DNA from: Nitratireductor kimnyeongensis
GTDB lineage: Bacteria; Pseudomonadota; Alphaproteobacteria; Rhizobiales; Rhizobiaceae
Assembly: GCF_019891395.1 (NCBI RefSeq)
Contig: NZ_CP078143.1
Coordinates: 2,741,001-2,805,000, forward strand
Direction of reading: 5' to 3'
Length of the DNA: 64,000 bases
The position numbers and the translations under genes are program-made. Positions within the stretch are counted from its first letter, which is position 1. Each line of letters starts with the position of its first letter. Positions 1 to 64,000 of the stretch are shown piece after piece. The notes under the pieces are model-generated. The model made no database searches. It had not been told where the DNA came from and saw only the letters and a list, made by a program, of their open reading frames with translations.

Positions 1-437
1 TCTCGCAAGGCGCCCGCCTGCATCGCCTCACCGATCAGCCCCGAGATCGGGCCGTCCTGCATCGCCGCCTTGGCGAAAAAGGCTTGCGCCAGTTCCTGAT
101 CGCGCAAGAGCTCCGACATGACCAGCCGATTCAGGCCCATATATTGCTCACCGGTCAGATGGCCGACATAGGCCCGCACCGCCCCGATCAATTGCTCGCG
201 CAGCCGTGCGTCAGGCCGATAGCGCAGCTTAGGCATGGCCGCGATCTCCTCCAGCAGGATGTCGGTGATCGCGGCAAACAGCAGCTCCTTGCTCGCGAAA
301 TGCTTGTAAAGCGTGCGTTTCGACACCTCGGCGAGATCCGCAATCCGGTTCACGCGCGCGGCCGGGAAGCCCTGCTCGCGAAACTCCTGGACTGCGGCAT
401 CCAAAATATTTTTTCTTTTTTTATCAGTCAGTTTCAT
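1..437 (-). CDS. TetR/AcrR family transcriptional regulator (C-terminus cut off by window edge)
   Basis: Reading the minus strand from the ATG at 437 gives a protein beginning MKLTDKKRKNILDAAVQEF, followed by an HTH of the TetR type (VNRIADLAEVSKRTLYKHF, residues about 29-47). It continues as a helical ligand-binding region and runs off the window start without a stop, so about 145 residues are visible. It lies divergent to the SDR gene at 558. The two GTAAAC-N6-GTTTAC inverted repeats between them are its likely operators, so it probably represses itself and the SDR gene. The inducing ligand is unknown. The family call is firm; the regulon is inferred from position. Confidence 0.88.
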   Translation of the reverse strand, partial: MKLTDKKRKNILDAAVQEFREQGFPAARVNRIADLAEVSKRTLYKHFASKELLFAAITDILLEEIAAMPKLRYRPDARLREQLIGAVRAYVGHLTGEQYMGLNRLVMSELLRDQELAQAFFAKAAMQDGPISGLIGEAMQAGALR

Positions 438-465
438 CGTTTTCGGCCCTGCGCGTCAGAATTTT

Positions 466-483
466 GTAAACACAAAGGTTTAC
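466..483. promoter_or_regulatory. TetR operator copy 1
   Basis: Perfect inverted repeat GTAAAC-ACAAAG-GTTTAC, with 6-bp arms and a 6-bp spacer. It is 28 bp upstream of the tetR start codon, in the tetR/SDR intergenic region. The identical arms recur 40 bp away at 506. The size and symmetry are typical of TetR-family operators. Confidence 0.75.
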
Positions 484-505
484 ATTTTCCGCTGGCTTCA
501 CATAT

Positions 506-523
506 GTAAACAGCGAAGTTTAC
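506..523. promoter_or_regulatory. TetR operator copy 2
   Basis: Perfect inverted repeat GTAAAC-AGCGAA-GTTTAC. It has the same arms and spacer length as the copy at 466 and is offset from it by exactly 40 bp, about four helical turns, so two dimers would bind on the same DNA face. It ends 34 bp before the SDR start codon, a position suited to repression. Confidence 0.75.
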
Positions 524-557
524 AAAAGCAAGCGCCGCAGCGCCATAGGATACACCG

Positions 558-1508
558 ATGAAACATACCCGGTTCGGACCCAAGGGCTGGACGCCCGAGC
601 GCCTCGGCAACCTTGCCGGAAAGACATTTGTCATCACCGGTGCGAATGCCGGTGCGGGCTTCCAGGCGGCGCGCATCCTGCTGAGCAAGGACGCGGAAGT
701 GGTGATGCTGAACCGCAGCGCCGAGAAATCCGCCGCTGCCGTGAAGGAACTGAAACAGGAGTTCGGCGCCGCCGCGCCCGTGCGCTTTGTCCGCATGGAC
801 CTTGCGGAGCAGGCTTCCGTCCGCATGGCGGCTGAGGAGGTGCTGAAGACCACCCCGCGCATCGACGCGCTGATATGCAACGCCGCCATCGCACAGGTGC
901 CGACCCGCAAGCTGACCGCTGACGGCTTCGAGAGCCAGCTCGGCACCAACCATTACGGCCACTTTACCCTGTGCGGGATGCTGTTCGATCGCATCGAGGC
1001 AACGAAGGGCCGGATCGTCGTCGTCGCCAGCCTCGGCTACAACATGGGACTGAAGACGATCCGCTTCGACGACATGAACTGGGACAAGGGCTATGGCGCA
1101 AACGCCGCCTACAGCCAAAGCAAGCTGGCGCAGATGATGTTTGCCTACGAGCTTCAGGACCGGGCGAAGGCCGCCGGCCGCAACGTCGAGGTCTATGTCT
1201 GCCACCCCGGCTCGTCCGCGACTTCGCTGATCTCGACCAGCGGCAGCCGGACGATGCGCCTCGTCTGGTGGCTGATGACCAAGACGCCAATGGTCCAGAC
1301 CGCCGAACAGGGCGCCTATCCGGAGATCATGTGCGCGACGGAGGCGGCGCTTACCGAGCAGCGTGCGCTCTACGGTCCCACTGGGGCCCGGGAGTTCGTC
1401 GGCCCGGTCGGCCGCGGCACACTGAACGCCCACGCTCACGACAAGCCGGTCATGGTCGGGCTGTGGGAGCGGTCCGAGAAGGACACCGGGTTCTGCTGGG
1501 GCCTGTAA
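558..1508 (+). CDS. SDR family NAD(P)-dependent oxidoreductase (retinol dehydrogenase / protochlorophyllide reductase-like)
   Basis: This 316-residue protein belongs to the classical/extended short-chain dehydrogenase family. The cofactor motif TGANAGAG is at residues 27-34, NAA near residue 113, and the catalytic YSQSK tyrosine is at about residue 185. The N-terminal extension before the Rossmann fold and the late insert (LVWWLMTKTPMVQTAEQGA) resemble the WWOX/retinol dehydrogenase/LPOR-like branch. Substrate cannot be told from sequence. It is the only gene divergent from the TetR regulator and is preceded by the two operators, so it is probably induced by a small lipophilic or carbonyl compound. 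A 530-bp gap separates it from the polysaccharide locus. Confidence 0.88.
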   Translation: MKHTRFGPKGWTPERLGNLAGKTFVITGANAGAGFQAARILLSKDAEVVMLNRSAEKSAAAVKELKQEFGAAAPVRFVRMDLAEQASVRMAAEEVLKTTPRIDALICNAAIAQVPTRKLTADGFESQLGTNHYGHFTLCGMLFDRIEATKGRIVVVASLGYNMGLKTIRFDDMNWDKGYGANAAYSQSKLAQMMFAYELQDRAKAAGRNVEVYVCHPGSSATSLISTSGSRTMRLVWWLMTKTPMVQTAEQGAYPEIMCATEAALTEQRALYGPTGAREFVGPVGRGTLNAHAHDKPVMVGLWERSEKDTGFCWGL

Positions 1509-2037
1509 GGACTTCGTAATCCTGCCGACCCCGGACAGGGCAACTGATGAGGGCCGGGACCACAATGGGACGTCGCGATAGCGGCATCTTGGCGTTGGAA
1601 TGCAGAACGTCATTGTTTCGAACATGCCAACACGCAGGCATCGGCTTTTGTCCCGGCCTGATGTTCGAGATCGAGTTGCGATCATTCTCGAAGCGCTTCT
1701 ACCGCGGCGATCATGCCTGGTGAACACACGCATCGCCGAAACGAATGTCGCGCGGCTGCGCCGGATGACCTGTGAGCTTCTGCGGGGATTGTACTGTCCG
1801 AGACGTCCATAGGGGCTGGTCACCCCGGATCATAAGTTGTATGCGCTCGGCTCAACCAAAGCAGGGAACGCGGCTGGATTGCCAGTTGTACGTGTCAGCA
1901 TGAACGCAAGTTTGCGGACAGACGAGAGCTGGATGGTTCGGTCTCAGGTTTCACACCGGTTGACCCCAGGCAGGTGGCATTCGCGCCAGCCTGGCTTTGT
2001 ATGGCAGGCCGGCAATGCCTTGCTTATTGTTGTGTGA
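1509..2037. other. Intergenic region, no supported gene
   Basis: About 530 bp between the SDR gene and the polysaccharide ABC permease. Short open frames at 1600-1812 and 1837-2037 show no recognisable domain, no convincing ribosome binding site and arginine-rich frame-shadow composition. I see no RNA gene. It presumably holds the promoter of the polysaccharide locus, but I could not pick out a clear -35/-10 pair. Confidence 0.5.
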
Positions 2038-2847
2038 ATGGGATCGGTGCGGATGACCTTGATTGAAATGCTCAAAGGGGCGCGCGAGGAGATCGCATCG
2101 GGCTTTCGGCGCTATCCGGTCTGGGTGGCCCTGGCCCGCGAGAGCATTGGCGATCAGCATCGCAGAACCACCCTGGGCCCGCTCTGGCTTGTGCTGAACT
2201 ATTTTCTCTTCGCCGGCGCCTTTGTGGTCGTGTTCGGCCATAGCAACCAGATCGAGAATTTTCCGGCCTATGTGGCGACCGGGCTTTATGTCTGGCTGCT
2301 GATGTCGGAGGCCATCAACATGGCCGTGCCGCTTTTTCGGCGGGAAGCCAACTACATCCAGGGGACGACGCTGCCGCTGTTCGTCTATGTGATGCGCCTT
2401 GCGATGCAGACGGTGATTCGCGGTGCCTATTCCGGTGCGGGCTGGATCGTGCTCATGTTGTTTCTCGTCCAGCCCTCACTGGAGCAATGGCTGATGGCCT
2501 TTGCCGGGCTGGCCGTCATCGTGCTGGCGCTGCCGGCCGTCATCACGGTTTTTGCCCTGCTGGGCGCCTTTTTCCCGGATTTCGAGTTCATAACGAGCAA
2601 TGTGATGCGGGTCGGCATGTTCCTGACGCCGATCTTCTGGATTCACGGCAATGATGGCGGGTTGCGGCAGATGCTTTATGAGTACAATCCCTTCACGCAT
2701 TTCCTGGCCATTGTCCGCGAACCCATCATCAGCGGGGAGCTGCCGGTGATGGAGCTTGTCCTGTGTCTGGGGATCTCGGCCTTTGCCTGGGTCCTGGCAT
2801 TCTTCCTGCTGGGGGCGTTGCGCAAGAAAGTGGTGTTTGTCGTATGA
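2038..2847 (+). CDS. ABC-2 type polysaccharide export permease (Wzm/KpsM-like)
   Basis: A 269-residue integral membrane protein with about six hydrophobic segments. A cytoplasmic N-terminal stretch resembles ABC-2 polysaccharide exporters (VALARESIGDQHRRTTLGPLW is the typical amphipathic lead-in before TM1). With the ATPase encoded at 2844 it would form the transporter that moves a lipid-linked glycan across the inner membrane. Its stop overlaps the next start as ATGA, so the two are translationally coupled. The start may be the ATG at 2038 or an in-frame ATG at 2053; neither has a strong ribosome binding site. UDP-galactopyranose mutase and galactofuranosyltransferase-like genes follow, so the cargo probably contains galactofuranose. 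Confidence 0.9.
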   Translation: MGSVRMTLIEMLKGAREEIASGFRRYPVWVALARESIGDQHRRTTLGPLWLVLNYFLFAGAFVVVFGHSNQIENFPAYVATGLYVWLLMSEAINMAVPLFRREANYIQGTTLPLFVYVMRLAMQTVIRGAYSGAGWIVLMLFLVQPSLEQWLMAFAGLAVIVLALPAVITVFALLGAFFPDFEFITSNVMRVGMFLTPIFWIHGNDGGLRQMLYEYNPFTHFLAIVREPIISGELPVMELVLCLGISAFAWVLAFFLLGALRKKVVFVV

Positions 2848-3569
2848 CGGTTTCGATCAAGGCCCAATCGGTCGGGCTGCGCTATCGCATCCTGCGCCCG
2901 CTCACCCTGCGGCCGAAGGACAAGAGGCTTCTGAAAACGGGCGGGACGATCTCCGGCTCCGGCCGCCGCCAGCATGTGCAGGCGCTCGAGGATGTGAGCT
3001 TCGAGCTTTCTGCCGGTGACCGGCTGGGGCTTGTGGGCGCCAACGGGGCCGGCAAGACGACCCTGTTGAAAATGCTCTACGGCATCATGGAGCCGACCTC
3101 GGGAAGCTTGTCGATCTCGGGCCGTGTCGATGCGCTGTTCAACATCAATCTTGGTTTCAGGCCGGAAGCCACCGGCCGGCGCAACATCGAGCTGCGCGGG
3201 CTGATCAATGGCTGGACCCGGCGGCAGATCGAGGAGGCCATGCCGGAGATCATCGAATTCTCCGAGCTTGGCGATTTCATCGACATGCCCTTCAAGTCCT
3301 ACAGCCAGGGCATGGCCGCGCGGCTGGCCTTCTCCGTGGCAACGACGCTGACACCTGAAATCCTGCTCATGGACGAGTGGATCGGCGCCGGCGACGCGGC
3401 CTTTCAGAAAAAGGCCGGCGAGCGGATGAACGCACTGACGGGGCAGGCGGGCATCGTCGTGCTGGCCAGCCACAATGACAAGCTGATCCAGCGGGTCTGC
3501 AACAAGGTTCTGGTGCTGGAAAAAGGGCGGGTAAAGAAATTCGCGCCGCTGGAGAAGAAACCCGCCTAG
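2844..3569 (+). CDS. ABC transporter ATP-binding protein for polysaccharide export (Wzt/KpsT-like)
   Basis: A 241-residue nucleotide-binding subunit, partner of the permease at 2038. Walker A is GANGAGKTTLL (about residues 64-74), the signature is a degenerate YSQGMAARLAF, and Walker B is ILLMDEWIGAGD, the form with DEW that is characteristic of Wzt/TagH/KpsT polysaccharide ATPases. It ends soon after the H-loop (VLASHNDKLI) and lacks the C-terminal carbohydrate-binding domain seen in some Wzt proteins, so chain-end recognition is not expected. The start was chosen at 2844, overlapping the upstream stop; the open frame extends further upstream inside the permease gene. Confidence 0.92.
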   Translation: MTVSIKAQSVGLRYRILRPLTLRPKDKRLLKTGGTISGSGRRQHVQALEDVSFELSAGDRLGLVGANGAGKTTLLKMLYGIMEPTSGSLSISGRVDALFNINLGFRPEATGRRNIELRGLINGWTRRQIEEAMPEIIEFSELGDFIDMPFKSYSQGMAARLAFSVATTLTPEILLMDEWIGAGDAAFQKKAGERMNALTGQAGIVVLASHNDKLIQRVCNKVLVLEKGRVKKFAPLEKKPA

Positions 3570-3701
3570 CGTGTAACGCGTCTGCCCGCAACGGCGCGTT
3601 GCCCGATGGGTGGTCACGAACAATTTCCGTCTGTAACCCTTGAGATACACGACATGGCGCGATAGGAAAAGCATCGGCTTTACTGCCATGCCCGGCAATG
3701 A

Positions 3702-4892
<1,191 letters not shown>

Positions 4893-4923
4893 AGAACAAA
4901 ATTTGTGGAATGGCGGTGTAAGA

Positions 4924-5697
4924 ATGTCAAAGATTTATATTCAAAGTATGCCGAAGGCAGGGACGTATTTTTTCGGGGCCGTTCTTGAAAAACTAGGACT
5001 GTTGAATTCCGGATTTCATATACACGGCGGCTTTGTACAGCATACCTTGGCATACTCAGATGAAATTAATCGAGAGAGACCGACTGAAACAGAACTTGGT
5101 ATCAATTGGACGACGGTTCTTCCAGCTTTACCAGAAAATAGTTTCTGCTTCGGTCATTTTCCCGCCTCGTTTTCTTCCTGGTGTTTTCCGCGTTACAAAT
5201 ATGTGATTGCGTATAGAGATCCTTCTGAAACCTTGGTCTCCGAATTCATCGACTTCAGGTTTCGACGGCGCGACTTGGCTTGGATTAGTAAAGCCGAAAT
5301 CACAGATGATGGGGAAGCATTTGAGGCTTATCTAACGCTTCATGGCGTGTCTCACCACACAGTTTTATTTTCACACGTCATAGAATTGAGAAGAATTCTA
5401 GTGCGATCTGTAGCTCCTACGATGTTCCATCCTGAAAGGTTCGCTTTCTTTGATTTTAAGAAAGCTCGGGTGAGCGCTCAGGAAATATCGAGGCTGGCTG
5501 ATTTTGTATTAGACGGAAAGAATGACATAGATTCTATTCAAATCCTTAGGGAATCTTTGGAAACTGAAACGAAAACAAAAGCCACAGATTTAAGAATAGA
5601 TAGAGAGGCGCTTTGGACGAGTGAAGCTAAAAACATTTTTGGAAAGAGCCGCCTACCGCATCTGATAGAGGATGCTCAAAAAATAGGATTGTTATAG
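4924..5697 (+). CDS. Sulfotransferase-like protein
   Basis: A 257-residue protein with the sulfotransferase 5'-phosphosulfate-loop form near the N-terminus (MPKAGTYFF, equivalent to PKSGTTW) and a 3'-phosphate-site-like YRDPSETLVSEF at about residue 97-108. This suggests transfer of sulfate from PAPS to a surface glycan or lipid, acting in the cytoplasm. Together with the next gene it is distinctly AT-rich and uses many A/T-ending codons, unlike the GC-rich glf before it, which points to recent acquisition. Start is ATG 4924; the frame stays open a further 51 bp upstream into the glf end. The acceptor is unknown, and no PAPS synthesis genes are in the window. Confidence 0.72.
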   Translation: MSKIYIQSMPKAGTYFFGAVLEKLGLLNSGFHIHGGFVQHTLAYSDEINRERPTETELGINWTTVLPALPENSFCFGHFPASFSSWCFPRYKYVIAYRDPSETLVSEFIDFRFRRRDLAWISKAEITDDGEAFEAYLTLHGVSHHTVLFSHVIELRRILVRSVAPTMFHPERFAFFDFKKARVSAQEISRLADFVLDGKNDIDSIQILRESLETETKTKATDLRIDREALWTSEAKNIFGKSRLPHLIEDAQKIGLL

Positions 5698-5740
5698 AGC
5701 TTTTTGCAACAGTTGAGCCTCCAGGTGGAAAGGTAAGGTG

Positions 5741-6439
5741 ATGGGTTTGGATAATATCCGCGATGTGCGAAACGGAATTGATGTCTGTAGAAAAATTCTG
5801 AGTAGTAGCGATGAAGAATTTTCGTCAAGAAGATTCATTCTAGATTGTATTCTTGATTTTGGGATTATTCCAAATAATTGGGCACTAATGTCACGTTTTG
5901 GGGCAAATAGGAACACATCCCTGTTCGGATTAATACAGTATCCAACTGAGTTTGCTGATTTTCTGATGGCGCTTTCCAGGGTTCCTATAGAAAGCGCCAT
6001 TGAAATTGGCGTTTTTAGAGGAGCTTCATCGTATTTCATATGCTCTGTTCTCCAAAGAGCAAATAAAAATGTAAAATACACGATGCTTGATATTGAGGAT
6101 AATGTTATTGCATTTGATGAATTTAGTAGGTTTTTGAATATTATACCCGCTTTCAAAAAGACAAGTGATGATTTTGCTGGTCAGAAGTTTGATTTCGCGT
6201 TCATTGATGGCGATCATTCTTATGAAGGTGTCAATAAGGATATTATTAATATCGGGAATTTTGCAAAATGCGTCGCATTTCACGACATTTACGGTCATGA
6301 GTATAATAATTTGAATGGCGGAGTGGTTCGAGCATGGCGAGAGTTCGTTCAGGCGCATTGTATGGATATGAGTATTATGGAGTTTTCACACGCGCCTGAG
6401 CAATGGATGGGCTTAGGGTTGGCAATCCGAACGGATTGA
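5741..6439 (+). CDS. Class I SAM-dependent methyltransferase (Methyltransf_24 / CmcI-like)
   Basis: A 232-residue protein. Motif I is AIEIGVFRGASSYF, a later acidic motif is YTMLDIEDN, and FDFAFIDGDHSYEGVNKDI is the signature stretch of the TylF/CmcI/Methyltransf_24 group that often O-methylates sugars or glycan ends. The start was taken as ATG 5741 (GGAAAGG seven bases upstream); GTG 5738 is possible. Like the sulfotransferase before it, the gene is AT-rich and probably arrived with it. Its 3' end overlaps the convergent glycosyltransferase by 27 bp. It probably decorates the exported polysaccharide; the acceptor is unknown. Confidence 0.75.
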   Translation: MGLDNIRDVRNGIDVCRKILSSSDEEFSSRRFILDCILDFGIIPNNWALMSRFGANRNTSLFGLIQYPTEFADFLMALSRVPIESAIEIGVFRGASSYFICSVLQRANKNVKYTMLDIEDNVIAFDEFSRFLNIIPAFKKTSDDFAGQKFDFAFIDGDHSYEGVNKDIINIGNFAKCVAFHDIYGHEYNNLNGGVVRAWREFVQAHCMDMSIMEFSHAPEQWMGLGLAIRTD

Positions 6440-8191
6440 GGTTTCCCAAAATTGCTCCGACGTTATCTGCGGGTAGGCTGTCTTGTAGGCCTCCCGCAAT
6501 TTTTTGTAGCCGAGCAAAAAGCGCAGGCTGAGTGTCGCTACTTTGATTGCTTGTTTTATTCCTCTGAGCTGCTGAAATTGCACCGAGTAGGCTTGTGAGC
6601 CATCGGAGCTGATCACTCGTATCTTCTTTAATCCCCAAAGTATTGGAAGGTGGTTTCGGTCATGCACGCCAACTGTTCCTTCACGCAATGAGAGCCCCAG
6701 GCGCGGTAGGAAATGACCATTCAAAGTTAATTTCATCAAGCGCGCGCGCCACAAAGGGAGGACGCGTGGATACTCATAAACCGCGGTGGGTCGGCCCTCT
6801 CGTTGCTTCCAGCGCTCCTGCTGAACCAAGTCATTTATACTTTTACGCCGATTGCTATGCGTGAGATTGTTTTTGAAATAATCCGGCCCTTCAAGTACGT
6901 CTTCCCAGGAGAGCAAAAGGGAGTCCACGGTTTCATAATGAAGTTTGCAGATGTTTCTGAGTATAAACCATAGAGGAATTAATATTACATAAAACCTATT
7001 GCTTTTCAACTGAGGTGCACTCATGTGCTGAACTAGGCTATTTCTCAAGTCTAGATAAAGAGTCTGTGGAGACTCTTTCTCTTCGAAATCATCTTGAAAT
7101 GATATGACGCCATTGATCGTCTGGATTGAAAACTCATTGTTCAAGGAGAAGCTTATATCGTCTCCACGAACAAAGAAGGGGAAAGGATAGTGCCGAGTAA
7201 GCCCTATCGGAAAGGCAAAGAACCACCAGCCGCCATAGAGCGTTGCCGGATCCGTGTTTTGGGTCTCCCGCTCGATTTCAATGATGGAATTAAACAACCG
7301 TAGATCGGAACCTTTGAAGCGCGGACGGCAAATTCTGTCGAACAGTGCACCATTCTCCCACATTCGCCATTTGTGATTGTTTGCAATCATGGCGCCGGCT
7401 ATCGCGGTATTCTCTTTCGTTGCCAATTGAAGGAAGGCGTAGGTACGGTGGAGATTTTCCATGTGGAACGAGGCGTCGTCGTCCATGAATAGGCAGTGAG
7501 TGTAGCCTGCATTTTTCGCTTCCAAGAGCCCGCGCGCAAAGCCGCCTGATCCGCCGAAATTCGGGTTTTCGATATAGCGGATCTGGTTGTCGGTCTCGAT
7601 CTTCGCCGATTTTCCATTGTCCACCACAAATACGCCGATATCTCCGCTGTAGGGATGGCCCGCCAAATAATCGCGAAGGCGTCGAGAAGTTTCCTCCACT
7701 TGGGCCTCGCGCTTAAAGGTGGTGATAGAGATCGCAAGCTTTATGTCGCGCAAGGGTTGTGTATCTGTGATAAAAGCTGCGCTCTCCAGTGTCCCTTCAG
7801 AGAGCGCTGTCAGCTCGAAATAAAGAATGCCGTTGCGCCATCGTTCATCGCTCCTATCAAGTTCGACGGAGAGGGGAGCTTCCGGTTCGAGCGAGACGAC
7901 ATCGTTGTACAACACCTCCCATGAGCGATTCAGATAGGCGCAATGTACCCGAAGCTGAAAACGGCCAGTGCCTGCAAGCCGAAGAAACAGTTTCCCCAAC
8001 TTACACAGGCGTGACCACTTTCCGATGCTCAGGGCATTGAAGTAGGTGTCGAATGATAGCTTTCCTCCAGGAGAAAAGTGGAAATTCCTTTTCTCGAAAC
8101 TTGCTGCGATCATGCCGCTGGTACGAAAATAGAGCTCGGTTTCAGTGCAGATTTCGTATTCCGGAAAAACCAGGTTCTGGAGGGTAATCAT
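6413..8191 (-). CDS. GlfT2-like galactofuranosyltransferase (GT2 family with N-terminal beta domain)
   Basis: This 592-residue protein has the layout of mycobacterial GlfT2. The N-terminal 160 residues are rich in beta-strand sequence, then a GT-A domain starts at LAISITTFKR. Motifs include NPNFGGSGGFARG, the metal-binding LFMDDDA (Asp 237-239), GGWWFFAFP and the catalytic-loop FVRGDDISFSL, followed by a helical C-terminus. It should add Galf units to a lipid-linked acceptor at the inner membrane, using the product of glf. The His that normally follows in a vwHe-type metal-ligand motif appears as Gln (ISFQDDF), which may affect metal binding. It is transcribed opposite to its neighbours and diverges from the transferase at 8320. 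Confidence 0.85.
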   Translation of the reverse strand: MITLQNLVFPEYEICTETELYFRTSGMIAASFEKRNFHFSPGGKLSFDTYFNALSIGKWSRLCKLGKLFLRLAGTGRFQLRVHCAYLNRSWEVLYNDVVSLEPEAPLSVELDRSDERWRNGILYFELTALSEGTLESAAFITDTQPLRDIKLAISITTFKREAQVEETSRRLRDYLAGHPYSGDIGVFVVDNGKSAKIETDNQIRYIENPNFGGSGGFARGLLEAKNAGYTHCLFMDDDASFHMENLHRTYAFLQLATKENTAIAGAMIANNHKWRMWENGALFDRICRPRFKGSDLRLFNSIIEIERETQNTDPATLYGGWWFFAFPIGLTRHYPFPFFVRGDDISFSLNNEFSIQTINGVISFQDDFEEKESPQTLYLDLRNSLVQHMSAPQLKSNRFYVILIPLWFILRNICKLHYETVDSLLLSWEDVLEGPDYFKNNLTHSNRRKSINDLVQQERWKQREGRPTAVYEYPRVLPLWRARLMKLTLNGHFLPRLGLSLREGTVGVHDRNHLPILWGLKKIRVISSDGSQAYSVQFQQLRGIKQAIKVATLSLRFLLGYKKLREAYKTAYPQITSEQFWETSIRSDCQP

Positions 8192-8319
8192 GAATCACTT
8201 ACCTTGGGAGGGTACAATCATGAGGTGTATTGAACGATCCGGTCGTAAAATCCAACAGGTTTGTGTATGAACCAACTCAAATTTTGTTTTATCCACGTTG
8301 GACAGTGTCGAAAATTTTG

Positions 8320-9219
8320 ATGGCTGATGAAAGCAGGGCCGGTTTGCGCATACGCGTTGCGGTCGTCTCCATGGATCCCGCGTTGCCGGAAGAAAGCGTG
8401 CTTGCGCGGCAGAAAGGGCTTATGGCCGGAGATGTTGTCCGCGTTGTGGCGGGGGAAGCGCAGCCGGAGACGGCCTTTGCCCTGAACTCCATCCCCTCCC
8501 GCCTCAACATGGGCGGGGCCGGCGGGTTTTCCTATGCCATCCTCTCGGCTCTGGCCGGCGGGGCCGAGTGGGTCTGGATCATGGATGACGATGCCTTTCC
8601 GGTCGGTGAGGATTGCCTCAAGACGCTTCTGGAAGAGGCGAAGGCGCGGGGGCTGGAGGTTGTTTCGCCCATCATCGTCGCGCCCGAGGACCAGCAGCGC
8701 CTGTCCTTTCCCTTCCGCGTGAACGGAAAGCTGACGCATGACCGCGCGGCGGTCGAGACGCTGGATTTCATCCCCTCCATGGCGCAGTTCTTCAATGGTG
8801 CGCTTGTGCACCGCGATGTCTTCTTCAAGGTCGGCCTGCCCGACATGCGGCTCTTCATCCGCGGCGATGAGGTGGATTTCATGGTGCGGCTCAGGCGCGC
8901 AGGCATCCGCTTCGGCACGGTCACAAATGCCGTGGTGGCCCACCCGCCGGGCTGGGGCGAGATCGTCCCGATCATTTCCGGCCGCGTCCATGTTCTCATT
9001 CCCGAAACCGAGTTCAAGCGCTATTACTTCTTCCGCAATCGCGGCTATCTGGCGCGCCGGCACCGGCGGCTGAAAAGCTTTGTGGGAGATCTGGTGCTCT
9101 ATCCCTTTGTCTATATCGTCAAGCGGCGGTTCGACTGGGCGGGGCTCGCTTTCTGGTGGCGGGCCTTCCGCGACGGGCTGGCCTATCGCTTCGACCGTGC
9201 GCCGCATCTGAACCCGTGA
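8320..9219 (+). CDS. Glycosyltransferase family 2, GlfT-like
   Basis: The 299-residue protein carries the Galf-transferase type motifs MGGAGGFSYA, VWIMDDDA and FIRGDEVDFMVRL plus a following AHPPGW His. It is odd at the N-terminus: the usual VVTYNR and DNAS nucleotide-binding motifs are absent, replaced by VAVVSMDPALPEES, so donor binding may be altered. The start is uncertain. ATG 8320 leaves room for a divergent promoter, GTG 8305 is possible, and the frame stays open to a TTG at 8230 only 38 bp from the divergent gene. Its stop overlaps the next gene by GTGA. It probably adds Galf or a related sugar in the same pathway. Confidence 0.8.
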   Translation: MADESRAGLRIRVAVVSMDPALPEESVLARQKGLMAGDVVRVVAGEAQPETAFALNSIPSRLNMGGAGGFSYAILSALAGGAEWVWIMDDDAFPVGEDCLKTLLEEAKARGLEVVSPIIVAPEDQQRLSFPFRVNGKLTHDRAAVETLDFIPSMAQFFNGALVHRDVFFKVGLPDMRLFIRGDEVDFMVRLRRAGIRFGTVTNAVVAHPPGWGEIVPIISGRVHVLIPETEFKRYYFFRNRGYLARRHRRLKSFVGDLVLYPFVYIVKRRFDWAGLAFWWRAFRDGLAYRFDRAPHLNP

Positions 9220-10202
9220 CCGGCGTCGAGACGGACACAGACAGGCGGATCGCCAGGGGCGTGGCGGTGGTGGTCGTCACCTATCGGCGGCCCGCCATGC
9301 TGGCGCAACTGCTGGAGAGCGTGGCGGGCTCGACCCTTTTGCCGGAGCACCTCGTCATCATCGACAATGCCAGCGGCGACGAGACGCCCGCCGTGGTGGA
9401 GGCGGCGCGCGCTGCCCTTGGGCCGGTCGAGCTCGACTATCGCCTGCTTGAGCGCAATCTGGGTGGGGCAGGCGGCTTTCACGAGGGGGTTCGCCTGGCC
9501 CACGCGGCCGGCGCGGAATGGATGTGGCTGATGGACGACGATGTGGCGCTCGCCCCTTCCGGGCTCGAGACGCTGCTTGCCCATGCCGGCCGATATCGCT
9601 GCCTGATGGGAGAGCGCGAGAACAGCGACGGCAGGCCGTTCTTCTTCCAGAACGTCTTTTTTCCCGCCCTCGGCGTGGCGCTGCCGCGCCCCGGCAACCT
9701 CTTTCGACGCGCCGATGTATGGCACACGAACCTCGCCACGTTCGAGGGCCTTTTCGTGCACCGCTCGGTGGTCGATGCGATCGGCTTTCCCGATCCGCGC
9801 TTCTTCATCACCTGGGACGATCTCGCCTATGGCTGGCTGGCCTCGCATGTGACCGATGTCGTGTGCGTGAAAGGAGTGGTGCTGCAGCGCCTGCGCCATC
9901 AGAGGCAGATCAGCCTGGGCGTGCGGCATCTGGCCGAGGCGTCGGATCTCTCGCGCTTCTACATGATGCGCAATCGCGGGCTGCTCGTGCACTATCTGCG
10001 CGCGAGGGGCCGCTACAGGCCGATCCCCTTCGCCTTCGGTACGGCGCTGGTCGCCCTCAAGGAAGTCCTGCGGCTGGTGGCGGTGGAGCGCCGGTTGAAG
10101 GGGATGGGAAGCATCACGCGGGGCATGCGCGAGGCGCGGCGCATCGCGCGTGACGATGCGTGGTCGGGCCTGCCTGAGGTGCCGCCGGCAGACCGCCCAT
10201 GA
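9216..10202 (+). CDS. Glycosyltransferase family 2, GlfT1/GlfT2-like
   Basis: A 328-residue GT-A transferase with complete N-terminal motifs (VVVVTYRRPAML, IIDNASGDET), LGGAGGFHEG, MWLMDDDV and a late FITWDDLAYGWL catalytic loop. The set is that of galactofuranosyl- or rhamnosyl-type GT2 enzymes acting on lipid-linked intermediates. Translation starts at GTG 9216, overlapping the stop of the upstream transferase, so the pair is coupled and may act as initiator and polymerase. It ends the polysaccharide locus; a 157-bp gap separates it from the convergent ABC permease. Confidence 0.86.
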   Translation: MTGVETDTDRRIARGVAVVVVTYRRPAMLAQLLESVAGSTLLPEHLVIIDNASGDETPAVVEAARAALGPVELDYRLLERNLGGAGGFHEGVRLAHAAGAEWMWLMDDDVALAPSGLETLLAHAGRYRCLMGERENSDGRPFFFQNVFFPALGVALPRPGNLFRRADVWHTNLATFEGLFVHRSVVDAIGFPDPRFFITWDDLAYGWLASHVTDVVCVKGVVLQRLRHQRQISLGVRHLAEASDLSRFYMMRNRGLLVHYLRARGRYRPIPFAFGTALVALKEVLRLVAVERRLKGMGSITRGMREARRIARDDAWSGLPEVPPADRP

Positions 10203-10359
10203 CGAGAGCCGCACCCTGACGCATGATCCTTCAGCGCGCGGGGATTGCGGCCCTCAAAGCAGAGCTTTTCTCCAGCGGTGAGGCGTCTGCGGCCCGCATT
10301 CTGCCGGTTGAACCTCCCGTGCCCAAGGCGTGTTGCACGTTCTTGCGCGGTTGCCGCTT

Positions 10360-11148
10360 CTATGCGTCGCGGCCTTTGCCTGCCACCGATGCGTGCCATG
10401 GGGTCAGCCAGCCACGCAGTTGCGCGATCAGCGTGTAGAGCGTCAGGCCGATCAGCGTCAGAAGCACGATGACGGCGAAGAGGCCGGGGACCTGCAGCTC
10501 CTGAAGCATGGCGACGGCGAGATAGCCGAGACCCTCATTGCCGCCGATGAACTCGCCGACAATGGCGCCGATCATGGACATCACCACCGCCACCTCCATG
10601 CCAGCCAGAACCACCGGCAGGGCAGTGGGAAGGTCGAGCATGGTGAAGCGCTGGATCGGGTTTGCCTGCAGCATGACGAACACGTCGCGGTCACCCGGTT
10701 CAACGGAGCGGAAGGCCACGAGTGCGTTCGAGAACACCGGGAAAAAGGAAAGCGCTGCGGCGATGACGATCTTCGATTCCAGCCCGAAGCCGAACCAGAG
10801 GATGAAAAGCGGGGCGAGCGCGATCTTCGGGATGAGTTGCAAGCACACGATGAATGGCTTGAAGGCCCATTCCAGCATCTGCACACGCGCCATCGCCATG
10901 CCGAGCGTGATGCCCAGGAAGACGGCTATCAGAAAACCGGAAACCGCTTCGATGACGGTCACCAGCGCATGTTGCCAGACCGTGGCATCGCTCACGAGGT
11001 CGATAAAGGCGACAACGATCTGAAAGGGCGTCGGCAGGATGAAGGCCGACACCTCGGCGGTGCGGACATACACCGTCCATGCAGTCAGAAAGAGGGCTAC
11101 GGTCGCTACAGGAAGTGCGACACGGATCAAACGGTCGGTGCCCATCAA
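10360..11148 (-). CDS. ABC transporter permease, nitrate/sulfonate/taurine (SsuC/TauC-like) type
   Basis: This 262-residue inner membrane protein has about six TM segments and the BPD_transp_1 EAA-like loop (LPTALPVVLAGMEVAVVMSMIGAIVGEF). It is the third gene of a minus-strand operon with its ATPase (4-bp overlap) and substrate-binding protein. Members of this group import organosulfonates, nitrate, HMP-type pyrimidines or aromatic acids. Here the catabolic neighbours and the shared operator favour an aromatic or heterocyclic substrate. Confidence 0.9.
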   Translation of the reverse strand: MMGTDRLIRVALPVATVALFLTAWTVYVRTAEVSAFILPTPFQIVVAFIDLVSDATVWQHALVTVIEAVSGFLIAVFLGITLGMAMARVQMLEWAFKPFIVCLQLIPKIALAPLFILWFGFGLESKIVIAAALSFFPVFSNALVAFRSVEPGDRDVFVMLQANPIQRFTMLDLPTALPVVLAGMEVAVVMSMIGAIVGEFIGGNEGLGYLAVAMLQELQVPGLFAVIVLLTLIGLTLYTLIAQLRGWLTPWHASVAGKGRDA

Positions 11149-11939
11149 TGGTCTCCTGTCAGACTGGCGCGAAGGCGCAGGAGCATGTCCTGGAACTCTG
11201 GCTTGCGTTGCAGATCGAGTGTGCGCGGGCGTTCGAAAGGCATCTCGACAACTTCGGTAATGCGCGCCGGGCGGGCGGCAAGCACCACCACGCGGTCTGA
11301 AAGAAAGGCCGCTTCCGTGATGGAGTGCGTGACGAGAATGGTCGTGACATTTGCCTTCGCGCAGACCGACATCAGCTCCATGTTGAGCGTGTCGCGCGTC
11401 ATGGCATCCAGCGCGCCGAAGGGCTCATCGAGCAACAGAACCTGAGGCTGGGTGATAAGGGCGCGGGCAAGCGATGCGCGCTGGCGCATGCCGCCGGAGA
11501 GCGCGGAAGGGCGCACATTCTCGAAGCCCTTCAAGCCCACGGTCTCGCACAGCGCATGGGCGCGCTCTTCCCGCTCCGCCTTGCTGACGCCGCGCAGCCG
11601 CAGCGGCAGGGCAACATTCTCCGAGACCGTGAACCACGGAAAAAGCCGCGCTTCCTGAAACATCATGGAGATGGGGCGGGTGGCCTCCGCAGAACGTTTG
11701 CCGTTTTCCCAGACCGATCGGTTGCGCACGATGATCTCGCCTTCGCTCGGTCGTTCCAGACCGGCGATGATCCGCAGAAGCGTGGTCTTGCCGCAGCCCG
11801 ACGGGCCGAGCAGGGAGATGAAGTCTCCCCGCTGCATGTCGAGTGTGGCATCGCCGATGGCGCGAACGGCGCTATCGCCCTGTCCGAAGGTCTTGCCGAC
11901 ACCCAGAATGCGGATGTCGGCGGCATTTTCGGTGGTCAT
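11145..11939 (-). CDS. ABC transporter ATP-binding protein (SsuB/TauB-like)
   Basis: A 264-residue ATPase with Walker A GPSGCGKTTLL, signature LSGGMRQR, Walker B VLLLDEPFGALD and H-loop VTHSITEA. It energises uptake with the permease at 10360 and the substrate-binding protein at 11936; both junctions are 4-bp ATGA-type overlaps. The GDFISLLGPSGCGKT segment and length are typical of the nitrate/sulfonate/taurine family. It is probably controlled through the 25-bp operator at 12956 with the rest of its operon. Confidence 0.93.
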   Translation of the reverse strand: MTTENAADIRILGVGKTFGQGDSAVRAIGDATLDMQRGDFISLLGPSGCGKTTLLRIIAGLERPSEGEIIVRNRSVWENGKRSAEATRPISMMFQEARLFPWFTVSENVALPLRLRGVSKAEREERAHALCETVGLKGFENVRPSALSGGMRQRASLARALITQPQVLLLDEPFGALDAMTRDTLNMELMSVCAKANVTTILVTHSITEAAFLSDRVVVLAARPARITEVVEMPFERPRTLDLQRKPEFQDMLLRLRASLTGDH

Positions 11940-12940
11940 GCTTTGAGGGCCTGGTCCAGAAGGTCGTTGGTATAGAGCTCCGTGGCCGGGACCTTCTTGT
12001 CGATCAGCTTGGCATCGGCAAGGAGCCCGACCGCCTTTTCCCAGACCTCCGGCACATTGCGCAGAATGTTGTCATTGCCCTTGGAAGCCCAGTTCTCGGC
12101 ATTCGTGCGCAGATCCTTCTGCGCCGTCTCCAGATTGCTGAGCCCGGTGACCTCGTGCTTCTCGCCGATTGTCTTGAGAATGGGCTGAAGATCCTCGGTC
12201 GTGACGATCTCGCTGGCCGCCCTGTGCGTGGCGCGCAGGAAGGCCACGAACTTTTCGGGGTTCTCCGCGATCTGATCGGGACGCGCGACATAGACCTGGC
12301 CGGGCATCCCGTCATCGATCGGCATGACGTTCACATCGTCCCGCGCCGAGCTGGCGATGATCATCGACGATGTGTTCCCGAGGAAGGCACCCGCGCGACC
12401 GGCTTCGATCAGGGCGAAGGAGGCGGCCGAATCGGCCACCTTGACCTTTTCCACCGTGTCAGGCGAGACGCCGGCACCGGACATCATCAGGTTGAGCGTT
12501 CCCTCCATGGAGCCGCCCAGCGACGCCATGCCCACTGTCCGGCCCTCCAGATCAGCGATTTCGTTCACCGGATTGTCCTTGGAGGACAGAACGAAGAAGG
12601 GCGAACGCTGCGCGATGGTAGCGATGGAGATCAACGGTGCATCATTGTTGACGCGCGAAACGATGTAGTTGGTGCCGCCGGTGCGGCCCGAATCCATCTG
12701 CCCTGCAATGGTCATCTGCGCGGCAAGAGCCGCACCCTTGCCAGCCTGCAGGTTCATGGAGAGCCCTTCGTCGGCATAGTAGCCAGCAGCATCTGCATAG
12801 ATGACCGGCGCGAACGCAAGCGAAAGCGAGAAGGGTGTGATGAAATTGAATGTCTCTTCGGTGTGGCCCTTGATGGGGAAGGAGAGCATCGCCGCACTTC
12901 CCACCGCTCCCAGCATCAGGTTTCGTCTTGTCAGATTCAT
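11936..12940 (-). CDS. ABC transporter substrate-binding protein, NMT1/THI5-like
   Basis: The 334-residue periplasmic protein has a twin-arginine-type leader (MNLTRRNLMLGAVGSAAML) and an NMT1/SsuA-like fold (FNFITPFSLSLAFAPVIYADAAGYYADEG). The start was set at ATG 12940 because AAAGGGG lies upstream at a good distance; an in-frame ATG at 12961 would place the start inside the operator. It is the first gene of the importer operon. The Tat leader suggests folding before export, as in several alphaproteobacterial binding proteins. The ligand is unknown but is probably the aromatic compound degraded by the surrounding genes. Confidence 0.9.
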   Translation of the reverse strand: MNLTRRNLMLGAVGSAAMLSFPIKGHTEETFNFITPFSLSLAFAPVIYADAAGYYADEGLSMNLQAGKGAALAAQMTIAGQMDSGRTGGTNYIVSRVNNDAPLISIATIAQRSPFFVLSSKDNPVNEIADLEGRTVGMASLGGSMEGTLNLMMSGAGVSPDTVEKVKVADSAASFALIEAGRAGAFLGNTSSMIIASSARDDVNVMPIDDGMPGQVYVARPDQIAENPEKFVAFLRATHRAASEIVTTEDLQPILKTIGEKHEVTGLSNLETAQKDLRTNAENWASKGNDNILRNVPEVWEKAVGLLADAKLIDKKVPATELYTNDLLDQALKA

Positions 12941-12955
12941 AATGCGCGCCCCTTT

Positions 12956-12980
12956 GTTCAAATGTGAACTTAGTGTTCAA
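12956..12980 (-). promoter_or_regulatory. 25-bp IclR-type operator, site A
   Basis: Read toward the importer gene it is TTGAAC-N5-GTTC-N2-ATTTGAAC, with three GTTC/GAAC half-sites in alternating orientation. It begins 15 bp upstream of the start codon at 12940. Nineteen of 25 positions are identical across this site and those at 17254 and 17437. Triple half-site operators are known for the IclR proteins PcaU and PobR. Confidence 0.75.
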
Positions 12981-13052
12981 TTTAGTCTAATCGCAAAGCA
13001 GCGCCTCTGGCAAGAGCGGCTTGGCTAGCCGGGTAACAAACGTTTGCCGGGA

Positions 13053-13889
13053 TCACTCGCTCGATGGCGGGAACGAGGGTTTTGGCAAACCTCCCAAAAG
13101 ACGCGTTATGGCATCCGCCGTGCGTTCGACCTCATGTCGGACCGTTTCGTCGATGCTGTCGACCCGATCGGCCGATGCGGCCTGTGTGGCGTTAATGGCC
13201 GCAACGACATTGCCCTCAATATCGCGCACGGGCGCCGCGATGCTGACAATCCCCGTCTCGAAGCTGCCGATCTGGACAATCGATCGCGCATTCCGGTCGC
13301 GCTTCCACTGCGCGCTCACTTCGCTCAGGCTGCGCGGGGTCTGGCCTGGCGCATTCTGGTAGGTTTCATCGCGAAAGAGCCGGATCAGTTCCTCCTCGCT
13401 GAGATCTGCGAGCAAGACGCGGCCCATCGTGGTGCCGGCTGCGGGCAGGCGGCTGCCGACATGAACAATGCTGGCAAGGCCCATATGGCTGGGAACGCGC
13501 AGCATGTAGAGAACGAACCGGCCGTCGCGCACACCCAGATGTGCCGACCAGTCCGTCGTATCGCGGAGTTTCTCGAGCTCCGGCAAGGCCACTTCCACGA
13601 GCTCGCGCGTTGCCAGGTAGCCATAGCCCAGCCGGAGAACGGCAGGTCCGAGCGTGTAGCGTGAGGTTTGCGGATTGTGCAGGAGGTAACCCTGGTGCGC
13701 CAGGGTGTAGACCGTCCGGAAGGCCGCCGAGCGGGTGGTGCCAAGCTGGCGTGCAATGTCCGAGAGTGTCATTTCGCGGTTGTCGGGCGTGAAAGCCTGC
13801 AAGACCTGCAAGCCGCGGATCAGGCCGGGGACGATATATTTATCGTCGGAAGGCGGAACGGCGGGGGATGGTTCGGGTGTTTTATCCAT
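13053..13889 (-). CDS. IclR family transcriptional regulator
   Basis: A 278-residue protein. The N-terminal winged HTH covers about residues 20-85 (VPGLIRGLQVLQAFT, MTLSDIARQLGTTRSAAFRTVYTL, YTLGPAVLRLGYGY). A C-terminal GAF-like effector domain includes SHMGLASIVHVGSRLPAAGTTMGRVLLA and the family stretch SIAAPVRDIEGNVVAAINAT. It is divergent from the bicupin operon at 13958 and lies between the two ABC importer systems. It is the best candidate to bind the operators at 12956, 17254 and 17437, though the other IclR at 31122 is also possible. The effector is likely an aromatic acid or ring-cleavage product. Confidence 0.92.
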   Translation of the reverse strand: MDKTPEPSPAVPPSDDKYIVPGLIRGLQVLQAFTPDNREMTLSDIARQLGTTRSAAFRTVYTLAHQGYLLHNPQTSRYTLGPAVLRLGYGYLATRELVEVALPELEKLRDTTDWSAHLGVRDGRFVLYMLRVPSHMGLASIVHVGSRLPAAGTTMGRVLLADLSEEELIRLFRDETYQNAPGQTPRSLSEVSAQWKRDRNARSIVQIGSFETGIVSIAAPVRDIEGNVVAAINATQAASADRVDSIDETVRHEVERTADAITRLLGGLPKPSFPPSSE

Positions 13890-13929
13890 AAAACGCTGTC
13901 TAGCAGGTAAAACGCTCTTGTTCTAGCGT
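13890..13929. promoter_or_regulatory. Direct repeats and inverted repeat between iclR and the bicupin gene
   Basis: Two AAAACGCT direct repeats (13890-13897 and 13909-13916) are spaced 19 bp apart. The second also forms an inverted repeat with AGCGT at 13925 (ACGCT-N8-AGCGT). They fill the short divergent region and are unlike the 25-bp TTGAAC operators, so a different regulator or binding mode is possible here. Confidence 0.4.
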
Positions 13930-13957
13930 CGGATCAACTCACAGGAGAGGAAACCCG

Positions 13958-14905
13958 ATGACTATACACACCACTGCCGCTTCGGCGCTTGCTCAGGAAC
14001 TCGCTGCCCATACGGGGCGCTTCACCGACAAGACGTTCGACTGGAACGCTTTTCCATCCAATGCCGGCTTTGATGATCTGGCCCGCGCGCAGATGCGCTA
14101 TATCGGGGCCGGCGGCTCGCCGAAAGTGGGCGACACAACGACCCTGAAACCGGATCATTTCACGCTCAGCCTGATCCACAAGGAGCCCGGCAAATATGCG
14201 GCCTGCCACAGCCATGAGATTGAAGAGAGTTTTCTCATCATCGACGGCGTGTTGGTCGTTGGCTGGGAAAAGGATGGCGAAGTGGTCGAGGTCAAGCTCG
14301 GCGCGAAGGATATGATCCTCAACGCCCGCGAGATCGGTCATGGTTTCCGCAATGACGGTGTGGTGCCGGTGTTGATGTCGATTTCGGTCGATGTGGGCAA
14401 GCCGCTGCCGCCGGTTTATCACTACCATCCCAAGGAGCACCCGGCGGAGCTCGCCCGCAGCTTCGGTGCCGAGCCCGGCAAAACACTCCCCTTCGACCGC
14501 AATGGCAGCCACCCGCTGCAAAAACTGATGGCGCAGTATGTGGTGCGCCACAGCGAATTGCCGACGATCTGGGAAAAGGCCGGCTTCACCCGCAAGGTCT
14601 ATGTGGGCGAGGGCGGCATTCAGCACGAAACGTGCCGCAAGGAGATGCTCGGCATTCCCTCACAGGTTGGCATCAAGCCGATCGTGCGCGATGTCGAGGA
14701 TGCCTATCTCGTCCTCGAGGGCTCGCTGATCGTCGGTTGGGAAGAGAATGGCGAGACCGTAGAGGTGGAACTCGGGCCACGCGATCTGGTCAAGACGCCG
14801 GCTGCCCGCAAGCACTGGTTCCGCAACAATGCCGCGGCGCCTGCCACGGTGTGGTCGGTCATCGGCTCGTCCAAGCCCGACGGGATTGTCTACGAAGCGG
14901 CGTAA
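13958..14905 (+). CDS. Bicupin domain protein (gentisate dioxygenase-like superfamily)
   Basis: The 315-residue protein has two cupin halves that resemble each other internally. The first has CHSHEIEESFLIIDGVLVVGWE and the second ISTC-like DAYLVLEGSLIVGWE; GxxHGFRND and RKHWFRNN close each barrel. The His pair and Glu in the first half (HSHEIEE) could bind Fe(II) or Mn(II). The second half lacks a clear His-x-His, so only one metal site is expected. Ring-cleaving dioxygenases of the gentisate/hydroxyquinol type share this layout, but the overall sequence is not that of a standard gentisate dioxygenase. It is first in an operon with the MBL-fold gene. An isomerase role cannot be excluded. Confidence 0.72.
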   Translation: MTIHTTAASALAQELAAHTGRFTDKTFDWNAFPSNAGFDDLARAQMRYIGAGGSPKVGDTTTLKPDHFTLSLIHKEPGKYAACHSHEIEESFLIIDGVLVVGWEKDGEVVEVKLGAKDMILNAREIGHGFRNDGVVPVLMSISVDVGKPLPPVYHYHPKEHPAELARSFGAEPGKTLPFDRNGSHPLQKLMAQYVVRHSELPTIWEKAGFTRKVYVGEGGIQHETCRKEMLGIPSQVGIKPIVRDVEDAYLVLEGSLIVGWEENGETVEVELGPRDLVKTPAARKHWFRNNAAAPATVWSVIGSSKPDGIVYEAA

Positions 14906-14934
14906 GATCCGCTTTCGCTAAAAGCAATATCCCT

Positions 14935-14968
14935 GCCCCCATCCCCGCCGACTGGCCGGGGTGGGGGC
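14935..14968 (+). other. Stable intra-operon hairpin
   Basis: GCCCCCA(T)CCCCG pairs with CGGGGTGGGGGC around a 9-base loop, with one bulged T. It lies between the bicupin and MBL-fold genes. No U-tract follows, so it is more likely an mRNA stabiliser or attenuator than a full terminator. Confidence 0.55.
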
Positions 14969-15027
14969 ACGGCCACGCTGGCCGGTCACTCCCCGTGGCC
15001 AACGCGTCCATCAAGAGGAGGACCACC

Positions 15028-16029
15028 ATGCATTTCACACGCCGGAACGGGCTGAAATTCATTGCTGCAGGCGCGGCAGCTGCCGTCTTGCCGGTCATGC
15101 CGGCGTCTGCCGCTTCGCCGGCGACGGCCGACAAGGGAACGCGGCTCATCTTGCTCGGCACGGGCGGCGGGCCCACCCCGCTGCCGAACCGCAACCAGCC
15201 TGCCAGCGTGCTTCTGGTGAATGACGAGCCCTATGTGATCGACGCCGGCAACGGCGTAGCCCGGCAATTGATGCTCGCGGGGATAGGTTCTCACCGGATC
15301 GGCAAGATCTTCATCACCCACCATCACGATGACCATAATGCAGATATGGGAACACTGATGGGGCTTGCCTGGTCGAACGGCCGGGCGGTACCCTCGGACG
15401 CCTTCGGGCCGCCCGGCACCGAAGCGATGGTCAGGGCCTTTGTCGACTATTTTGAGCCGAACTCGGCAGTGCGCCGCGCCTTCAGTGGCGGCAAAAATGC
15501 CCCGAGCGAGCTGTTTCGGGGGCATGATGTGGCTGGGTCCGGTTTCGTCTATGAAGACGAGAATGTGCGGGTGACGTGTGTCGAGAACACTCATTACCCG
15601 AACCAGGGGCACAAGGATGGTGTCCATCACGTTTCCTACGCCTACCGCTTCGAGACGGCTGACCGGGTGATCGTGTTCAGCGGCGATACGGCGGTGAGCG
15701 AAGAGCTTGCCGGGCTGACGAAGGGCGCCGACGTGCTGGTGCATGAAGTGATCAATGTCGAGCGGACGGGGGTCCTCATCGGGAAGAAATTCGCGGAACA
15801 GGGCCGCTCACCTGAAGAGATCGAGCGGGTGCTGAAGGCCGTGATCGCCATCCACACACCGCTCGAGGATGTGGGGCGCCTGGCGGAAGGCGCCGGCGTG
15901 AAGACGCTGGTGCTCAATCATTTCGTGCCGGGTTTCGACCCGGAGGAAACACCGGAAAGCTGGGTTGCAGGTATCAGGGCGCACTATGCCGGCGAAATCA
16001 TTGTCGGCGAGGACCTGATGGTAATCTGA
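15028..16029 (+). CDS. Metallo-beta-lactamase-fold hydrolase with Tat signal
   Basis: The 333-residue protein begins with a twin-arginine signal (TRRNGLKF, then a hydrophobic stretch ending PASAA). It carries the MBL zinc motif THHHDDHNAD, plus downstream FSGDTAVSEE and a late VLNHFVP His. The layout resembles arylsulfatase/tRNase Z-like hydrolases of the periplasm. The start was chosen at ATG 15028 with GAGGAGG upstream; the frame is open much further but overlaps the bicupin gene. Its likely job is hydrolysis of an ester, sulfate or lactone of the imported compound outside the cytoplasm. It ends before a strong hairpin shared with the convergent monooxygenase gene. Confidence 0.8.
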   Translation: MHFTRRNGLKFIAAGAAAAVLPVMPASAASPATADKGTRLILLGTGGGPTPLPNRNQPASVLLVNDEPYVIDAGNGVARQLMLAGIGSHRIGKIFITHHHDDHNADMGTLMGLAWSNGRAVPSDAFGPPGTEAMVRAFVDYFEPNSAVRRAFSGGKNAPSELFRGHDVAGSGFVYEDENVRVTCVENTHYPNQGHKDGVHHVSYAYRFETADRVIVFSGDTAVSEELAGLTKGADVLVHEVINVERTGVLIGKKFAEQGRSPEEIERVLKAVIAIHTPLEDVGRLAEGAGVKTLVLNHFVPGFDPEETPESWVAGIRAHYAGEIIVGEDLMVI

Positions 16030-16033
16030 TGCG

Positions 16034-16064
16034 CGCGGGGTGACAGGATCACCGTCACCCCGCG
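16034..16064. terminator. Bidirectional hairpin between convergent genes
   Basis: An 11-bp perfect stem, CGCGGGGTGAC / GTCACCCCGCG, with a 9-base loop. It starts 5 bp after the MBL-gene stop and lies 42 bp beyond the end of the convergent FAD monooxygenase gene. It has only a short T-run, so termination may be partial, but stability and position favour a terminator. Confidence 0.6.
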
Positions 16065-16106
16065 TTCCTGGCCAGGCGCTCTCAAAACGGGCGCTTGGCG
16101 CTCCCT

Positions 16107-17234
16107 TTATCCCGATGCCAGTTCCACCGCCCAGGCATCGTAGCCATAGACCCAGTCTGCATTGGTTCCCTGCTTCAGCCAGTCATTGGCAAGCGAACCC
16201 TGCTGCACCTTCGCTGTCCGCGGGATGCGGGCTTCCTCATAACGCTTCAGGGCGCCGGAAACGCTTGCGGGCGTCGCGCCGTCGAGGGCGCGTGCCAGAA
16301 CCACCGCATCTTCCGAGGCCATGCAGGCGCCCTGCGCCATGAAGGGCACCATCGGATGGGCGGCATCGCCCAGAAGCGTGATCGCGCCGCGCGACCAGTG
16401 CTGCATCGGCTCGCGCACATGAAGGGCCGAGCGGGTGACCGTCTCGCAGGCATCGAGGAGTGCCCGTGCCTCCGGATGGAAATCCGCATAGGCGTCTCGT
16501 AGCGCCTGAATATCTCCGGGCAGCGTCCAACCTTCTTCGGTCCAGTCATCCTGCGGTGTGGTGGCGAAGACGAAGATCTCGGTGCCCCGATTGAGCGGGA
16601 AGGTGACGATCTGGCGGTCGGGTTTCGGTCCCCACCACTTGGTGAAGGAATCGAGATTGGGAATGCCTTCGCCGCGTTCGCGCGGGAACACGGCGCGGTA
16701 GGACACCAGGCCGGTGAATCGTGGATGATCCTCGCCGAAGAGTGAATGCCGCACGGCCGAGTGAATGCCGTCAGCTCCGATCAGCACATCGCAATCAAAG
16801 CGCGTGCCGTCGGCCAGAAGTGCGGTCGCACCGGTTTCGGTTTCCTCTGCGCTTTGGACCTGTGCTGCGAAGCGAATGGTGTCTGGAGCCAAAGCATTCT
16901 CCAGCGCTGCCAGAAGGTCGGCGCGGTGAATCGTGAGCTGGGGTGCGCCATAGCGCTCTTCCGCCGCTGTGCTCATGGGCAGGCGCGAGGTTTCCTCGCC
17001 AGTATCCCAGGTGCGACTGATGCGGTATTCAGGCCGTGCTGCCGTCTTGCGCAGAAGGTCGCCGATCCCGAGCCCGTCGAGCGCATGCACCGCGTTCGGT
17101 GTGAGGTTGACGTCGGCACCGATGCGGCCGAAGGCGCGGGCACGTTCAAAAATTGTGACATCGTGCCCCTGTTTTTGCAGCGCGATCGCTGTCGCCATTC
17201 CACCAATGCCGCCACCGGCTATGCCGATCTTCAT
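16107..17234 (-). CDS. FAD-dependent aromatic monooxygenase (salicylate/3-hydroxybenzoate hydroxylase-like)
   Basis: A 375-residue group A flavoprotein monooxygenase. GxGxxG is at the start (IAGGGIGGMATAIAL), the NADPH/FAD DG motif is CDVLIGADGIHSAVR, and the GD motif is LLGDAAHPMVPFMAQGACMASED. The QGACMASED form is typical of salicylate hydroxylase, 3-hydroxybenzoate 6-hydroxylase and 6-hydroxynicotinate 3-monooxygenase. It would hydroxylate, possibly with decarboxylation, a phenolic or N-heteroaromatic acid. It is transcribed alone on the minus strand, with operator site B ending 19 bp upstream of its ATG, so it is coregulated with the two importers. Confidence 0.88.
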   Translation of the reverse strand: MKIGIAGGGIGGMATAIALQKQGHDVTIFERARAFGRIGADVNLTPNAVHALDGLGIGDLLRKTAARPEYRISRTWDTGEETSRLPMSTAAEERYGAPQLTIHRADLLAALENALAPDTIRFAAQVQSAEETETGATALLADGTRFDCDVLIGADGIHSAVRHSLFGEDHPRFTGLVSYRAVFPRERGEGIPNLDSFTKWWGPKPDRQIVTFPLNRGTEIFVFATTPQDDWTEEGWTLPGDIQALRDAYADFHPEARALLDACETVTRSALHVREPMQHWSRGAITLLGDAAHPMVPFMAQGACMASEDAVVLARALDGATPASVSGALKRYEEARIPRTAKVQQGSLANDWLKQGTNADWVYGYDAWAVELASG

Positions 17235-17253
17235 TCAGCTCACTCCCTGAAAT

Positions 17254-17278
17254 GTTCAAATAAGAACTTATAGTTCAA
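17254..17278 (-). promoter_or_regulatory. 25-bp IclR-type operator, site B
   Basis: TTGAAC-N5-GTTC-N2-ATTTGAAC in the direction of the FAD monooxygenase gene, 19 bp upstream of its start codon. It differs from site A at only four positions. The placement so close to the start suggests it overlaps the transcription start and would block transcription when bound. Confidence 0.78.
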
Positions 17279-17436
17279 TAAATAACGGTATTCGGTGTGG
17301 TGCAGGCTGTCAACGCAGTCCCGTCGGCGTCGCGTGGTGATCCGCTTGGGAGGTGAAAGGACCAAGACTCCCCGGCCAGCACATCTGCTCGGGAAGGGAC
17401 AGTTGACAAGGGCAGCCGGATTCGTCATTCTAATTT

Positions 17437-17461
17437 TTGAACAATGTGTTCTTATTTGAAC
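17437..17461 (+). promoter_or_regulatory. 25-bp IclR-type operator, site C
   Basis: The same TTGAAC-N5-GTTC-N2-ATTTGAAC pattern, now on the plus strand, 18 bp upstream of the ATG at 17480 that opens the long catabolic operon. The right-hand 14 bases are identical to site B. With site B it brackets a 158-bp divergent promoter region. Confidence 0.78.
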
Positions 17462-17479
17462 GTTGAATGGGAGCAAGAG

Positions 17480-17782
17480 ATGGACGCCTTCAAAGATCGC
17501 CTGTCGCAGCGCGCCTTCGACACGGGGCGTCCCGGGCTGGAGCATCAATGCCGGGGGCGTGAGCTGGACGAGCGGGAGAACGCGCTCGCCGATGCGTTGA
17601 TGGCGATCTACGCCACCGGCGAACACGATTTTTCCGCCGTGGCACAGCAACTGGCCGAAAAGGGCGTGATTGCGCCGCGCTCCGGAAGAACGGACTGGTC
17701 GGAAGAACTGCTCAACGAAGAGCTCGTGGCAACGAACAGGGAACTGGACGCGGCATACGAGGCTCACGGCTATGGCGCTTGA
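17480..17782 (+). CDS. Small recombinase-like helix-turn-helix protein
   Basis: A 100-residue protein whose C-terminal half (DFSAVAQQLAEKGVIAPRSGRTDWSEELLNEELVATNRELDAAYEAHG) reads like the small recombinase-type HTH domain proteins found beside NMT1/Ssu-type transporter operons in Rhizobiales. It is first in the long plus-strand operon and overlaps the ATPase gene by 11 bp. The start is ATG 17480; an upstream in-frame ATG at 17444 would lie inside operator C. It has no catalytic serine or tyrosine recombinase domain. A DNA-binding or accessory role is plausible but unproven. Confidence 0.7.
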   Translation: MDAFKDRLSQRAFDTGRPGLEHQCRGRELDERENALADALMAIYATGEHDFSAVAQQLAEKGVIAPRSGRTDWSEELLNEELVATNRELDAAYEAHGYGA

Positions 17783-18542
17783 GTTTCGCTCTGTCAGCAA
17801 GGAATTCACCACCGGGACCGGCCAGAACCTCGTCGCCGTAAACGATATCAGTTTCCGTGTGAATGAGGGGGAATTCGTTTCCGTGGTAGGGCCCTCCGGT
17901 TGCGGCAAGAGCACGATCCTCAGTATGACTGCCGGCCTCTACCAGCCGACGCGCGGTGAGGTTCTGGTCAGCGACGAGCCTGTCAGCGGTCCCAATGCAC
18001 ATGTGGGCTTCATGCTGCAGAAGGATCTGCTTCTGCCCTGGCGGGATATTGTTTCGAATGTCGAGTTCGGATTGGAAGCGCGCGGTGTGGCGCGGTCGGA
18101 ACGGCGCGATCGGGCCATGGCGGAGTTGAAGCGTTGTCACCTGGCGGGCTTCGAAAACCATTTTCCGTATCAGCTCTCCGGCGGTATGCGTCAGCGTGCG
18201 GCGCTGGCACGGACACTGGCAATCAAGCCGGAAATCGTCCTGCTTGACGAACCATTCTCCGCGCTGGATGCGCAGACCAAACTGCTGCTGCAAAACAGCT
18301 TTGCCCGAACGATCTCCGAGACCGGAAAGACGACGCTTCTGATCACCCATGATCTGGCCGAGGCGGTCTTGATGTCGGACCGTATTCTTGTCTTGTCCGA
18401 GCGCCCGGGCACGGTCGTGGCGGAGATCAAGGTCGATCTGCCGCATCGCGACGAGCCGTTGCAGCGACGGGTCATGCCCGAGGTCAGCGATTACGCGGCG
18501 CAGATATTCAAGCATCTGAAATTGGAAGAAAAAGCCATCTGA
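17772..18542 (+). CDS. ABC transporter ATP-binding protein (SsuB/TauB-like)
   Basis: The 256-residue ATPase has Walker A GPSGCGKST, Q-loop MLQKDLLLPW, signature LSGGMRQR, Walker B VLLDEPFSALDAQ and H-loop LITHDLAEA. It serves the second importer with the binding protein at 18569 and permease at 19540. The start is ATG 17772, overlapping the HTH gene. The frame is open 102 bp further upstream, but that extension is a shadow of the HTH gene. Confidence 0.93.
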   Translation: MALEFRSVSKEFTTGTGQNLVAVNDISFRVNEGEFVSVVGPSGCGKSTILSMTAGLYQPTRGEVLVSDEPVSGPNAHVGFMLQKDLLLPWRDIVSNVEFGLEARGVARSERRDRAMAELKRCHLAGFENHFPYQLSGGMRQRAALARTLAIKPEIVLLDEPFSALDAQTKLLLQNSFARTISETGKTTLLITHDLAEAVLMSDRILVLSERPGTVVAEIKVDLPHRDEPLQRRVMPEVSDYAAQIFKHLKLEEKAI

Positions 18543-18568
18543 TTGGCCACAAACAAAGGGGAATTCCG

Positions 18569-19543
18569 ATGAAACGCATGCTCAAATCAGCGTTTGCCGC
18601 TGCCATTCTGACGGCCTCGGCCGTGGGCGCCATTGCCGCCGAAAAAGTGACTTATCTTTTCCCGGCTCCTGATTTCCTGCCGGCGTTCGCACCTTTTCAG
18701 CTCGCCAAGAGCAAAGGCTATTTCGGTGATGCCGGTCTCGATGTGACGTTCCAGGTGGGCAAGGGTGGTGCCGATGTCGCCACCCAGGTCGCCGTTGGCA
18801 ATGCGGATCTTGGCGGTGGCATTGGGGATACGCCGATCATCGTGCGCGCCAATGGTCTGGACATTCGCGGCGTTGCCCTGCTTGGCGGGCGCGGCCTGAC
18901 GCAGCTTGCCTGGCGCAAGGATAGCGGCATCACCGGACCGGCAGACCTGAAGGGCAAGTCGATTGGCGTTCTCGCCTTTCAGGACACCACTTACTACAAC
19001 CTGCTCGGCGTTCTGGCTTCGGCCGAGTTGAGCAAGGCGGATGCGGATATTCAGGCGGTCGGCCCGGGCGGCATCATTCAGTTGACTATCGCTGGAAACC
19101 TGCAGGCCATGTCAGGCGTGCCGGAATGGATCGCCGCCATCGAGGCCGCAGGCGTCGAGATGGAGCAGATGCCCGTCGACGAGGTCTTCCCGGCCATGGC
19201 GCAGGCCATCATCGCGTCCGACAAGACCATCGAAGAGCGTCCGGAAGTGGTGCGCGGCTTCGTCGGCGCGGTGCTGAAGGCGGTCGCCGATATTTCTACC
19301 GATCCGGCTCAGGCGGCCAAGGACTATGTAGCTGCCGTTCCGCAGCATGCGGGCAAGGAAGCCGAGATCGAAGGCATCCTGAGTTCCTATGCATCGCTGG
19401 TTTACCCCGAAGGCGAAAACCAGCCGCTCGGCGCATTCGATCCAGAGCGTATCGGCAAGGTGCAGGCATTCTATGTCGACAATGGCATCGTCCAGACCGC
19501 CGTTCCGATCGATGATCTTTACACAAACGAATTCGTCCAATGA
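18569..19543 (+). CDS. ABC transporter substrate-binding protein, NMT1/SsuA-like
   Basis: A 324-residue periplasmic protein with a Sec signal peptide (MKRMLKSAFAAAILTASAVGAIAAEK) and the NMT1/THI5-like start FPAPDFLPAFAPFQLAKSKGYFGDAGLDVTF. It follows the ATPase by 26 bp and overlaps the permease start by 4 bp. It is only distantly like the binding protein at 11936, so the two importers probably take different but related compounds. The ligand is unknown. Confidence 0.9.
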   Translation: MKRMLKSAFAAAILTASAVGAIAAEKVTYLFPAPDFLPAFAPFQLAKSKGYFGDAGLDVTFQVGKGGADVATQVAVGNADLGGGIGDTPIIVRANGLDIRGVALLGGRGLTQLAWRKDSGITGPADLKGKSIGVLAFQDTTYYNLLGVLASAELSKADADIQAVGPGGIIQLTIAGNLQAMSGVPEWIAAIEAAGVEMEQMPVDEVFPAMAQAIIASDKTIEERPEVVRGFVGAVLKAVADISTDPAQAAKDYVAAVPQHAGKEAEIEGILSSYASLVYPEGENQPLGAFDPERIGKVQAFYVDNGIVQTAVPIDDLYTNEFVQ

Positions 19544-20370
19544 CACAGGTCGGTTCGATGGAGACCGGGGCGAAAGCCCCGGCCGAGGTGGCAAAGCCCG
19601 TCATGAGTTCGCAGAATAAGACATACCTCGCCAGTCTGGCCCTTCTGGTGCTCGTCCTGCTCGCCTGGCAGTTCCTGCCACCGGCGCTCGGGGTGCCGAA
19701 GTTCATCATCCCGACGGTGACGGACTGCCTCTTCGAGATGAAGCGCATGCTGCTTCAGGAAGGGTTGGTGGGCCACACGCTCTCGACGGCGCTCTATACG
19801 GTTCTCGGTTTTGCCATCGGCAGCCTGCTCGGTGCGGTGATCGGCTATTTGCTCGGGATGTCGGAGTTCTGGGAGAAGGTGCTTTCGCCCTATATTCTGG
19901 CGCTGCAGATCGCACCGAAGGTTGCCTTCGCGCCGCTCTTCATCATGTGGTTCGGCTACAACGCGATGCCGAAGCTTCTGGTGACCGTGCTGATCGTGTT
20001 CTTTCCGGTTCTGGTCAATGTGCTGCAGGCCATGCGCACGGTCGATCGCGACCTGGTCAATCTTGCACGGGCCTACAACCTTTCCCGCTGGGGCATCTTC
20101 ATGAAGGTCGAGATGCCATCCACGCTGCCCAATTTGATGGCGGGCCTGAGGATCGCCTCCACGCTCGCGGTGATCGGCGTGACGGTTGGCGAACTGGTGG
20201 GCGGAAACACCGGGCTCGGCTTTCTGATTTCCTACGGGGGCGGACAGGCGAATGCGGCGATGGTCTTCAACGCCATCGTGCTGCTCACCGTGATCGGCTT
20301 CCTGCTCTATTCAGTGCTCGTGCGGATCGAGGAACGGGTGCTGCACTATCTGCCTAAAGCCCAGCATTAG
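19540..20370 (+). CDS. ABC transporter permease (SsuC-like)
   Basis: A 276-residue inner membrane protein with about six TM segments and the permease loop VEMPSTLPNLMAGLRIASTLAVIGVTVGELVG. A short cytoplasmic N-terminus (about 20 residues) precedes TM1. It completes the second importer. A 90-bp gap with a good ribosome binding site (ACGGAGACGGAC) leads to the Rieske gene, likely in the same transcript. Confidence 0.92.
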   Translation: MTQVGSMETGAKAPAEVAKPVMSSQNKTYLASLALLVLVLLAWQFLPPALGVPKFIIPTVTDCLFEMKRMLLQEGLVGHTLSTALYTVLGFAIGSLLGAVIGYLLGMSEFWEKVLSPYILALQIAPKVAFAPLFIMWFGYNAMPKLLVTVLIVFFPVLVNVLQAMRTVDRDLVNLARAYNLSRWGIFMKVEMPSTLPNLMAGLRIASTLAVIGVTVGELVGGNTGLGFLISYGGGQANAAMVFNAIVLLTVIGFLLYSVLVRIEERVLHYLPKAQH

Positions 20371-20460
20371 CCGCGGTATCGGACCGTGGGCCGCAACTGG
20401 CTTTGAACAAACAAGACCGCCGGGAGCGGGAGGCTTCCGGGATCCAGGACGGAGACGGAC

Positions 20461-21492
20461 ATGACAGGCATCGACAAGAAAGCGCTGATTGAGGAGCGGG
20501 TGAACACCGGTCTGCATGGCCAGTGGTATCCGGTGGCCAAATCGGTGGAAGTCAAGGCGAGCAAGCCTTACGGAACGCGCCTGCTCGGCAACAAGATTGT
20601 TCTGTGGCGCGATGCGGAGAACCGGCTGCGCTGCGTGGAGGATTTTTGCCCGCATCGCGGTGCACCGCTCTCCTATGGCGAGATCCACGAGGGCAATATC
20701 GGCTGCCGCTATCATGGCGTTGTCGTCAATGGCGACGGCGTTGTGGTGCGGGTTCCGGCCATGCCCGAATGCGCGCTGGAAGGCCGCAAGGCGCTCAAAT
20801 CCTTCGAGGTGGCGGAAGCTGGCGATGCCGTGTTCGTCTATGTGCCTTCCGCCGAGCAGCCCGAAGCGCCGCCGCTGGCGCTGCCGAAAGAGCTGACCGA
20901 TGAGGCCTGGACAGGCTTTCTGTGCACCGGTGAGTGGAAGGCCAATTACCGCTACGCGCTCGACAATCTCGCAGACCCGATGCATGGCTGCTACCTGCAT
21001 GCGGAAAGCTTCACGCTCGCCTTCGGGTCCAAACAGGACCTGATGAAGCTCGACAAGACCGACACGGGGTTCCGGATCAGCCGCGTGGGGCAGGTGGGTG
21101 AGAATTTCGACTGGACCGAGTTCGAGGTTCATCCGGGCTCGATGTTCTGTTTCCTTGAAATTCCCTATCCGCCAGCAGCCGGTCCGGGCGGCGTGTTCCG
21201 CATCATCGGGTTTGTCACGCCCGTCGATGCAACCACATGCAAGGTCTTCTTCTGGCGCATGCGGAAGGTCTCCGGGCCTGCCCGCGAAAGCTGGCGCTTC
21301 CTTTATCGCGCGCGTCTGGAAAAGACCCATTGGGACGTGCTCGAGCAGGATCGTGTGATGCTGGAGGGCATGCCCGACGACGCGCGCAAGCGTGAAATGC
21401 TCTACCAGCACGACCTCGGCGTCTCCCGCGTCAGGCAGATTCTCACCCGCGCGGCCAAAAGCCAGGTCGAGGCCGAGATGGCGGCTGAATGA
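20461..21492 (+). CDS. Rieske [2Fe-2S] aromatic ring oxygenase, catalytic (alpha-type) subunit
   Basis: A 343-residue oxygenase. The Rieske cluster ligands are Cys63, His65, Cys82 and His85 (CPHRGA...CRYHG, with the usual 16-residue gap). The mononuclear iron motif is NLADPMHGCYLH, with Asp172, His175 and His180. The length fits the single-component-type oxygenases such as vanillate O-demethylase, phthalate or carbazole oxygenases, which need no beta subunit; none is present. It would dioxygenate, demethylate or monooxygenate the imported aromatic. Electron donors in the same operon are the flavoprotein reductase at 28818 and the flavodoxin at 30065; no ferredoxin gene is seen. Confidence 0.92.
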   Translation: MTGIDKKALIEERVNTGLHGQWYPVAKSVEVKASKPYGTRLLGNKIVLWRDAENRLRCVEDFCPHRGAPLSYGEIHEGNIGCRYHGVVVNGDGVVVRVPAMPECALEGRKALKSFEVAEAGDAVFVYVPSAEQPEAPPLALPKELTDEAWTGFLCTGEWKANYRYALDNLADPMHGCYLHAESFTLAFGSKQDLMKLDKTDTGFRISRVGQVGENFDWTEFEVHPGSMFCFLEIPYPPAAGPGGVFRIIGFVTPVDATTCKVFFWRMRKVSGPARESWRFLYRARLEKTHWDVLEQDRVMLEGMPDDARKREMLYQHDLGVSRVRQILTRAAKSQVEAEMAAE

Positions 21493-22229
21493 TGCTTGAA
21501 GGACGCACCATACTGGTGACGGGAGCCGCACGCGGGCTCGGCGCCGAAATCGCCAGATGCCTGGCGAAACACGGCGCGGATCTCGTGCTTGCCGACATCG
21601 CCGAGGAGGAGGGCCACGCGGTCGCGAAAGAGACGGGCGCGCGCTTCATCCCGCTCGATCTCGGCGAGCCGGCATCGATCGAGGCGGCGGCAAAGGCGCT
21701 GGGCGAGGCGAATGGCGGTACCCTGCACGGGCTCGTCAACAACGGAGCCATTGCGACAGGCATTGGCGGCATCCCCTTCGATGAAATCGACATCGAAAGC
21801 TGGGACCGGGTGATGCGGGTCAATGTGCGCGGCACCTGGCTGATGACACGCGCGGTCGCGCCTCTATTGAAGGCTGCGGGCACGGGCCGGATCGTGAATG
21901 TCGCGTCTGACACGGCGCTGTGGGGCGCGCCGCGCCTGATGTCCTATGTCGCCAGCAAGGGAGCGATGATGTCGATGACGCGGTCGCTTGCGCGCGAACT
22001 CGGTCCCGACCGTATCGGCGTGACGGCGGTCGCTCCAGGCATCCTGACGACGGAATCCACGGACTACGTGCCGGAAGCCCGCCACCGGCTTTATGCCGAG
22101 GGCAGGGCGGTGCCTGGAGCACAGGGTCCTGGCGAGATCACGGAAACCATTGCCTTTCTGCTCAGCGAGGGCGCGCTCGCGCTCACCGGGCAAATCCTGC
22201 CGGTCAACAATGGTTTTGTCTTCAATTGA
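21489..22229 (+). CDS. SDR family oxidoreductase
   Basis: The 246-residue classical SDR has cofactor motif TGAARGLG (residues 11-18), VNNGA, a catalytic Ser in VNVASDTAL, YVASK as the Tyr-Lys pair, and a C-terminal GQILPVNNG. The start overlaps the Rieske stop as ATGA. A cis-dihydrodiol dehydrogenase role (rearomatising the Rieske product) fits the position, but the substrate is not provable from sequence. Confidence 0.88.
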   Translation: MMLEGRTILVTGAARGLGAEIARCLAKHGADLVLADIAEEEGHAVAKETGARFIPLDLGEPASIEAAAKALGEANGGTLHGLVNNGAIATGIGGIPFDEIDIESWDRVMRVNVRGTWLMTRAVAPLLKAAGTGRIVNVASDTALWGAPRLMSYVASKGAMMSMTRSLARELGPDRIGVTAVAPGILTTESTDYVPEARHRLYAEGRAVPGAQGPGEITETIAFLLSEGALALTGQILPVNNGFVFN

Positions 22230-22236
22230 GGCGGTC

Positions 22237-23049
22237 ATGACGTTCAAAGAGCACATATCCGGCAACATCGCCTATCTCGAGCGCCCTGGTTCGGGCGGTC
22301 CGACGCTGGTGATGCTGCATGGGGTCGGCTCCAACGCGGCCTCCTTCGTGCCGCTCCTGCCGCATCTCCCGCGCGACTGGCGCATCGTTGCCTGGAACGC
22401 GCCCGGCTATTGCGGATCGGCGCCGCTCGATGCGGACTGGCCGCTGGCAAGTGATTATGCCGAGGCGCTGAAGGCGTTTCTCGACCGGCTGGAACTGGAT
22501 AGGGTCTTTCTTGCGGGCCACTCGCTCGGCTGTCTCATGGCGGCGTCCTTTGCGAGCACGCACCGCGACCGTGTCGCGCATCTCCTTTTGAGTTCGCCGG
22601 CACTTGGCCATGGCGTGCCGCGCGGTGCCGCGCTGAGTGCTGCCGCTCAGGCGCGCATTGACGACCTTGAGTCACTTGGCGCGGAGAAATTCGCCGCGCT
22701 GCGTGCGCCGCGGCTGGTCTTCGAGCCTGAAGCCAACACCGACATCGTGGATCGTGTGCGCCATGGCATGGCGCAGGTGAGCGTGCCGGGTTACCCGCAG
22801 GCAGCGTGCATGCTCGCGTCGGGCCGTCTTTTGGACGATGCGGAGCGTTTGCAGGTGCCGACTGATGTCATCGTTGGTGCGGAAGATGTCGTGACCCCGC
22901 CCGATTCCGCGCGTCGTGCCCATTCGGCGCTGCGCCAGCCGTGGCGCGGTGCACTCACGCTCGTGCCAGGTGCCGGGCATGCCCTTTATCAACAGTCTCC
23001 CGCCGCTTTCGCAGCGGCGCTCGAAGCGTTTGCGGAAACAGCCGGTTGA
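22237..23049 (+). CDS. Alpha/beta hydrolase (meta-cleavage-type or esterase)
   Basis: A 270-residue hydrolase with oxyanion segment LHGVGSNAASF, nucleophile elbow GHSLGC, an Asp in IVGAEDVVTPP, and a late His in PGAGHALY, giving a Ser-Asp-His triad. It resembles the C-C bond hydrolases of meta-cleavage pathways (MhpC/BphD-like) and 3-oxoadipate enol-lactonases. The extradiol-type dioxygenase is the next gene, which favours ring-fission product hydrolysis. The start is ATG 22237. Confidence 0.85.
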   Translation: MTFKEHISGNIAYLERPGSGGPTLVMLHGVGSNAASFVPLLPHLPRDWRIVAWNAPGYCGSAPLDADWPLASDYAEALKAFLDRLELDRVFLAGHSLGCLMAASFASTHRDRVAHLLLSSPALGHGVPRGAALSAAAQARIDDLESLGAEKFAALRAPRLVFEPEANTDIVDRVRHGMAQVSVPGYPQAACMLASGRLLDDAERLQVPTDVIVGAEDVVTPPDSARRAHSALRQPWRGALTLVPGAGHALYQQSPAAFAAALEAFAETAG

Positions 23050-23069
23050 GGCCGGCAGGAGGAACGAGC

Positions 23070-23996
23070 ATGGCAGAAACAGTTCGCGTAGGCAGCCTTC
23101 GGGGCATCATGATGCGTGGGCCCGGCATTACCGGCACACTGCCGTTCTATGAGGATATGTGGGGGCTGAGCCTCGCCCACAAGGAAGACGGCGTGGCGCT
23201 TCTGCGCGGCACAGGAAGCGAGCCTTTCCTTTACGGACTGAAGGACGGCCCCGTCTACGGCATTGAATATGTGCATTTTGCGATGCCCGACCGGGCGTCG
23301 ATGGACGCGCTCCATGCACAGATCATCGAGCGGGGAGGCGTGGTGCTCGGTGAACCCGGCCCGTTCGATGATCATGCTGGCGGCTATGGCTTCGAAATGC
23401 TCGATCCGGACAACAGGCGCCTTCGGTTCCGCACCGATGCGCTGAGCCTTGACGAGGAGCCGGAATGGGCCAAGCCACGCAAGGTGAGCCATGTGGTGCT
23501 GAATACGCCGGACATGGAAGGGGTGCAGGAATTCTACACCCATGTTCTGGGGTTCCGCGTGTCTGATTACTCCGCCGACCAAATGGTGTTTTTGCGGTGC
23601 AATTCGGATCACCATTCCATCGCTCTCGTGCGCGGCAATTATGCCAGCGTCAATCACGTCGCGTTCGAAATGCCGTCGATTGATGAATTCATGCGCGGCA
23701 TCGGCCGCATGAAACAGAAAGGCCATGTGCCGACCTGGGGACCGGGACGGCACGGGCCGGGCAACAACCCCTTCGCCTATTTCGTCTCGCCATCGGGCTT
23801 TGTCATCGAGTTCACCTCCGAGCTGCAGCAGATCGATGAGGCGACGCACGAGGCACAGGTGTGGCCGCGCGACAAGCCGGAAGCGATGGATCGCTGGATG
23901 ACGGCGGGCCCGCCGACCCCTGCTCAACGCGCCGTGATGCAGGGCAGGCCCGATCCAGGCTTTCCCGAACTCGCGCCAGCCGGGGGTAATGTCTGA
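23070..23996 (+). CDS. VOC-family extradiol ring-cleavage dioxygenase-like protein
   Basis: A 308-residue two-module vicinal oxygen chelate protein. Module 1 is about residues 6-130 and module 2 begins at KVSHVVLNTPDMEG. Candidate iron ligands in module 2 are His in SHVVL, His in NHVAFE and Glu in FVIEFTSE, the His-His-Glu set of type I extradiol dioxygenases. It would open a catecholic ring, giving a product for the adjacent hydrolase. AGGAGG upstream supports ATG 23070. The stop overlaps the next start by 1 bp. Confidence 0.85.
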   Translation: MAETVRVGSLRGIMMRGPGITGTLPFYEDMWGLSLAHKEDGVALLRGTGSEPFLYGLKDGPVYGIEYVHFAMPDRASMDALHAQIIERGGVVLGEPGPFDDHAGGYGFEMLDPDNRRLRFRTDALSLDEEPEWAKPRKVSHVVLNTPDMEGVQEFYTHVLGFRVSDYSADQMVFLRCNSDHHSIALVRGNYASVNHVAFEMPSIDEFMRGIGRMKQKGHVPTWGPGRHGPGNNPFAYFVSPSGFVIEFTSELQQIDEATHEAQVWPRDKPEAMDRWMTAGPPTPAQRAVMQGRPDPGFPELAPAGGNV

Positions 23997-24784
23997 TGCA
24001 CTACGGATATGACGGCAAGGTTGCTGTGGTCACCGGCGGTTCGTCCGGAATCGGTCTGGCAACGGTGGAAACGCTGCTCCAGTCGGGCGCGAGCGTGGCC
24101 TTCTGCGCTCGTACCGAAAGCCGATTGAACGACGTGGCCGCGGTCCTCACCCGCGATTACGGCGAAGAGCGCGTGATGGCGCAGGCATTTTCGGTTCTCG
24201 AACCGGAGGCGGTGAAGGATTTCGCCGGGGCGGTGGAAAACCGCTTCGGCGGCTGCGATCTTCTGGTCAACAATGCCGGGCAGGGGCGCATCTCCACCTT
24301 TGAAGACACCAGCGACGATGACTGGCGCGCCGAATACGAACTCAAGCTTTTCAGCCAGATCCATCCAACCCGCGCCTTCCTGCCGATGCTGCGCCGGGCC
24401 AAAGGCGCGATTGTCGCGGTCAACTCGCTTCTGGCCTACCAGCCAGAGCCGCATATGGTCTGCACCTCTTCGGCACGTGCCGGGGTGCAAAACCTCCTCA
24501 AATCGCTGAGCGTGGAACTGGCTCCCGACGTGCGGGTCAACTCGATCCTGCTCGGTCTGGTCGGCTCCGGCCAGTGGTCTCGCCGCTTTGCAGAACGCGA
24601 GGACCAAAGTCAGAGCCGGGCCGAATGGTATGGCGCGCTTGCGGCCAGAAAGGGCATCCCGCTCGGCCGTCTCGGCAACCCGGCGGAAGCGGCCGCCGCC
24701 ATCGCTTTTCTTGGTTCGCCTGCGGCGAGCTACATCACAGGCGCTCAGCTCGAAGTTTCGGGCGGCCTGTCTCGTTACATTTGA
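23996..24784 (+). CDS. SDR family oxidoreductase
   Basis: The 262-residue SDR has cofactor motif TGGSSGIG, LVNNAGQG, and GGLSRYI at the C-terminus. The usual catalytic Tyr-x-x-x-Lys is not obvious. Where YxxSK is expected the sequence reads CTSSARAGVQN, with Arg in place of Lys and no Tyr, so it may have altered or lost dehydrogenase activity. It sits between the extradiol dioxygenase and the ThDP enzyme. Substrate unknown. Confidence 0.82.
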   Translation: MHYGYDGKVAVVTGGSSGIGLATVETLLQSGASVAFCARTESRLNDVAAVLTRDYGEERVMAQAFSVLEPEAVKDFAGAVENRFGGCDLLVNNAGQGRISTFEDTSDDDWRAEYELKLFSQIHPTRAFLPMLRRAKGAIVAVNSLLAYQPEPHMVCTSSARAGVQNLLKSLSVELAPDVRVNSILLGLVGSGQWSRRFAEREDQSQSRAEWYGALAARKGIPLGRLGNPAEAAAAIAFLGSPAASYITGAQLEVSGGLSRYI

Positions 24785-24794
24785 AGGACACGGG

Positions 24795-26486
24795 ATGAAA
24801 CTCGAGACAATCACAGCCACCGAGACGGTCGGGGATTTCATTGCCCGCTATCTTGCAGAGATCGGCGTCACCACTGTGTTCGGGGTCATCTCCATTCACA
24901 ACATGCCGATCCTCGACGCGATTGCGCGGCAGGAGCGCATCCGTTTCGTGCCGGCACGCGGCGAGGCGGGCGCCATGAACATGGCTGATGCCTATGCGCG
25001 CGTTTCGGGAGAGCTGGGTGTCTGCCTGACCTCCACCGGCACGGCTGCCGGCAATGCGGCCGGCGCTCAAGCCGAAGCTCTGACAGCGGGGTCACGTGTT
25101 CTGCACATCACGACGCAGGTCGATTTGGAGTTCGCCGACCGCGACCGCGCCGCCATCCACGATGTGCCGCGCCAGCCGCAAATGCTGCGCGGCGTTTCCA
25201 AGGCCGTTTTCCGCATGTGGGACGCCAATGGCGCGGTCGGTGCGCTGACGGCTGCGGTTTCGGCAGCACTTTCGGCACCGAGCGGGCCGGTCAGCCTGGA
25301 AATACCCGTCGACGTTCAAAGATCTCAGGCCAGCCCCACCGCCCGCATTCACAAGCCGCAGCCGATCCGGCCCGTGGCGCCCGACAGCGTGATTGACGAG
25401 ATCGCCGAGTTGGTGAAGGCGGCAAAACGCCCACTTTTGTGGCTCGGAGGTGGTGCCTGCGAAGCCGGCAAGGAAGTGACCGAACTGATGCGCCGCGGTT
25501 TCGGCATCGTCACCTCTACCAATGGCCGCGCCATCGTTTCGGAAGCCGAACCTGCGAGCCTGGGCGCCTTCAACATGACGCCGGAGGCCGTGGAGCTCTA
25601 CAAGAGCTGTGACCTGATGATCGTAGTCGGCTCGCGCCTTCGCGGCAATGAAACGCGGAACAACAAGATGCCGCTGCCCCGCCCACTGGTGCAGATCGAC
25701 GCTGACGCGGCACAGGGCGGGCGGAATTACCCGGTTGAAGTGTTTGCCCATGGCGATGCCACGGACACGCTGGCGCGCCTGCTTGAGCGCCTGCCGGACA
25801 CGCTCGACACCGACACCAATCTTTCTTTCGACATCGCCCGCACGCGGGCACAGGCCGAAGGCCGAATGCGCGATGTGCTTGGACCCTATCGGGTCGTGGC
25901 CGACACGCTGGCCGACCGGGTGTTCACCAATGGTCATGCCTGGGTGCGGGACGTTACCATCTCCAACTCCACCTTCGGCAACCGCTATGTGCGCATTGCC
26001 GCCCCCAATCTCGGTGTTCACGCGCTGGGTGGTGGTATTGGCCAGGGCGTCGCCATGGGCGTCGGGGCAGCGGTTGCGTCCAAGGGGGGCAAGGGGGCCA
26101 AGGGGGCCAAGGCGATCACGCTTCTGGGCGACGGCGGAACCATGCTCGGACTGGCCGAGATGATCACCGCGGTCGAAGAGAACGCCCCTCTCGTCTATCT
26201 CCTGATGAACGACAAGGCCTATGGCGTGATCCAGAACATCCAGGATGCACAGTATGACAGCCGCCGCCACTATTCGGCGTTGGCGACGCCGGACTTTGCC
26301 GGGTTCTGCAAGTCGATTGGCATGCCGCACCGGGTGATCAGCGATGTCGCAGACTTCCCTGTTGTCTTCGATGAGGCTGTCGCTGCTGACGGACCGCAAT
26401 TGATCGAGATCGACATGTGCGCCATTGGCCCATTCAACGAAGCCTTTGCCGGCCCGCCTGCAGGCGCCGCGGGCAAGGAGGCGTAG
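24795..26486 (+). CDS. Thiamine diphosphate-dependent enzyme (acetolactate synthase / benzoylformate decarboxylase-like)
   Basis: A 563-residue protein with the three ThDP domains: N-terminal Pyr domain with the activating Glu in PARGEAGAMNMADAY, a central domain, and a C-terminal PP domain with LLGDGGTMLGLAEM then MNDKAYG (GDG...N). It probably decarboxylates a 2-oxo acid or carries out carboligation on a pathway intermediate. The adjacent aldehyde dehydrogenase would oxidise an aldehyde product, as in benzoylformate-type pathways. A short Lys/Gly-rich insertion near residues 430-440 comes from a tandem 9-bp repeat. ATG 24795 was chosen; the frame extends upstream only as a shadow of the SDR. 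Confidence 0.86.
   Translation: MKLETITATETVGDFIARYLAEIGVTTVFGVISIHNMPILDAIARQERIRFVPARGEAGAMNMADAYARVSGELGVCLTSTGTAAGNAAGAQAEALTAGSRVLHITTQVDLEFADRDRAAIHDVPRQPQMLRGVSKAVFRMWDANGAVGALTAAVSAALSAPSGPVSLEIPVDVQRSQASPTARIHKPQPIRPVAPDSVIDEIAELVKAAKRPLLWLGGGACEAGKEVTELMRRGFGIVTSTNGRAIVSEAEPASLGAFNMTPEAVELYKSCDLMIVVGSRLRGNETRNNKMPLPRPLVQIDADAAQGGRNYPVEVFAHGDATDTLARLLERLPDTLDTDTNLSFDIARTRAQAEGRMRDVLGPYRVVADTLADRVFTNGHAWVRDVTISNSTFGNRYVRIAAPNLGVHALGGGIGQGVAMGVGAAVASKGGKGAKGAKAITLLGDGGTMLGLAEMITAVEENAPLVYLLMNDKAYGVIQNIQDAQYDSRRHYSALATPDFAGFCKSIGMPHRVISDVADFPVVFDEAVAADGPQLIEIDMCAIGPFNEAFAGPPAGAAGKEA
26082..26108 (+). repeat. Three tandem 9-bp units inside the ThDP enzyme gene
   Basis: AAGGGGGGC then AAGGGGGCC twice, followed by AAGGCG, encoding KGGKGAKGAK. 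It is in frame and lies in a loop just before the GDG cofactor motif. It is a likely slippage site; gain or loss of a unit would add or remove three residues without a frameshift. Confidence 0.7.
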
Positions 26487-26489
26487 AGA

Positions 26490-27314
26490 ATGAGGCTCGG
26501 ACTGATCGGTTTTGGCAACATCGCCGGGACGCTGCTCGACCTGCTGTCAAAGACACTCGATGCGCCGCTGGCTCATCTGTGCGTTGTGACGCTCCCGGAG
26601 TTTGCCGCCGAAACGGAGGCGCGCCTGCAGGCAGAATTTGGTGCCGTGGCGCAGGACATTTCCGTTGTCGGTGATGCCGAAGCGTTGCTCGCCGAAAAGC
26701 CCGACCTGGTGGTGGAATGTGCCGGACATGGGGCCGTTGTGGCGCATGTGCTGCCGGTTCTGCGCGCTGGCACGGATGTGATCATGGTGTCCATCGGCGC
26801 GCTGTCCGATGCGGCGCTCGAGGCCGATCTGCGGGCGGCGGCCAGCGCCGGTGGCGCGCGCCTCGTTTTGCCCGCCGGTGCTGTTGGCGGTATTGATCTG
26901 CTCTCTGCTCTGGGAGCGGCAGGCGGGCTGGAGGTGCGCTATCGCGGCTCCAAACCGCCGCGTGCCTGGACCGGTACACCGGCCGAAGCGGCGGTCGACC
27001 TGGCAAACCTGACCGAAGCAACGACATTTTTCACGGGCAACGCCCGTGAAGCCGCACGCGATTTCCCAAAGAATGCGAACGTCGCCGCGACGCTGGCACT
27101 GGCGGGAGGTGGGTTCGAGGCGACCCGGGTGGAGCTCGTCGCCGATCCTGCCGCACCTGGAAATGTGCATGAATACTCGGTCGTCTCACCGCTCGCGAAA
27201 TACTCGATGCGGATTGAAAACCTGCCATCGGCCGGCAATGCCAAGACATCCGTTTCAACAGTCTACAGCGTGTTGCGCGAGATTCGGAACCGGATCGGAC
27301 CGGTGGCGATCTGA
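26490..27314 (+). CDS. Aspartate dehydrogenase-like NAD(P)-binding protein
   Basis: A 274-residue protein with an N-terminal Rossmann motif (LGLIGFGNIAGTLL) and the aspartate dehydrogenase/DUF108 C-terminal domain (ARDFPKNANVAATLALAGGGFEATRVELVADP and LPSAGNAKTSVSTVYSVLREI). Known members oxidatively deaminate L-aspartate to iminoaspartate or reductively aminate oxaloacetate. In a catabolic operon a related amino or imino acid derived from the substrate is more likely, which hints at a nitrogen-containing compound. It follows the ThDP gene by 3 bp. Confidence 0.85.
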   Translation: MRLGLIGFGNIAGTLLDLLSKTLDAPLAHLCVVTLPEFAAETEARLQAEFGAVAQDISVVGDAEALLAEKPDLVVECAGHGAVVAHVLPVLRAGTDVIMVSIGALSDAALEADLRAAASAGGARLVLPAGAVGGIDLLSALGAAGGLEVRYRGSKPPRAWTGTPAEAAVDLANLTEATTFFTGNAREAARDFPKNANVAATLALAGGGFEATRVELVADPAAPGNVHEYSVVSPLAKYSMRIENLPSAGNAKTSVSTVYSVLREIRNRIGPVAI

Positions 27315-27327
27315 AAGGGAGGCGAAC

Positions 27328-28821
27328 ATGATCGAACTGCCCCAGAACAAGCTCTTCGTCGGCGGAGAATGGGAAGAGGGAAATGGTGCCGAAATCACCT
27401 CGATCTTCCCTGCCGACGGCAGCGTCAACCGCGTGCTTCGCGGTGCGAGCATCGCCGATGGAGAACGTGCCATCGAGCGCGCGAAGACGGCGCAGGCAGA
27501 TCCGGCATGGCGCAATCTCAAACCGCATGAGCGGGCGCGTTTTCTCTACGCCATAGCCGACGGGATCGAGGCGAATGCCGAGAGGATCTCTCATATCCAG
27601 AGCCGTGACACGGGCAAGACCCTGCGAGAGACAGGGGCGCTGGCGGCTTCCGCTGCCGGGACATTCCGCTATTTCGGGGCGGTGCTGGAGAGTTCTGACG
27701 AAGCGCTGACGGTCCAGCGCGGCGATGCGCTGACCATGTCGGTTCATGAACCGCTCGGCCTTGTCGGCGCGATCACGCCGTGGAACTCGCCGATTGCATC
27801 GGATGCGCAGAAGGTCGCCCCGGCGCTGGCCGCCGGAAACGCGGTGCTCTTGAAGCCGGCCTCCTGGTCGCCGCTCGTCTCCCTGGAACTGGCGCGGATC
27901 GTCGAGGCATCGGGCCTGCCGAAGGGGCTGTTCTCGGTGCTGCCGGGTTCGGGACGGGAGATTGGAAATCTTCTGGTCGAGCACCCCGACATCGCCAAGA
28001 TCAGCTTTACCGGCGGCACGGCGACAGGACGCGCGCTTGCGGTGAAGGCAGCGCAGAAACTGATGCCGGTGTCGCTGGAGCTTGGTGGCAAGTCTCCGAC
28101 CATTGTCTTTGCCGATGCCGATATCGAGCAGGCGCTCGCCGGCGTGCTGTTCGGCATTTTCTCGTCAACGGGCCAGAGCTGTATTGCCGGGGCGCGCCTT
28201 TTCGTCGAGCGGCCGATTTATGATCAGTTTGTCGAGCGTCTCGTGGCGGCCACGGAGCGCCTGAAGGTGGGGCATCCTTTCGAAGCCGGGACACAGGTCG
28301 CGCCGATGGTCCATTTCGATCACCGCGACAGTGTAGCAGAGCATGTTCATAGGGCGGTCGAGGAGGGAGCCGAACTCCTGACGGGCGGCAAAGCGCCCGA
28401 AGGCGAGATCTTCGACAAGGGTGCATATTATCTGCCCACCATTCTTGCCGGCGTCGACAACACGGCGCGCATCTGCCGTGAAGAGGTGTTCGGGCCGGTT
28501 CTAGTGGTCCTTCCGTTCGACAGCGAAGAAGATGTCATCGCGCAGGCCAATGATAATGAATATGGTCTGGCGTGCGGCGTGTGGACCCGCGATTTCCCGA
28601 AAAGCTGGCGTGTCGGCAATGCCATTGGTGCAGGCACTGTCTGGATCAACACCTACAAGCAGTTTTCGATCTCCACACCCTTCGGTGGGGAGAAGGAAAG
28701 CGGCATGGGACGCGAGAAAGGCCGCGAGGGCATTCGCGCCTATATGGCCCAAAAATCCTTTTACACCGATCTTTCGGGCGCGCCGCACCCCTGGGCGGCA
28801 GCCACGGTGAAGACCCAATGA
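27328..28821 (+). CDS. Aldehyde dehydrogenase
   Basis: A 497-residue NAD(P)-dependent ALDH. PWNSP and KPASWSP mark the cofactor site, FTGGTATGR the Rossmann turn, LELGGKSP the general-base Glu, GQSCIAGARL the catalytic Cys, and EEVFGPVL the C-terminal domain. The sequence type is that of betaine/benzaldehyde/hydroxymuconic semialdehyde dehydrogenases. In this operon it would oxidise the aldehyde from ring cleavage or from the ThDP enzyme. GGGAGG lies before ATG 27328; its stop overlaps the next start by ATGA. Confidence 0.93.
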   Translation: MIELPQNKLFVGGEWEEGNGAEITSIFPADGSVNRVLRGASIADGERAIERAKTAQADPAWRNLKPHERARFLYAIADGIEANAERISHIQSRDTGKTLRETGALAASAAGTFRYFGAVLESSDEALTVQRGDALTMSVHEPLGLVGAITPWNSPIASDAQKVAPALAAGNAVLLKPASWSPLVSLELARIVEASGLPKGLFSVLPGSGREIGNLLVEHPDIAKISFTGGTATGRALAVKAAQKLMPVSLELGGKSPTIVFADADIEQALAGVLFGIFSSTGQSCIAGARLFVERPIYDQFVERLVAATERLKVGHPFEAGTQVAPMVHFDHRDSVAEHVHRAVEEGAELLTGGKAPEGEIFDKGAYYLPTILAGVDNTARICREEVFGPVLVVLPFDSEEDVIAQANDNEYGLACGVWTRDFPKSWRVGNAIGAGTVWINTYKQFSISTPFGGEKESGMGREKGREGIRAYMAQKSFYTDLSGAPHPWAAATVKTQ

Positions 28822-30062
28822 GCCGCGCGGTCGCCATTGTCGGATCGGGGCCGTCCGGCTGCTATCTGGCGCAAGCGCTCCTGAAGGCAGAGCCGGACCT
28901 CAGCGTCGATCTGATCGACCGCCTGCCCGTACCCTATGGCCTCGTGCGTTATGGCGTGGCGGCTGACCATCAGGGCACGAAGGGAGTGATCCGGCAGTTT
29001 GAACGCCTTTTCGAGCGACAGGGTGCGGGCTTCATCGGAAATGTTTCAATCGGCGAGGATGTCAGCCTCGATGAGCTGCGCGCGGCTTATGATGCAGTGG
29101 TGCTCGCTGCCGGCCTGTCAGCCGATCGCGCGCTTGGCATTCCCGGTGAAATGCTTGAAGGCGTCTATCGCGCCGGTCGCCTGACGCGCGCGCTTTATGA
29201 ACATCCCGATGCCGAGCCTCTGCCCGAACTGGGATCGCGGGTGGTCATCATGGGCAATGGCAATGTCGCCATCGACATTCTGCGCCTGCTTGCCAAGACT
29301 CCAGAAGAACTGGCCGGCTCCGATCTTGGTGCCGGGCCTTCCGCCTGGCTTGCCGGTTCCGCAATCGAGGAGATCGAGATTGTTGGTCGCTCGCCGGCAG
29401 CCGCCGCCAAGTTCGATCCTGTCATGATCAAGGAACTGGCGAAGCTTGAAGGCGTGAGCATTCGCGTGGTTGGTGCGGGGGAGGGCGATGACCCTGAAGC
29501 GGCGAAGAAGCTCGCAGCCCTTGAAGCGATTGACGGTTATGGTTCCGGCCCGCGCCGCATCACCTTCCGCTTTGGTCTCACGCCAACAGAGCTTTCCGGC
29601 ATTGACGGTAATCTGACGGAAGCGCAGTTCGAGGACGGGCAGGGCAACAGGGTGACCCTGACATGCAGCGCCTTTATCACCGCTATCGGCTTCAACGCTC
29701 AGAAGAGCCTATCGCGTGACATGCTGATCGACGCGGCGGTGGATGCCGAAGCGGGGGTTCTGGAGGAGGGGCTCTACGCAACGGGTTGGTTCCGTCGCGG
29801 CCCTCGCGGAACGATCCCAGACAATCGCGCCGATGCACAGCGTCTGGCAGAACGCATTCTTGCAGACTTCCAGGCAGGGGAGGGTTCACCCCCAAAACCC
29901 GGCCGGAGCGCCTTTTCGGATTGGGCGGATGCGGTTGACTATCAGGGCTGGAAACGTATTGACGCGGCTGAACTTGCGGCGGCGCCTGAAAACCGTTGCC
30001 GTGCCAAGATTTCCTCGCGCGATGCCATGCTGGCGCTCGCCACTCAGAAACAGGAGCCTTAA
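28818..30062 (+). CDS. Adrenodoxin/ferredoxin-NADP+ reductase-like FAD protein
   Basis: The 414-residue flavoprotein has FAD motif IVGSGPSGCYLAQALL, the family-specific PVPYGLVRYGVAADHQGTK, a second dinucleotide motif VVIMGNGNVAIDI, and a C-terminal ATGWFRRGPRGTIPDNRADA. These mark the adrenodoxin reductase/FprA family rather than the usual oxygenase reductases. It would take electrons from NADPH and pass them to the flavodoxin encoded next, and so to the Rieske oxygenase. Both genes are tightly spaced in the operon. Confidence 0.9.
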   Translation: MSRAVAIVGSGPSGCYLAQALLKAEPDLSVDLIDRLPVPYGLVRYGVAADHQGTKGVIRQFERLFERQGAGFIGNVSIGEDVSLDELRAAYDAVVLAAGLSADRALGIPGEMLEGVYRAGRLTRALYEHPDAEPLPELGSRVVIMGNGNVAIDILRLLAKTPEELAGSDLGAGPSAWLAGSAIEEIEIVGRSPAAAAKFDPVMIKELAKLEGVSIRVVGAGEGDDPEAAKKLAALEAIDGYGSGPRRITFRFGLTPTELSGIDGNLTEAQFEDGQGNRVTLTCSAFITAIGFNAQKSLSRDMLIDAAVDAEAGVLEEGLYATGWFRRGPRGTIPDNRADAQRLAERILADFQAGEGSPPKPGRSAFSDWADAVDYQGWKRIDAAELAAAPENRCRAKISSRDAMLALATQKQEP

Positions 30063-30064
30063 CA

Positions 30065-30535
30065 ATGAACATAACGGTTCTATACGGCACCGAAACCGGC
30101 AATGCCGAAATGCTGGCCGAGGACATCATGGCCGAGCTTGAAGGCGAACATGATGTCGACTGCAGCAATCTTTCGGATTTTGCGCCGGATACCTTCGATG
30201 CCGGACGGCTCTACCTGATCGTTTGCTCGTCCTATGGCGATGGAGAATTGCCGGCTTCGGCACAGCCCTTTGCCGAGGCCTTGCAAGCGAATTCACCGGA
30301 TCTCACCGGTGTTCATTTCGGCGTTTTCGGTCTGGGCGACACAGAATATGAGGAGACATTCGGCTTCGGAAGCAAAAGCCTTTCAGAGCTTTTGACCGCA
30401 AGGGGCGCGATTCAGGTCGGTGAGCGCATCACCCATGATGCCTCCGGCAACGATCTGGCCGAGGATCTTGCATTTCCCTGGGCAGCGCAGATCGTGACGC
30501 TGGCTGAGGAAAAAATCAGCGAGGGCGTGTCATGA
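30065..30535 (+). CDS. Flavodoxin (MioC-like)
   Basis: The 156-residue FMN protein has the phosphate loop TETGNAEM (residues 8-15), the 50s loop SSYGDGELP and the 90s loop FGLGDTEYEETF. The short form resembles MioC/FMN-binding domains of sulfite reductase-type proteins. It is placed between the FNR-like reductase and the pentapeptide protein and is the only small electron carrier in the operon, so it probably replaces ferredoxin as donor to the Rieske oxygenase. Its stop overlaps the next start by ATGA. Confidence 0.9.
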   Translation: MNITVLYGTETGNAEMLAEDIMAELEGEHDVDCSNLSDFAPDTFDAGRLYLIVCSSYGDGELPASAQPFAEALQANSPDLTGVHFGVFGLGDTEYEETFGFGSKSLSELLTARGAIQVGERITHDASGNDLAEDLAFPWAAQIVTLAEEKISEGVS

Positions 30536-31131
30536 AAGCTTCCGACATTCGTGCATTGATCTGCACACCATGGCGACATGGGGATTGCGTCGACCTTTCA
30601 GGCGTCGTCTGTGAAGGCCCGCTTGATATTGCGGGATGTGAGGTGACGGGAGTCAACTTCACGGGTGCTCTCTTTTCTGACGGCTTCGATGCGACTGGCG
30701 CGCGCTTTCGCGGTGTCAGCTGGTTCAGCCACGGCCATTTCGGAAAGGAAGCCAGATTCGTAGAGGCGGTGTTCACCAACGATGCCCGCTTCGATCAGGC
30801 AACCTTTTCCGGCGAGACGTCTTTCGAAGGCGCGGAGTTCCGCGGTATCGCCCGGTTCGACCGAAGCGATTTCGTGGCAGGTGCGAATTTTAGCAGTGTC
30901 GCTTGCTACGGAAACTTTTCGTTGCACGGAGTGTGGATGCGCAAACAGGCGCGGTTTCAAGGAGCCGAATGGTTGGGTGGCCTGTGGTGCGAGGCTGCGC
31001 AATTGCCCGATGATGTGGACTTCGCGGACACCCAGGTTCATGGCCGTCTATGGTTGCGCCACGCAGTCGCCGGAAACAGGCGATTGCGAAGCAGCGCCTT
31101 CCCGCTTTCTTACGGGTACACCTACAACTGA
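30532..31131 (+). CDS. Pentapeptide-repeat protein
   Basis: A 199-residue protein built largely of pentapeptide-like units (FTGALFSDGFDATGARFRG, ARFVEAVFTNDARFDQATFSG), with the alternating A-x-F pattern giving a right-handed quadrilateral beta helix over about residues 20-150. No signal peptide or membrane segment is seen. It is the last gene of the catabolic operon, coupled to the flavodoxin by ATGA. Some such proteins mimic DNA or scaffold enzymes; a role with the oxygenase electron chain is only suggested by position. It overlaps the convergent iclR gene by 10 bp. Confidence 0.8.
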   Translation: MKASDIRALICTPWRHGDCVDLSGVVCEGPLDIAGCEVTGVNFTGALFSDGFDATGARFRGVSWFSHGHFGKEARFVEAVFTNDARFDQATFSGETSFEGAEFRGIARFDRSDFVAGANFSSVACYGNFSLHGVWMRKQARFQGAEWLGGLWCEAAQLPDDVDFADTQVHGRLWLRHAVAGNRRLRSSAFPLSYGYTYN

Positions 31132-31940
31132 TCGGCGGACCAGCCGCGATAGCCCAAAGCTTCTGACATGGAGCGGGCAACGGTCTTGAGTTCCTGCTCG
31201 ATCTTTCCAGCCTGGGGCCCGTCTTCGGCGAAGATGCTGGCATGGCCGGTGACGTTGATGGCGCCGACAGCGCGTGCCTGATGGTCGTGGATGGCGACTG
31301 CTGCGGATCCGATCTCGCGTTCAAAATTGGCAACGCTCCAGGCAATCCCGCGAGCCCGATCCGCTTGAAGTTGCTTCTCCAGATCAGCGAGCGTGGTGCG
31401 TGTCTTTGTGGTGAAGGATTCCATCGATTGGCCGACATATAAGGACCGCAGTGAGGCAATCGGCAGTTCCGCCAGCAGAATGCGGCCGATTGTGGTGGCG
31501 TGAGCGGGCAGTCGGGTGCCTTCGCGCACCGTGCTTGCGAGATGCGAATTGGGTGTTTCGCGCGCCAGATACACGATCTCGCGACCTTCCAGAACGCCGA
31601 GATGCGCCGACAGGTTGAGCGAATCGACAAGTTGCTTGAGGAACGGCCGCGCCACCTGGAGGATACTGCGTTCGTTTAACGCTTCCGAGGCGAGGGCGAT
31701 GAGGCCGGTGCCTAGGCGATACCCACCATCATCGGCGATCGGCTCAATGATGCTTTCGGCCTCAAGTGTGGCCAGGAGGCGGATAAGCGTCGTCCGGTTG
31801 ATGTCGAGCGCCTTTGCCGCGTTGCTGATATTGCGGCACCGGTTGCCTGCCGCGATGTAGCGAAGCAGCGCAATCGCCCTGGTCACCGGAGGAACGACGT
31901 AAAGCGGTTCTTTTGTTTCTGCGTTAAGCTCTTCTACCAC
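31122..31940 (-). CDS. IclR family transcriptional regulator
   Basis: The 272-residue regulator has a winged HTH at residues 15-80 (VTRAIALLRYIAAGNRCRNISNAAKALDINRTTLIRLLATLEAE) and an effector domain (SAHLGVLEGREIVYLARETP, GTRLPAHATTIGRILLAELP, GSAAVAIHDHQARAVGAINVTG). It is convergent with the end of the catabolic operon. A degenerate copy of the 25-bp operator lies 26 bp upstream of its start, so it may be autoregulated. It could control the island together with, or instead of, the IclR at 13053. Confidence 0.9.
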   Translation of the reverse strand: MVEELNAETKEPLYVVPPVTRAIALLRYIAAGNRCRNISNAAKALDINRTTLIRLLATLEAESIIEPIADDGGYRLGTGLIALASEALNERSILQVARPFLKQLVDSLNLSAHLGVLEGREIVYLARETPNSHLASTVREGTRLPAHATTIGRILLAELPIASLRSLYVGQSMESFTTKTRTTLADLEKQLQADRARGIAWSVANFEREIGSAAVAIHDHQARAVGAINVTGHASIFAEDGPQAGKIEQELKTVARSMSEALGYRGWSADQL

Positions 31941-31966
31941 TTACGGCTCCGCTGAATCGGTCTTAT

Positions 31967-31991
31967 TTGCTCACAATTATCATATTTGAAC
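31967..31991 (+). promoter_or_regulatory. Degenerate 25-bp IclR-type operator, site D
   Basis: It matches 14 of the 19 positions invariant among sites A-C; the ATTTGAAC end is perfect and the TTGAAC end is changed to TTGCTC. It lies 26 bp upstream of the iclR start at 31940 and 24 bp upstream of the small ORF at 32016, comparable to the spacing of sites A-C. Confidence 0.5.
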
Positions 31992-32015
31992 AGAATCCAG
32001 TAGGAGGCTGTCTCT

Positions 32016-32150
32016 ATGAATGCTGCAAATGACACCGATATTTTTGTCGGGAGAGGGAATTTTTCTACCGGGTCCCCTCCGGGGTGGGGCTGTGGTTCAG
32101 CCCACCGCTTCGGATCGGAGTTGCTACAGGCGCCCTCGCAACGGTCCTAG
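32016..32150 (+). pseudogene. Possible 5' gene remnant or small peptide behind operator D
   Basis: A 44-codon frame opens at ATG 32016 with an excellent AGGAGG eight bases upstream and the degenerate operator just before it. The product starts MNAANDTDIFVGRGNF and then becomes Gly/Ser/Pro-rich. A real start context without a real-length gene suggests that a catabolic gene once began here and lost its body, perhaps when the secretion locus was placed next to it. A genuine small peptide is possible. I recognise no family with certainty. Confidence 0.35.
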
Positions 32151-32284
32151 AAACCGCAGAAGGGTGTCGGAACTGTCAGTACGAACCCCATCTGCGGTCT
32201 GCGGTCTGCGGTCTGGCAGCGGCAGGGTTGTCGATCCGGTTCAGGCGCGAATGAATTGGCGACAAACGGAGTTCAGCGGGTTCC
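32151..32284. other. Intergenic remainder between operator D / small ORF and the secretion operon end
   Basis: The stretch from 31941 to 32284 contains operator D, the small ORF and a tandem CTGCGGT repeat (three units at 32192-32212). No RNA gene or further coding frame is supported. Confidence 0.5.
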
Positions 32285-32295
32285 TTACGCTGAAC
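32271..32295 (-). terminator. Hairpin at the end of the secretion operon
   Basis: GTTCAGCG / CGCTGAAC form an 8-bp perfect stem with a 9-base loop that includes the TAA stop codon (minus strand) of the MurF-fusion gene. No clear U-tract follows, so it may be a transcript 3' end stabiliser or a Rho-assisted terminator. Confidence 0.5.
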
Positions 32296-35200
32296 GCATG
32301 TCCGCCATGGCGGCCGCAAGCGTATGCAGTTTTGTGCTGTTTGAACCCTTGATCAAGACAATGTCGCCATCACGGACCTCGTCGAGGAACGCCTGGCGCA
32401 TCTCTTCCAGGGTCGTCGCGTGAGATCCCTTAAGGGCTTCGGGCAGTGCGCCCCAGAAGTCCTCATAGAGCGCTCCGAGCACGTGAACGCGATCGATGCC
32501 GTTTGCCGCGATGAGGGGAGCAAGGTCTGTGTGAAAACTGCGTGCCTGTGCACCCAGCTCCGCCATCTCACCCAAAAAAGCGATCCGCCGACCTTCGCCG
32601 GTTCTCTTGCCGAGATTCGCAAAGGCGGCTCTCATGGAGGCCGGGTTGGCATTGTAGGCGTCGTCTATCAGATGGATGGTGCGTCCACTGATCGTGAGCC
32701 GGTGCTCAGCACCGCGCCCGGGCAGGGGCGAAAAACTGGCCAATTGATCTAGTGCCGCTTCAAGCGGGTAGCCCAGCGCAGCCACGGCAGCGATGATGGC
32801 AAGGCTGTTGCGCGCCATGTGCTCACCGGCGGCACCAAGAGCAAAACGCACCATTCGCCCTTCAATACAGGCATCAACAGACCCGTTTTGCGCGTCGTAA
32901 TCGATAAGCCGGTATGCGCAATCTGCGCTTGTTCCGTAGTGGACGATTTTCAGGTCGCGTGCCTGAGCGGCAGCGTGGACCACATCCCATTCCTGCATGT
33001 CTCGATTGAGGACGGCCACGCCACCGGGGCTCATGCCTTGAAAAATCGCGCTTTTTGTTACGGCGATGTCGCGCGGCGTGGTGGTCTCGGAAAGGTGCGC
33101 TGGGGCTATATTGGTGAAAATGGCGACATCAGCTTCCGCCATGCGAGCACTCTGCCCCATGCGGCCGACCGCCAGCTCGAGCACGACGTGATCCGTATCG
33201 GCAGGAATAGAGGCAAGGTTCCAGGCGACGCCGTGCGGAAGATTGGCGTTGTGCGCGGTCTGGGCGACACTTCCATAAGGCGAGAGTGCGTGGGCCAGCA
33301 TTGCGACGGTTGTCGTTTTCCCTGCGCTTCCCGTAATGGCGAGAAGCTTGCCGTTCATGCACTGTCGCGCATACCGCCCCAGAGCGAGAATGGCTGCGCC
33401 GGTATCCTTCACCGAAAGAACCGGAACATTGTCGGGGACCGGTGCCTGAGGGGCGTCGGTGATGATCGCGGCAGGTGGGGGCTTCATGCCGGCAATCACG
33501 CTCGGCGGTACTCCTCTGCCCGAATTTCCAACCCGCATGGTGACCATATGGCCTGGTTTGCGCGTGGGCGCGTGGATGCAGAGTCCCGTGGCGGTCCAGT
33601 CAGGCCTCGGGGGGACCATCCAGTTGCCGCCCGTCGCCTCGGCAACGGTGGAGGCGTTCCAGATGGGGCCTGCCGGCGTGCGCATCGGAGGCTTGCGGTC
33701 CGCGGAAGCATGTGAATGCTGCCTCACCAGCGACTGGAAGGCGGAACGCTGCTTCAGATAGTTCTTGTAGGCGATGAACCCTGACAGATAGTGCTCCACA
33801 TCGTCGATGCGCACCCGGAACGCGTGGTGGCGAATGAAGAAGCTGCCTGCAACCCGGCTCGGCGTACGAAAATACATCGCGGTCTCTGGCCAGAAAAAGC
33901 CGTTCAAAAGGTACCGGGCGCGAAACTCGAGCGCCTCGCTGAACGCGACGAGATCGATCCTGCGCAGAAGATGCGTCATCTGAGGCAAATCGCCGATGCG
34001 GCTTATCAAGGAGCGTGCAGCCATCATCAGTTCGAGAAGCGTGGGAAAGGTGGTGATGCGCTGACGCACGAAATCCAGATAACCGGCAACGTTTTGCAGC
34101 CCAAAGATGAAATAGCGTTCCTCCGGGCGATGGCGGGTCAGTTCGTTGACGCAATAGCTCAGCCAATGGTCATGATGCCGCCAGTGGTTCTCAGCGATGA
34201 AGTGATCGAATGCCTTTTCCACGGCGCCTAGCCAGCGAGGATCCTGGGTGATGTCGTAGAGCCGCATCAGGCCGAACGCCGCCTCGCCCTCGTAATAAAT
34301 GGTACGGAAGGCCTCCTTCACTTCCAGGGAGGGATAGTGCAGCACATGTTTGAACGAGCCGGTTCGCTGATCCTGCATGTGGACGATGCCGAGCGCGAGC
34401 TTTTCCATCAGAGGAAGGTGGGTCCGGTCGCCGGTGGTGGTCGTATACTTGCTGAGCGCCAGCAATGCGACCGCATTGCCGCCCAGCTTGATCTCGTCGC
34501 CGACATCCACCAGAAACGCAGCCCGCCCGCCATCCGGAAGGTCCACTTCGCGAATGAGCTCCCGCATCATACGGGAAATTGAACGGTCTATGGCGCTCTT
34601 CAGCGTCGCCTCGCGCGTCAATTCCCATGCTTCGAGCATGGAATAGGTGGTGCTGGCGTGGCGCAGCGTGTTGTATGCTTCGATGCGACGGTCGAAGCAG
34701 GGGTGGAACCCGTAAACAAAAGCGCCGTCCTCTCCCACTTGCCGGGCGAGATATCCGGAAGCTGAGCGCACCAGATGTTCGACCAGAGGTTCGTCCAGAA
34801 CGTCGACACGCCGCCGACCGGTGTCCGGTCCCACCTCGTTTAGCGGGTGCAGGCCGCCATCGAGTTCGCGGAACACGCCTTTTGTGGAGAATACGAAAAC
34901 CGCGCGCTCGTCATTGAATTCCAGCGCGGCGGCGCCAGGATACTTAATACCGGCATATCGCGCGAAATTCTTTTCGTTGAGGACGGCGTGGGCCACGCGA
35001 TTGCCGCCGTAGAGCATCGCGTTTGCGTTCAGCTCCTGTTCGAGAAAGGCCCTGTCAAAGCCGGCATCGAGCGCCAAGCCGCACCGAAAATAATTCCGCT
35101 TGGTTCGTGCCAGGCTCTCTCGCAGGTCCTTCCATGTTCTGACCTCGGCGCGATCAACCCAGTCCACCCGCAGCCAGCGCCCTTCGAGCCCGTCCTCCCG

Positions 35201-35404
35201 CATCACCCGCCGTAGCTGCGACAGACCTTTTTGCCATGCAGCTTCGAGAGTGGCACCCGTTGCGTTGACCACGCGCGCACGAGCTTCGCCGTCTGAGACT
35301 GAAAAAAACAGAATCACCTCTGGGAACGGCGCTTGAAGCGACACGATGCCTTTCCGCAACTGCGTTCTGATTTCAAGCAATCCGTCGAATTTCTCGTGTC
35401 GCAT
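32285..35404 (-). CDS. Large fusion protein: N-terminal toroid-like region joined to a MurF-like Mur ligase
   Basis: A 1039-residue protein. Residues about 1-590 are unlike Mur ligases. After a beta-containing lead, residues about 215-590 read as repeated helix pairs (NAVALLALSKYTTTTGDRTH, EGEAAFGLMRLYDITQDPRW), like an alpha/alpha toroid of glycosidase or epimerase type. Residues about 590-1039 form a whole MurF-like ligase: domain 1, ATP loop ITGSAGKTTT (about 692), the MurF hallmark DDAYNANPASM (about 914), FLGEMAELG, and VLIKGSNSTKLH. MurF family enzymes form amide bonds from a carboxylate and an amine with ATP. It lacks a signal peptide, so it is cytoplasmic. It follows the hlyD gene by 10 bp in the secretion operon. 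It may modify the Asp-rich exported protein or its anchor; that is inference. Confidence 0.8.
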   Translation of the reverse strand: MRHEKFDGLLEIRTQLRKGIVSLQAPFPEVILFFSVSDGEARARVVNATGATLEAAWQKGLSQLRRVMREDGLEGRWLRVDWVDRAEVRTWKDLRESLARTKRNYFRCGLALDAGFDRAFLEQELNANAMLYGGNRVAHAVLNEKNFARYAGIKYPGAAALEFNDERAVFVFSTKGVFRELDGGLHPLNEVGPDTGRRRVDVLDEPLVEHLVRSASGYLARQVGEDGAFVYGFHPCFDRRIEAYNTLRHASTTYSMLEAWELTREATLKSAIDRSISRMMRELIREVDLPDGGRAAFLVDVGDEIKLGGNAVALLALSKYTTTTGDRTHLPLMEKLALGIVHMQDQRTGSFKHVLHYPSLEVKEAFRTIYYEGEAAFGLMRLYDITQDPRWLGAVEKAFDHFIAENHWRHHDHWLSYCVNELTRHRPEERYFIFGLQNVAGYLDFVRQRITTFPTLLELMMAARSLISRIGDLPQMTHLLRRIDLVAFSEALEFRARYLLNGFFWPETAMYFRTPSRVAGSFFIRHHAFRVRIDDVEHYLSGFIAYKNYLKQRSAFQSLVRQHSHASADRKPPMRTPAGPIWNASTVAEATGGNWMVPPRPDWTATGLCIHAPTRKPGHMVTMRVGNSGRGVPPSVIAGMKPPPAAIITDAPQAPVPDNVPVLSVKDTGAAILALGRYARQCMNGKLLAITGSAGKTTTVAMLAHALSPYGSVAQTAHNANLPHGVAWNLASIPADTDHVVLELAVGRMGQSARMAEADVAIFTNIAPAHLSETTTPRDIAVTKSAIFQGMSPGGVAVLNRDMQEWDVVHAAAQARDLKIVHYGTSADCAYRLIDYDAQNGSVDACIEGRMVRFALGAAGEHMARNSLAIIAAVAALGYPLEAALDQLASFSPLPGRGAEHRLTISGRTIHLIDDAYNANPASMRAAFANLGKRTGEGRRIAFLGEMAELGAQARSFHTDLAPLIAANGIDRVHVLGALYEDFWGALPEALKGSHATTLEEMRQAFLDEVRDGDIVLIKGSNSTKLHTLAAAMADMRSA

Positions 35405-35414
35405 GGTGCCCGTC

Positions 35415-36608
35415 CTAACGTTCGCGCAGTGCTTCGCGCGCGCGGTTGAAAGGTTTGATGAGGTAATCCAGAACGGTTTTGCTCCCGGTGTGAATATCGA
35501 CGGTGGCGACCATGCCCGGAACAATGGGAAAGCGCTTGCCGGCCTTGTTGACGAGGGCGTCATCCTCGGTCTCGATAAAGACGCGGTAGTAGTATTTCTC
35601 CTTTTCCACCTCGTCCTGGATCGTGTCCGGTGAGATCGTTGTCACCTCTCCGTCAATGTCTCCATAAATCGCGTAGTCATAGGCACTGATCTTGACGCTC
35701 GCTCTCTGGCCCGGATGGATGAAGGCGATGTCGCGCGGCGAGATGCGTGTCTCAATGAGCAACTGGTCATCGAGCGGGATGATATCCATCAGCTTTCCGT
35801 TTGGGGGAACGACACCGCCAATGGTGGAAACCTCTATATTCTTGACGATGCCACGCACTGGCGAGCGGTGTGTCAGCCGAGCAAGACTGTCTGAACGCCC
35901 GCGGACGACCGGGGAGAGTGCGCTCATTTCGGCGTTGGCTTCGGACAATTCCTCTCGGGCACGAACAAGATACTCGGATTTGACTTCGGCTTTCTTGAGT
36001 TCCAGTTCGGCAGCCTGGCGCTGAAGACGGATGATTTCGACATTGCTCGCCGCACCGATGGCGGAGAGCGATTGGTTGATCTCCAGCTCCTTGATAACGA
36101 GAAGGAGCGATTCCTCAATCCAGCGCAACGATTCACGCAATGAGCGCCGCCGCTCCTCATAGAGTTCGCGTTCCGAACTGATCAGTTCGGGATAATCCCG
36201 CAGGTCTTCAGGAAATTGGAGCGGTGTCTGGTTGACCTCTGCCTGCAGCCTTGCGGAAGCGGCCTGAGCAGCCCGGTACTTCGCCGCGCTTTCCTCGACA
36301 TCGGACTCCTTTTTCGTAGGATCAAGCTGTGCCAGCAACTGGCCCGGCTTCACCACCTGGTCTTCGCGAACGTGAATCGCGGCGAGAATGCCTCCTTCGA
36401 AAGATTCAATCGCCTGTTCACGCTTGGTCGGAATGACGCGTCCACTGCCCGAGGATACCTCGTCCAGAATCGCGAAATAAGACCACACAAGTGCTGCCGC
36501 CAGAAGCACGCACAGAACCCGAACGATGCGTGTGGATCGTGACAGCCGTACATCGTCGTGATCGCCATATTCCCAGCCGTGGGTGTCGTCCTTGTGAAGC
36601 AGCGTCAT
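35415..36608 (-). CDS. Type I secretion periplasmic adaptor (HlyD family)
   Basis: A 397-residue membrane-fusion protein. A short cytoplasmic N-terminus precedes one TM helix (VLCVLLAAALVWSYFAILDEV); lipoyl halves (FEGGILAAIHVREDQVVKPGQLLAQLDPT and RSPVRGIVKNIEVSTIGGVV) flank a long coiled coil (about residues 90-230); the C-terminal beta region holds VKISAYDYAIYGDIDGEVTTISPDT. This is the LapC/HlyD arrangement. It overlaps the ABC transporter gene by 4 bp. It bridges the ABC exporter and a TolC-type channel to export the repeat protein. Confidence 0.93.
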   Translation of the reverse strand: MTLLHKDDTHGWEYGDHDDVRLSRSTRIVRVLCVLLAAALVWSYFAILDEVSSGSGRVIPTKREQAIESFEGGILAAIHVREDQVVKPGQLLAQLDPTKKESDVEESAAKYRAAQAASARLQAEVNQTPLQFPEDLRDYPELISSERELYEERRRSLRESLRWIEESLLLVIKELEINQSLSAIGAASNVEIIRLQRQAAELELKKAEVKSEYLVRAREELSEANAEMSALSPVVRGRSDSLARLTHRSPVRGIVKNIEVSTIGGVVPPNGKLMDIIPLDDQLLIETRISPRDIAFIHPGQRASVKISAYDYAIYGDIDGEVTTISPDTIQDEVEKEKYYYRVFIETEDDALVNKAGKRFPIVPGMVATVDIHTGSKTVLDYLIKPFNRAREALRER

Positions 36609-38809
36609 GATCGGCTCTCCTCATTCGCGGCTCGACGATTGCTCGGTCGATTGGCCGGGACCACCTTTTTGACGCCCTGCAGCACCTTCAAGGCGGCATC
36701 CTTGCTGTCGTCCAAAGCCACCTGACCGTTGTCGAACACCACGATACGCTCGACCAGGTCCAGGATGCGCATGCGGTGCGTGGCGATCACTACGGTCCGG
36801 TCCGCGGCCCAATCGTTGAAGCGCGTTATGAACTGACGCTCGGTGGACTCATCCATTGCCGCGGTGGGCTCGTCGAGAAGGATGATCGTCGGTTGTCTGA
36901 TCAACAGGCGGGCCAGCAACAGGGACTGACGCTGGCCGCCTGAGAGCCCGAGCCCACCCTCCTGGATGGGATGATCGAGACCTTGTGGCAGGCGGCGTAT
37001 GAATTCGTCCGCGCCCACCATGGCAAGGGCTTCAAAGAGCGCTTCCTGCGAAGCATGCGGCGCCCCAAGCGTGACATTGTCGCGGATCGAGCCATGAAAG
37101 AGCCGTGCATTCTGCGTGAGCAGACCGACATCACGTCTGACATCCGCCGGATCTATATGGCCCAGCGCGAGATCATCCAGCGTCACATCGCCGGAAACTG
37201 GCTCCAGCATGCCGGAAAGCGCTTGCAGAAATGTCGACTTGCCAGCGCCGTTCTTTCCCAGAACAGCGACTTTCTCTCCAGCAGCGATGTCCAGTTCCTT
37301 CACCGTCAACGCCGGTTTCATGCTGAAATCGCCATAGGTGAACACGGCCATGCGCATGCGGTATGCGCCGCGCAGAGCCGTCGCCGACACCCGTACCTCC
37401 GCATCGGGATGATCGACCGGCATCTCCATGATCGAGTTGAGGCTTTTCAAGCCGACTTTTGCCTGTTGGAGGCGGCCGAAGACCTGGGTGATTTGTGCCA
37501 TGGGCGCCATCATCCGTGAGCCCAGAATGGAACAGGCCACAAGCGCGCCGGTGGACATGTCACCCTTCATGACCATTGGCGCCCCGAAGAAAACGATGAC
37601 GGCGAAGACACCTGTCTGCACAGTATGGCCCCATCCCGTGAGCGCGCTGGTGATGGAGCGTAGGCGCAACTGGGCGTCGGCCGAGACTGCGTTGAAATGG
37701 TTCCAGCGCTGCTGGAAGCGCTCCTCCGCCTGAAGCGCTTTCACATCCTCGATGCCCTGAACGGCCTCGACCAGCATTGCGTTGCGCAGCGAGGCCTCGC
37801 GCATCGCCTCGCGCGCACTGGCGCGGAGTCTGCCTTGAGCCATGAGGCCTGGGACAATCAGAAGTAAGAGCGCGACTGCGGGGATGATCACCAGCGATCC
37901 GCCGATGAGCCAGAATATACCGAGAAACAAAAAGAAGAAGGGCAAGTCCGTGACAGCCGCCGCCGTCGTCGATGTCAGCAGTTCGCGCACCTGTTCCATA
38001 TCGCGCAACTGGGCGATGAACGTGCCCGTAGATGTGGGACGCTCCCGGTTTTTGACCCGCAATGCATGCCCGAAGAGAAGATCAGACATCCGCAGATCGA
38101 CCCGTTTGCCCACTGTGTCGAGAATGCCCGTTCGCAGGCGGCGGATGATGAAATCGAAGAGCACTGCCAGCAACACGCCGGAGAACAGCACGAAGAGGGT
38201 GTTCATCGAGTTTGCCGGCACCACCCGGTCATACACCTGCATGGAGAAGATAATGCCGGCGAGCGCGAGGAGATTGGCCATGAACGAGGCCAGCATCACA
38301 TGAGCATAGGGCCGCAAATCACGCAGAGCGATGCGGCGAAACCAATGCTTGCGATAGGGCGCGATGTAGGCATCGACGCGTTCATCGGCGATGGCCCGCT
38401 CAGGGCGGGCCAGCACCATCAGCCGTGTCTCGGCCAGCAGGTCATCGACCGGAATGGAGGTAGGTTGTCCAGCGTCACCGCTGAAGATCACAAATGCGCG
38501 CCGGTCCGCGCTGAGTGCGGCCACAACGCCGACAAGCCCACTTTCGAGCTCGACCAGAACCGGCAGTCGCCAGCTGTGGAGCTTGCGAAATCGAACGGGT
38601 TTGGCCCGCAGCCCGATTTTTCGGGAAACCCTGACGATGCCTTCTGCTTTGTCGGACGTTTCCAGGGACTGCGCCAATTGACGAGCGCCCTGCGCGGAAA
38701 ACGGCACATTGTAATGCCTTGCCACGTGCTCCAGCGCTTCGATCCAAGCCCAGAGATCTGGCCCATCTCGATCAGGTCTTTCCGCCTGCTCCATGTCGGG
38801 GCCCTTCAT
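36605..38809 (-). CDS. Type I secretion ABC transporter with inactive C39 peptidase-like domain (LapB-like)
   Basis: The 734-residue protein starts with a peptidase-C39-like domain (residues about 15-140) in which the catalytic Cys is missing: the start reads DLWAWIEALEHVARHYNVPFS with no Cys. This is the docking-type CLD of RTX and adhesin exporters. A six-TM region follows, then an ATPase with Walker A VLGKNGAGKSTFL, signature LSGGQRQSLLLARLL, Walker B IILLDEPTAAMD and H-loop ATHRM. It would energise export of the Asp-Ala protein encoded just upstream without cleaving a leader. Start 38809 has GAAGGGG upstream; ATG 38794 is an alternative. Confidence 0.93.
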   Translation of the reverse strand: MKGPDMEQAERPDRDGPDLWAWIEALEHVARHYNVPFSAQGARQLAQSLETSDKAEGIVRVSRKIGLRAKPVRFRKLHSWRLPVLVELESGLVGVVAALSADRRAFVIFSGDAGQPTSIPVDDLLAETRLMVLARPERAIADERVDAYIAPYRKHWFRRIALRDLRPYAHVMLASFMANLLALAGIIFSMQVYDRVVPANSMNTLFVLFSGVLLAVLFDFIIRRLRTGILDTVGKRVDLRMSDLLFGHALRVKNRERPTSTGTFIAQLRDMEQVRELLTSTTAAAVTDLPFFFLFLGIFWLIGGSLVIIPAVALLLLIVPGLMAQGRLRASAREAMREASLRNAMLVEAVQGIEDVKALQAEERFQQRWNHFNAVSADAQLRLRSITSALTGWGHTVQTGVFAVIVFFGAPMVMKGDMSTGALVACSILGSRMMAPMAQITQVFGRLQQAKVGLKSLNSIMEMPVDHPDAEVRVSATALRGAYRMRMAVFTYGDFSMKPALTVKELDIAAGEKVAVLGKNGAGKSTFLQALSGMLEPVSGDVTLDDLALGHIDPADVRRDVGLLTQNARLFHGSIRDNVTLGAPHASQEALFEALAMVGADEFIRRLPQGLDHPIQEGGLGLSGGQRQSLLLARLLIRQPTIILLDEPTAAMDESTERQFITRFNDWAADRTVVIATHRMRILDLVERIVVFDNGQVALDDSKDAALKVLQGVKKVVPANRPSNRRAANEESRS

Positions 38810-38844
38810 GCGATCCCCTTCGGTTGATCAATCACTGTGTTGTC

Positions 38845-38870
38845 GTTGCGCGATCCTGCGACCGCGCAAC
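38845..38870 (-). other. Perfect hairpin between the repeat-protein gene and the exporter genes
   Basis: GTTGCGCG / CGCGCAAC, 8 bp with a 10-base loop, lies in the 74-bp gap downstream of the repeat-protein stop. No U-run follows in the minus direction. It could slow transcription or block 3' exonucleases, so that much more substrate than exporter is made from one operon. Confidence 0.55.
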
Positions 38871-38883
38871 GCTGTCTTCCGGG

Positions 38884-41800
38884 CTACACGCCCGCCGAGC
38901 CGCTGTCGTCCAGGTCGTCTTCCTGCACCAGGTGGCCGAACGGATCGACAGGCTCGCTTTCGACAAGACCGGATCCTCCGTCATTGCCCATGTCATTGCC
39001 CACGTCCTTGGTCGCAGTGCTTTCCGTGTCCTGCGAAAGCATCTCGATATTGTCCAGCGGCACTTCCGGGCTGCCTCCCTCTTCGAGCAGGCCGAGCATT
39101 CTTGCGCCGTCCGCCGGTGTGGTCTGGCCGGGGCCGCTATCTTCCGCGCTCGATTGGTCGAGCCCGTCGAGCGCGACAACATCCTCCGTGACAAACAGCG
39201 GCTGGGTTGATGCGATCGCAACGAACGTGCCAGGCCCTGCGCCCTGCTCGATATCGATCGTTAGCGTGGCTTCCACACTCGTACCGTTCGGATGTTCCAG
39301 TTGATAGGTGAAGACATCCGACTGGCCGATTGAGGCCACGTCCGGATCCGGTTCGTAACTGTATGCGCCGTCGGCAAAGATCGTCAGCGTGCCGTAGGTG
39401 CCCACAAGCTGCGTGCCCGCCTGCCCAGGCTCTTCATAGGTCACGCCGTCAGGCGCCACTTTCAGCACCGTGTAGGTCGAGCCCAGCGTGTCATCCTCGA
39501 GCACATTGCCCTGTGTGGACACGCCCCCCTCCGCAACGATCTGCGTCAGATCGCTGTTTTCGAAGGTCAAGTCAGCGCTAACGGTGACTCCGATGGCGAT
39601 CCCGCTATTGGAGACGTTCAGGCGGTACTGCCCTGTCGGAAGGTCATCAATCGTCGCTTCGATTGATTCACCAACGATTCCGATCACGTCGATCAGTCCT
39701 GCCTCGCTGCTGTTGGCTATCTCCACCCAGGCGCCATCAACGAATTGTTCCAGCGAGAACTCGATGGATTCAAGAAGATTGAGCAGACTGGAAGAACTGA
39801 CTGAAATCGACAGGTCGGTCTCGACCTGATCCGCAACGTTGAAGTCATAACTTCCTTCGCCACCGCCCAATACGTTCGTGTACTGGATGGCATTGTCGAC
39901 CTGCTGCGTGGTGACGACATAGGTCGTGTCGATCCCGGCTGTTCCGGTGTCGTCCACGGCGGTCATGTCCAGCGTCGCGGGCTGTGAAGGATCGAGATCG
40001 TTCCAGACCAGGCCCTGGCCGGCACTGTCCACCTGCACGTAAAGTGTGGCTGTCGACGTATTGCCGGTTTCAGGGTCGTTCAGCGTGTAGGTGAACGCAT
40101 CCACCTGACCGATGCCATCGCCCGCAGCATTGGGGGTGTAGGTGTAGCTGCCGTCAGGATCGATGGTCAGCGTGCCGTAGGTGCCAACGATAGTGGCCCC
40201 CGGCCCGGCCACCGCTTCACCATTCACCTGCGTGATCACCGTTGTCGGCGTGACGTCGTCAACTTGCCCATCGTCATTCACGTCGGTGATGACATTGCCG
40301 GAAACCGGGACCGGATCGTAACCGCCGATCTCGGTGTAATTGAAGTCCGTACCGGACACCTGCAAGTCGCCGAGCACACCCACGCCGACGCCTTCGAAAG
40401 TCATGAAGGCCCGATACTGGCCGGATTCAAGCAATTGCTCGACCTGGTACTCATTTCCACTCAACAGCCCGAGCTCGAGCAGCGTTGCTTCACCGGTGCC
40501 GTCAATGCCTGTCCATTGTGTGCCGTCCCATTTCTGGATGACCAGCGCATAATCGCTGAGGACACCTAGGGAGGCCAGCGCGCTGTAATCGAAATCGGCT
40601 TCCAGCGTGTGGTTTTCTTCCACGCTGAAGTTGACGGTGGAGGTTCCCAGGACTTCGGCCTGCAGGTCCAGCACACCGATTGAAACAAGTGCCAGATAGT
40701 TTGCACTGCCGTGATCGACGGATGACGACGTCGGAAGGACGTTCACCTCCGCACGGGCAAAATCATCATAAGCCTGGATATCGGCGTCTGCATCGGCATC
40801 CGCGTCAGCATCTGCGTCCGCATCAGCATCAGCATCAGCATCGGCGTCGGCGTCAGCGTCTGCATCCGCGTCGGCATCCGCATCCGCATCGGCGTCTGCA
40901 TCCGCATCGGCGTCAGCATCTGCATCTGCATCTGCATCCGCATCCGCATCTGCGTCGGCATCTGCGTCAGCGTCGGCATCCGCGTCCGCATCAGCGTCTG
41001 CGTCAGCATCGGCGTCGGCATCCGCATCCGCGTCAGCATCTGCATCTGCGTCAGCATCCGCATCGGCGTCAGCATCCGCGTCCGCATCGGCATCTGCATC
41101 TGCATCTGCGTCGGCATCTGCGTCTGCATCTGCATCTGCATCGGCGTCAGCATCCGCGTCCGCATCTGCATCTGCATCGGCGTCAGCATCCGCGTCCGCA
41201 TCGGCATCTGCATCGGCATCTGCATCTGCGTCAGCATCTGCATCGGCGTCAGCATCAGCATCAGCGTCCGCATCTGCGTCGGCATCCGCATCCGCATCTG
41301 CATCAGCATCCGCGTCGGCATCAGCATCAGCATCAGCATCAGCATCGGCATCTGCGTCTGCATCCGCATCTGCGTCGGCATCTGCGTCTGCATCGGCATC
41401 TGCATCTGCGTCAGCATCTGCATCGGCGTCAGCATCAGCGTCGGCATCTGCGTCGGCATCCGCATCCGCATCTGCATCTGCATCGGCATCTGCATCAGCA
41501 TCCGCATCTGCGTCAGCGTCTGCATCGGCGTCAGCATCCGCATCGGCGTCAGCATCCGCGTCCGCGTCAGCATCCGCATCGGCGTCAGCATCTGCATCTG
41601 CATCCGCATCCGCGTCAGCATCCGCATCCGCATCCGCATCCGCATCTGCGTCGGCATCCGCGTCCGCATCGGCGTCAGCATCAGCATCAGCGTCCGCATC
41701 GGCGTCAGCATCCGCATCTGCGTCGGCATCTGCGTCTGCATCCGCGTCGGCATCGGCATCAGCATCGGCGTCAGCATCGGCATCTGCGTCAGCATCCGCA

Positions 41801-43212
41801 TCGGCGTCAGCATCTGCATCTGCATCCGCATCCGCGTCAGCATCCGCATCCGCATCTGCGTCAGCATCTGCATCTGCATCTGCATCCGCGTCAGCATCCG
41901 CATCCGCATCTGCGTCGGCATCCGCGTCCGCATCGGCGTCAGCATCAGCATCAGCGTCCGCATCGGCGTCAGCATCCGCATCTGCGTCGGCATCTGCGTC
42001 GGCATCGGCATCAGCATCGGCATCGGCATCAGCATCGGCGTCAGCATCTGCATCGGCGTCAGCATCAGCATCAGCGTCCGCATCCGCATCTGCGTCGGCA
42101 TCTGCGTCGGCATCGGCGTCAGCATCGGCATCTGCGTCAGCGTCGGCATCCGCGTCCGCATCCGCATCCGCGTCGGCATCGGCGTCAGCATCGGCATCTG
42201 CGTCAGCATCCGCGTCCGCATCCGCATCTGCGTCAGCATCCGCGTCGGCATCGGCATCGGCATCAGCGTCAGCATCGGCGTCAGCATCTGCATCCGCATC
42301 GGCGTCAGCATCAGCATCCGCATCTGCATCGGCATCCGCGTCAGCGTCGGCGTCGGCGTCGGCGTCCGCATCGGCATCGGCATCAGCATCGGCGTCAGCA
42401 TCTGCATCTGCATCGGCATCTGCGTCCGCGTCCGCATCGGCGTCAGCATCTGCGTCTGCGTCTGCGTCTGCATCTGCATCCGCGTCAGCATCCGCATCCG
42501 CATCTGCGTCGGCATCCGCGTCCGCATCGGCATCCGCATCTGCGTCCGCATCAGCATCGGCATCCGCGTCCGCATCGGCATCTGCGTCGGCATCAGCATC
42601 TGCATCAGCATCTGCATCCGCATCGGCATCCGCGTCAGCGTCGGCGTCAGCATCCGCATCCGCATCTGCGTCGGCATCCGCGTCCGCATCGGCATCCGCA
42701 TCTGCGTCCGCATCAGCATCGGCATCCGCGTCCGCATCGGCATCTGCGTCGGCATCAGCATCTGCATCGGCATCCGCGTCTGCATCAGTATCGTCTGCGT
42801 TGGATCCGCCGCCGGAAAGCGCTGCTGCCCCGCCTGCTAGAAGGCCGAGGCCGGAAAGACCCAGCAGCGAGGATCCGCCCAGGCCACCCGCGACGAGTTG
42901 ATCGACAGAGGCGATTTCGGAAAACTGAAAGTCAGCCAGTCCCGCGCTGTGTTCCCCGAACCACAGATTTCCATCCGGACCTTCGAGAACCAGGTCGCTT
43001 TCTACGCCCTCGCTTCCCACATAGAAGTTCTCTATGCGCACCTCGCGTCCGTCATGAAGATGCAAGACGAGATGGTTGCCTTCGCGGGCGTAACTTTCAA
43101 CCATGGCGGGAGAGAGTTTCAGTGTAACGACGCTCGGCGCGTCTAGAGCAATAGCGTCAAGCGATGCGATTCTTTCGCTTCCAGTACCTTTTACTGAAAT
43201 TACAGCTGCCAC
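38884..43212 (-). CDS. bapA: Giant Asp-Ala dipeptide-repeat secreted adhesin (BapA-like)
   Basis: A 1442-residue type I secreted protein. Residues 1-136 resemble the BapA/LapA prefix domain ([30 protein letters not shown], a Gly/Leu-rich hydrophobic patch). Residues 143-811 are unbroken Asp-Ala, about 334 repeats. The C-terminal 630 residues hold two tandem units, each a beta-sandwich plus VCBS-like module ([19 protein letters not shown] and [19 protein letters not shown]), then an acidic tail expected to carry the secretion signal. There are no GGxGxD calcium nonapeptides. The start is GTG 43212 with GAGGTGA upstream. As I recall, Paracoccus denitrificans BapA also has a long Asp-Ala tract and is needed for biofilm. 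It is co-oriented with its exporter, adaptor and TolC genes. Confidence 0.9.
41630..41736 (-). repeat. 107-bp exact direct repeat, first copy (second at 41894-42000)
   Basis: 41630-41736 equals 41894-42000, an offset of 264 bp (44 hexamers). It is a second independent sign of segmental expansion in the Asp-Ala tract. Confidence 0.9.
41894..42000 (-). repeat. 107-bp exact direct repeat, second copy
   Basis: Identical to 41630-41736; the next base after each copy differs (t at 41737, g at 42001). Confidence 0.9.
42482..42606 (-). repeat. 125-bp exact direct repeat, first copy (second at 42644-42768)
   Basis: Base-by-base comparison shows 42482-42606 and 42644-42768 are identical, with an offset of 162 bp (54 codons, a multiple of six), so the Asp-Ala phase is kept. 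It marks a recent segmental duplication within the tract. Confidence 0.92.
42644..42768 (-). repeat. 125-bp exact direct repeat, second copy
   Basis: Identical to 42482-42606. The bases flanking both copies differ, which sets the ends of the duplicated unit. Confidence 0.92.
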
Positions 43213-43651
43213 GAGTTCACCTCTGTCAATAATTCTGCCCTAGAGCAACTTACGAATCAGTAAAAAACTTGAAATACAACTGGAGCAGAGGAAATAGTTT
43301 TCAAGCAGAAATGTGGGGATACACTCGGATCAAAAATTATTTACGGATAAAAAAATGCTTAAAGATCAATCGGATAATGGTGGATGTTTTATTGAAATTA
43401 CGAGGTCGTAACGTTCTCGATCTGTTGAATTAATAATTAAAATTATAAATACAAGGCGAGAATATATTTGTAACCTAAACTCTAGGTTGATTAATCAATA
43501 CAAGAATTTAAATAGATATGCATGGGTGCGGTGCAGGGGGTTTCTTGAACGAGCGCAGACCTCGGCAAAACGTTCAGCCGGGGAGAGCGCACGAGCGAGG
43601 TCGGGGAGAGGCGGGGGTGCTTCAGCGGATTCTGCGGAGCTGCGAAGCGCC
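43213..43651. other. AT-rich regulatory region upstream of the repeat-protein gene
   Basis: The 439-bp gap between the tolC-like gene and the repeat-protein gene is much more AT-rich than its surroundings, especially 43310-43500, with A/T runs and no coding frame of note. It is the likely promoter and 5' UTR for the adhesin gene. AT-rich upstream DNA of this kind is a common target of silencers such as MucR/Ros proteins in Rhizobiales; binding here is not shown. Confidence 0.55.
43472..43498. promoter_or_regulatory. Compound inverted repeats upstream of the repeat-protein gene
   Basis: AACCTA-AACTC-TAGGTT (43472-43488) overlaps the perfect 12-bp palindrome TTGATTAATCAA (43487-43498). The pair lies about 260-285 bp upstream of the adhesin start codon and could bind one or two dimeric regulators. 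Confidence 0.45.
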
Positions 43652-45118
43652 TTAAAGGCGAACGCCGTTCAGGCTCTCTCCTTCGAGAGAGAGGTACCGG
43701 CGCAGCAACCCTGTTTGGAACGCGCAATCCGCATTCAATTCCTTCAGGTCATATCGGATGTTTGCGGCTTCAAAGCGGGCGGCATGGAATTCCTGATCCG
43801 CGTTCAGGAGGTCCAGGAGCGTTCGTGTGCCCAAGTCCAGATACTGTTTGCGATAAAGGTCGCGTGTCTGCTTCATCATCGTCTCGCGCGAGGCAATAGA
43901 TGTCAGCAATTGCCGATAACTCGCGATCTGTCCGCTGGCCTCCAGAAGCTTTCCTTCGACCTCTACCCGCACACGGTCGCGCGCTTCGGATGAAGCGCGC
44001 AAGGCCAGGTTGGCCGCGCGGTTGCGAGCGGCGTTTTCACCGCCATTGTAAAGGCTTCCCTTCACATTCACGCCGATGTTGTATTCGGGATCGCCGTCAT
44101 CGAGTTCCAGGATATCGGCGCCCACGCTGGCCTCAAGCGAAAAGGTGGGGAGGCCTTCCGCTTTGCTCAGCCCGACTTGAGCTGTCGCGGCGGTCCGTTC
44201 AGCGTCTGCCTGCATGATCGCGGGAATCTGCGACCAGTTCGGATTCTTGATCGAGCACGCCCTGTTGAGCCAATTCGGCTCCGCCCCAGATACCGGTGTC
44301 CCTTCTCTGGGCGCTCCCGTAAGAGTATCGAGCCTGCTCTGCCAGCGTCGCATCTGGGCCTTGATTTCGAGTTCCTTTGCCTGTGCTGCCTGCACCCGGG
44401 CCTCGGCTTGAAGCTGGTCGGAGCGCGTGCTCGCACCCTTGGCGGTGCGGGCGCGGACAAGTTCGAGAATGGAACGCGTGTCGCGGATCTGGTCCCTGGC
44501 AATCTTGTCGAGTGCCTGATTGCGCTGGACTTCGTTGAAAGCAAGGACGGCATCGCGGATCAATTCGTCCACCCGCAGCAGCACTTGCGATCTACGGCCT
44601 TCAACACCGGCTCGCTCAACCTCCACCTTGTGATTGACCTTGCCGAAATCGTAGACCATCTGTGATGCGGAAAGGTTGACTGTGGGGTTGTAACCGCTCT
44701 CGTCCGTATCCCTCCCATAAGAGGAATTCACTCCCCAGTTCACTTGCGGCAGATAGGCTGCCCGCGCCTGTTCGACGATTTCGTTCTGCTGGTTTAGTCG
44801 CTCAAGCGTTTCCTTGACGGAGGGATGCCAGGTCAATGCCCGGCGCACCAGTTCTTCCAACCCCGAAGGATCGCTTCCGCCGCGCGGCTTGATGGAAAGT
44901 TGAGGTTCCGCCTTCGGCTTACCACGGGCAGACGCAGCTTTGGGAGGACCGCCTGGCACGTCGGCGCGGGATGCCACTCCGGCGGTCCCGGTGATGGACC
45001 CGGTGATTTCCCCGCTTGGCTCACTGGCGCGCTTCGTTGTGGATGTGTTTGCGCAACCGCAAAGCAGCACCAACAGCGCGCAGCCAAACGCGAGAGGCAA
45101 TTCTTCAAGCAGGCGCAT
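43652..45118 (-). CDS. TolC-family outer membrane channel of the type I secretion system
   Basis: The 488-residue protein begins with a signal peptide containing Cys residues (LAFGCALLVLLCGCANTS), possibly a lipoprotein signal. A low-complexity linker of about 80 residues follows, then the TolC fold: two OEP repeats with long amphipathic helices (VRRALTWHPSVKETLERLNQQNEIVEQARAAYLPQVNW and AAQAKELEIKAQMRRWQSRL). It would form the outer membrane exit duct for the repeat protein, with the HlyD and ABC partners. It is first in the minus-strand run, with a 439-bp gap to the adhesin gene. The linker before the OEP domain is longer than usual. Confidence 0.9.
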   Translation of the reverse strand: MRLLEELPLAFGCALLVLLCGCANTSTTKRASEPSGEITGSITGTAGVASRADVPGGPPKAASARGKPKAEPQLSIKPRGGSDPSGLEELVRRALTWHPSVKETLERLNQQNEIVEQARAAYLPQVNWGVNSSYGRDTDESGYNPTVNLSASQMVYDFGKVNHKVEVERAGVEGRRSQVLLRVDELIRDAVLAFNEVQRNQALDKIARDQIRDTRSILELVRARTAKGASTRSDQLQAEARVQAAQAKELEIKAQMRRWQSRLDTLTGAPREGTPVSGAEPNWLNRACSIKNPNWSQIPAIMQADAERTAATAQVGLSKAEGLPTFSLEASVGADILELDDGDPEYNIGVNVKGSLYNGGENAARNRAANLALRASSEARDRVRVEVEGKLLEASGQIASYRQLLTSIASRETMMKQTRDLYRKQYLDLGTRTLLDLLNADQEFHAARFEAANIRYDLKELNADCAFQTGLLRRYLSLEGESLNGVRL

Positions 45119-45775
45119 TCACAACTCCGAACATTGTGCGCAAACGCAAAGCAACTGCCAACGCGGAACTTGTGAGAACGGTCGAACACCGATCACGGCA
45201 GACTCATCGTGCACACGATGCGCCGTTTATGGTTAACCAACGGTTACCAGGGTAATCCGGCTAAGTGTTTCGTAGCATCGGAAAGCGCCGGCAAGCGGCA
45301 ATGGAAGGCATTGCGTCAAAGGGGGGGGCAGATCGCAATGCACTTGAACTTGTTGAGGAAGAGATTGGTTATATTTTTTTTGTTGCTGTTGACTTCGCCT
45401 GCCGCCAGGGAAACGAATTCTGCAGCCGATGCGGTTCTGCTCTGCCACGTATGATAGAAACATCTTTGTCGTATCAAGCTGACATCAGGTTTCTCGGTAC
45501 GCCTTGCCGAAAATTCCTAGAAAGCTTCTGGGGCATCGGCCGGGCGGAAATTGTGGGACTTGATCAAAGACTTTTCAGTGAGATCCTTTGCGTATGCGGG
45601 GGACGGCATGCCGCCTGGTGGGGTATTTTTGTGGCTCGCTGATTTCCTTTTGTCCGCCAAGGAATGGCATTGCCTTTCGGAGGGACCGCATGCGCCGTCA
45701 TCGAGACCGGCTCAACGCTCATCCTCGCCGGCAACAAGCTAGCGAAAACGCCGCGTGGGCTGGGCTTCCCTTGGA
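45119..45775. other. Intergenic region with no supported gene
   Basis: This 657-bp stretch lies between the tolC-like start and the gntR end. An open frame at 45265-45642 has no domain or ribosome binding site I can support. It contains inverted repeats near tolC (45205-45220) and a GGTTAACC palindrome at 45231, both candidates for tolC regulation, and a run of eight G at about 45321. The part near 45640-45780 has no clear function. Confidence 0.45.
45205..45220. promoter_or_regulatory. Inverted repeat upstream of the tolC-like gene
   Basis: CATCGTG-CA-CACGATG, 7-bp arms with a 2-bp spacer, 87 bp upstream of the start codon at 45118. A possible operator for control of the secretion locus. 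Confidence 0.4.
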
Positions 45776-46501
45776 TCAAGCGCCTACCGCGGTTGCGGCG
45801 GGCTGCTTGTCCTGCTCGTAGCGTGCGGAAAGGGTTTCTCCCGTGCGTCGATAGTGTCTGCACAGGAGGGAGATTGCCTTCTCCGCGTCGCGCGCGATGG
45901 CTGCTTCCATGATTTCGTGATGCTCCTGCGTGAGATCGCGTGAGGGGCGGGCCAGCGGACCGCCTAGAACCGGGAAGCGGTAGCGCTCGGTTTCCACATA
46001 GAGCTTGTCGGAGAAATCGAGAAGCCAGTTTGAACGGCAGGCGCTGATGAGTGCATGGTGAAATCGGTGATGCCGGTCTTCCAGCGCCTTCATCTCATCC
46101 ATCGGCGGCGCATCCATCTGCTCCAGTTTTCTGGCTTTCAGGGAGAGTCCGTGAAAGGCCGAAATCACCCCGGTCTCCCAGTCGTCGTCTCCAAATTCGA
46201 TGGCGCGGCGCAGCGCCTCCGCCTCAATGTGGATCCGTGTGTCGACGGCATCCCACATTTCCGTGAGTGACAAAGGCGCGACGGTGAAACCGCGCAGCGC
46301 GACAGACATAACAAGCCGCTCGCTGTGCAGCCTGTTCAAAGCCTCGCGCAGCGGAGAGTATCCCAGCCCGTATCTCTGTTTGAGGTTATCCAGCCGTAAA
46401 GGGCTGCCGGCCGCCAGCGTGCCGCTGACAATGTCCCAGCGCAGCTTTTGATAGGCTTCTTCCGTCAGCGTGGTTTCACGCGGACTCTTCTTTCCCGACA
46501 C
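45776..46501 (-). CDS. GntR family transcriptional regulator (FadR/FCD subfamily)
   Basis: A 241-residue regulator with N-terminal wHTH (LTEEAYQKLRWDIVSGTLAAGSPL, LKQRYGLGYSPLREALNRLHSERLV) and a C-terminal FCD helical domain. Metal ligand-type residues are visible in DTRIHIEAEALR, HHRFHHALISAC and LTQEHHEIMEAAI. Such proteins repress catabolic operons and respond to carboxylic acids, here probably gentisate or a product. The start was set at GTG 46501, preceded by GGGGAGGAG; an in-frame ATG at 46552 would add 17 residues. Divergent from the gentisate dioxygenase gene. Confidence 0.9.
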   Translation of the reverse strand: MSGKKSPRETTLTEEAYQKLRWDIVSGTLAAGSPLRLDNLKQRYGLGYSPLREALNRLHSERLVMSVALRGFTVAPLSLTEMWDAVDTRIHIEAEALRRAIEFGDDDWETGVISAFHGLSLKARKLEQMDAPPMDEMKALEDRHHRFHHALISACRSNWLLDFSDKLYVETERYRFPVLGGPLARPSRDLTQEHHEIMEAAIARDAEKAISLLCRHYRRTGETLSARYEQDKQPAATAVGA

Positions 46502-46583
46502 GTCTCCTCCCCGGCATCGCTGCTTCGGTTTTTCAGGAGAACAGCATAGCACAGCACTTTGTGCAACAAACGAAAAAATCAGA

Positions 46584-46622
46584 ATTTTCGAAAATATCTA
46601 TTTACAGCGAAAATCTCGCTGT
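46584..46622. promoter_or_regulatory. Putative GntR operators between gntR and the gentisate operon
   Basis: The perfect palindrome ATTTTCGAAAAT (46584-46595) and the inverted repeat ACAGCGA-N5-TCGCTGT (46604-46622) stand 33-71 bp upstream of the dioxygenase ATG. Both are in the only divergent promoter region for these genes. Confidence 0.55.
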
Positions 46623-46654
46623 TATCTTTTCGTCATTGAAGAGTGGAGGTTGAG

Positions 46655-47776
46655 ATGTCGTCAGGCAGGGAAAACTACCGCGAGGACGTGGCGGGCCGCG
46701 CCAATGTGGAGGATACGCCGGAGCTTCTGGCCTATTACGACGAGTTGGAGGCGCTGGAGGCGGGTGCGCTGTGGACCGTCGCCAACAAGATCGAGCCCTG
46801 GGAGCCGCAATCCTCTTCGGTTCCCATGGTCTGGCGCTATCGTGATCTGCGCGAACACGTCTTGCGCTCGGTCGAGCTGGTGACGCCGGAGAAGGCTGGT
46901 CGTCGCGTGATCTATCTCAACAATCCTGGTCGCCGCGAATTCGCCGCCGCCGTCGGCTGGCTCTATTCCGGGCTTCAGGTCATGCATCCGGGCGAAGCTG
47001 CATCAGCGCACCGGCATTCGGCCTCGGCGCTTCGCTTCATCATGGAGGGTTCAGGCGCTTATACCATCGTCGATGGCCACAAGATGACGCTCAATGCCAA
47101 TGATTTCGTGCTGACGCCAAACGGCACCTGGCACGAGCACGGCGTTGAAGAAAGCGGCAGCCCCTGCATCTGGCAGGACGGGCTTGATATTCCGCTGGTC
47201 AACACGCTCGAAGCGAATTTCTATGAAGTGCACCCAGACCTGCGGCAGGCCGTCGGCTTTGCTGTCGACGACATGACGAAGACCTGGGGCAATCCGGGTC
47301 TCACACCGGGCGGTGGCGCCTGGGACAAGGGGTACTCCCCGCTTTACAAATATGAGTGGGAGCGCACCTATGAAGCGCTCACGCGCTATGCAGAAGCGAC
47401 CGATGGCTCGCCCTATGACGGCGTGATGATGGAATATATCAACCCGGTCACTTCGGGCCCGGTCATGCAGACCATCGGCGCCAGCATGCAGATGCTGCGT
47501 CCCGGCGAAAAGACCAAGGCCCATCGCCACACGGGCAGCTATCTCTACCAGGTGGCGAAGGGCAAGGGGTATTCCATCATTGGCGGCAAGCGGTACGACT
47601 GGCAGGAGCGTGACATTTTCTGTGTTCCTTCCTGGGCATGGCACGAACACGCCAACCTGTCCGAGAGCGACGATGCCTGCCTGTTCTGTTTCAACGACCT
47701 TCCGGTGATGCGTTCGCTCGGTCTCTACCGGGAAGAAGCGCTGGCCGACAATGGCGGTCACCAACCACAAGACTGA
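46655..47776 (+). CDS. Gentisate 1,2-dioxygenase
   Basis: A 373-residue bicupin Fe(II) dioxygenase that opens gentisate to maleylpyruvate. The N-terminal cupin holds the metal site HRHSASALRFIMEGSGAYTIVDGH and the later His in TWHEHG. The second cupin has KAHRHTGSYLYQVAKGKGYSIIGG and WHEHAN. Length and motifs match gentisate/1-hydroxy-2-naphthoate/salicylate dioxygenases; the fumarylpyruvate-hydrolase-like neighbour favours gentisate. Start 46655 has GGAGG at ideal spacing. It heads an operon that runs to 55919 and is likely controlled by the divergent GntR. Confidence 0.92.
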   Translation: MSSGRENYREDVAGRANVEDTPELLAYYDELEALEAGALWTVANKIEPWEPQSSSVPMVWRYRDLREHVLRSVELVTPEKAGRRVIYLNNPGRREFAAAVGWLYSGLQVMHPGEAASAHRHSASALRFIMEGSGAYTIVDGHKMTLNANDFVLTPNGTWHEHGVEESGSPCIWQDGLDIPLVNTLEANFYEVHPDLRQAVGFAVDDMTKTWGNPGLTPGGGAWDKGYSPLYKYEWERTYEALTRYAEATDGSPYDGVMMEYINPVTSGPVMQTIGASMQMLRPGEKTKAHRHTGSYLYQVAKGKGYSIIGGKRYDWQERDIFCVPSWAWHEHANLSESDDACLFCFNDLPVMRSLGLYREEALADNGGHQPQD

Positions 47777-47792
47777 TCAAGGACATATCTGA

Positions 47793-48737
47793 ATGCGACT
47801 GGTTACCTACAGGGCCGCTGTCGAGGCGCCTGCGCGTCTTGGCGTCATCGAGGGCGAGAGTGTTGTCGACGTTGAAGCGCTCGGCATCGCCTTTGGCGAG
47901 GACTTCCCAGCCTCCATGCTGGAGCTGATCGATCTCGGTCCGGATGGGCTGGCGGCGCTGCAGCGGCTTCTCGACGAGGCGCGTGGCGCGTGGCCGGTGC
48001 GAACGACCGTTCCGCTCGCCAATGTGCGATTGCTTGCACCCATCCCGCGGCCCCGCAAGAACATCTTCGGCATCGGCCTCAACTATGTGGAGCATGTCGC
48101 AGAATCGAGCCGCACGCTCGACACGTCGAAGGACCTGCCCAAGGAGCCGGTCATCTTCAGCAAACCGCCCATGGCGGTCATCGGGCCCGACGATGCAATC
48201 GAGCACAATGCCTCGATCACGCAGCAGCTCGACTGGGAAGTGGAGCTTGCCGCCATCATCGGACGCAAGGCCACCAAGGTGAGCGAGGACGATGCGCTTT
48301 CCTACGTGTTCGGATACAGCGTGATGATCGATGTCAGTGCGCGTGACAATCGCCGCGCGGGCCAGTGGATCTATTCCAAGGGCCAGGACAGCTTTGCACC
48401 CTTCGGGCCCTGCATCGTCACTGCCGACGAGGTGGGGGACCCGCACGATCTTGACCTCTGGCTCACGGTCAATGGTGAGCGCAAACAGGGCTCGAACACG
48501 AAACACATGCTGTTCAAGATTCCGACTCTCATCTCCGACATCTCGGCCGCCATCACGCTCGATCCAGGCGACATCATTGCCACCGGCACGCCCGAAGGCG
48601 TCGGTGCGGGCCGTGATCCGCAGGAATGGCTGTGGCCTGGCGATGTGGTGGAAGCCTGTGTTGAGGGCATCGGCACGATCCGCCATCCGGTTGTGGCTGT
48701 CGGCAATGATTTCTCACGCCAACGCAAGGCCGGCTGA
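47793..48737 (+). CDS. Fumarylacetoacetate hydrolase family protein, probable fumarylpyruvate hydrolase
   Basis: The 314-residue protein has the FAH C-terminal fold. Metal ligands are likely in DWEVELAAIIGRKA (Glu pair) and FGYSVMIDVSARDNR (Asp), with TGTPEGVGAGRDP closing the active site. In gentisate pathways this enzyme splits fumarylpyruvate, or maleylpyruvate directly, into fumarate or maleate and pyruvate. No maleylpyruvate isomerase is nearby, so either direct maleylpyruvate hydrolysis or an isomerase elsewhere is needed. It follows the dioxygenase by 16 bp. Confidence 0.9.
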   Translation: MRLVTYRAAVEAPARLGVIEGESVVDVEALGIAFGEDFPASMLELIDLGPDGLAALQRLLDEARGAWPVRTTVPLANVRLLAPIPRPRKNIFGIGLNYVEHVAESSRTLDTSKDLPKEPVIFSKPPMAVIGPDDAIEHNASITQQLDWEVELAAIIGRKATKVSEDDALSYVFGYSVMIDVSARDNRRAGQWIYSKGQDSFAPFGPCIVTADEVGDPHDLDLWLTVNGERKQGSNTKHMLFKIPTLISDISAAITLDPGDIIATGTPEGVGAGRDPQEWLWPGDVVEACVEGIGTIRHPVVAVGNDFSRQRKAG

Positions 48738-48772
48738 TCCGGCTTCGCTTCACTATAAAATAAGAGGAGAAC

Positions 48773-49957
48773 ATGAAAATGGGACTTAAGGGCAAAGCAA
48801 TGCGGTCCGGCCTTCTGGCCACCGCACTCGCAACGGTGATGGTTGCACAAGCTTCGGCAGAGGAGCTGCGCATCGGCTTCATCACCACTCTCTCGACCCC
48901 TGCCGGGTATATTGGTGAAGACATCCGCGACGCCTTCATGCTGGCCATTGGCGAAGATGGCAAGTTGGGCGATACGCCGGTGGTGCTTGAGGTTGAGGAT
49001 GATGGCCTGAAGCCGGCCAATGCCAAGCAGTCGGCAGACCGTCTCGTGCAGTCGGGCGTCAAGCTGTTCACCGGCGTGAACTTCTCCAACGTGCTCGCCG
49101 CTGTGCAGCCGACGGTGATGAAGTCGGGCGGATTCTACGTCAGTGTCAACCCAGGCCCGTCCGTCTTTGCTGGCGAGAAGTGCAATCCCAACTACTTCGT
49201 CGCCTCTTATCAGAACGACGCGTTCCACGAGGCGGCTGGTCTTGCGGCCAACAAGCTCGGCTACAAGAAGGTCGTGATCCTCGCGCCGAACTATCAGGCG
49301 GGTCGCGATGCGCTGAACGGCTTCAAGCGCACCTATGAAGGCGAGGTGGTGGAGGAGATCTACACCAAGCTCAACCAGACCGACTTCTCCGTCGAGCTGG
49401 CGCGCATTCGCTCGGCCGGACCCGATGCCATCTACCAGTTCCATCCGGGCGGTGCCGGCATCAACTTCGCCAAGCAGTATGACAATGCCGGCCTGAAAGA
49501 CAGCGTGCCCATGCTGGTGCCGGCCTTCTCACTCGACGCACAGATGGTCAAGGCAACCGGCGATGCTGCCGATGGCGTTTATGCGTCGGCCCTCTGGACG
49601 ACCGAGTTCGACAACGACGCCTCGCGTGATTTCGTCAAACGCTTCGAGGAAGCCTATGGCCGCACGCCCACAATGTATGCCGAACAGGCTTACGATACGG
49701 CAAACCTGATCGCCTCGGCCCTCGATGCGGCCGGTGGAAACATCGACGATGCAGACGCATTCCGTGCTGCACTCGCCAAGGCCGATTTTGAGCCGATCCG
49801 CGACAAATATACATTCGGCCCGAACCAGCATCCGATCCAGAATTACTATCTGACGCGGTTCGAAAAGAATGCGGATGGCGAGATCGTCCAGACAGTGGTG
49901 GAGCGCATCGCCGAGAACCATCAGGACGCCTACGCCAAGGATTGCAAGATGGACTGA
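48773..49957 (+). CDS. ABC transporter substrate-binding protein (LivK-like, type 1 periplasmic fold)
   Basis: A 394-residue periplasmic protein with a Sec signal (ALATVMVAQASAEE) and the Peripla_BP_6 pattern (LRIGFITTLSTPAGYIGEDIRDAFMLAIGE, FYVSVNPGPSVFAGEKCNPNYFVASYQNDAF, GYKKVVILAPNYQAGRDALNGF). Aromatic acid binding proteins often belong to this family. In this operon the ligand is likely a hydroxybenzoate, amide or nitrile. It is first of a full liv-type set of five genes. Confidence 0.93.
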   Translation: MKMGLKGKAMRSGLLATALATVMVAQASAEELRIGFITTLSTPAGYIGEDIRDAFMLAIGEDGKLGDTPVVLEVEDDGLKPANAKQSADRLVQSGVKLFTGVNFSNVLAAVQPTVMKSGGFYVSVNPGPSVFAGEKCNPNYFVASYQNDAFHEAAGLAANKLGYKKVVILAPNYQAGRDALNGFKRTYEGEVVEEIYTKLNQTDFSVELARIRSAGPDAIYQFHPGGAGINFAKQYDNAGLKDSVPMLVPAFSLDAQMVKATGDAADGVYASALWTTEFDNDASRDFVKRFEEAYGRTPTMYAEQAYDTANLIASALDAAGGNIDDADAFRAALAKADFEPIRDKYTFGPNQHPIQNYYLTRFEKNADGEIVQTVVERIAENHQDAYAKDCKMD

Positions 49958-50079
49958 CGGCCCGCGCCGTTTCCTGAACGGAGTTGCCCGGCGGCGAGAC
50001 ATCGCCGGGCACTCCATCCGCATCGACCCGTTCGGGGCGGGCAGTCCACCGAACCCAGACCGGCGAGCAATGGAACGCC

Positions 50080-50994
50080 ATGATCCTCTTCATTGAACAA
50101 GTGTTGAACGGCCTGCAATATGGCGCGTTCCTATTTCTGCTGGCCTCGGGCCTGACCCTCGTCTTCGGCATCATGGGGGTAATCAACCTCACCCATGGCA
50201 CGTTCTACATGATCGGCGCCTATTGCGGTGCGCTCACCGTTGCCTCCACTGGCTCGTTTTTCATGGGGCTCCTGGCGGCGATGGCGGGGGCGGGGCTTTA
50301 CGGGCTGCTTGTCGAAAGCACCGTGGTGCGATGGCTCTACAATCGCGACCATCTCTATCAGGTCCTGGCGACGCTCGGCCTCATCCTCTTCACCAATGAA
50401 GCGGTGACGTTGATTGTCGGCCGTTCCCCGATCTTCATGAACATTCCGCCCTTCCTTGAAGGTTCGGTAACGCTCTTCCCGGGCCTCGCCTATCCGCTCA
50501 TGCGGCTCGCCCTCATCGTGGTCGGTCTCGCAGTGGCGTTTGGCCTCTGGTTGCTGGTCAACCACACACGTTTCGGCATGCTCATGCGCGCCGGCGCCGA
50601 TGACCGGCAGATGGTCGACGCGCTGGGCGTCAACATGCGCCGGCTCTACATGAGCGTTTTTGGCCTTGGCGCAATTCTCTGCGGGCTTGCCGGCGTCATG
50701 GCTGCACCGCTGCTTGCCGTTGAAATTGCCATGGGCGAGCGCATCCTCATCACCACATTCGTGGTGATCGTCATTGGTGGGGTCGGCTCCATTCGCGGCG
50801 CTTTCGTCGGCGCGATGCTGGTGGGCATGGTCGACAGTCTCGGCCGGGCCTATGTGCCGCAGATCTTTACAGCGCTGCTGCCTTACTCTGTGGCCGACAC
50901 ACTGGCCGCCGGCCTCGTCTCCGCGAGCATCTATGTGCTGATGGCGCTTGTCCTTCTCGTTCGGCCCTATGGCCTCTTCCCCGCCCGGAGCTGA
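50080..50994 (+). CDS. livH: Branched-chain amino acid-type ABC permease (LivH-like)
   Basis: A 304-residue inner membrane protein with about eight TM segments. Motifs are GLQYGAFLFLLASGLTLVFGIMGVINLTHGTFYMIGAY at the start and the permease loop SIRGAFVGAMLVGMVDSLGRAYVP. The start is ATG 50080; the open frame extends upstream to 49984 in intergenic sequence. It pairs with the LivM-like permease. The name reflects family only; cargo here is probably aromatic. Confidence 0.92.
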   Translation: MILFIEQVLNGLQYGAFLFLLASGLTLVFGIMGVINLTHGTFYMIGAYCGALTVASTGSFFMGLLAAMAGAGLYGLLVESTVVRWLYNRDHLYQVLATLGLILFTNEAVTLIVGRSPIFMNIPPFLEGSVTLFPGLAYPLMRLALIVVGLAVAFGLWLLVNHTRFGMLMRAGADDRQMVDALGVNMRRLYMSVFGLGAILCGLAGVMAAPLLAVEIAMGERILITTFVVIVIGGVGSIRGAFVGAMLVGMVDSLGRAYVPQIFTALLPYSVADTLAAGLVSASIYVLMALVLLVRPYGLFPARS

Positions 50995-50998
50995 GCCG

Positions 50999-51976
50999 AT
51001 GTCCAAATTCGACCGTTTCACGCTGACCGGCATTGTCATGCTTGTCCTGCTCATCGCCGCGCCCTTCGTGGTGGCGCAGACGGGCTGGCATGGCGGCCTG
51101 CCGCTTCTCACGCGTATCGTCATCTATGCGCTGGCCGTGGTCAGTCTGGATCTGATCATCGGCTACGGCGCGTTGGTGAGCTTCGGCCACGCCATGTTCT
51201 TCAGCGTCGGTGGCTATATGGTCGCCGTCCTGGCCTATCACACGAATATGGGTGATACGATCTTTGGCTGGGAGGGTACAAATTCGGCGCTTGTCCTTTG
51301 GCCGCTGGCGCTACTTGCCTGCGCGCTGCTTGGTCTCGTCATCGGCTATCTGGCCCTCAAGACACGCGGCGTGCAATTCATCATGATCACGCTCGCCTTT
51401 GCCCAGATGGTCTATTTCATTCTCGTTTCTCTGCAATATTACGGCGGGGATGACGGGCTCATGATGGACATGCGCAACACCATGCCCGGCATCGATCTGG
51501 ATGATCCCTTCGCGTTTTACTATCTCGCTCTCGGCCTGCTCGTACTATGGGTGCTGTTCTGCCGGTTTATCGTCAACTCGCGCTTCGGCATGGTCTTCCA
51601 GGGCCTGCGCCAGAGCGAGCGCCGGGCCGTCAATCTCGGCGTCAACCCGTTGCCCTTCCGTCTGGCCGCCTTTGTCATCTCGGCTGTGGGCACAGGGCTG
51701 GCCGGCGTGCTGTGGGCCAACTATGCCGAGTTCGTTACCCCCGACATGGCCACCTGGGCGAAATCCGGCGAGTTCATGGCCATCGTCACGCTGGGAGGGT
51801 TGGGCACGCTTCTCGGCCCCATCGCGGGTGCCGCCGCCTTCATCGGGCTTGAGCAGATTCTCACCATCTGGACCGAACACTGGATGATCGTCATGGGCCC
51901 CATTCTGGTGCTGATCGCACTGTTCGGCCAGCAGGGCATGCTTGGCCGCTTCCTGAAGGGAGGTCGTCATGACTGA
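50999..51976 (+). CDS. livM: Branched-chain amino acid-type ABC permease (LivM-like)
   Basis: A 325-residue membrane permease with about nine TM segments, VSLDLIIGYGALVSFGHAMFFSVGGYMVAVL near the N-terminus and VTLGGLGTLLGPIAGAAAFIGLEQIL near the end. It follows livH by 4 bp and overlaps the ATPase gene by 8 bp. Confidence 0.92.
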   Translation: MSKFDRFTLTGIVMLVLLIAAPFVVAQTGWHGGLPLLTRIVIYALAVVSLDLIIGYGALVSFGHAMFFSVGGYMVAVLAYHTNMGDTIFGWEGTNSALVLWPLALLACALLGLVIGYLALKTRGVQFIMITLAFAQMVYFILVSLQYYGGDDGLMMDMRNTMPGIDLDDPFAFYYLALGLLVLWVLFCRFIVNSRFGMVFQGLRQSERRAVNLGVNPLPFRLAAFVISAVGTGLAGVLWANYAEFVTPDMATWAKSGEFMAIVTLGGLGTLLGPIAGAAAFIGLEQILTIWTEHWMIVMGPILVLIALFGQQGMLGRFLKGGRHD

Positions 51977-52745
51977 TGGATCGGCAATCAAGACGGGCGA
52001 GGCAGTCCTTTCGCTCGACCACCTGCACAAGGCATTTGGCGCGCTCAAGGTCACCGACGATGTCACGCTCGACGTGCGCAGTGGCGAAATCCACGCGCTG
52101 ATCGGGCCGAATGGCGCCGGCAAATCCACCCTAATCGCGCAGATCTGCGGCGAGTTGCAGTCGGACTCCGGCCGTGTGCATTTCAGGGGGCGCGACCTGA
52201 CCGACCTCAGCGCCTTCAAACGCGCAAGGCTTGGGCTCGGGCGTTCATTCCAGACAACGCAACTCTGCCTCGAATTCAGCGTGCTCGAACATGTCATCCT
52301 TTCACTCGACTGCATGGAAGGCGGATCGTTCAATCTCTTCACCAATCCGCGGAACGATGCCGCGCTTCGGGAAGAAGCGATGCACTGGATCGGCAAGGCG
52401 GGACTGGCGGGCCGCGAAAACCGGCAGGTCGCCAATCTCGCGCACGGCGAGCGCCGTCAGCTCGAATTGGCTGTGGCACTTGCGCGCAAGCCGCATGTGC
52501 TGGTTCTGGACGAGCCCATGGCCGGCATGGGAGCGGAGGAATCCGCCCGCATGGTCGACCTGCTTCAGGAGTTGAAGGGCGAGTACCCCATGCTGCTGGT
52601 CGAGCATGACATGGATGCCGTGTTCACTCTCGCCGACCGTGTCAGTGTTCTGGTCTATGGCCGGATCATCTTTACCGGCACGGTGGACGAAGTGCGGCAG
52701 GATGCGGAGGTCCGCAGCGCCTATCTGGGAGACGAAGCATGCTGA
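51969..52745 (+). CDS. livG: ABC ATP-binding protein (LivG-like)
   Basis: A 258-residue ATPase with Walker A GPNGAGKSTLI, signature NLAHGERRQLELAVAL, Walker B VLVLDEPMAGMG and H-loop LVEHDMDAV. The AHGERR signature is the LivG form. It forms a heterodimer with the LivF-like ATPase encoded next (7-bp overlap). Confidence 0.93.
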   Translation: MTDGSAIKTGEAVLSLDHLHKAFGALKVTDDVTLDVRSGEIHALIGPNGAGKSTLIAQICGELQSDSGRVHFRGRDLTDLSAFKRARLGLGRSFQTTQLCLEFSVLEHVILSLDCMEGGSFNLFTNPRNDAALREEAMHWIGKAGLAGRENRQVANLAHGERRQLELAVALARKPHVLVLDEPMAGMGAEESARMVDLLQELKGEYPMLLVEHDMDAVFTLADRVSVLVYGRIIFTGTVDEVRQDAEVRSAYLGDEAC

Positions 52746-53434
52746 AGGTAACAGGTCTCGAAGCGGGATACGGCGTCAGCCAGGTGCTGTTCGGTATGGA
52801 ATTCGAGGTGCCGCGCGGTTCCGTTACGTCGCTGATCGGACGTAACGGCATGGGCAAGACCACAACCATTCACACCATTCTAGGCATGGTGCGTGCGCGC
52901 GGAGGCGACATCCTGCTTGAAGGCGACAGCATCACCGCCCTGCAGCCCAATGCGATTGCCCGGCGTGGCATTGGTCTCGTGCCGGAGGGGCGGCGCGTCT
53001 TCCCCTCGCTCACAGTGGAGGAAAATCTGGTTGCCACTTCCCGACCGGGCGGTGCGGACGGCTGGAACCTCAAACGCATCTACGATCTCTTTCCGCGCCT
53101 GAAGGAGCGGAGCGGCCAGTTTGCCGCGACACTTTCGGGCGGCGAGCAGCAGATGCTGGCCGTGGGCCGCGCGCTCCTGACCAATCCCGCGCTCCTGATC
53201 CTCGACGAAGCAACGGAGGGACTTGCACCCGTCATCCGCGCCGACATCTGGGCGACGCTGCGCCAGTTGAAGGAACTCGGTCAGTCGATCCTCGTGGTCG
53301 ACAAGAACCTGAAAGAAATGGCCCCGCTCGTCGACCGGCACCACATCGTCGAAAAGGGCAGGGTGGTCTGGCAGGGCTCGCCGCAGGAACTGGCGGCCAA
53401 TGAAGACCTTGCCCATCGCTATCTGGGGGTATGA
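52739..53434 (+). CDS. livF: ABC ATP-binding protein (LivF-like)
   Basis: A 231-residue ATPase with Walker A GRNGMGKTTTI, signature LSGGEQQMLAVGRAL, Walker B LLILDEATEGLAP (DEA rather than DEP) and ILVVDKNLKEM where the H-loop His is normally found. The H-loop His is replaced by Lys-Asn, so ATP hydrolysis at this site may be weak and rely on the LivG partner. It overlaps the next gene by ATGA. Confidence 0.92.
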   Translation: MLKVTGLEAGYGVSQVLFGMEFEVPRGSVTSLIGRNGMGKTTTIHTILGMVRARGGDILLEGDSITALQPNAIARRGIGLVPEGRRVFPSLTVEENLVATSRPGGADGWNLKRIYDLFPRLKERSGQFAATLSGGEQQMLAVGRALLTNPALLILDEATEGLAPVIRADIWATLRQLKELGQSILVVDKNLKEMAPLVDRHHIVEKGRVVWQGSPQELAANEDLAHRYLGV

Positions 53435-54327
53435 GCATGGATGCCGCATCACCCCTTTACCGGGGCATGGACCAGCCGACGCTGGAGCGCGAATACAATG
53501 CGCGCGAAAGCGTCGCCTCCTACGAGGCCGAACACGCCCGCTACATTGCCGAGAGCGAACGCGTCCGGCAAGGCTGCGTTGCGGAGTGCGATATCGTCTA
53601 CGATCCGCAGAGCGGCGAGACGCTCGATTTATACCCGGCGGGTGAAGGCAGCCCCGTCTTCCTGTGGATCCACGGTGGCTACTGGCGCGGTGGCTCGAAG
53701 GATGACAATGCCTTTGCAGCGGGCGGCCTGACAGCACACGGCATCTCGGTGGCCGTGATGAACTATACGCTGGCGCCAGAGGTCGGTATTGGCGAAATGG
53801 TGCGTCAGGTGCGCAGCGCTGTTGCCTGGCTCAGGAAACATGGCGCGGAGCGCGGCTTCGATGTCGAGCGAATCCATGTCGGCGGCTCCTCCGCTGGCGG
53901 GCATCTGGCGGGCATGGTTCTTGCCGATGGCTGGCTTCAGGATTTTGACCTCCCGCCGGACACGATAGGTACGGTGCTCGCCCTGAGTGGGCTGCACGAG
54001 CTCGAACCCCTAGAGCACACGCAGGTGAAGGGCTGGATGCGGTTCGACACGGCCTCGATCGCTGAAAACTCTCCGATCCGCCACATTCCCGCGACATCCG
54101 GGGCGCGGCTGATTGCCTCGGTCGGTGGGCTCGAGACAGGCGAGTTCATCCGTCAGACGCTGGACTATGCCGCGGCCTGGAAGGCAGCAGGCCATGCGGC
54201 GAAGGTGATCGACATGCCGTCGCACAATCATTTCGATATTGCACTCAGCCTTTGCGAGCCCGATGGTGTGCTGGTCGAGGCCGTCCGCGCTTCGATCGTC
54301 CGAGATGCTCAGGGAGAAATCACATGA
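53431..54327 (+). CDS. Alpha/beta hydrolase, arylformamidase-like
   Basis: The 298-residue hydrolase has HGGYWRGGSKDD (the HGGxW oxyanion motif of kynurenine formamidase-type hydrolases), nucleophile GGSSAGGH, and a late His in MPSHNHFDI. An ester or amide substrate is likely. Between the importer and the nitrilase, it may cleave an N-acyl or ester form of the aromatic substrate. ATG 53431 overlaps livF; ATG 53437 is an alternative. Confidence 0.85.
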   Translation: MSMDAASPLYRGMDQPTLEREYNARESVASYEAEHARYIAESERVRQGCVAECDIVYDPQSGETLDLYPAGEGSPVFLWIHGGYWRGGSKDDNAFAAGGLTAHGISVAVMNYTLAPEVGIGEMVRQVRSAVAWLRKHGAERGFDVERIHVGGSSAGGHLAGMVLADGWLQDFDLPPDTIGTVLALSGLHELEPLEHTQVKGWMRFDTASIAENSPIRHIPATSGARLIASVGGLETGEFIRQTLDYAAAWKAAGHAAKVIDMPSHNHFDIALSLCEPDGVLVEAVRASIVRDAQGEIT

Positions 54328-55271
54328 AATCGTTCAAGGCGGCCGTCGCGCAGACGGCGTCCAACCCTGTAGACGCGCTTGCCTCCGCCGAAAAGGCGGC
54401 CGCCATTATCCGCAAGGCCGCTGGTGAAGGGGCGAAACTCATCGTCTTTCCCGAAGCCTTCCTCGGCGGTTATCCCAAAGGCGCCTCCTTCGGCGCGCCC
54501 ATCGGTATCCGCAAGCCCGAGGGGCGCGAGGCTTTCAGGGATTACTATGAACGCGCCATCGATCTGGACGGCGAAGAAGTGGCGCTGATTGCCGAGGCGA
54601 CGGCCGAGACGGGTCTCTTCGCCGTCATGGGCTGTATCGAGCGCGACGGTGGCACCCTCTATTGCACTGTCCTCTTTTTTGATGGCGAGAAGGGGCTCAT
54701 CGGCAAGCATCGCAAGCTCATGCCGACAGCCGGCGAGCGGTTGATCTGGGGCTTTGGCGATGGCTCGACCATGCCGGTTTTCGAGACCCCGCTCGGCCGC
54801 ATCGGCGCGGTCATCTGCTGGGAAAACTACATGCCCATGCTGCGCATGCACATGTACAGCCAGGGCGTCAGCCTCTATTGCGCCCCCACCGCCGATGACC
54901 GCGATACCTGGCTCCCCTCGATGCAACATATCGCGCTGGAAGGCCGCTGCTTCGTTTTGAGCGCCTGCCAGCACATCACGCGCGGCGCGTTTCCCGATGA
55001 TCACGAATGCGCGCTGGGCGATGATCCCGACACCGTTCTGATGCGCGGTGGAAGTGCCATTGTCGACCCGCTCGGAAATGTCCTCGCCGGCCCGAACTTC
55101 GAGGGCGAGACGGTGCTCTACGCCGACATCGACATGGCAGCAGTGGCGCGCGGGAAATACGATTTCGACGTCACGGGCCACTATGCCCGGCCGGATATAT
55201 TCCAGCTCCGGGTGGATGACCGTCCGAAACGCGCCGTCTCGAACATCAGCGATGAACCTTTAAGCGATTGA
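54324..55271 (+). CDS. Nitrilase
   Basis: A 315-residue carbon-nitrogen hydrolase with the Glu44-Lys131-Cys165 triad (VFPEAFLGGYPKG, GKHRKLMPTAGER, GAVICWENYMP). The CWENYMP motif is that of true nitrilases, which turn organonitriles into carboxylic acids and ammonia, rather than amidases. Length fits the family. Being in the gentisate operon it could supply aromatic acids from nitriles. It overlaps the hydrolase gene by 4 bp (ATGA). Confidence 0.92.
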   Translation: MKSFKAAVAQTASNPVDALASAEKAAAIIRKAAGEGAKLIVFPEAFLGGYPKGASFGAPIGIRKPEGREAFRDYYERAIDLDGEEVALIAEATAETGLFAVMGCIERDGGTLYCTVLFFDGEKGLIGKHRKLMPTAGERLIWGFGDGSTMPVFETPLGRIGAVICWENYMPMLRMHMYSQGVSLYCAPTADDRDTWLPSMQHIALEGRCFVLSACQHITRGAFPDDHECALGDDPDTVLMRGGSAIVDPLGNVLAGPNFEGETVLYADIDMAAVARGKYDFDVTGHYARPDIFQLRVDDRPKRAVSNISDEPLSD

Positions 55272-55280
55272 CGGTACCTG

Positions 55281-55919
55281 ATGCGCTTCAAGCTAGACGA
55301 ACTCGACCCGCAGATCGGCTACAAGGTGATGACGGCAACCGTCACGCCGCGTCCCATTGCCTGGGTAACGAGCGTGTCCTCGGAAGGCGTGGTCAACGCC
55401 GCGCCTTACAGTTTTTTCAATGTGATGGGGCACAGGCCGCCCACCGTCGCTATCGGCGTGATGGCGGATCCGGATCGGGGCTTCAAGGATACGGCGCGCA
55501 ATATCGTGGGCGGCGGCGAGTTCGTCGTTAACCTCGTGCCGGAACATCTGGCGGAGGCTATGAACATCACATCGATGGACGCACCGGAGGATATCAGCGA
55601 ACTGGAATGCGCGGGCTTAACGGCATTGCCGGGACAGCAGGTGGCACCACCGCATATCGCTGAAGCGCCAGTCTCCTTCGAATGTGTCAGCCACAGCGTT
55701 CTTGTCACCGGGCCCCATCAGGCACTGGTGGTTGGCCGGGTCGTGGAGATCCGTGTCGCCGACGATTTCGTTCTCGATGCCGAGCGCGGCCATATCGACA
55801 CCCCGGCCCTCGGTCTCATAGCCCGCATGCACGGGCGCGGTTGGTATGCGCGCTCAAGCGATACGTTCCAGATCGACCGCCCGAGCTATGCCGACTGGCT
55901 TGCCGAGAAAGGTCGTTAG
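55281..55919 (+). CDS. Flavin reductase-like FMN-binding protein
   Basis: The 212-residue protein has the flavoredoxin/flavin reductase split-barrel pattern (VTPRPIAWVTSVSSEGVVNAAPYSFFNVMGHRPP, EFVVNLVPEHLAEAMNITS, SVLVTGPHQALVVGRVVEI). It may reduce FMN for a monooxygenase or act as an FMN enzyme. No obvious two-component monooxygenase partner is in this operon. It is the last gene of the gentisate cluster, 9 bp after the nitrilase. Confidence 0.88.
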   Translation: MRFKLDELDPQIGYKVMTATVTPRPIAWVTSVSSEGVVNAAPYSFFNVMGHRPPTVAIGVMADPDRGFKDTARNIVGGGEFVVNLVPEHLAEAMNITSMDAPEDISELECAGLTALPGQQVAPPHIAEAPVSFECVSHSVLVTGPHQALVVGRVVEIRVADDFVLDAERGHIDTPALGLIARMHGRGWYARSSDTFQIDRPSYADWLAEKGR

Positions 55920-56495
55920 AGGATCGTGTCGCATTGGCCTGCCTTTGACACTGCCGGAAGAGAGCGCTGGTGTGCTCTATAGCGGGCCGCCTTTGATGGT
56001 TACAGAACGCGCAACGTCGCTACTCAGACCAACCGGATAGCGAGGCCATTGGAGTGCACCTCATTTTTGTGGAGAGCCGGCATAGCCGATAACGCATGGG
56101 CACGTTCCACGATGCCTTGCCGTCGACAAGGGGGATCCCGGCGGCGGCGCCCGAGCTTTCTTGTCATTAGCAGCATCGTTTTGGAGACTGCTGCACGCAG
56201 GCATATTGCGCAGCTTGTGATGACCACCCGTGCCCAGCCATCCTTTCGGCAACGCCTTTGACTTGCTCCCCTCCCATGTGACCGTGCCAACGGGGCGGTG
56301 GTAGACTCGAGAATGCAACAATCTACTGCTGCGCGCACGGGGTTGCCGGATACGCGGCGGCAACAATTCGCCATTAGCCACTCATTGGAGAGGGGAGGTG
56401 GGAATGCCAACGTTTCGGGTTTATGACCCGGAAGACTGTTCCGGTTGCGATTTCTCGTTTCGCTTAAGTGATTGTTTTATTAAGAAAAAGAAATT
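55920..56495. other. Intergenic region, no supported gene
   Basis: 576 bp between the flavin reductase and tRNA-Gln. Short frames on both strands (for example 56024-56410 minus) are Cys/Arg/Ser-rich and show no domain. Two overlapping small hairpins (CGGGT/ACCCG at 56417-56429 and CCGGAA/TTCCGG at 56428-56444) are present. The T-rich stretch just past the tRNA end (minus strand) can serve as its terminator. Confidence 0.5.
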
Positions 56496-56569
56496 TGGCT
56501 GGGGAACCTGGATTCGAACCAGGACTAACGGAGTCAGAGTCCGTGGGTCTACCGTTAACCTATTCCCCA
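56496..56569 (-). tRNA. tRNA-Gln (anticodon CTG)
   Basis: On the minus strand TGGGGAA pairs with TTCCCCA as acceptor stem, the D-loop holds GGTTAACGGTAGA, and the anticodon stem ACGGA/TCCGT encloses loop CTCTGAC with anticodon CTG (56535-56537). The T-arm is CTGGTTCGAATCCAG, followed by discriminator G and an encoded CCA. It reads CAG codons. A T-rich run follows the 3' end. Confidence 0.95.
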
Positions 56570-56804
56570 GCGGGCGGCGCTGGCCGCTTTCGCCACGCTA
56601 TTTAGCGATATGAGTTTTATAGTCAAGGGCGGATATGGATTCAATTCGGGGAACGACATTTTTCTCGATTGCGCAAAGATGATCGCGTTTCCAGTGAATA
56701 CCGCTCTTGGTGAAACCAGCTATGGCTGATACTCTGGTGGCAACTAAACGGAATGAGCTGCCTGCTGCGCCCTGAAGGGCTTGCGCGGCGGCGAAGGAAT
56801 AGCG

Positions 56805-58271
56805 GTGGAAAACCACGACCACGACGGGGGCTCCCCGTTACAGGGGGTCGTTCGGGATGCCGCGTCGGATGGGGGCTCTTCCCCCGGCTTCGACGATCGG
56901 TCGGCCGGACAACCTGCTCTCATGGGTGAGACAGATGTTTTGCCCAAGCGAAAAAGGACGCGCAGGAACAAGGCCTCCCGCCCCCGGGCGGTGTCCCGTC
57001 GCGCATTGGAGAAACCCGCAAAAGAGGCATCCAGTGACGATGCTCCAGACATGCGGGCGCAGGGCGAGCAAGCTCTTGCGAACGAGCCTACACGGACGGA
57101 GGAAACTTCTCCGAAAAGGAAGCGCAGAAAGCGGCGCAGGCGTCGTGCTTTCGTGCGTGATGCGATGGCGGAGGCCTCTTCCGGAGAAACGCCACATCAA
57201 GGCGAGGCGGGAAAGGCGAGCCGGCCACAGCCGGCAAGGCGGCGCGAATCAGATCAGGATGGCCCGCGCACAGCCTATGCGGCGCTCGATCTAGGTACCA
57301 ACAATTGCCGCCTGCTGGTGGCCGTGCCAACCAGACCCGGGCATTTTCGCGTGGTGGACGCATTCTCGCGGATTGTACGCCTTGGAGAAGGACTGAGCCG
57401 CGAAGGCCGGCTAAGCGAAGCGGCGATGGACAGAGCTGTCGGTGCGCTTGGCATTTGTGCCGAAAAGCTGGGTCATCGAAAGCCCCGGCGTATGCGGCTG
57501 ATCGCGACGGAAGCCTGCCGCTCGGCCGAAAATGGCGAAGCGTTCATCGAACGTGTGAAGCACGAGACCGGGCTCACGCTGGAAATTATCGACCGCCAGA
57601 CGGAAGCGCGGCTGGCCGTTGCCGGCTGCAGCACATTGGTGGACCGCGGAACGGAGGGCGTGGTTCTTTTCGATATCGGCGGCGGCTCGTCGGAAATTGC
57701 TCTGGTGGACATTTCGCGCCACCGCACCCCGCGGCTTGCCGATCACATCGTTGCCTGGACGTCACTGCCTGTGGGGGTGGTGTCGCTTGCAGAGCGTTTC
57801 GGCGGCCACCATGTGACGCGTGAAAGTTTTTCGGCGATGGTCGACGCGGTGAGTGACATGCTTGACCGGTTTGACGATGGCGGACGGCTTTCGAAGGTCG
57901 CTGCCGGGGGGCGGTTTCATCTGATCGGAACTTCGGGAACGGTTACGACGCTCGCCGGTGTTCACTTGGGGCTGGCGCGCTACGATCGAAGACAGGTCGA
58001 CGGGCTATGGATGGAGCGGGACAATGTGGACCGCATGATCGACACATTGCTTTCATGGGATTTCGAACAGCGCAAGGCCAATCCCTGCATCGGCGCGGAC
58101 CGCGCCGACCTCGTGCTCGCTGGTTGTGCAATCCTTGAGGCAATACGCCGGCGCTGGCCCTCTGAGCGCTTGCGGGTGGCGGACCGTGGCCTGCGCGAAG
58201 GCATGTTGAACGAAATGATGGCTGCCGATGGCGCCTGGCGGCGGCGTCGGCAGACGGGGCGAAGCAAATGA
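56805..58271 (+). CDS. Ppx/GppA-family phosphatase with long basic N-terminal extension
   Basis: The 488-residue protein has about 155 N-terminal residues rich in Lys/Arg ([22 protein letters not shown]) before the Ppx/GppA domain. That domain starts at [16 protein letters not shown] and includes [30 protein letters not shown] and [17 protein letters not shown]. The family hydrolyses polyphosphate or pppGpp. The basic region is low in complexity and may bind polyphosphate, nucleic acid or ribosomes. The start was set at GTG 56805 with AAGGA upstream; TTG 56781 and ATG 56922 are alternatives. It is 10 bp before rlmE, likely one operon. Confidence 0.88.
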
Positions 58272-58281
58272 GGTTTTGCGG

Positions 58282-58992
58282 ATGAGCAAGAAACCGGCCA
58301 AAACGGGCGGCGGCGCTCGTGCGCTCAAAACACGGGTCAAGAAAAAGCGCGGGCTGAAAAACTCGTCCCGCCGCTGGCTCGAACGGCATCTCAACGATCC
58401 CTATGTGCACCGCGCGCAGGCTGAGGGCATGCGCTCGCGCGCAGCCTACAAGCTGACGGAGATCGACGACCGCCACAAGCTGCTGTTTCCAGGGGCACGG
58501 GTGATCGATCTGGGAGCGGCGCCCGGAGGGTGGTGCCAGGTTGCGGCCGAGCGGGTCGGGTCCACTCCTGAAAACCCGCTCGTCGTCGGCATCGACTATC
58601 TGGGGATGGATGCAGTGCCCGGCGCGATCGTGCTCGAGATGGATTTCCTGGACGATGATGCGCCGGAGCGCCTTCTGGAGACGCTCGGCGATGCGCCGGA
58701 TCTGGTCATCTCCGACATGGCCGCACCGACCACCGGTCACCGCCAAACGGATCATCTGCGCACCATGCATCTGTGCGAGACGGCAGCGGATTTCGCGCTG
58801 TCCGTCTTGAAACCTGGCGGGCATTTTCTGGCGAAGACCTTCCAGGGAGGCGCCGAAACCGGCTTGCTCGATCAACTGAAGCGCAATTTCAAGTCTGTTC
58901 ACCACGTGAAGCCGCAAGCTTCACGTGCGGAATCGGTGGAACTCTACCTCCTGGCCAAGGGATTCAAGGGACGCTCCGAAGAGGAGTTATAG
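58282..58992 (+). CDS. rlmE: 23S rRNA (uridine2552-2'-O)-methyltransferase RlmE
   Basis: The 236-residue FtsJ-family methyltransferase has the SAM motif [17 protein letters not shown], an early catalytic Lys in [27 protein letters not shown] with the catalytic Asp, and Lys in [12 protein letters not shown] (the K-D-K-E tetrad). It methylates U2552 in the A-loop of 23S rRNA in late 50S assembly. The basic N-terminus is common in alphaproteobacterial forms. Start ATG 58282. Confidence 0.94.
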
Positions 58993-59002
58993 TGTACTTG
59001 CC

Positions 59003-60418
59003 TCATTCGCCGGCGGGAGTCGGCTCGTCGCCCCTGTTGCGCCGCTTGATGTGACCAGAAACGCGGCTACCTGCTTCAGGCGGGAGGGACAGAAACGGGA
59101 TGGCGGCCAGTGCAGAAAGTGCGGCCACGATCAGAAAGGCGCTGACAAAAGCGTCCATGCCGAGTTCCGTGCCGGTGATGAAGGCGGACATCTCGAGAAT
59201 GCCACCACCGACCGCAACCCCCAGCGCGATGCTGACCTGCTGAGCTGCCGCTGAGATGGTCGACGCCTGACTTGCCTCACGGTCACCGAGCTCGGCGAAA
59301 ACGAGCGCAGTGGCCGACGTGAAGAAGAGTGAGCGAAGAAGGCCAGATCCAATCAGCACAGTGACGATGATCCAGTGCGGTGTTGCCGGCGTGAACAAGG
59401 CATTGACGGCAATGCTGGCCGCGCCGAGCACGGATGCTGCTACAAGAACGACCCGGAAACCACCGAGACGCAGCGCGGTAGTGGCGATGAACTTCATGGC
59501 AATTGCGCCGAAGGCCGATGCGAAGGTGAGAAGACCGGACTGAAACGGCGTCAGGCCGAACACGACCTGAAACATCAGCGGCAGCAGGAAGGGCACTGCG
59601 CCGACGCCGATCCGGAAGAGCGACCCGCCAATGATCGCCGAGCGGAAAGCGCGGTTTGCGAAAAGGCCAAGATTGAGGATGGGGTTCGAGGCCTGAAATG
59701 CATGACGGATGTAAAGCGCCGAAGCCAGGAACCCTAACAACACCGTCAAGACTCCGACGATCGGCGGCAGGGCCGGCAGGCTGATGACCGAGAGACCAAA
59801 CACCAGACCTGACGCGCCGATGCTGCAGAGCAGGAAGCCCGAAAGGTCCAGCCGCCCGGTCTCCTCCCGTGCGAAATCCGGCAGTACAAATCCGGAGATG
59901 ATGATGCCCAGGAGACCGATGGGCACATTGATCAGAAAGATCCAGTGCCAGGAAAAATACGTGGTGACGAAGCCGCCGAGCGGAGGGCCGGCGATCGGAC
60001 CGATCAGCGCGGGGACAGTCAGCCAGGCCATCGCTTTGACAAGTTGCTCTCGCGGAACAGCCCGCACGAGAACAAGGCGACCAACCGGCGTCATCATCGC
60101 GCCGCCCATGCCCTGCAAAAACCGTGAGAGGACGAAAGCGGCCAGCGAATTGGAGAAAGCGCAAGCGATGGAACCGAGCACGAAGACCGCGATCGCAATG
60201 CGGAAGACCTTTTTTGCCCCAAAACGGTCAGCCATGAAACCACTGATCGGGATAAAGATGGCGAGCGAAACGAGATAGCTGGTCAGGGCAAGCTTCAACG
60301 TCACGGGGCTGGTGCCGATGTCGGCAGCGATCGCCGGAAGGGATGTGGCGATGACGGTTGAATCCATCTGCTCCATGAAGAGCGCGACGGCGAGTATCAG
60401 TGGCAATGTGCGGTTCAA
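59003..60418 (-). CDS. MFS transporter, DHA2 (EmrB/QacA) drug exporter family
   Basis: A membrane protein with about 14 TM segments. The N-terminus LPLILAVALFMEQMDSTVIATSLPAIAADIG is the DHA2 motif, followed by the loop motif GFMADRFGAKKVFRIA and motif C-like GPIAGPPLGGFV. It would extrude drugs or organic compounds by proton antiport. The start is uncertain. TTG 60418 with AGGGA upstream gives 471 residues and fits the family; the frame is open to ATG 60553 and 60676, but that extension has no membrane or conserved sequence. It converges on rlmE. Confidence 0.88.
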   Translation of the reverse strand: MNRTLPLILAVALFMEQMDSTVIATSLPAIAADIGTSPVTLKLALTSYLVSLAIFIPISGFMADRFGAKKVFRIAIAVFVLGSIACAFSNSLAAFVLSRFLQGMGGAMMTPVGRLVLVRAVPREQLVKAMAWLTVPALIGPIAGPPLGGFVTTYFSWHWIFLINVPIGLLGIIISGFVLPDFAREETGRLDLSGFLLCSIGASGLVFGLSVISLPALPPIVGVLTVLLGFLASALYIRHAFQASNPILNLGLFANRAFRSAIIGGSLFRIGVGAVPFLLPLMFQVVFGLTPFQSGLLTFASAFGAIAMKFIATTALRLGGFRVVLVAASVLGAASIAVNALFTPATPHWIIVTVLIGSGLLRSLFFTSATALVFAELGDREASQASTISAAAQQVSIALGVAVGGGILEMSAFITGTELGMDAFVSAFLIVAALSALAAIPFLSLPPEAGSRVSGHIKRRNRGDEPTPAGE

Positions 60419-60714
60419 AGCATTCGATCCCTGTGCCGGTCTGTCGGGTGAGGCTGGGAGGGAGGGGTGGACAGGCCGGATCAGCACGCGGGCTATAGCA
60501 TGGGGTATGTCGCTTGTCCTGTGGCAAAGGCGACGCTGTGTTGGTGCTGTCATGTAGTGTGGACGAAACATTCCACGTGCATACAGGCAGACCTCCTTTT
60601 CAAGCCGGCGCTTCCGTGGTACCAGCCAGCGCCAATCCTGAAAGGGAATCACACAAGCGAGGCCTTGCCATTTCATGGCGGGGTCGCGCGTCCTCTTATT
60701 CCAAAGGGTCGGCC

Positions 60715-62217
60715 ATGGCGAAAATCATCGAGACAGCAACCGGCGCCCAGGCGCTTACATTCGACGACGTGCTCCTGCAGCCCGGCCATTCCGAAGTGAT
60801 GCCCGGTCAGACGGACGTGCGCACGCGCATCGCCGGTGACATCGACCTCAACATTCCGATTCTCTCGGCGGCTATGGACACGGTGACGGAAGCACGCCTT
60901 GCGATTGCCATGGCCCAGGCAGGCGGCATCGGCGTCATTCATCGCAATTTGACACCGGTGGAACAGGCCGAACAGGTTCGCCAGGTTAAAAAATTCGAAT
61001 CCGGCATGGTCGTGAACCCGATCACCATCGGCCCCGACGCGACCCTCGCGGAGGCACAGGCACTGATGCGGGCCAATGGTATCTCCGGCATTCCGGTGGT
61101 GGAAAATGGTGGAGCGGGCGGTCACGCGACGGGGCGGCTCGCCGGCATTCTGACCAATCGCGATGTACGTTTCGCCTCCGATCCTGAGCAGCCGGTGCGC
61201 GAATTGATGACCCATCAGAATCTTGTGACGGTCAAGGAAGGGGTGGCGCAGGACGAAGCAAAGCGGCTTCTGCACCAACACCGTATCGAGAAGCTTCTTG
61301 TGGTCGATGACGCGGGCAACTGCGTCGGCCTCATCACGGTCAAGGACATCGAGAAGTCTCAGCTCAATCCTCACGCGTCTAAAGACGCGCAGGGGCGGCT
61401 GCGTGCAGCGGCGGCAACGAGTGTTGGCGACGACGGTTTCGAGCGTGCCGAACGCCTGATCGATGCAGGTGTGGACCTGCTGGTGATCGACACCGCCCAT
61501 GGTCATTCGCAGCGTGTGCTCGATGCGGTGGCGCGGGCCAAGCAGCTTTCCAACACCGTGCGCATCATTGCTGGCAATGTGGCAACCGCCGATGGCACAA
61601 AGGCGCTGATTGACGCAGGCGCTGACGGGGTCAAGATCGGCATCGGTCCGGGCTCGATCTGTACCACGCGCATCGTCGCGGGTGTCGGCGTGCCGCAGCT
61701 TTCGGCCATCATGTCCGCGGTCGAGGTTGCCGACAACGCTGGCGTCTCGCTGATCGCCGATGGCGGCATCAAATTCTCCGGAGATCTGGCGAAGGCGCTC
61801 GCCGCCGGTGCCTCAGCCGTGATGGTCGGCTCGCTTCTGGCGGGCACCGATGAAAGCCCGGGCGAAGTCTACCTGCATCAAGGACGTTCCTTCAAAGCCT
61901 ATCGCGGCATGGGTTCGGTCGGCGCGATGGCGCGGGGTTCAGCCGACCGCTATTTCCAGGCCGAGGTGCGTGACACGCTGAAGCTTGTTCCTGAGGGTAT
62001 TGAAGGACAGGTGCCGTACAAGGGGCCTGCAGGTGGCGTGCTGCACCAGCTCACGGGCGGGCTCAAGGCGGCTATGGGCTATGTGGGTGCGGCAAATCTG
62101 GGTGAATTTCGCTCCAAGGCGACTTTTGTGCGTATTTCTGGAGCAGGGCTTCGGGAAAGCCATGCGCATGATGTCACCATCACACGCGAAAGCCCGAATT
62201 ACCCCGGCGGTGCGTGA
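60715..62217 (+). CDS. guaB: Inosine-5'-monophosphate dehydrogenase
   Basis: The 500-residue enzyme converts IMP to XMP with NAD+, the committed step of guanine nucleotide synthesis. [18 protein letters not shown] opens the TIM barrel, and two CBS domains occupy about residues 95-225. The catalytic Cys316 is in [17 protein letters not shown], and the flap includes [14 protein letters not shown]. Length is typical. ATG 60715 was chosen; the frame upstream to 60514 has no conserved sequence. A strong intrinsic terminator follows. Confidence 0.97.
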
Positions 62218-62245
62218 GATGGGTGCGATTTCACTGCCATGCAAG

Positions 62246-62268
62246 AAAGGGCCGTCAGGCCCTTTTTT
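62246..62268 (+). terminator. Rho-independent terminator of guaB
   Basis: AAAGGGCC-GTCA-GGCCCTTT, an 8-bp stem with a 4-base loop, runs into a T-tract ending at 62268. It is 28 bp past the guaB stop. On the other strand the stem is followed by a weaker T-rich run, so it can also help terminate aqpZ. Confidence 0.92.
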
Positions 62269-62275
62269 CATGTTC

Positions 62276-62956
62276 TCAGGTGCGTTCCATCAATGTCGTC
62301 TTGGCAAAGACCCCCGCAACTGCGGCGCCGACAAAGGGCGCGGCTATGAAGAGCCATAGCTGGTTCATCTCACGTGCGCCTGAGAAAAGGGCGGGCCCGA
62401 TGGATCGCGCGGGATTAACCGACGTGCCGGTCGCGGGGATCAGGCATAGGTGGATCGCCGTGAGCGTGAGGCCGATCACGACACCGGACAGAGGTGTCCG
62501 GTGTTTTGGTGCCGTGACCCCAAGGATGACGGTGACAAAAATAAAAGTGCCCAGGGTTTCGAGTGCGAAGGCTGTCGGCATTGGATAGAGTCCCGCTCCG
62601 TCCCAGCCATTGGCTGCCCGCGAGATGGGCGCCACTGCGTCAGAGCCTTTTGCCATGCCCCAAAGTGACGCAGCGGCCAGTGCTGCTCCTGCCAATTGCG
62701 AGACCATGTAAGGCAGCACATCCTTGAAAGGCATGCGGCCTGCCAGAAACACGCCCGCGGTTACGGCGGGATTGAGGTGCGCGCCGGAAACGGGGCCGAT
62801 AGCATAGGCCATCGCAATCACCGCAACACCAAACGAGATGGCAATACCCAGACCACCCAGCGGCAAAAGATTTCCAAATCCGCCAACCGTCACGCTGGCG
62901 CATCCAAGAAAGACCAGACAAAATGTTCCAAAACACTCGGCGACGTAAGCTTTCAT
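62276..62956 (-). CDS. aqpZ: Aquaporin Z
   Basis: A 226-residue inner membrane channel with six TM segments and both NPA motifs (GAHLNPAVTAGVF and GTSVNPARSIGPAL). The His-bearing loop and the Arg after the second NPA fit the narrow water-selective filter of AqpZ rather than a glycerol facilitator. Convergent with guaB across the shared terminator. Confidence 0.93.
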   Translation of the reverse strand: MKAYVAECFGTFCLVFLGCASVTVGGFGNLLPLGGLGIAISFGVAVIAMAYAIGPVSGAHLNPAVTAGVFLAGRMPFKDVLPYMVSQLAGAALAAASLWGMAKGSDAVAPISRAANGWDGAGLYPMPTAFALETLGTFIFVTVILGVTAPKHRTPLSGVVIGLTLTAIHLCLIPATGTSVNPARSIGPALFSGAREMNQLWLFIAAPFVGAAVAGVFAKTTLMERT

Positions 62957-63063
62957 GGTGTTATCCTTGCGGTCAGGCCACCCTTGCCAAGCGTCTCCGT
63001 TTCAACGCTGATGGTGAAATCAGGATTTGAGAGGGGAAACCGTGAAAACGGGAAGGGAAAGAC

Positions 63064-63483
63064 ATGTCTCAACACGCAATCTTCTGGCCGATGATCGCCC
63101 ATGTGGTTCTTGTCTACGCCGTGTATGTGCTGATAGGTCTGCGACGGAAGAAGGCCGTGCAAACGGGGAGCGCGCGCGTTTCCCAATTCAGGGAAAATCG
63201 CGAGGAACCGCCTGAAAGCCTGTTTGTGCGGAACAATCTGGCCAACCAGTTTGAGCTGCCCATGGTCTTCCATTCGGCATGCCTGGCGCTATTTGCGGTG
63301 GGAGGAGCAGGGCCGGTCGCAATCTGGCTGGCGTGGGTGTTTGTGCTTTCCCGCTATGCACATGCTTTTGTGCACGTCACGTCGAACCGGATCCGTTATC
63401 GCCAGCCATTGTTCGTGCTGGGGTTTCTGGCTCTTGGCGCCATGTGGGCGCTTCTCGCTCTTGAACTCTGGAATGCGGCCTGA
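63064..63483 (+). CDS. MAPEG family membrane protein
   Basis: A 139-residue protein with about four TM helices and the bacterial MAPEG pattern ENREEPPESLFVRNNLANQFELPMVFHSA and a later RYAHAFVHVTSNRIRYRQPLFVLG. Eukaryotic relatives are glutathione S-transferase or eicosanoid enzymes; bacterial members like this are mostly unassigned. It lies between aqpZ (divergent) and the oxyR-type gene (convergent, 3 bp gap). Confidence 0.9.
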   Translation: MSQHAIFWPMIAHVVLVYAVYVLIGLRRKKAVQTGSARVSQFRENREEPPESLFVRNNLANQFELPMVFHSACLALFAVGGAGPVAIWLAWVFVLSRYAHAFVHVTSNRIRYRQPLFVLGFLALGAMWALLALELWNAA

Positions 63484-63486
63484 TGG

Positions 63487-64000
63487 TCATGCACGGGCGA
63501 GCAGCGCCTGGTGGGCCTCCAGAACTGTCTCGCGCAGAGCCGCGAAGTCGCTTCTGCGTGGGTTGGACTTCCGTCCGACAAGGCATATGGTGCGGGAAGG
63601 GCTGGGGTCGAGAAACGGCAGCACGCTGACGGATGGCAAAAGGTTTGCCGAGGCGCGCGCCATTTGCGGTATGAGGGTGACACCCATCCCATGCGACACC
63701 ATGTGCAAAAGAGTTGTCAAGCTGGTCGCTCCAAAAGTCTCCATGGTTACGGGTTTGACGCGCCCGCAGATTTCAAGCGCCTGGCCACGCATGCAGTGCC
63801 CGTCTTCCAGAAGCATCAGCCTCTCCAGCGCCATGCTCTCCTGCGCCACGGGCGGGGCGATCCGCGCGGCATCGCCGGTCGGTACCGCAAGGTAGAACGG
63901 GTCTTCAAAAAGAATATCCGGCGCGAGCCGGTTATCGTCGATGGGATCGGCAGCGATCATCGCGTCGAGGCGACCGGTCGCCGTGTCTTCTGCCAGGGCG
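63487..64000 (-). CDS. oxyR: OxyR-type LysR family regulator (N-terminus beyond window end)
   Basis: The C-terminal 171 residues are seen, covering most of the effector domain; the DNA-binding half is outside the window. LLEDGHCMRGQALEIC keeps the two redox cysteines nine residues apart, as in Escherichia coli OxyR Cys199/Cys208, and GATSLTTLLHMVSHGMGVTLIP matches the family. It should sense hydrogen peroxide by disulfide formation and activate antioxidant genes. katG/ahpC partners are not in view. Confidence 0.9.
   Translation of the reverse strand, partial: ALAEDTATGRLDAMIAADPIDDNRLAPDILFEDPFYLAVPTGDAARIAPPVAQESMALERLMLLEDGHCMRGQALEICGRVKPVTMETFGATSLTTLLHMVSHGMGVTLIPQMARASANLLPSVSVLPFLDPSPSRTICLVGRKSNPRRSDFAALRETVLEAHQALLARA

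Follow-up and report, generated by a model that had tools for sequence, protein, structure and literature searches.

The locus described here raises the question of why the genes for an adhesin and its type I secretion system (T1SS) should be accompanied by a Mur-type ligase fused to a large, unnamed N-terminal half (hereafter the NTD). The adhesin carries a long run of Asp-Ala dipeptides, and such Asp-rich dipeptide stalks of biofilm adhesins are usually regarded as bare spacers, the glycosylated Ser-Asp stalks of staphylococci being the exception. Features of the window, by which we mean the whole 64,000-nucleotide stretch of Nitratireductor kimnyeongensis DNA analysed, are collected in Table 1. 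The fusion is 1039 residues long and starts 10 bp after hlyD, as the first-pass annotation of this DNA had it, when the start at 35404 (MRHEKF...) is chosen, as it also is in a homologue (P0007, 1037 aa); the longest open reading frame, counted from the first ATG, runs from 32285 to 35563 on the minus strand (1092 aa).

Table 1. Features of the adhesin operon, in window coordinates
Feature	Position	Strand	Model score
Fusion, 1039 aa: NTD (AMMECR1-like domain and AGE-type barrel, both predicted) and MurF-like ligase	32285..35404	-	
Fusion residues 1-200: predicted alpha/beta domain, likeness to AMMECR1-family structures	34805..35404	-	
Fusion residues 202-558: predicted (alpha/alpha)6 barrel, N-acylglucosamine/cellobiose 2-epimerase superfamily fold	33731..34801	-	
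Fusion residues 580-1034: MurF-like half with a P-loop and the C-terminal motifs of a ligase; domain-1 UDP-binding motifs not conserved	32303..33667	-	
T1SS membrane fusion protein, HlyD family (hlyD)	35415..36608	-	type_I_hlyD 328.9 bits (cut-off 208.65)
T1SS ABC transporter, LssB type	36605..38809	-	770.9 bits (cut-off 693.1)
BapA-type adhesin: BapA_N prefix, Asp-Ala stalk, NF045619 C-terminal region	38884..43212	-	Pfam/NCBIfam
Asp-X stalk, presumed substrate: 335 dipeptides (334 Asp-Ala, 1 Asp-Thr)	40783..42792	-	
TolC-type outer-membrane channel	43652..45118	-	TolC 232.3 bits (cut-off 225.15)

The adhesin has all the marks of a BapA-type T1SS substrate: a BapA_N prefix (83.7 bits; cut-off 27), an NF045619 C-terminal region (431.9 bits; cut-off 180) and an LssB-type exporter. 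Its stalk occupies residues 141-810 and consists of 335 Asp, 334 Ala and a single Thr, so that the 335 Asp side chains counted at first pass are indeed there. Both residues are encoded by mixed codons (Asp: GAT 223, GAC 112; Ala: GCG 90, GCC 85, GCA 83, GCT 76), which rules out a recent DNA slippage array and suggests that conservation acts on the amino-acid pattern. A T1SS-exported Asp-Ala adhesin is already known in BapA of Paracoccus denitrificans, which has 891 repeats, is needed for biofilm and migrates on gels as if heavier than it is, modification being something its authors could not exclude; the accessible part of that account of BapA-BapBCD mentions no NTD or Mur gene (PMC5588039). 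The first-pass view that no system of this composition had been described must be qualified to this extent, that an Asp-Ala adhesin and what appears to be one NTD protein (S. aureus GtfC, PMC5230774) were in print. Among the open-licence PMC papers listed for Asp-Ala repeats (30 of 63 in the larger listing), titles and abstracts singled out PMC5588039 as relevant; the same literature yielded nothing useful on Mur ligases with T1SS adhesins, on CapA with Mur ligase and T1SS, or on polyaspartate ligases, and no paper linking AMMECR1 with a Mur ligase or combining Mur ligase, ribosomal synthesis, side chains and amides.

The C-terminal half of the fusion is plainly of Mur type, matching Mur_ligase_M (108.6 bits) and Mur_ligase_C (63.9 bits) above the Pfam cut-offs. 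It retains the GSAGKTTT, DDAYNANPASM and KGSNSTK motifs quoted at first pass, and with them the ATP-binding P-loop and the C-terminal NANP, ELG and KGS signatures. Its nearest ligase family, by top-scoring models and structures and by its ATP and C-terminal motifs, is MurF (UDP-MurNAc-tripeptide:D-Ala-D-Ala ligase), although the MurF family model TIGR01143 gives 262.9 bits, under its cut-off of 288.6. A consensus of 41 fused Mur domains keeps the P-loop, NANP, ELG and KGS; the domain-1 motifs of the genome's own MurF (DTR and GERFDGHDF), which we take to bind the UDP substrate, are not conserved in these 41 domains, and alignments of the Mur half with PDB structures begin only downstream of that region. 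An ordinary MurF duplicate in a cell-wall operon was rejected on the grounds of these unconserved motifs, of the way the family tracks Asp-X stalks, and of position: the genome has six Mur_ligase_M matches, and four of them form a group at 392-401 kb that we regard as the canonical mur cluster, whereas the fusion, with its ligase joined to the NTD, lies apart. The presumed canonical MurF is elsewhere in the genome.

A parallel is offered by cyanophycin synthetase (CphA), which uses ATP to attach a residue to Asp side chains along a polymer. Its Mur-type half is detectably similar to that of the fusion (TIGR02068, 41.2 bits, far under the cut-off of 850), but the window protein has no ATP-grasp match and the backbone here is ribosomal.

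The NTD has no Pfam match above cut-off and just two matches by sequence in the PDB (E 0.006 and 0.26). It had been described as an apparently helical 590-residue region, and structure prediction upholds this for an (alpha/alpha) barrel, while the first 200 or so residues are modelled as alpha/beta. In the model, the barrel has the (alpha/alpha)6 fold of the N-acylglucosamine/cellobiose 2-epimerase (AGE) superfamily, at 9-15% sequence identity among the best matches listed; the NTD differs from that superfamily in its extra N-terminal domain and in a substrate that is apparently a protein repeat. Nine residues (H249, H353, R367, R381, H413, E507, R530, D534 and D535) are invariant among 83 sequences that span at least two phyla; the three His (249, 353 and 413) are possible counterparts of the AGE catalytic His pair. 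Such invariant His, Arg, Asp and Glu suggest that the barrel may itself be an enzyme.

To ask what the NTD accompanies, we assembled 111 NTD loci: 78 of 79 from a scan (best 80 of 91), 10 from a family sample, eight from plasmids, 14 from a phylum sample, and the window. L085 was excluded as it has no NTD, L164 because it is a fragment scoring 43 bits, and two class-sample matches because they were weak; the plasmid part comprised nine stretches from 54 records, pWBG759 (L234) standing outside the 111, and at least two contigs were sampled twice (L008 is L155, and L074 is seemingly the same as L224). With a stalk defined as an open reading frame with at least 12 consecutive D-[A/G/S/T] dipeptides, 53 of the 111 loci have one, as raw counts with kin included, and in 44 of these 53 it lies on the NTD strand (the scan part of both being the best 80 of 91). 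Ten of the 11 family-sample genomes with a full-length NTD have Asp-X repeats, a figure that takes in two with contig breaks at or near the repeat (G419 and G402) and one, G454, whose repeat is on the same contig but outside the locus stretch fetched. The phylum sample adds 12 NTD genomes, of which only four have such repeats in the stretch read, several contigs, though not all, being short. Among the 18 family-sample genomes with BapA_N over cut-off, Asp-Ala repeats lie near BapA_N (in loci of 1.9-3.3 kb) in six of the seven with an NTD, as against none of the 11 without; in the seventh, G402, the repeat adjoins the NTD gene and not the BapA_N match. None of 52 BapA_N/NF045619 loci of the class sample outside G000 (54 less the two weak class-sample matches), mostly weak matches themselves, had at least eight Asp-X. 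Acinetobacter baumannii has an NTD and no repeat that we found, and 34 loci with no Asp-X stalk, rechecked for short repeats of period 2-12, gave none in 32, the matches being L037 (partly masked) and L047.

The stalks near NTDs are Asp-Ala, Asp-Gly or Asp-Ser, occur in Pseudomonadota and Bacillota, and belong to surface proteins of three export routes: T1SS, autotransporter (Asp-Gly stalks in three NTD genomes, beta-domain 156-166 bits) and sortase (Gram_pos_anchor 36.0 bits in Staphylococcus simulans and 21.7 bits in Enterococcus gilvus, with the anchor of an Alkalicoccobacillus protein recognised by eye). The NTD is thereby ruled out as a T1SS component. Comparison across genomes shows that the NTD, or GtfC family, keeps company with surface proteins bearing (Asp-X)n stalks by whatever route they are secreted; it is this half, not the MurF-like half, that is the conserved core of the fusion. 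The neighbourhood survey proposed at first pass thus finds the link between fusion and Asp-Ala repeats recurring in very distant bacteria. It also finds something of the pattern that was said to count against the idea, a fusion common in the company of no such repeats: Asp-X repeats are missing from the stretch read at 29 of 34 CapA loci (scan part again the best 80 of 91) and in the remaining eight phylum-sample genomes.

Partners of the NTD are exchangeable and include Mur ligases (fused or adjacent), ATP-grasp, CapA, S11 DD-peptidase and GT4 domains. Mur-type ligases are commonest and ATP-grasp ligases occur in some, which is what side-chain amidation would predict; three ATP-grasp fusions showed no Asp-X repeats. 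The window protein keeps its P-loop, as do 63 of 70 Mur fusions overall (36 of 43 without CapA, 27 of 27 with it). Of the seven lacking it, L014 is a frame-broken fragment and six appear degenerate (L027, L031, L033, L034, L035 and L222, the last with a mixed Asp-Ser/Asp-Ala stalk in partly masked sequence); three of the six adjoin Asp-X stalks, so a stalk does not always require a working Mur half. Taking the scan at its best 80 of 91, 25 of the 111 loci have no recognised partner, in the sense of no match to the seeds used (L076 is so counted, though a CapA-ATP-grasp gene is nearby), and 15 of these 25 have stalks; the NTD may therefore act alone or with a partner encoded elsewhere. Such loci, with the six degenerate fusions, are what would be expected if the NTD were a binding chaperone that keeps a very acidic repeat soluble for export, the Mur half being idle or unrelated, but nine invariant residues and the P-loops kept in most fusions and in the window protein make this very improbable.

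CapA-containing loci stand somewhat apart, with repeats of at least 12 dipeptides in only five of the 34 (scan part limited to the best 80 of 91) and 10 in L044. That most of those read have no visible repeats, and that CapA (PGA_cap) and ATP-grasp domains are partners at all, would suit a fusion that shares the adhesin operon but works elsewhere, on peptidoglycan precursors or in making a poly-amino-acid capsule of its own. We consider this very improbable, given that the NTD is linked with Asp-X stalk genes across three routes of secretion, given the unconserved UDP-binding motifs, and the five window operon proteins, in which Pfam and NCBIfam gave no CapA-, CapB- or CapC-type match beyond the Mur half and the poly-gamma-glutamate synthase set (CapB/PgsB, CapC, CapA) was not found. 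Among solved structures, MslH (8gq9, E 3e-16), a lasso-peptide epimerase that acts on a ribosomal peptide (PMC10406935), comes closest in sequence to the CapA domain of one CapA-type fusion, L036. By eye, the second metal-binding His of the HxH motif is missing in L036, which demotes an MslH-like epimerase role to a lead, and the window fusion has no CapA domain.

Glycosyltransferases are partners at two of the 111 loci (best 80 of 91 in the scan part), both GT4, possibly close kin and with stalks that are 98% Asp-Ser. A GtfB-like role for the NTD, as a substrate-holding or glycan-processing partner of glycosyltransferases, has to be weighed, with the Mur ligase acting on a stalk-attached sugar or sugar acid instead of Asp. 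GT2 and GT4 fusions of the NTD exist, and its predicted barrel is of a sugar-epimerase superfamily. The published work on S. aureus describes GtfC as a glycosyltransferase that is required, with GtfD, for full glycosylation of the SD stalk of Pls, at Ser (PMC5230774). The published GtfC-F/-R primers fall in NTD genes, with 0 and 1 mismatch in S. haemolyticus and with 0 and 3 in pWBG759; the primer listed as GtfD-mutF is also within the NTD gene and GtfC-mutF just before it, positions that fit primers flanking a mutated gene, yet the labels alone do not prove identity. The window NTD is 36.5-36.7% identical to two staphylococcal NTDs over 518-521 aligned positions. By way of these primers, S. 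aureus GtfC appears to be an NTD-family protein, and the Pls-GtfC-GtfD system resembles the window in setting such a protein beside an adhesin with an Asp-X stalk, there of Asp-Ser/Asp-Ala type and dependent on GtfC for its full modification; it differs in its glycosyltransferase partner acting on Ser, where the window has a fused Mur-type ligase and a stalk with no Ser.

The NTD as a glycosyltransferase in its own right, which its database names and PMC5230774 would imply, was rejected: Pfam gave no such match in one staphylococcal member, NCBIfam gave none in two staphylococcal members or in single members from an enterococcus, from N. thuwali and from the rhizobial family, and the epimerase-type barrel of the window model is a different fold. 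In the Klebsiella aerogenes protein the glycosyltransferase is a separate C-terminal domain. As for the role of glycan partner, Asp-Ala and Asp-Gly stalks offer no hydroxyl, one GT2 and one GT4 seed found a single weak match among the Mur-fused loci (L228, GT2, 38.5 bits), and Pfam and NCBIfam find no glycosyltransferase in the five window operon proteins, so we regard it as quite unlikely. As the NTD is also found partnerless or with a glycosyltransferase, the Mur ligase would be one of several tools.

We therefore favour, at a probability of roughly two in three, the reading that the NTD and its partner have the Asp-X stalk of the adjacent adhesin as their substrate, and the overlooked NTD family probably modifies Asp-containing stalks chemically. 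The locus would make, modify and export its adhesin: the cytoplasmic NTD would recognise the unfolded Asp-X repeat and hold or process the stalk, the partner domain would add a group to it, and the modified adhesin would then leave by the T1SS. With a GT4 partner the acceptor would be the Ser of Asp-Ser stalks; a Mur-type partner would activate Asp side-chain carboxylates with ATP and join an amine to them. The decoration of the backbone by a Mur-type ligase, as first proposed, gains from the link with Asp-Ala repeats and from the ligase partners, and loses in that the constant element is the NTD. We place amidation of the Asp side chains a little under even odds, slightly lowered on account of the six relatives whose Mur half is degenerate; the effect published for GtfC is likewise glycosylation of Ser and not amidation.

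The amine is the least certain part. D-Ala or D-Ala-D-Ala is the leading guess, because of MurF kinship, of a D-Ala-D-Ala ligase (Ddl) homologue adjoining the fusion in all four Paraburkholderia loci (one cut by a contig end), and of the S11 DD-peptidase domain in some relatives; D-Ala-D-Ala specifically is doubtful, and its ligase was not found among the window genes scanned. The same three observations, and the OmpA-family protein that also adjoins NTD-Mur in Paraburkholderia, could mean that the Mur half puts a peptidoglycan-like peptide such as D-Ala-D-Ala on a few Asp, by which periplasmic transpeptidases crosslink the adhesin to peptidoglycan, the stalk being tethered and not coated. This we think unlikely, as both NTD and Mur are present in S. 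simulans, where the stalk protein is already cell-wall anchored, and hundreds of Asp-X far exceed the length that an anchor needs.

Taken together, a 'ribosomal cyanophycin', in which a Mur-type ligase amidates the Asp of a ribosomal (Asp-Ala)n stalk and the GtfC/NTD family is a general reader of Asp-X repeats in two phyla with exchangeable ligase and glycosyltransferase tools, is a tentative proposal that we give about one chance in three. Were D-Ala-D-Ala attached, the stalk would possibly be readable by DD-peptidases or crosslinked to peptidoglycan. The NTD may also isomerise or epimerise Asp, which would fit the partnerless loci and also the fact that X is commonly Gly, Ser or Ala.

The finding ties Asp-Ala, Asp-Gly and Asp-Ser stalks of Pseudomonadota and Bacillota together through one protein family, and suggests that GtfC may be a stalk-handling partner instead of a glycosyltransferase. 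It could explain, in a way open to test, why P. denitrificans BapA has an anomalous mobility on gels, and it hints that ligases of the Mur and ATP-grasp types work on unfolded protein.

The fusion gene of the window closes the adhesin operon, and its product joins a MurF-like ligase to an unnamed N-terminal half (here NTD) consisting of an AMMECR1-like domain and a 2-epimerase-type barrel. Residues 141-810 of the adhesin comprise 335 Asp-X dipeptides, and across the DNA of this repeat synonymous codons are all intermixed; we therefore infer that the pattern being maintained is that of the protein. IclR-family and GntR/FCD-family regulators lie on either side of the locus (31122-31940 and 45776-46552, minus strand). 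Elsewhere in the window G+C drops to 0.50 and 0.47 (4001-8000), against about 0.60-0.64 nearby, which suggests acquired DNA.

Genes of the adhesin operon, in minus-strand order
Feature	Position	Strand	Remarks
TolC	43652-45118	minus	first
BapA-type adhesin	38884-43212	minus	second, after TolC
LssB-type ABC	36605-38809	minus	third, after adhesin
HlyD	35415-36608	minus	fourth, after ABC
NTD-Mur fusion	32285-35404	minus	last; 1039 aa, MurF-like half 580-1034

The first-pass annotation centred on the ligase, supposing that it might decorate the exported Asp-Ala protein or make a cell-surface anchor. The association of Mur fusion and Asp-Ala repeat is real and unusual, and the general kind of system was plausibly guessed, yet what matters most is the unnamed half rather than the ligase. 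A first protein search returned 1012 homologues, and the 120 matches listed were nearly all Mur fusions, of which some also had an S11/beta-lactamase-like domain; a stand-alone NTD member as query returned 1547, and the 120 listed were mostly without Mur. The NTD is a family in its own right with exchangeable partners, its fusions and neighbours including Mur ligase, CapA (PGA_cap) with or without Mur, YheCD-type ATP-grasp, S11 peptidase, GT2 and GT4.

We scored 111 NTD loci for a stalk, defined as an open reading frame with at least 12 consecutive D-[A/G/S/T] dipeptides, and 53 contained one. Stalks accompanied 26 of the 40 loci with Mur fused, 15 of 25 without a recognised partner, 3 of 4 with Mur adjacent, both with Mur fused and adjacent, both with GT4, 2 of 5 with CapA and 1 of 2 with CapA and an adjacent Mur, and only 2 of 26 with CapA+Mur; none was found in the scanned loci with ATP-grasp (0/3), Mur+S11 (0/1) or CapA+Mur with another Mur adjacent (0/1). 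X is Ala in nearly all stalk-positive loci, Gly in three members of the window's family that have diverged, and an Ala/Ser mixture in staphylococci and at locus L042. Stalks are nearly Ser-free in most Mur loci and Ser-rich in both GT4 loci, where X is Ser at 98%. The NTD family has the Asp-X stalk as its partner.

Genome samples bear on how far this linkage extends. In the family sample, 12 of 199 genomes had NTD matches, 11 of them full length, and 10 of these 11 carried Asp-X repeats: Asp-Ala in the window's genome (G000), G520, G454, G419, G402, G543 and G564, with contig breaks at or near the repeat in G419 and G402, and Asp-Gly in G487, G438 and G441. The eleventh, G473, had no Asp-X repeat on its 9.7 kb contig. 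Of the 199 genomes, 18 had a BapA_N match above cut-off. Compared like for like, over loci of 1.9-3.3 kb around the BapA_N match (a few further matches had no locus given), Asp-Ala repeats occurred in 6/7 genomes with NTD against 0/11 without, a chance of about 4 in 10,000 on the assumption of independent genomes, which does not hold; the exception, G402, has its repeat beside the NTD instead. The class sample gave NTD matches in 3 of 385 genomes, full length only in the window's own, and none of its 52 BapA_N/NF045619 loci outside G000 had a repeat. The phylum sample gave matches in 16 of 398; among 12 full-length genomes not counted before, 4 had repeats (G667, G914, G720, G621) and 8 had none. 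From 10/11 in the family sample and 4/12 here, the linkage is strong in the window's branch and weaker farther out.

The proteins that bear stalks at NTD loci vary in type, and T1SS adhesins are one type. A published T1SS adhesin, the BapA of P. denitrificans, is described as having 891 Asp-Ala repeats, being exported by T1SS, required for biofilm and running above its true mass (PMC5588039). Cell-wall-anchor proteins bear the stalk in S. simulans, E. gilvus and, by eye, Alkalicoccobacillus, and all three Asp-Gly stalk proteins have an autotransporter beta-domain; at L161, L162 and L163 such autotransporters, of 35 to 89 dipeptides, adjoin a diverged NTD. On the S. simulans plasmid, stalk adhesin, NTD and Mur ligase are three separate genes. 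The NTD of an A. baumannii record (L197, 9920-11575) adjoins a large T1SS protein, which has no dipeptide stalk at all. In Sulfitobacter (L201, 8887-11769), a type I polyketide synthase and two proteins with condensation domains flank the NTD-Mur and (Asp-Ala)158 genes.

Other neighbours recur. In all four Paraburkholderia loci the NTD-Mur gene, an alpha/beta hydrolase gene and the gene of a D-Ala-D-Ala ligase homologue are consecutive, the last crossing the contig end at L016. Related hydrolases repeatedly adjoin NTD fusions (L012, L016, L022, L026, L010, L154, L158, L199 and many Variovorax loci) and may edit the modification. At two Microbulbifer loci (L036, 15628-18541; L078, 9599-11723), RimK-type ATP-grasp and transglutaminase-like genes adjoin NTD-CapA-Mur, accompanied at L036 by an acylphosphatase. 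NTD genes are often annotated as poly(glycerol-phosphate) alpha-glucosyltransferase (for example L195, 9932-11548, and similar plasmid genes), apparently a misnaming that may have spread from the GT4 fusions.

The consensus of 41 fused Mur domains keeps the P-loop, NANP motif, ELG and KGS. It does not conserve DTR and FDGHDF, the UDP-substrate-binding motifs of the genome's own MurF, and PDB alignments to MurF start only past that region. Of the other Mur_ligase_M genes in the genome, four are clustered at 392-401 kb. The window protein has an intact P-loop, as do 36 of the 43 CapA-less Mur fusions and all 27 with CapA; the seven exceptions are a frame-broken fragment and six degenerate-looking domains (five in Variovorax/Xenophilus loci of the scan, one in G914). 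These six fusions (L027, L031, L033, L034, L035 and L222), whose Mur half lacks both P-loop and NANP motif, adjoin another type of ABC-HlyD exporter; their ligase half is possibly decaying. The natural reading of the window's Mur half is an ATP-driven ligase whose acyl substrate would have changed, with the Asp carboxylates of the stalk as the obvious candidate.

The S. aureus GtfC, of 538 aa, is described as a glycosyltransferase by BLAST name that CAZy does not predict as one, and Pls as fully glycosylated with GtfC and GtfD together and weakly or not with GtfD alone (PMC5230774). The published GtfC-F and GtfC-R primers map within the NTD genes of both S. haemolyticus and pWBG759; translated, the Pls-repeat primers give an Asp-Ser/Asp-Ala mixture. 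The primer positions and the effect on Pls together make it very likely that the NTD family already has one genetic result, the promotion of stalk modification. GtfC/GtfD-Pls is a known dedicated stalk modification of the same kind. The window system is read as a variant of it, with a putative new chemistry.
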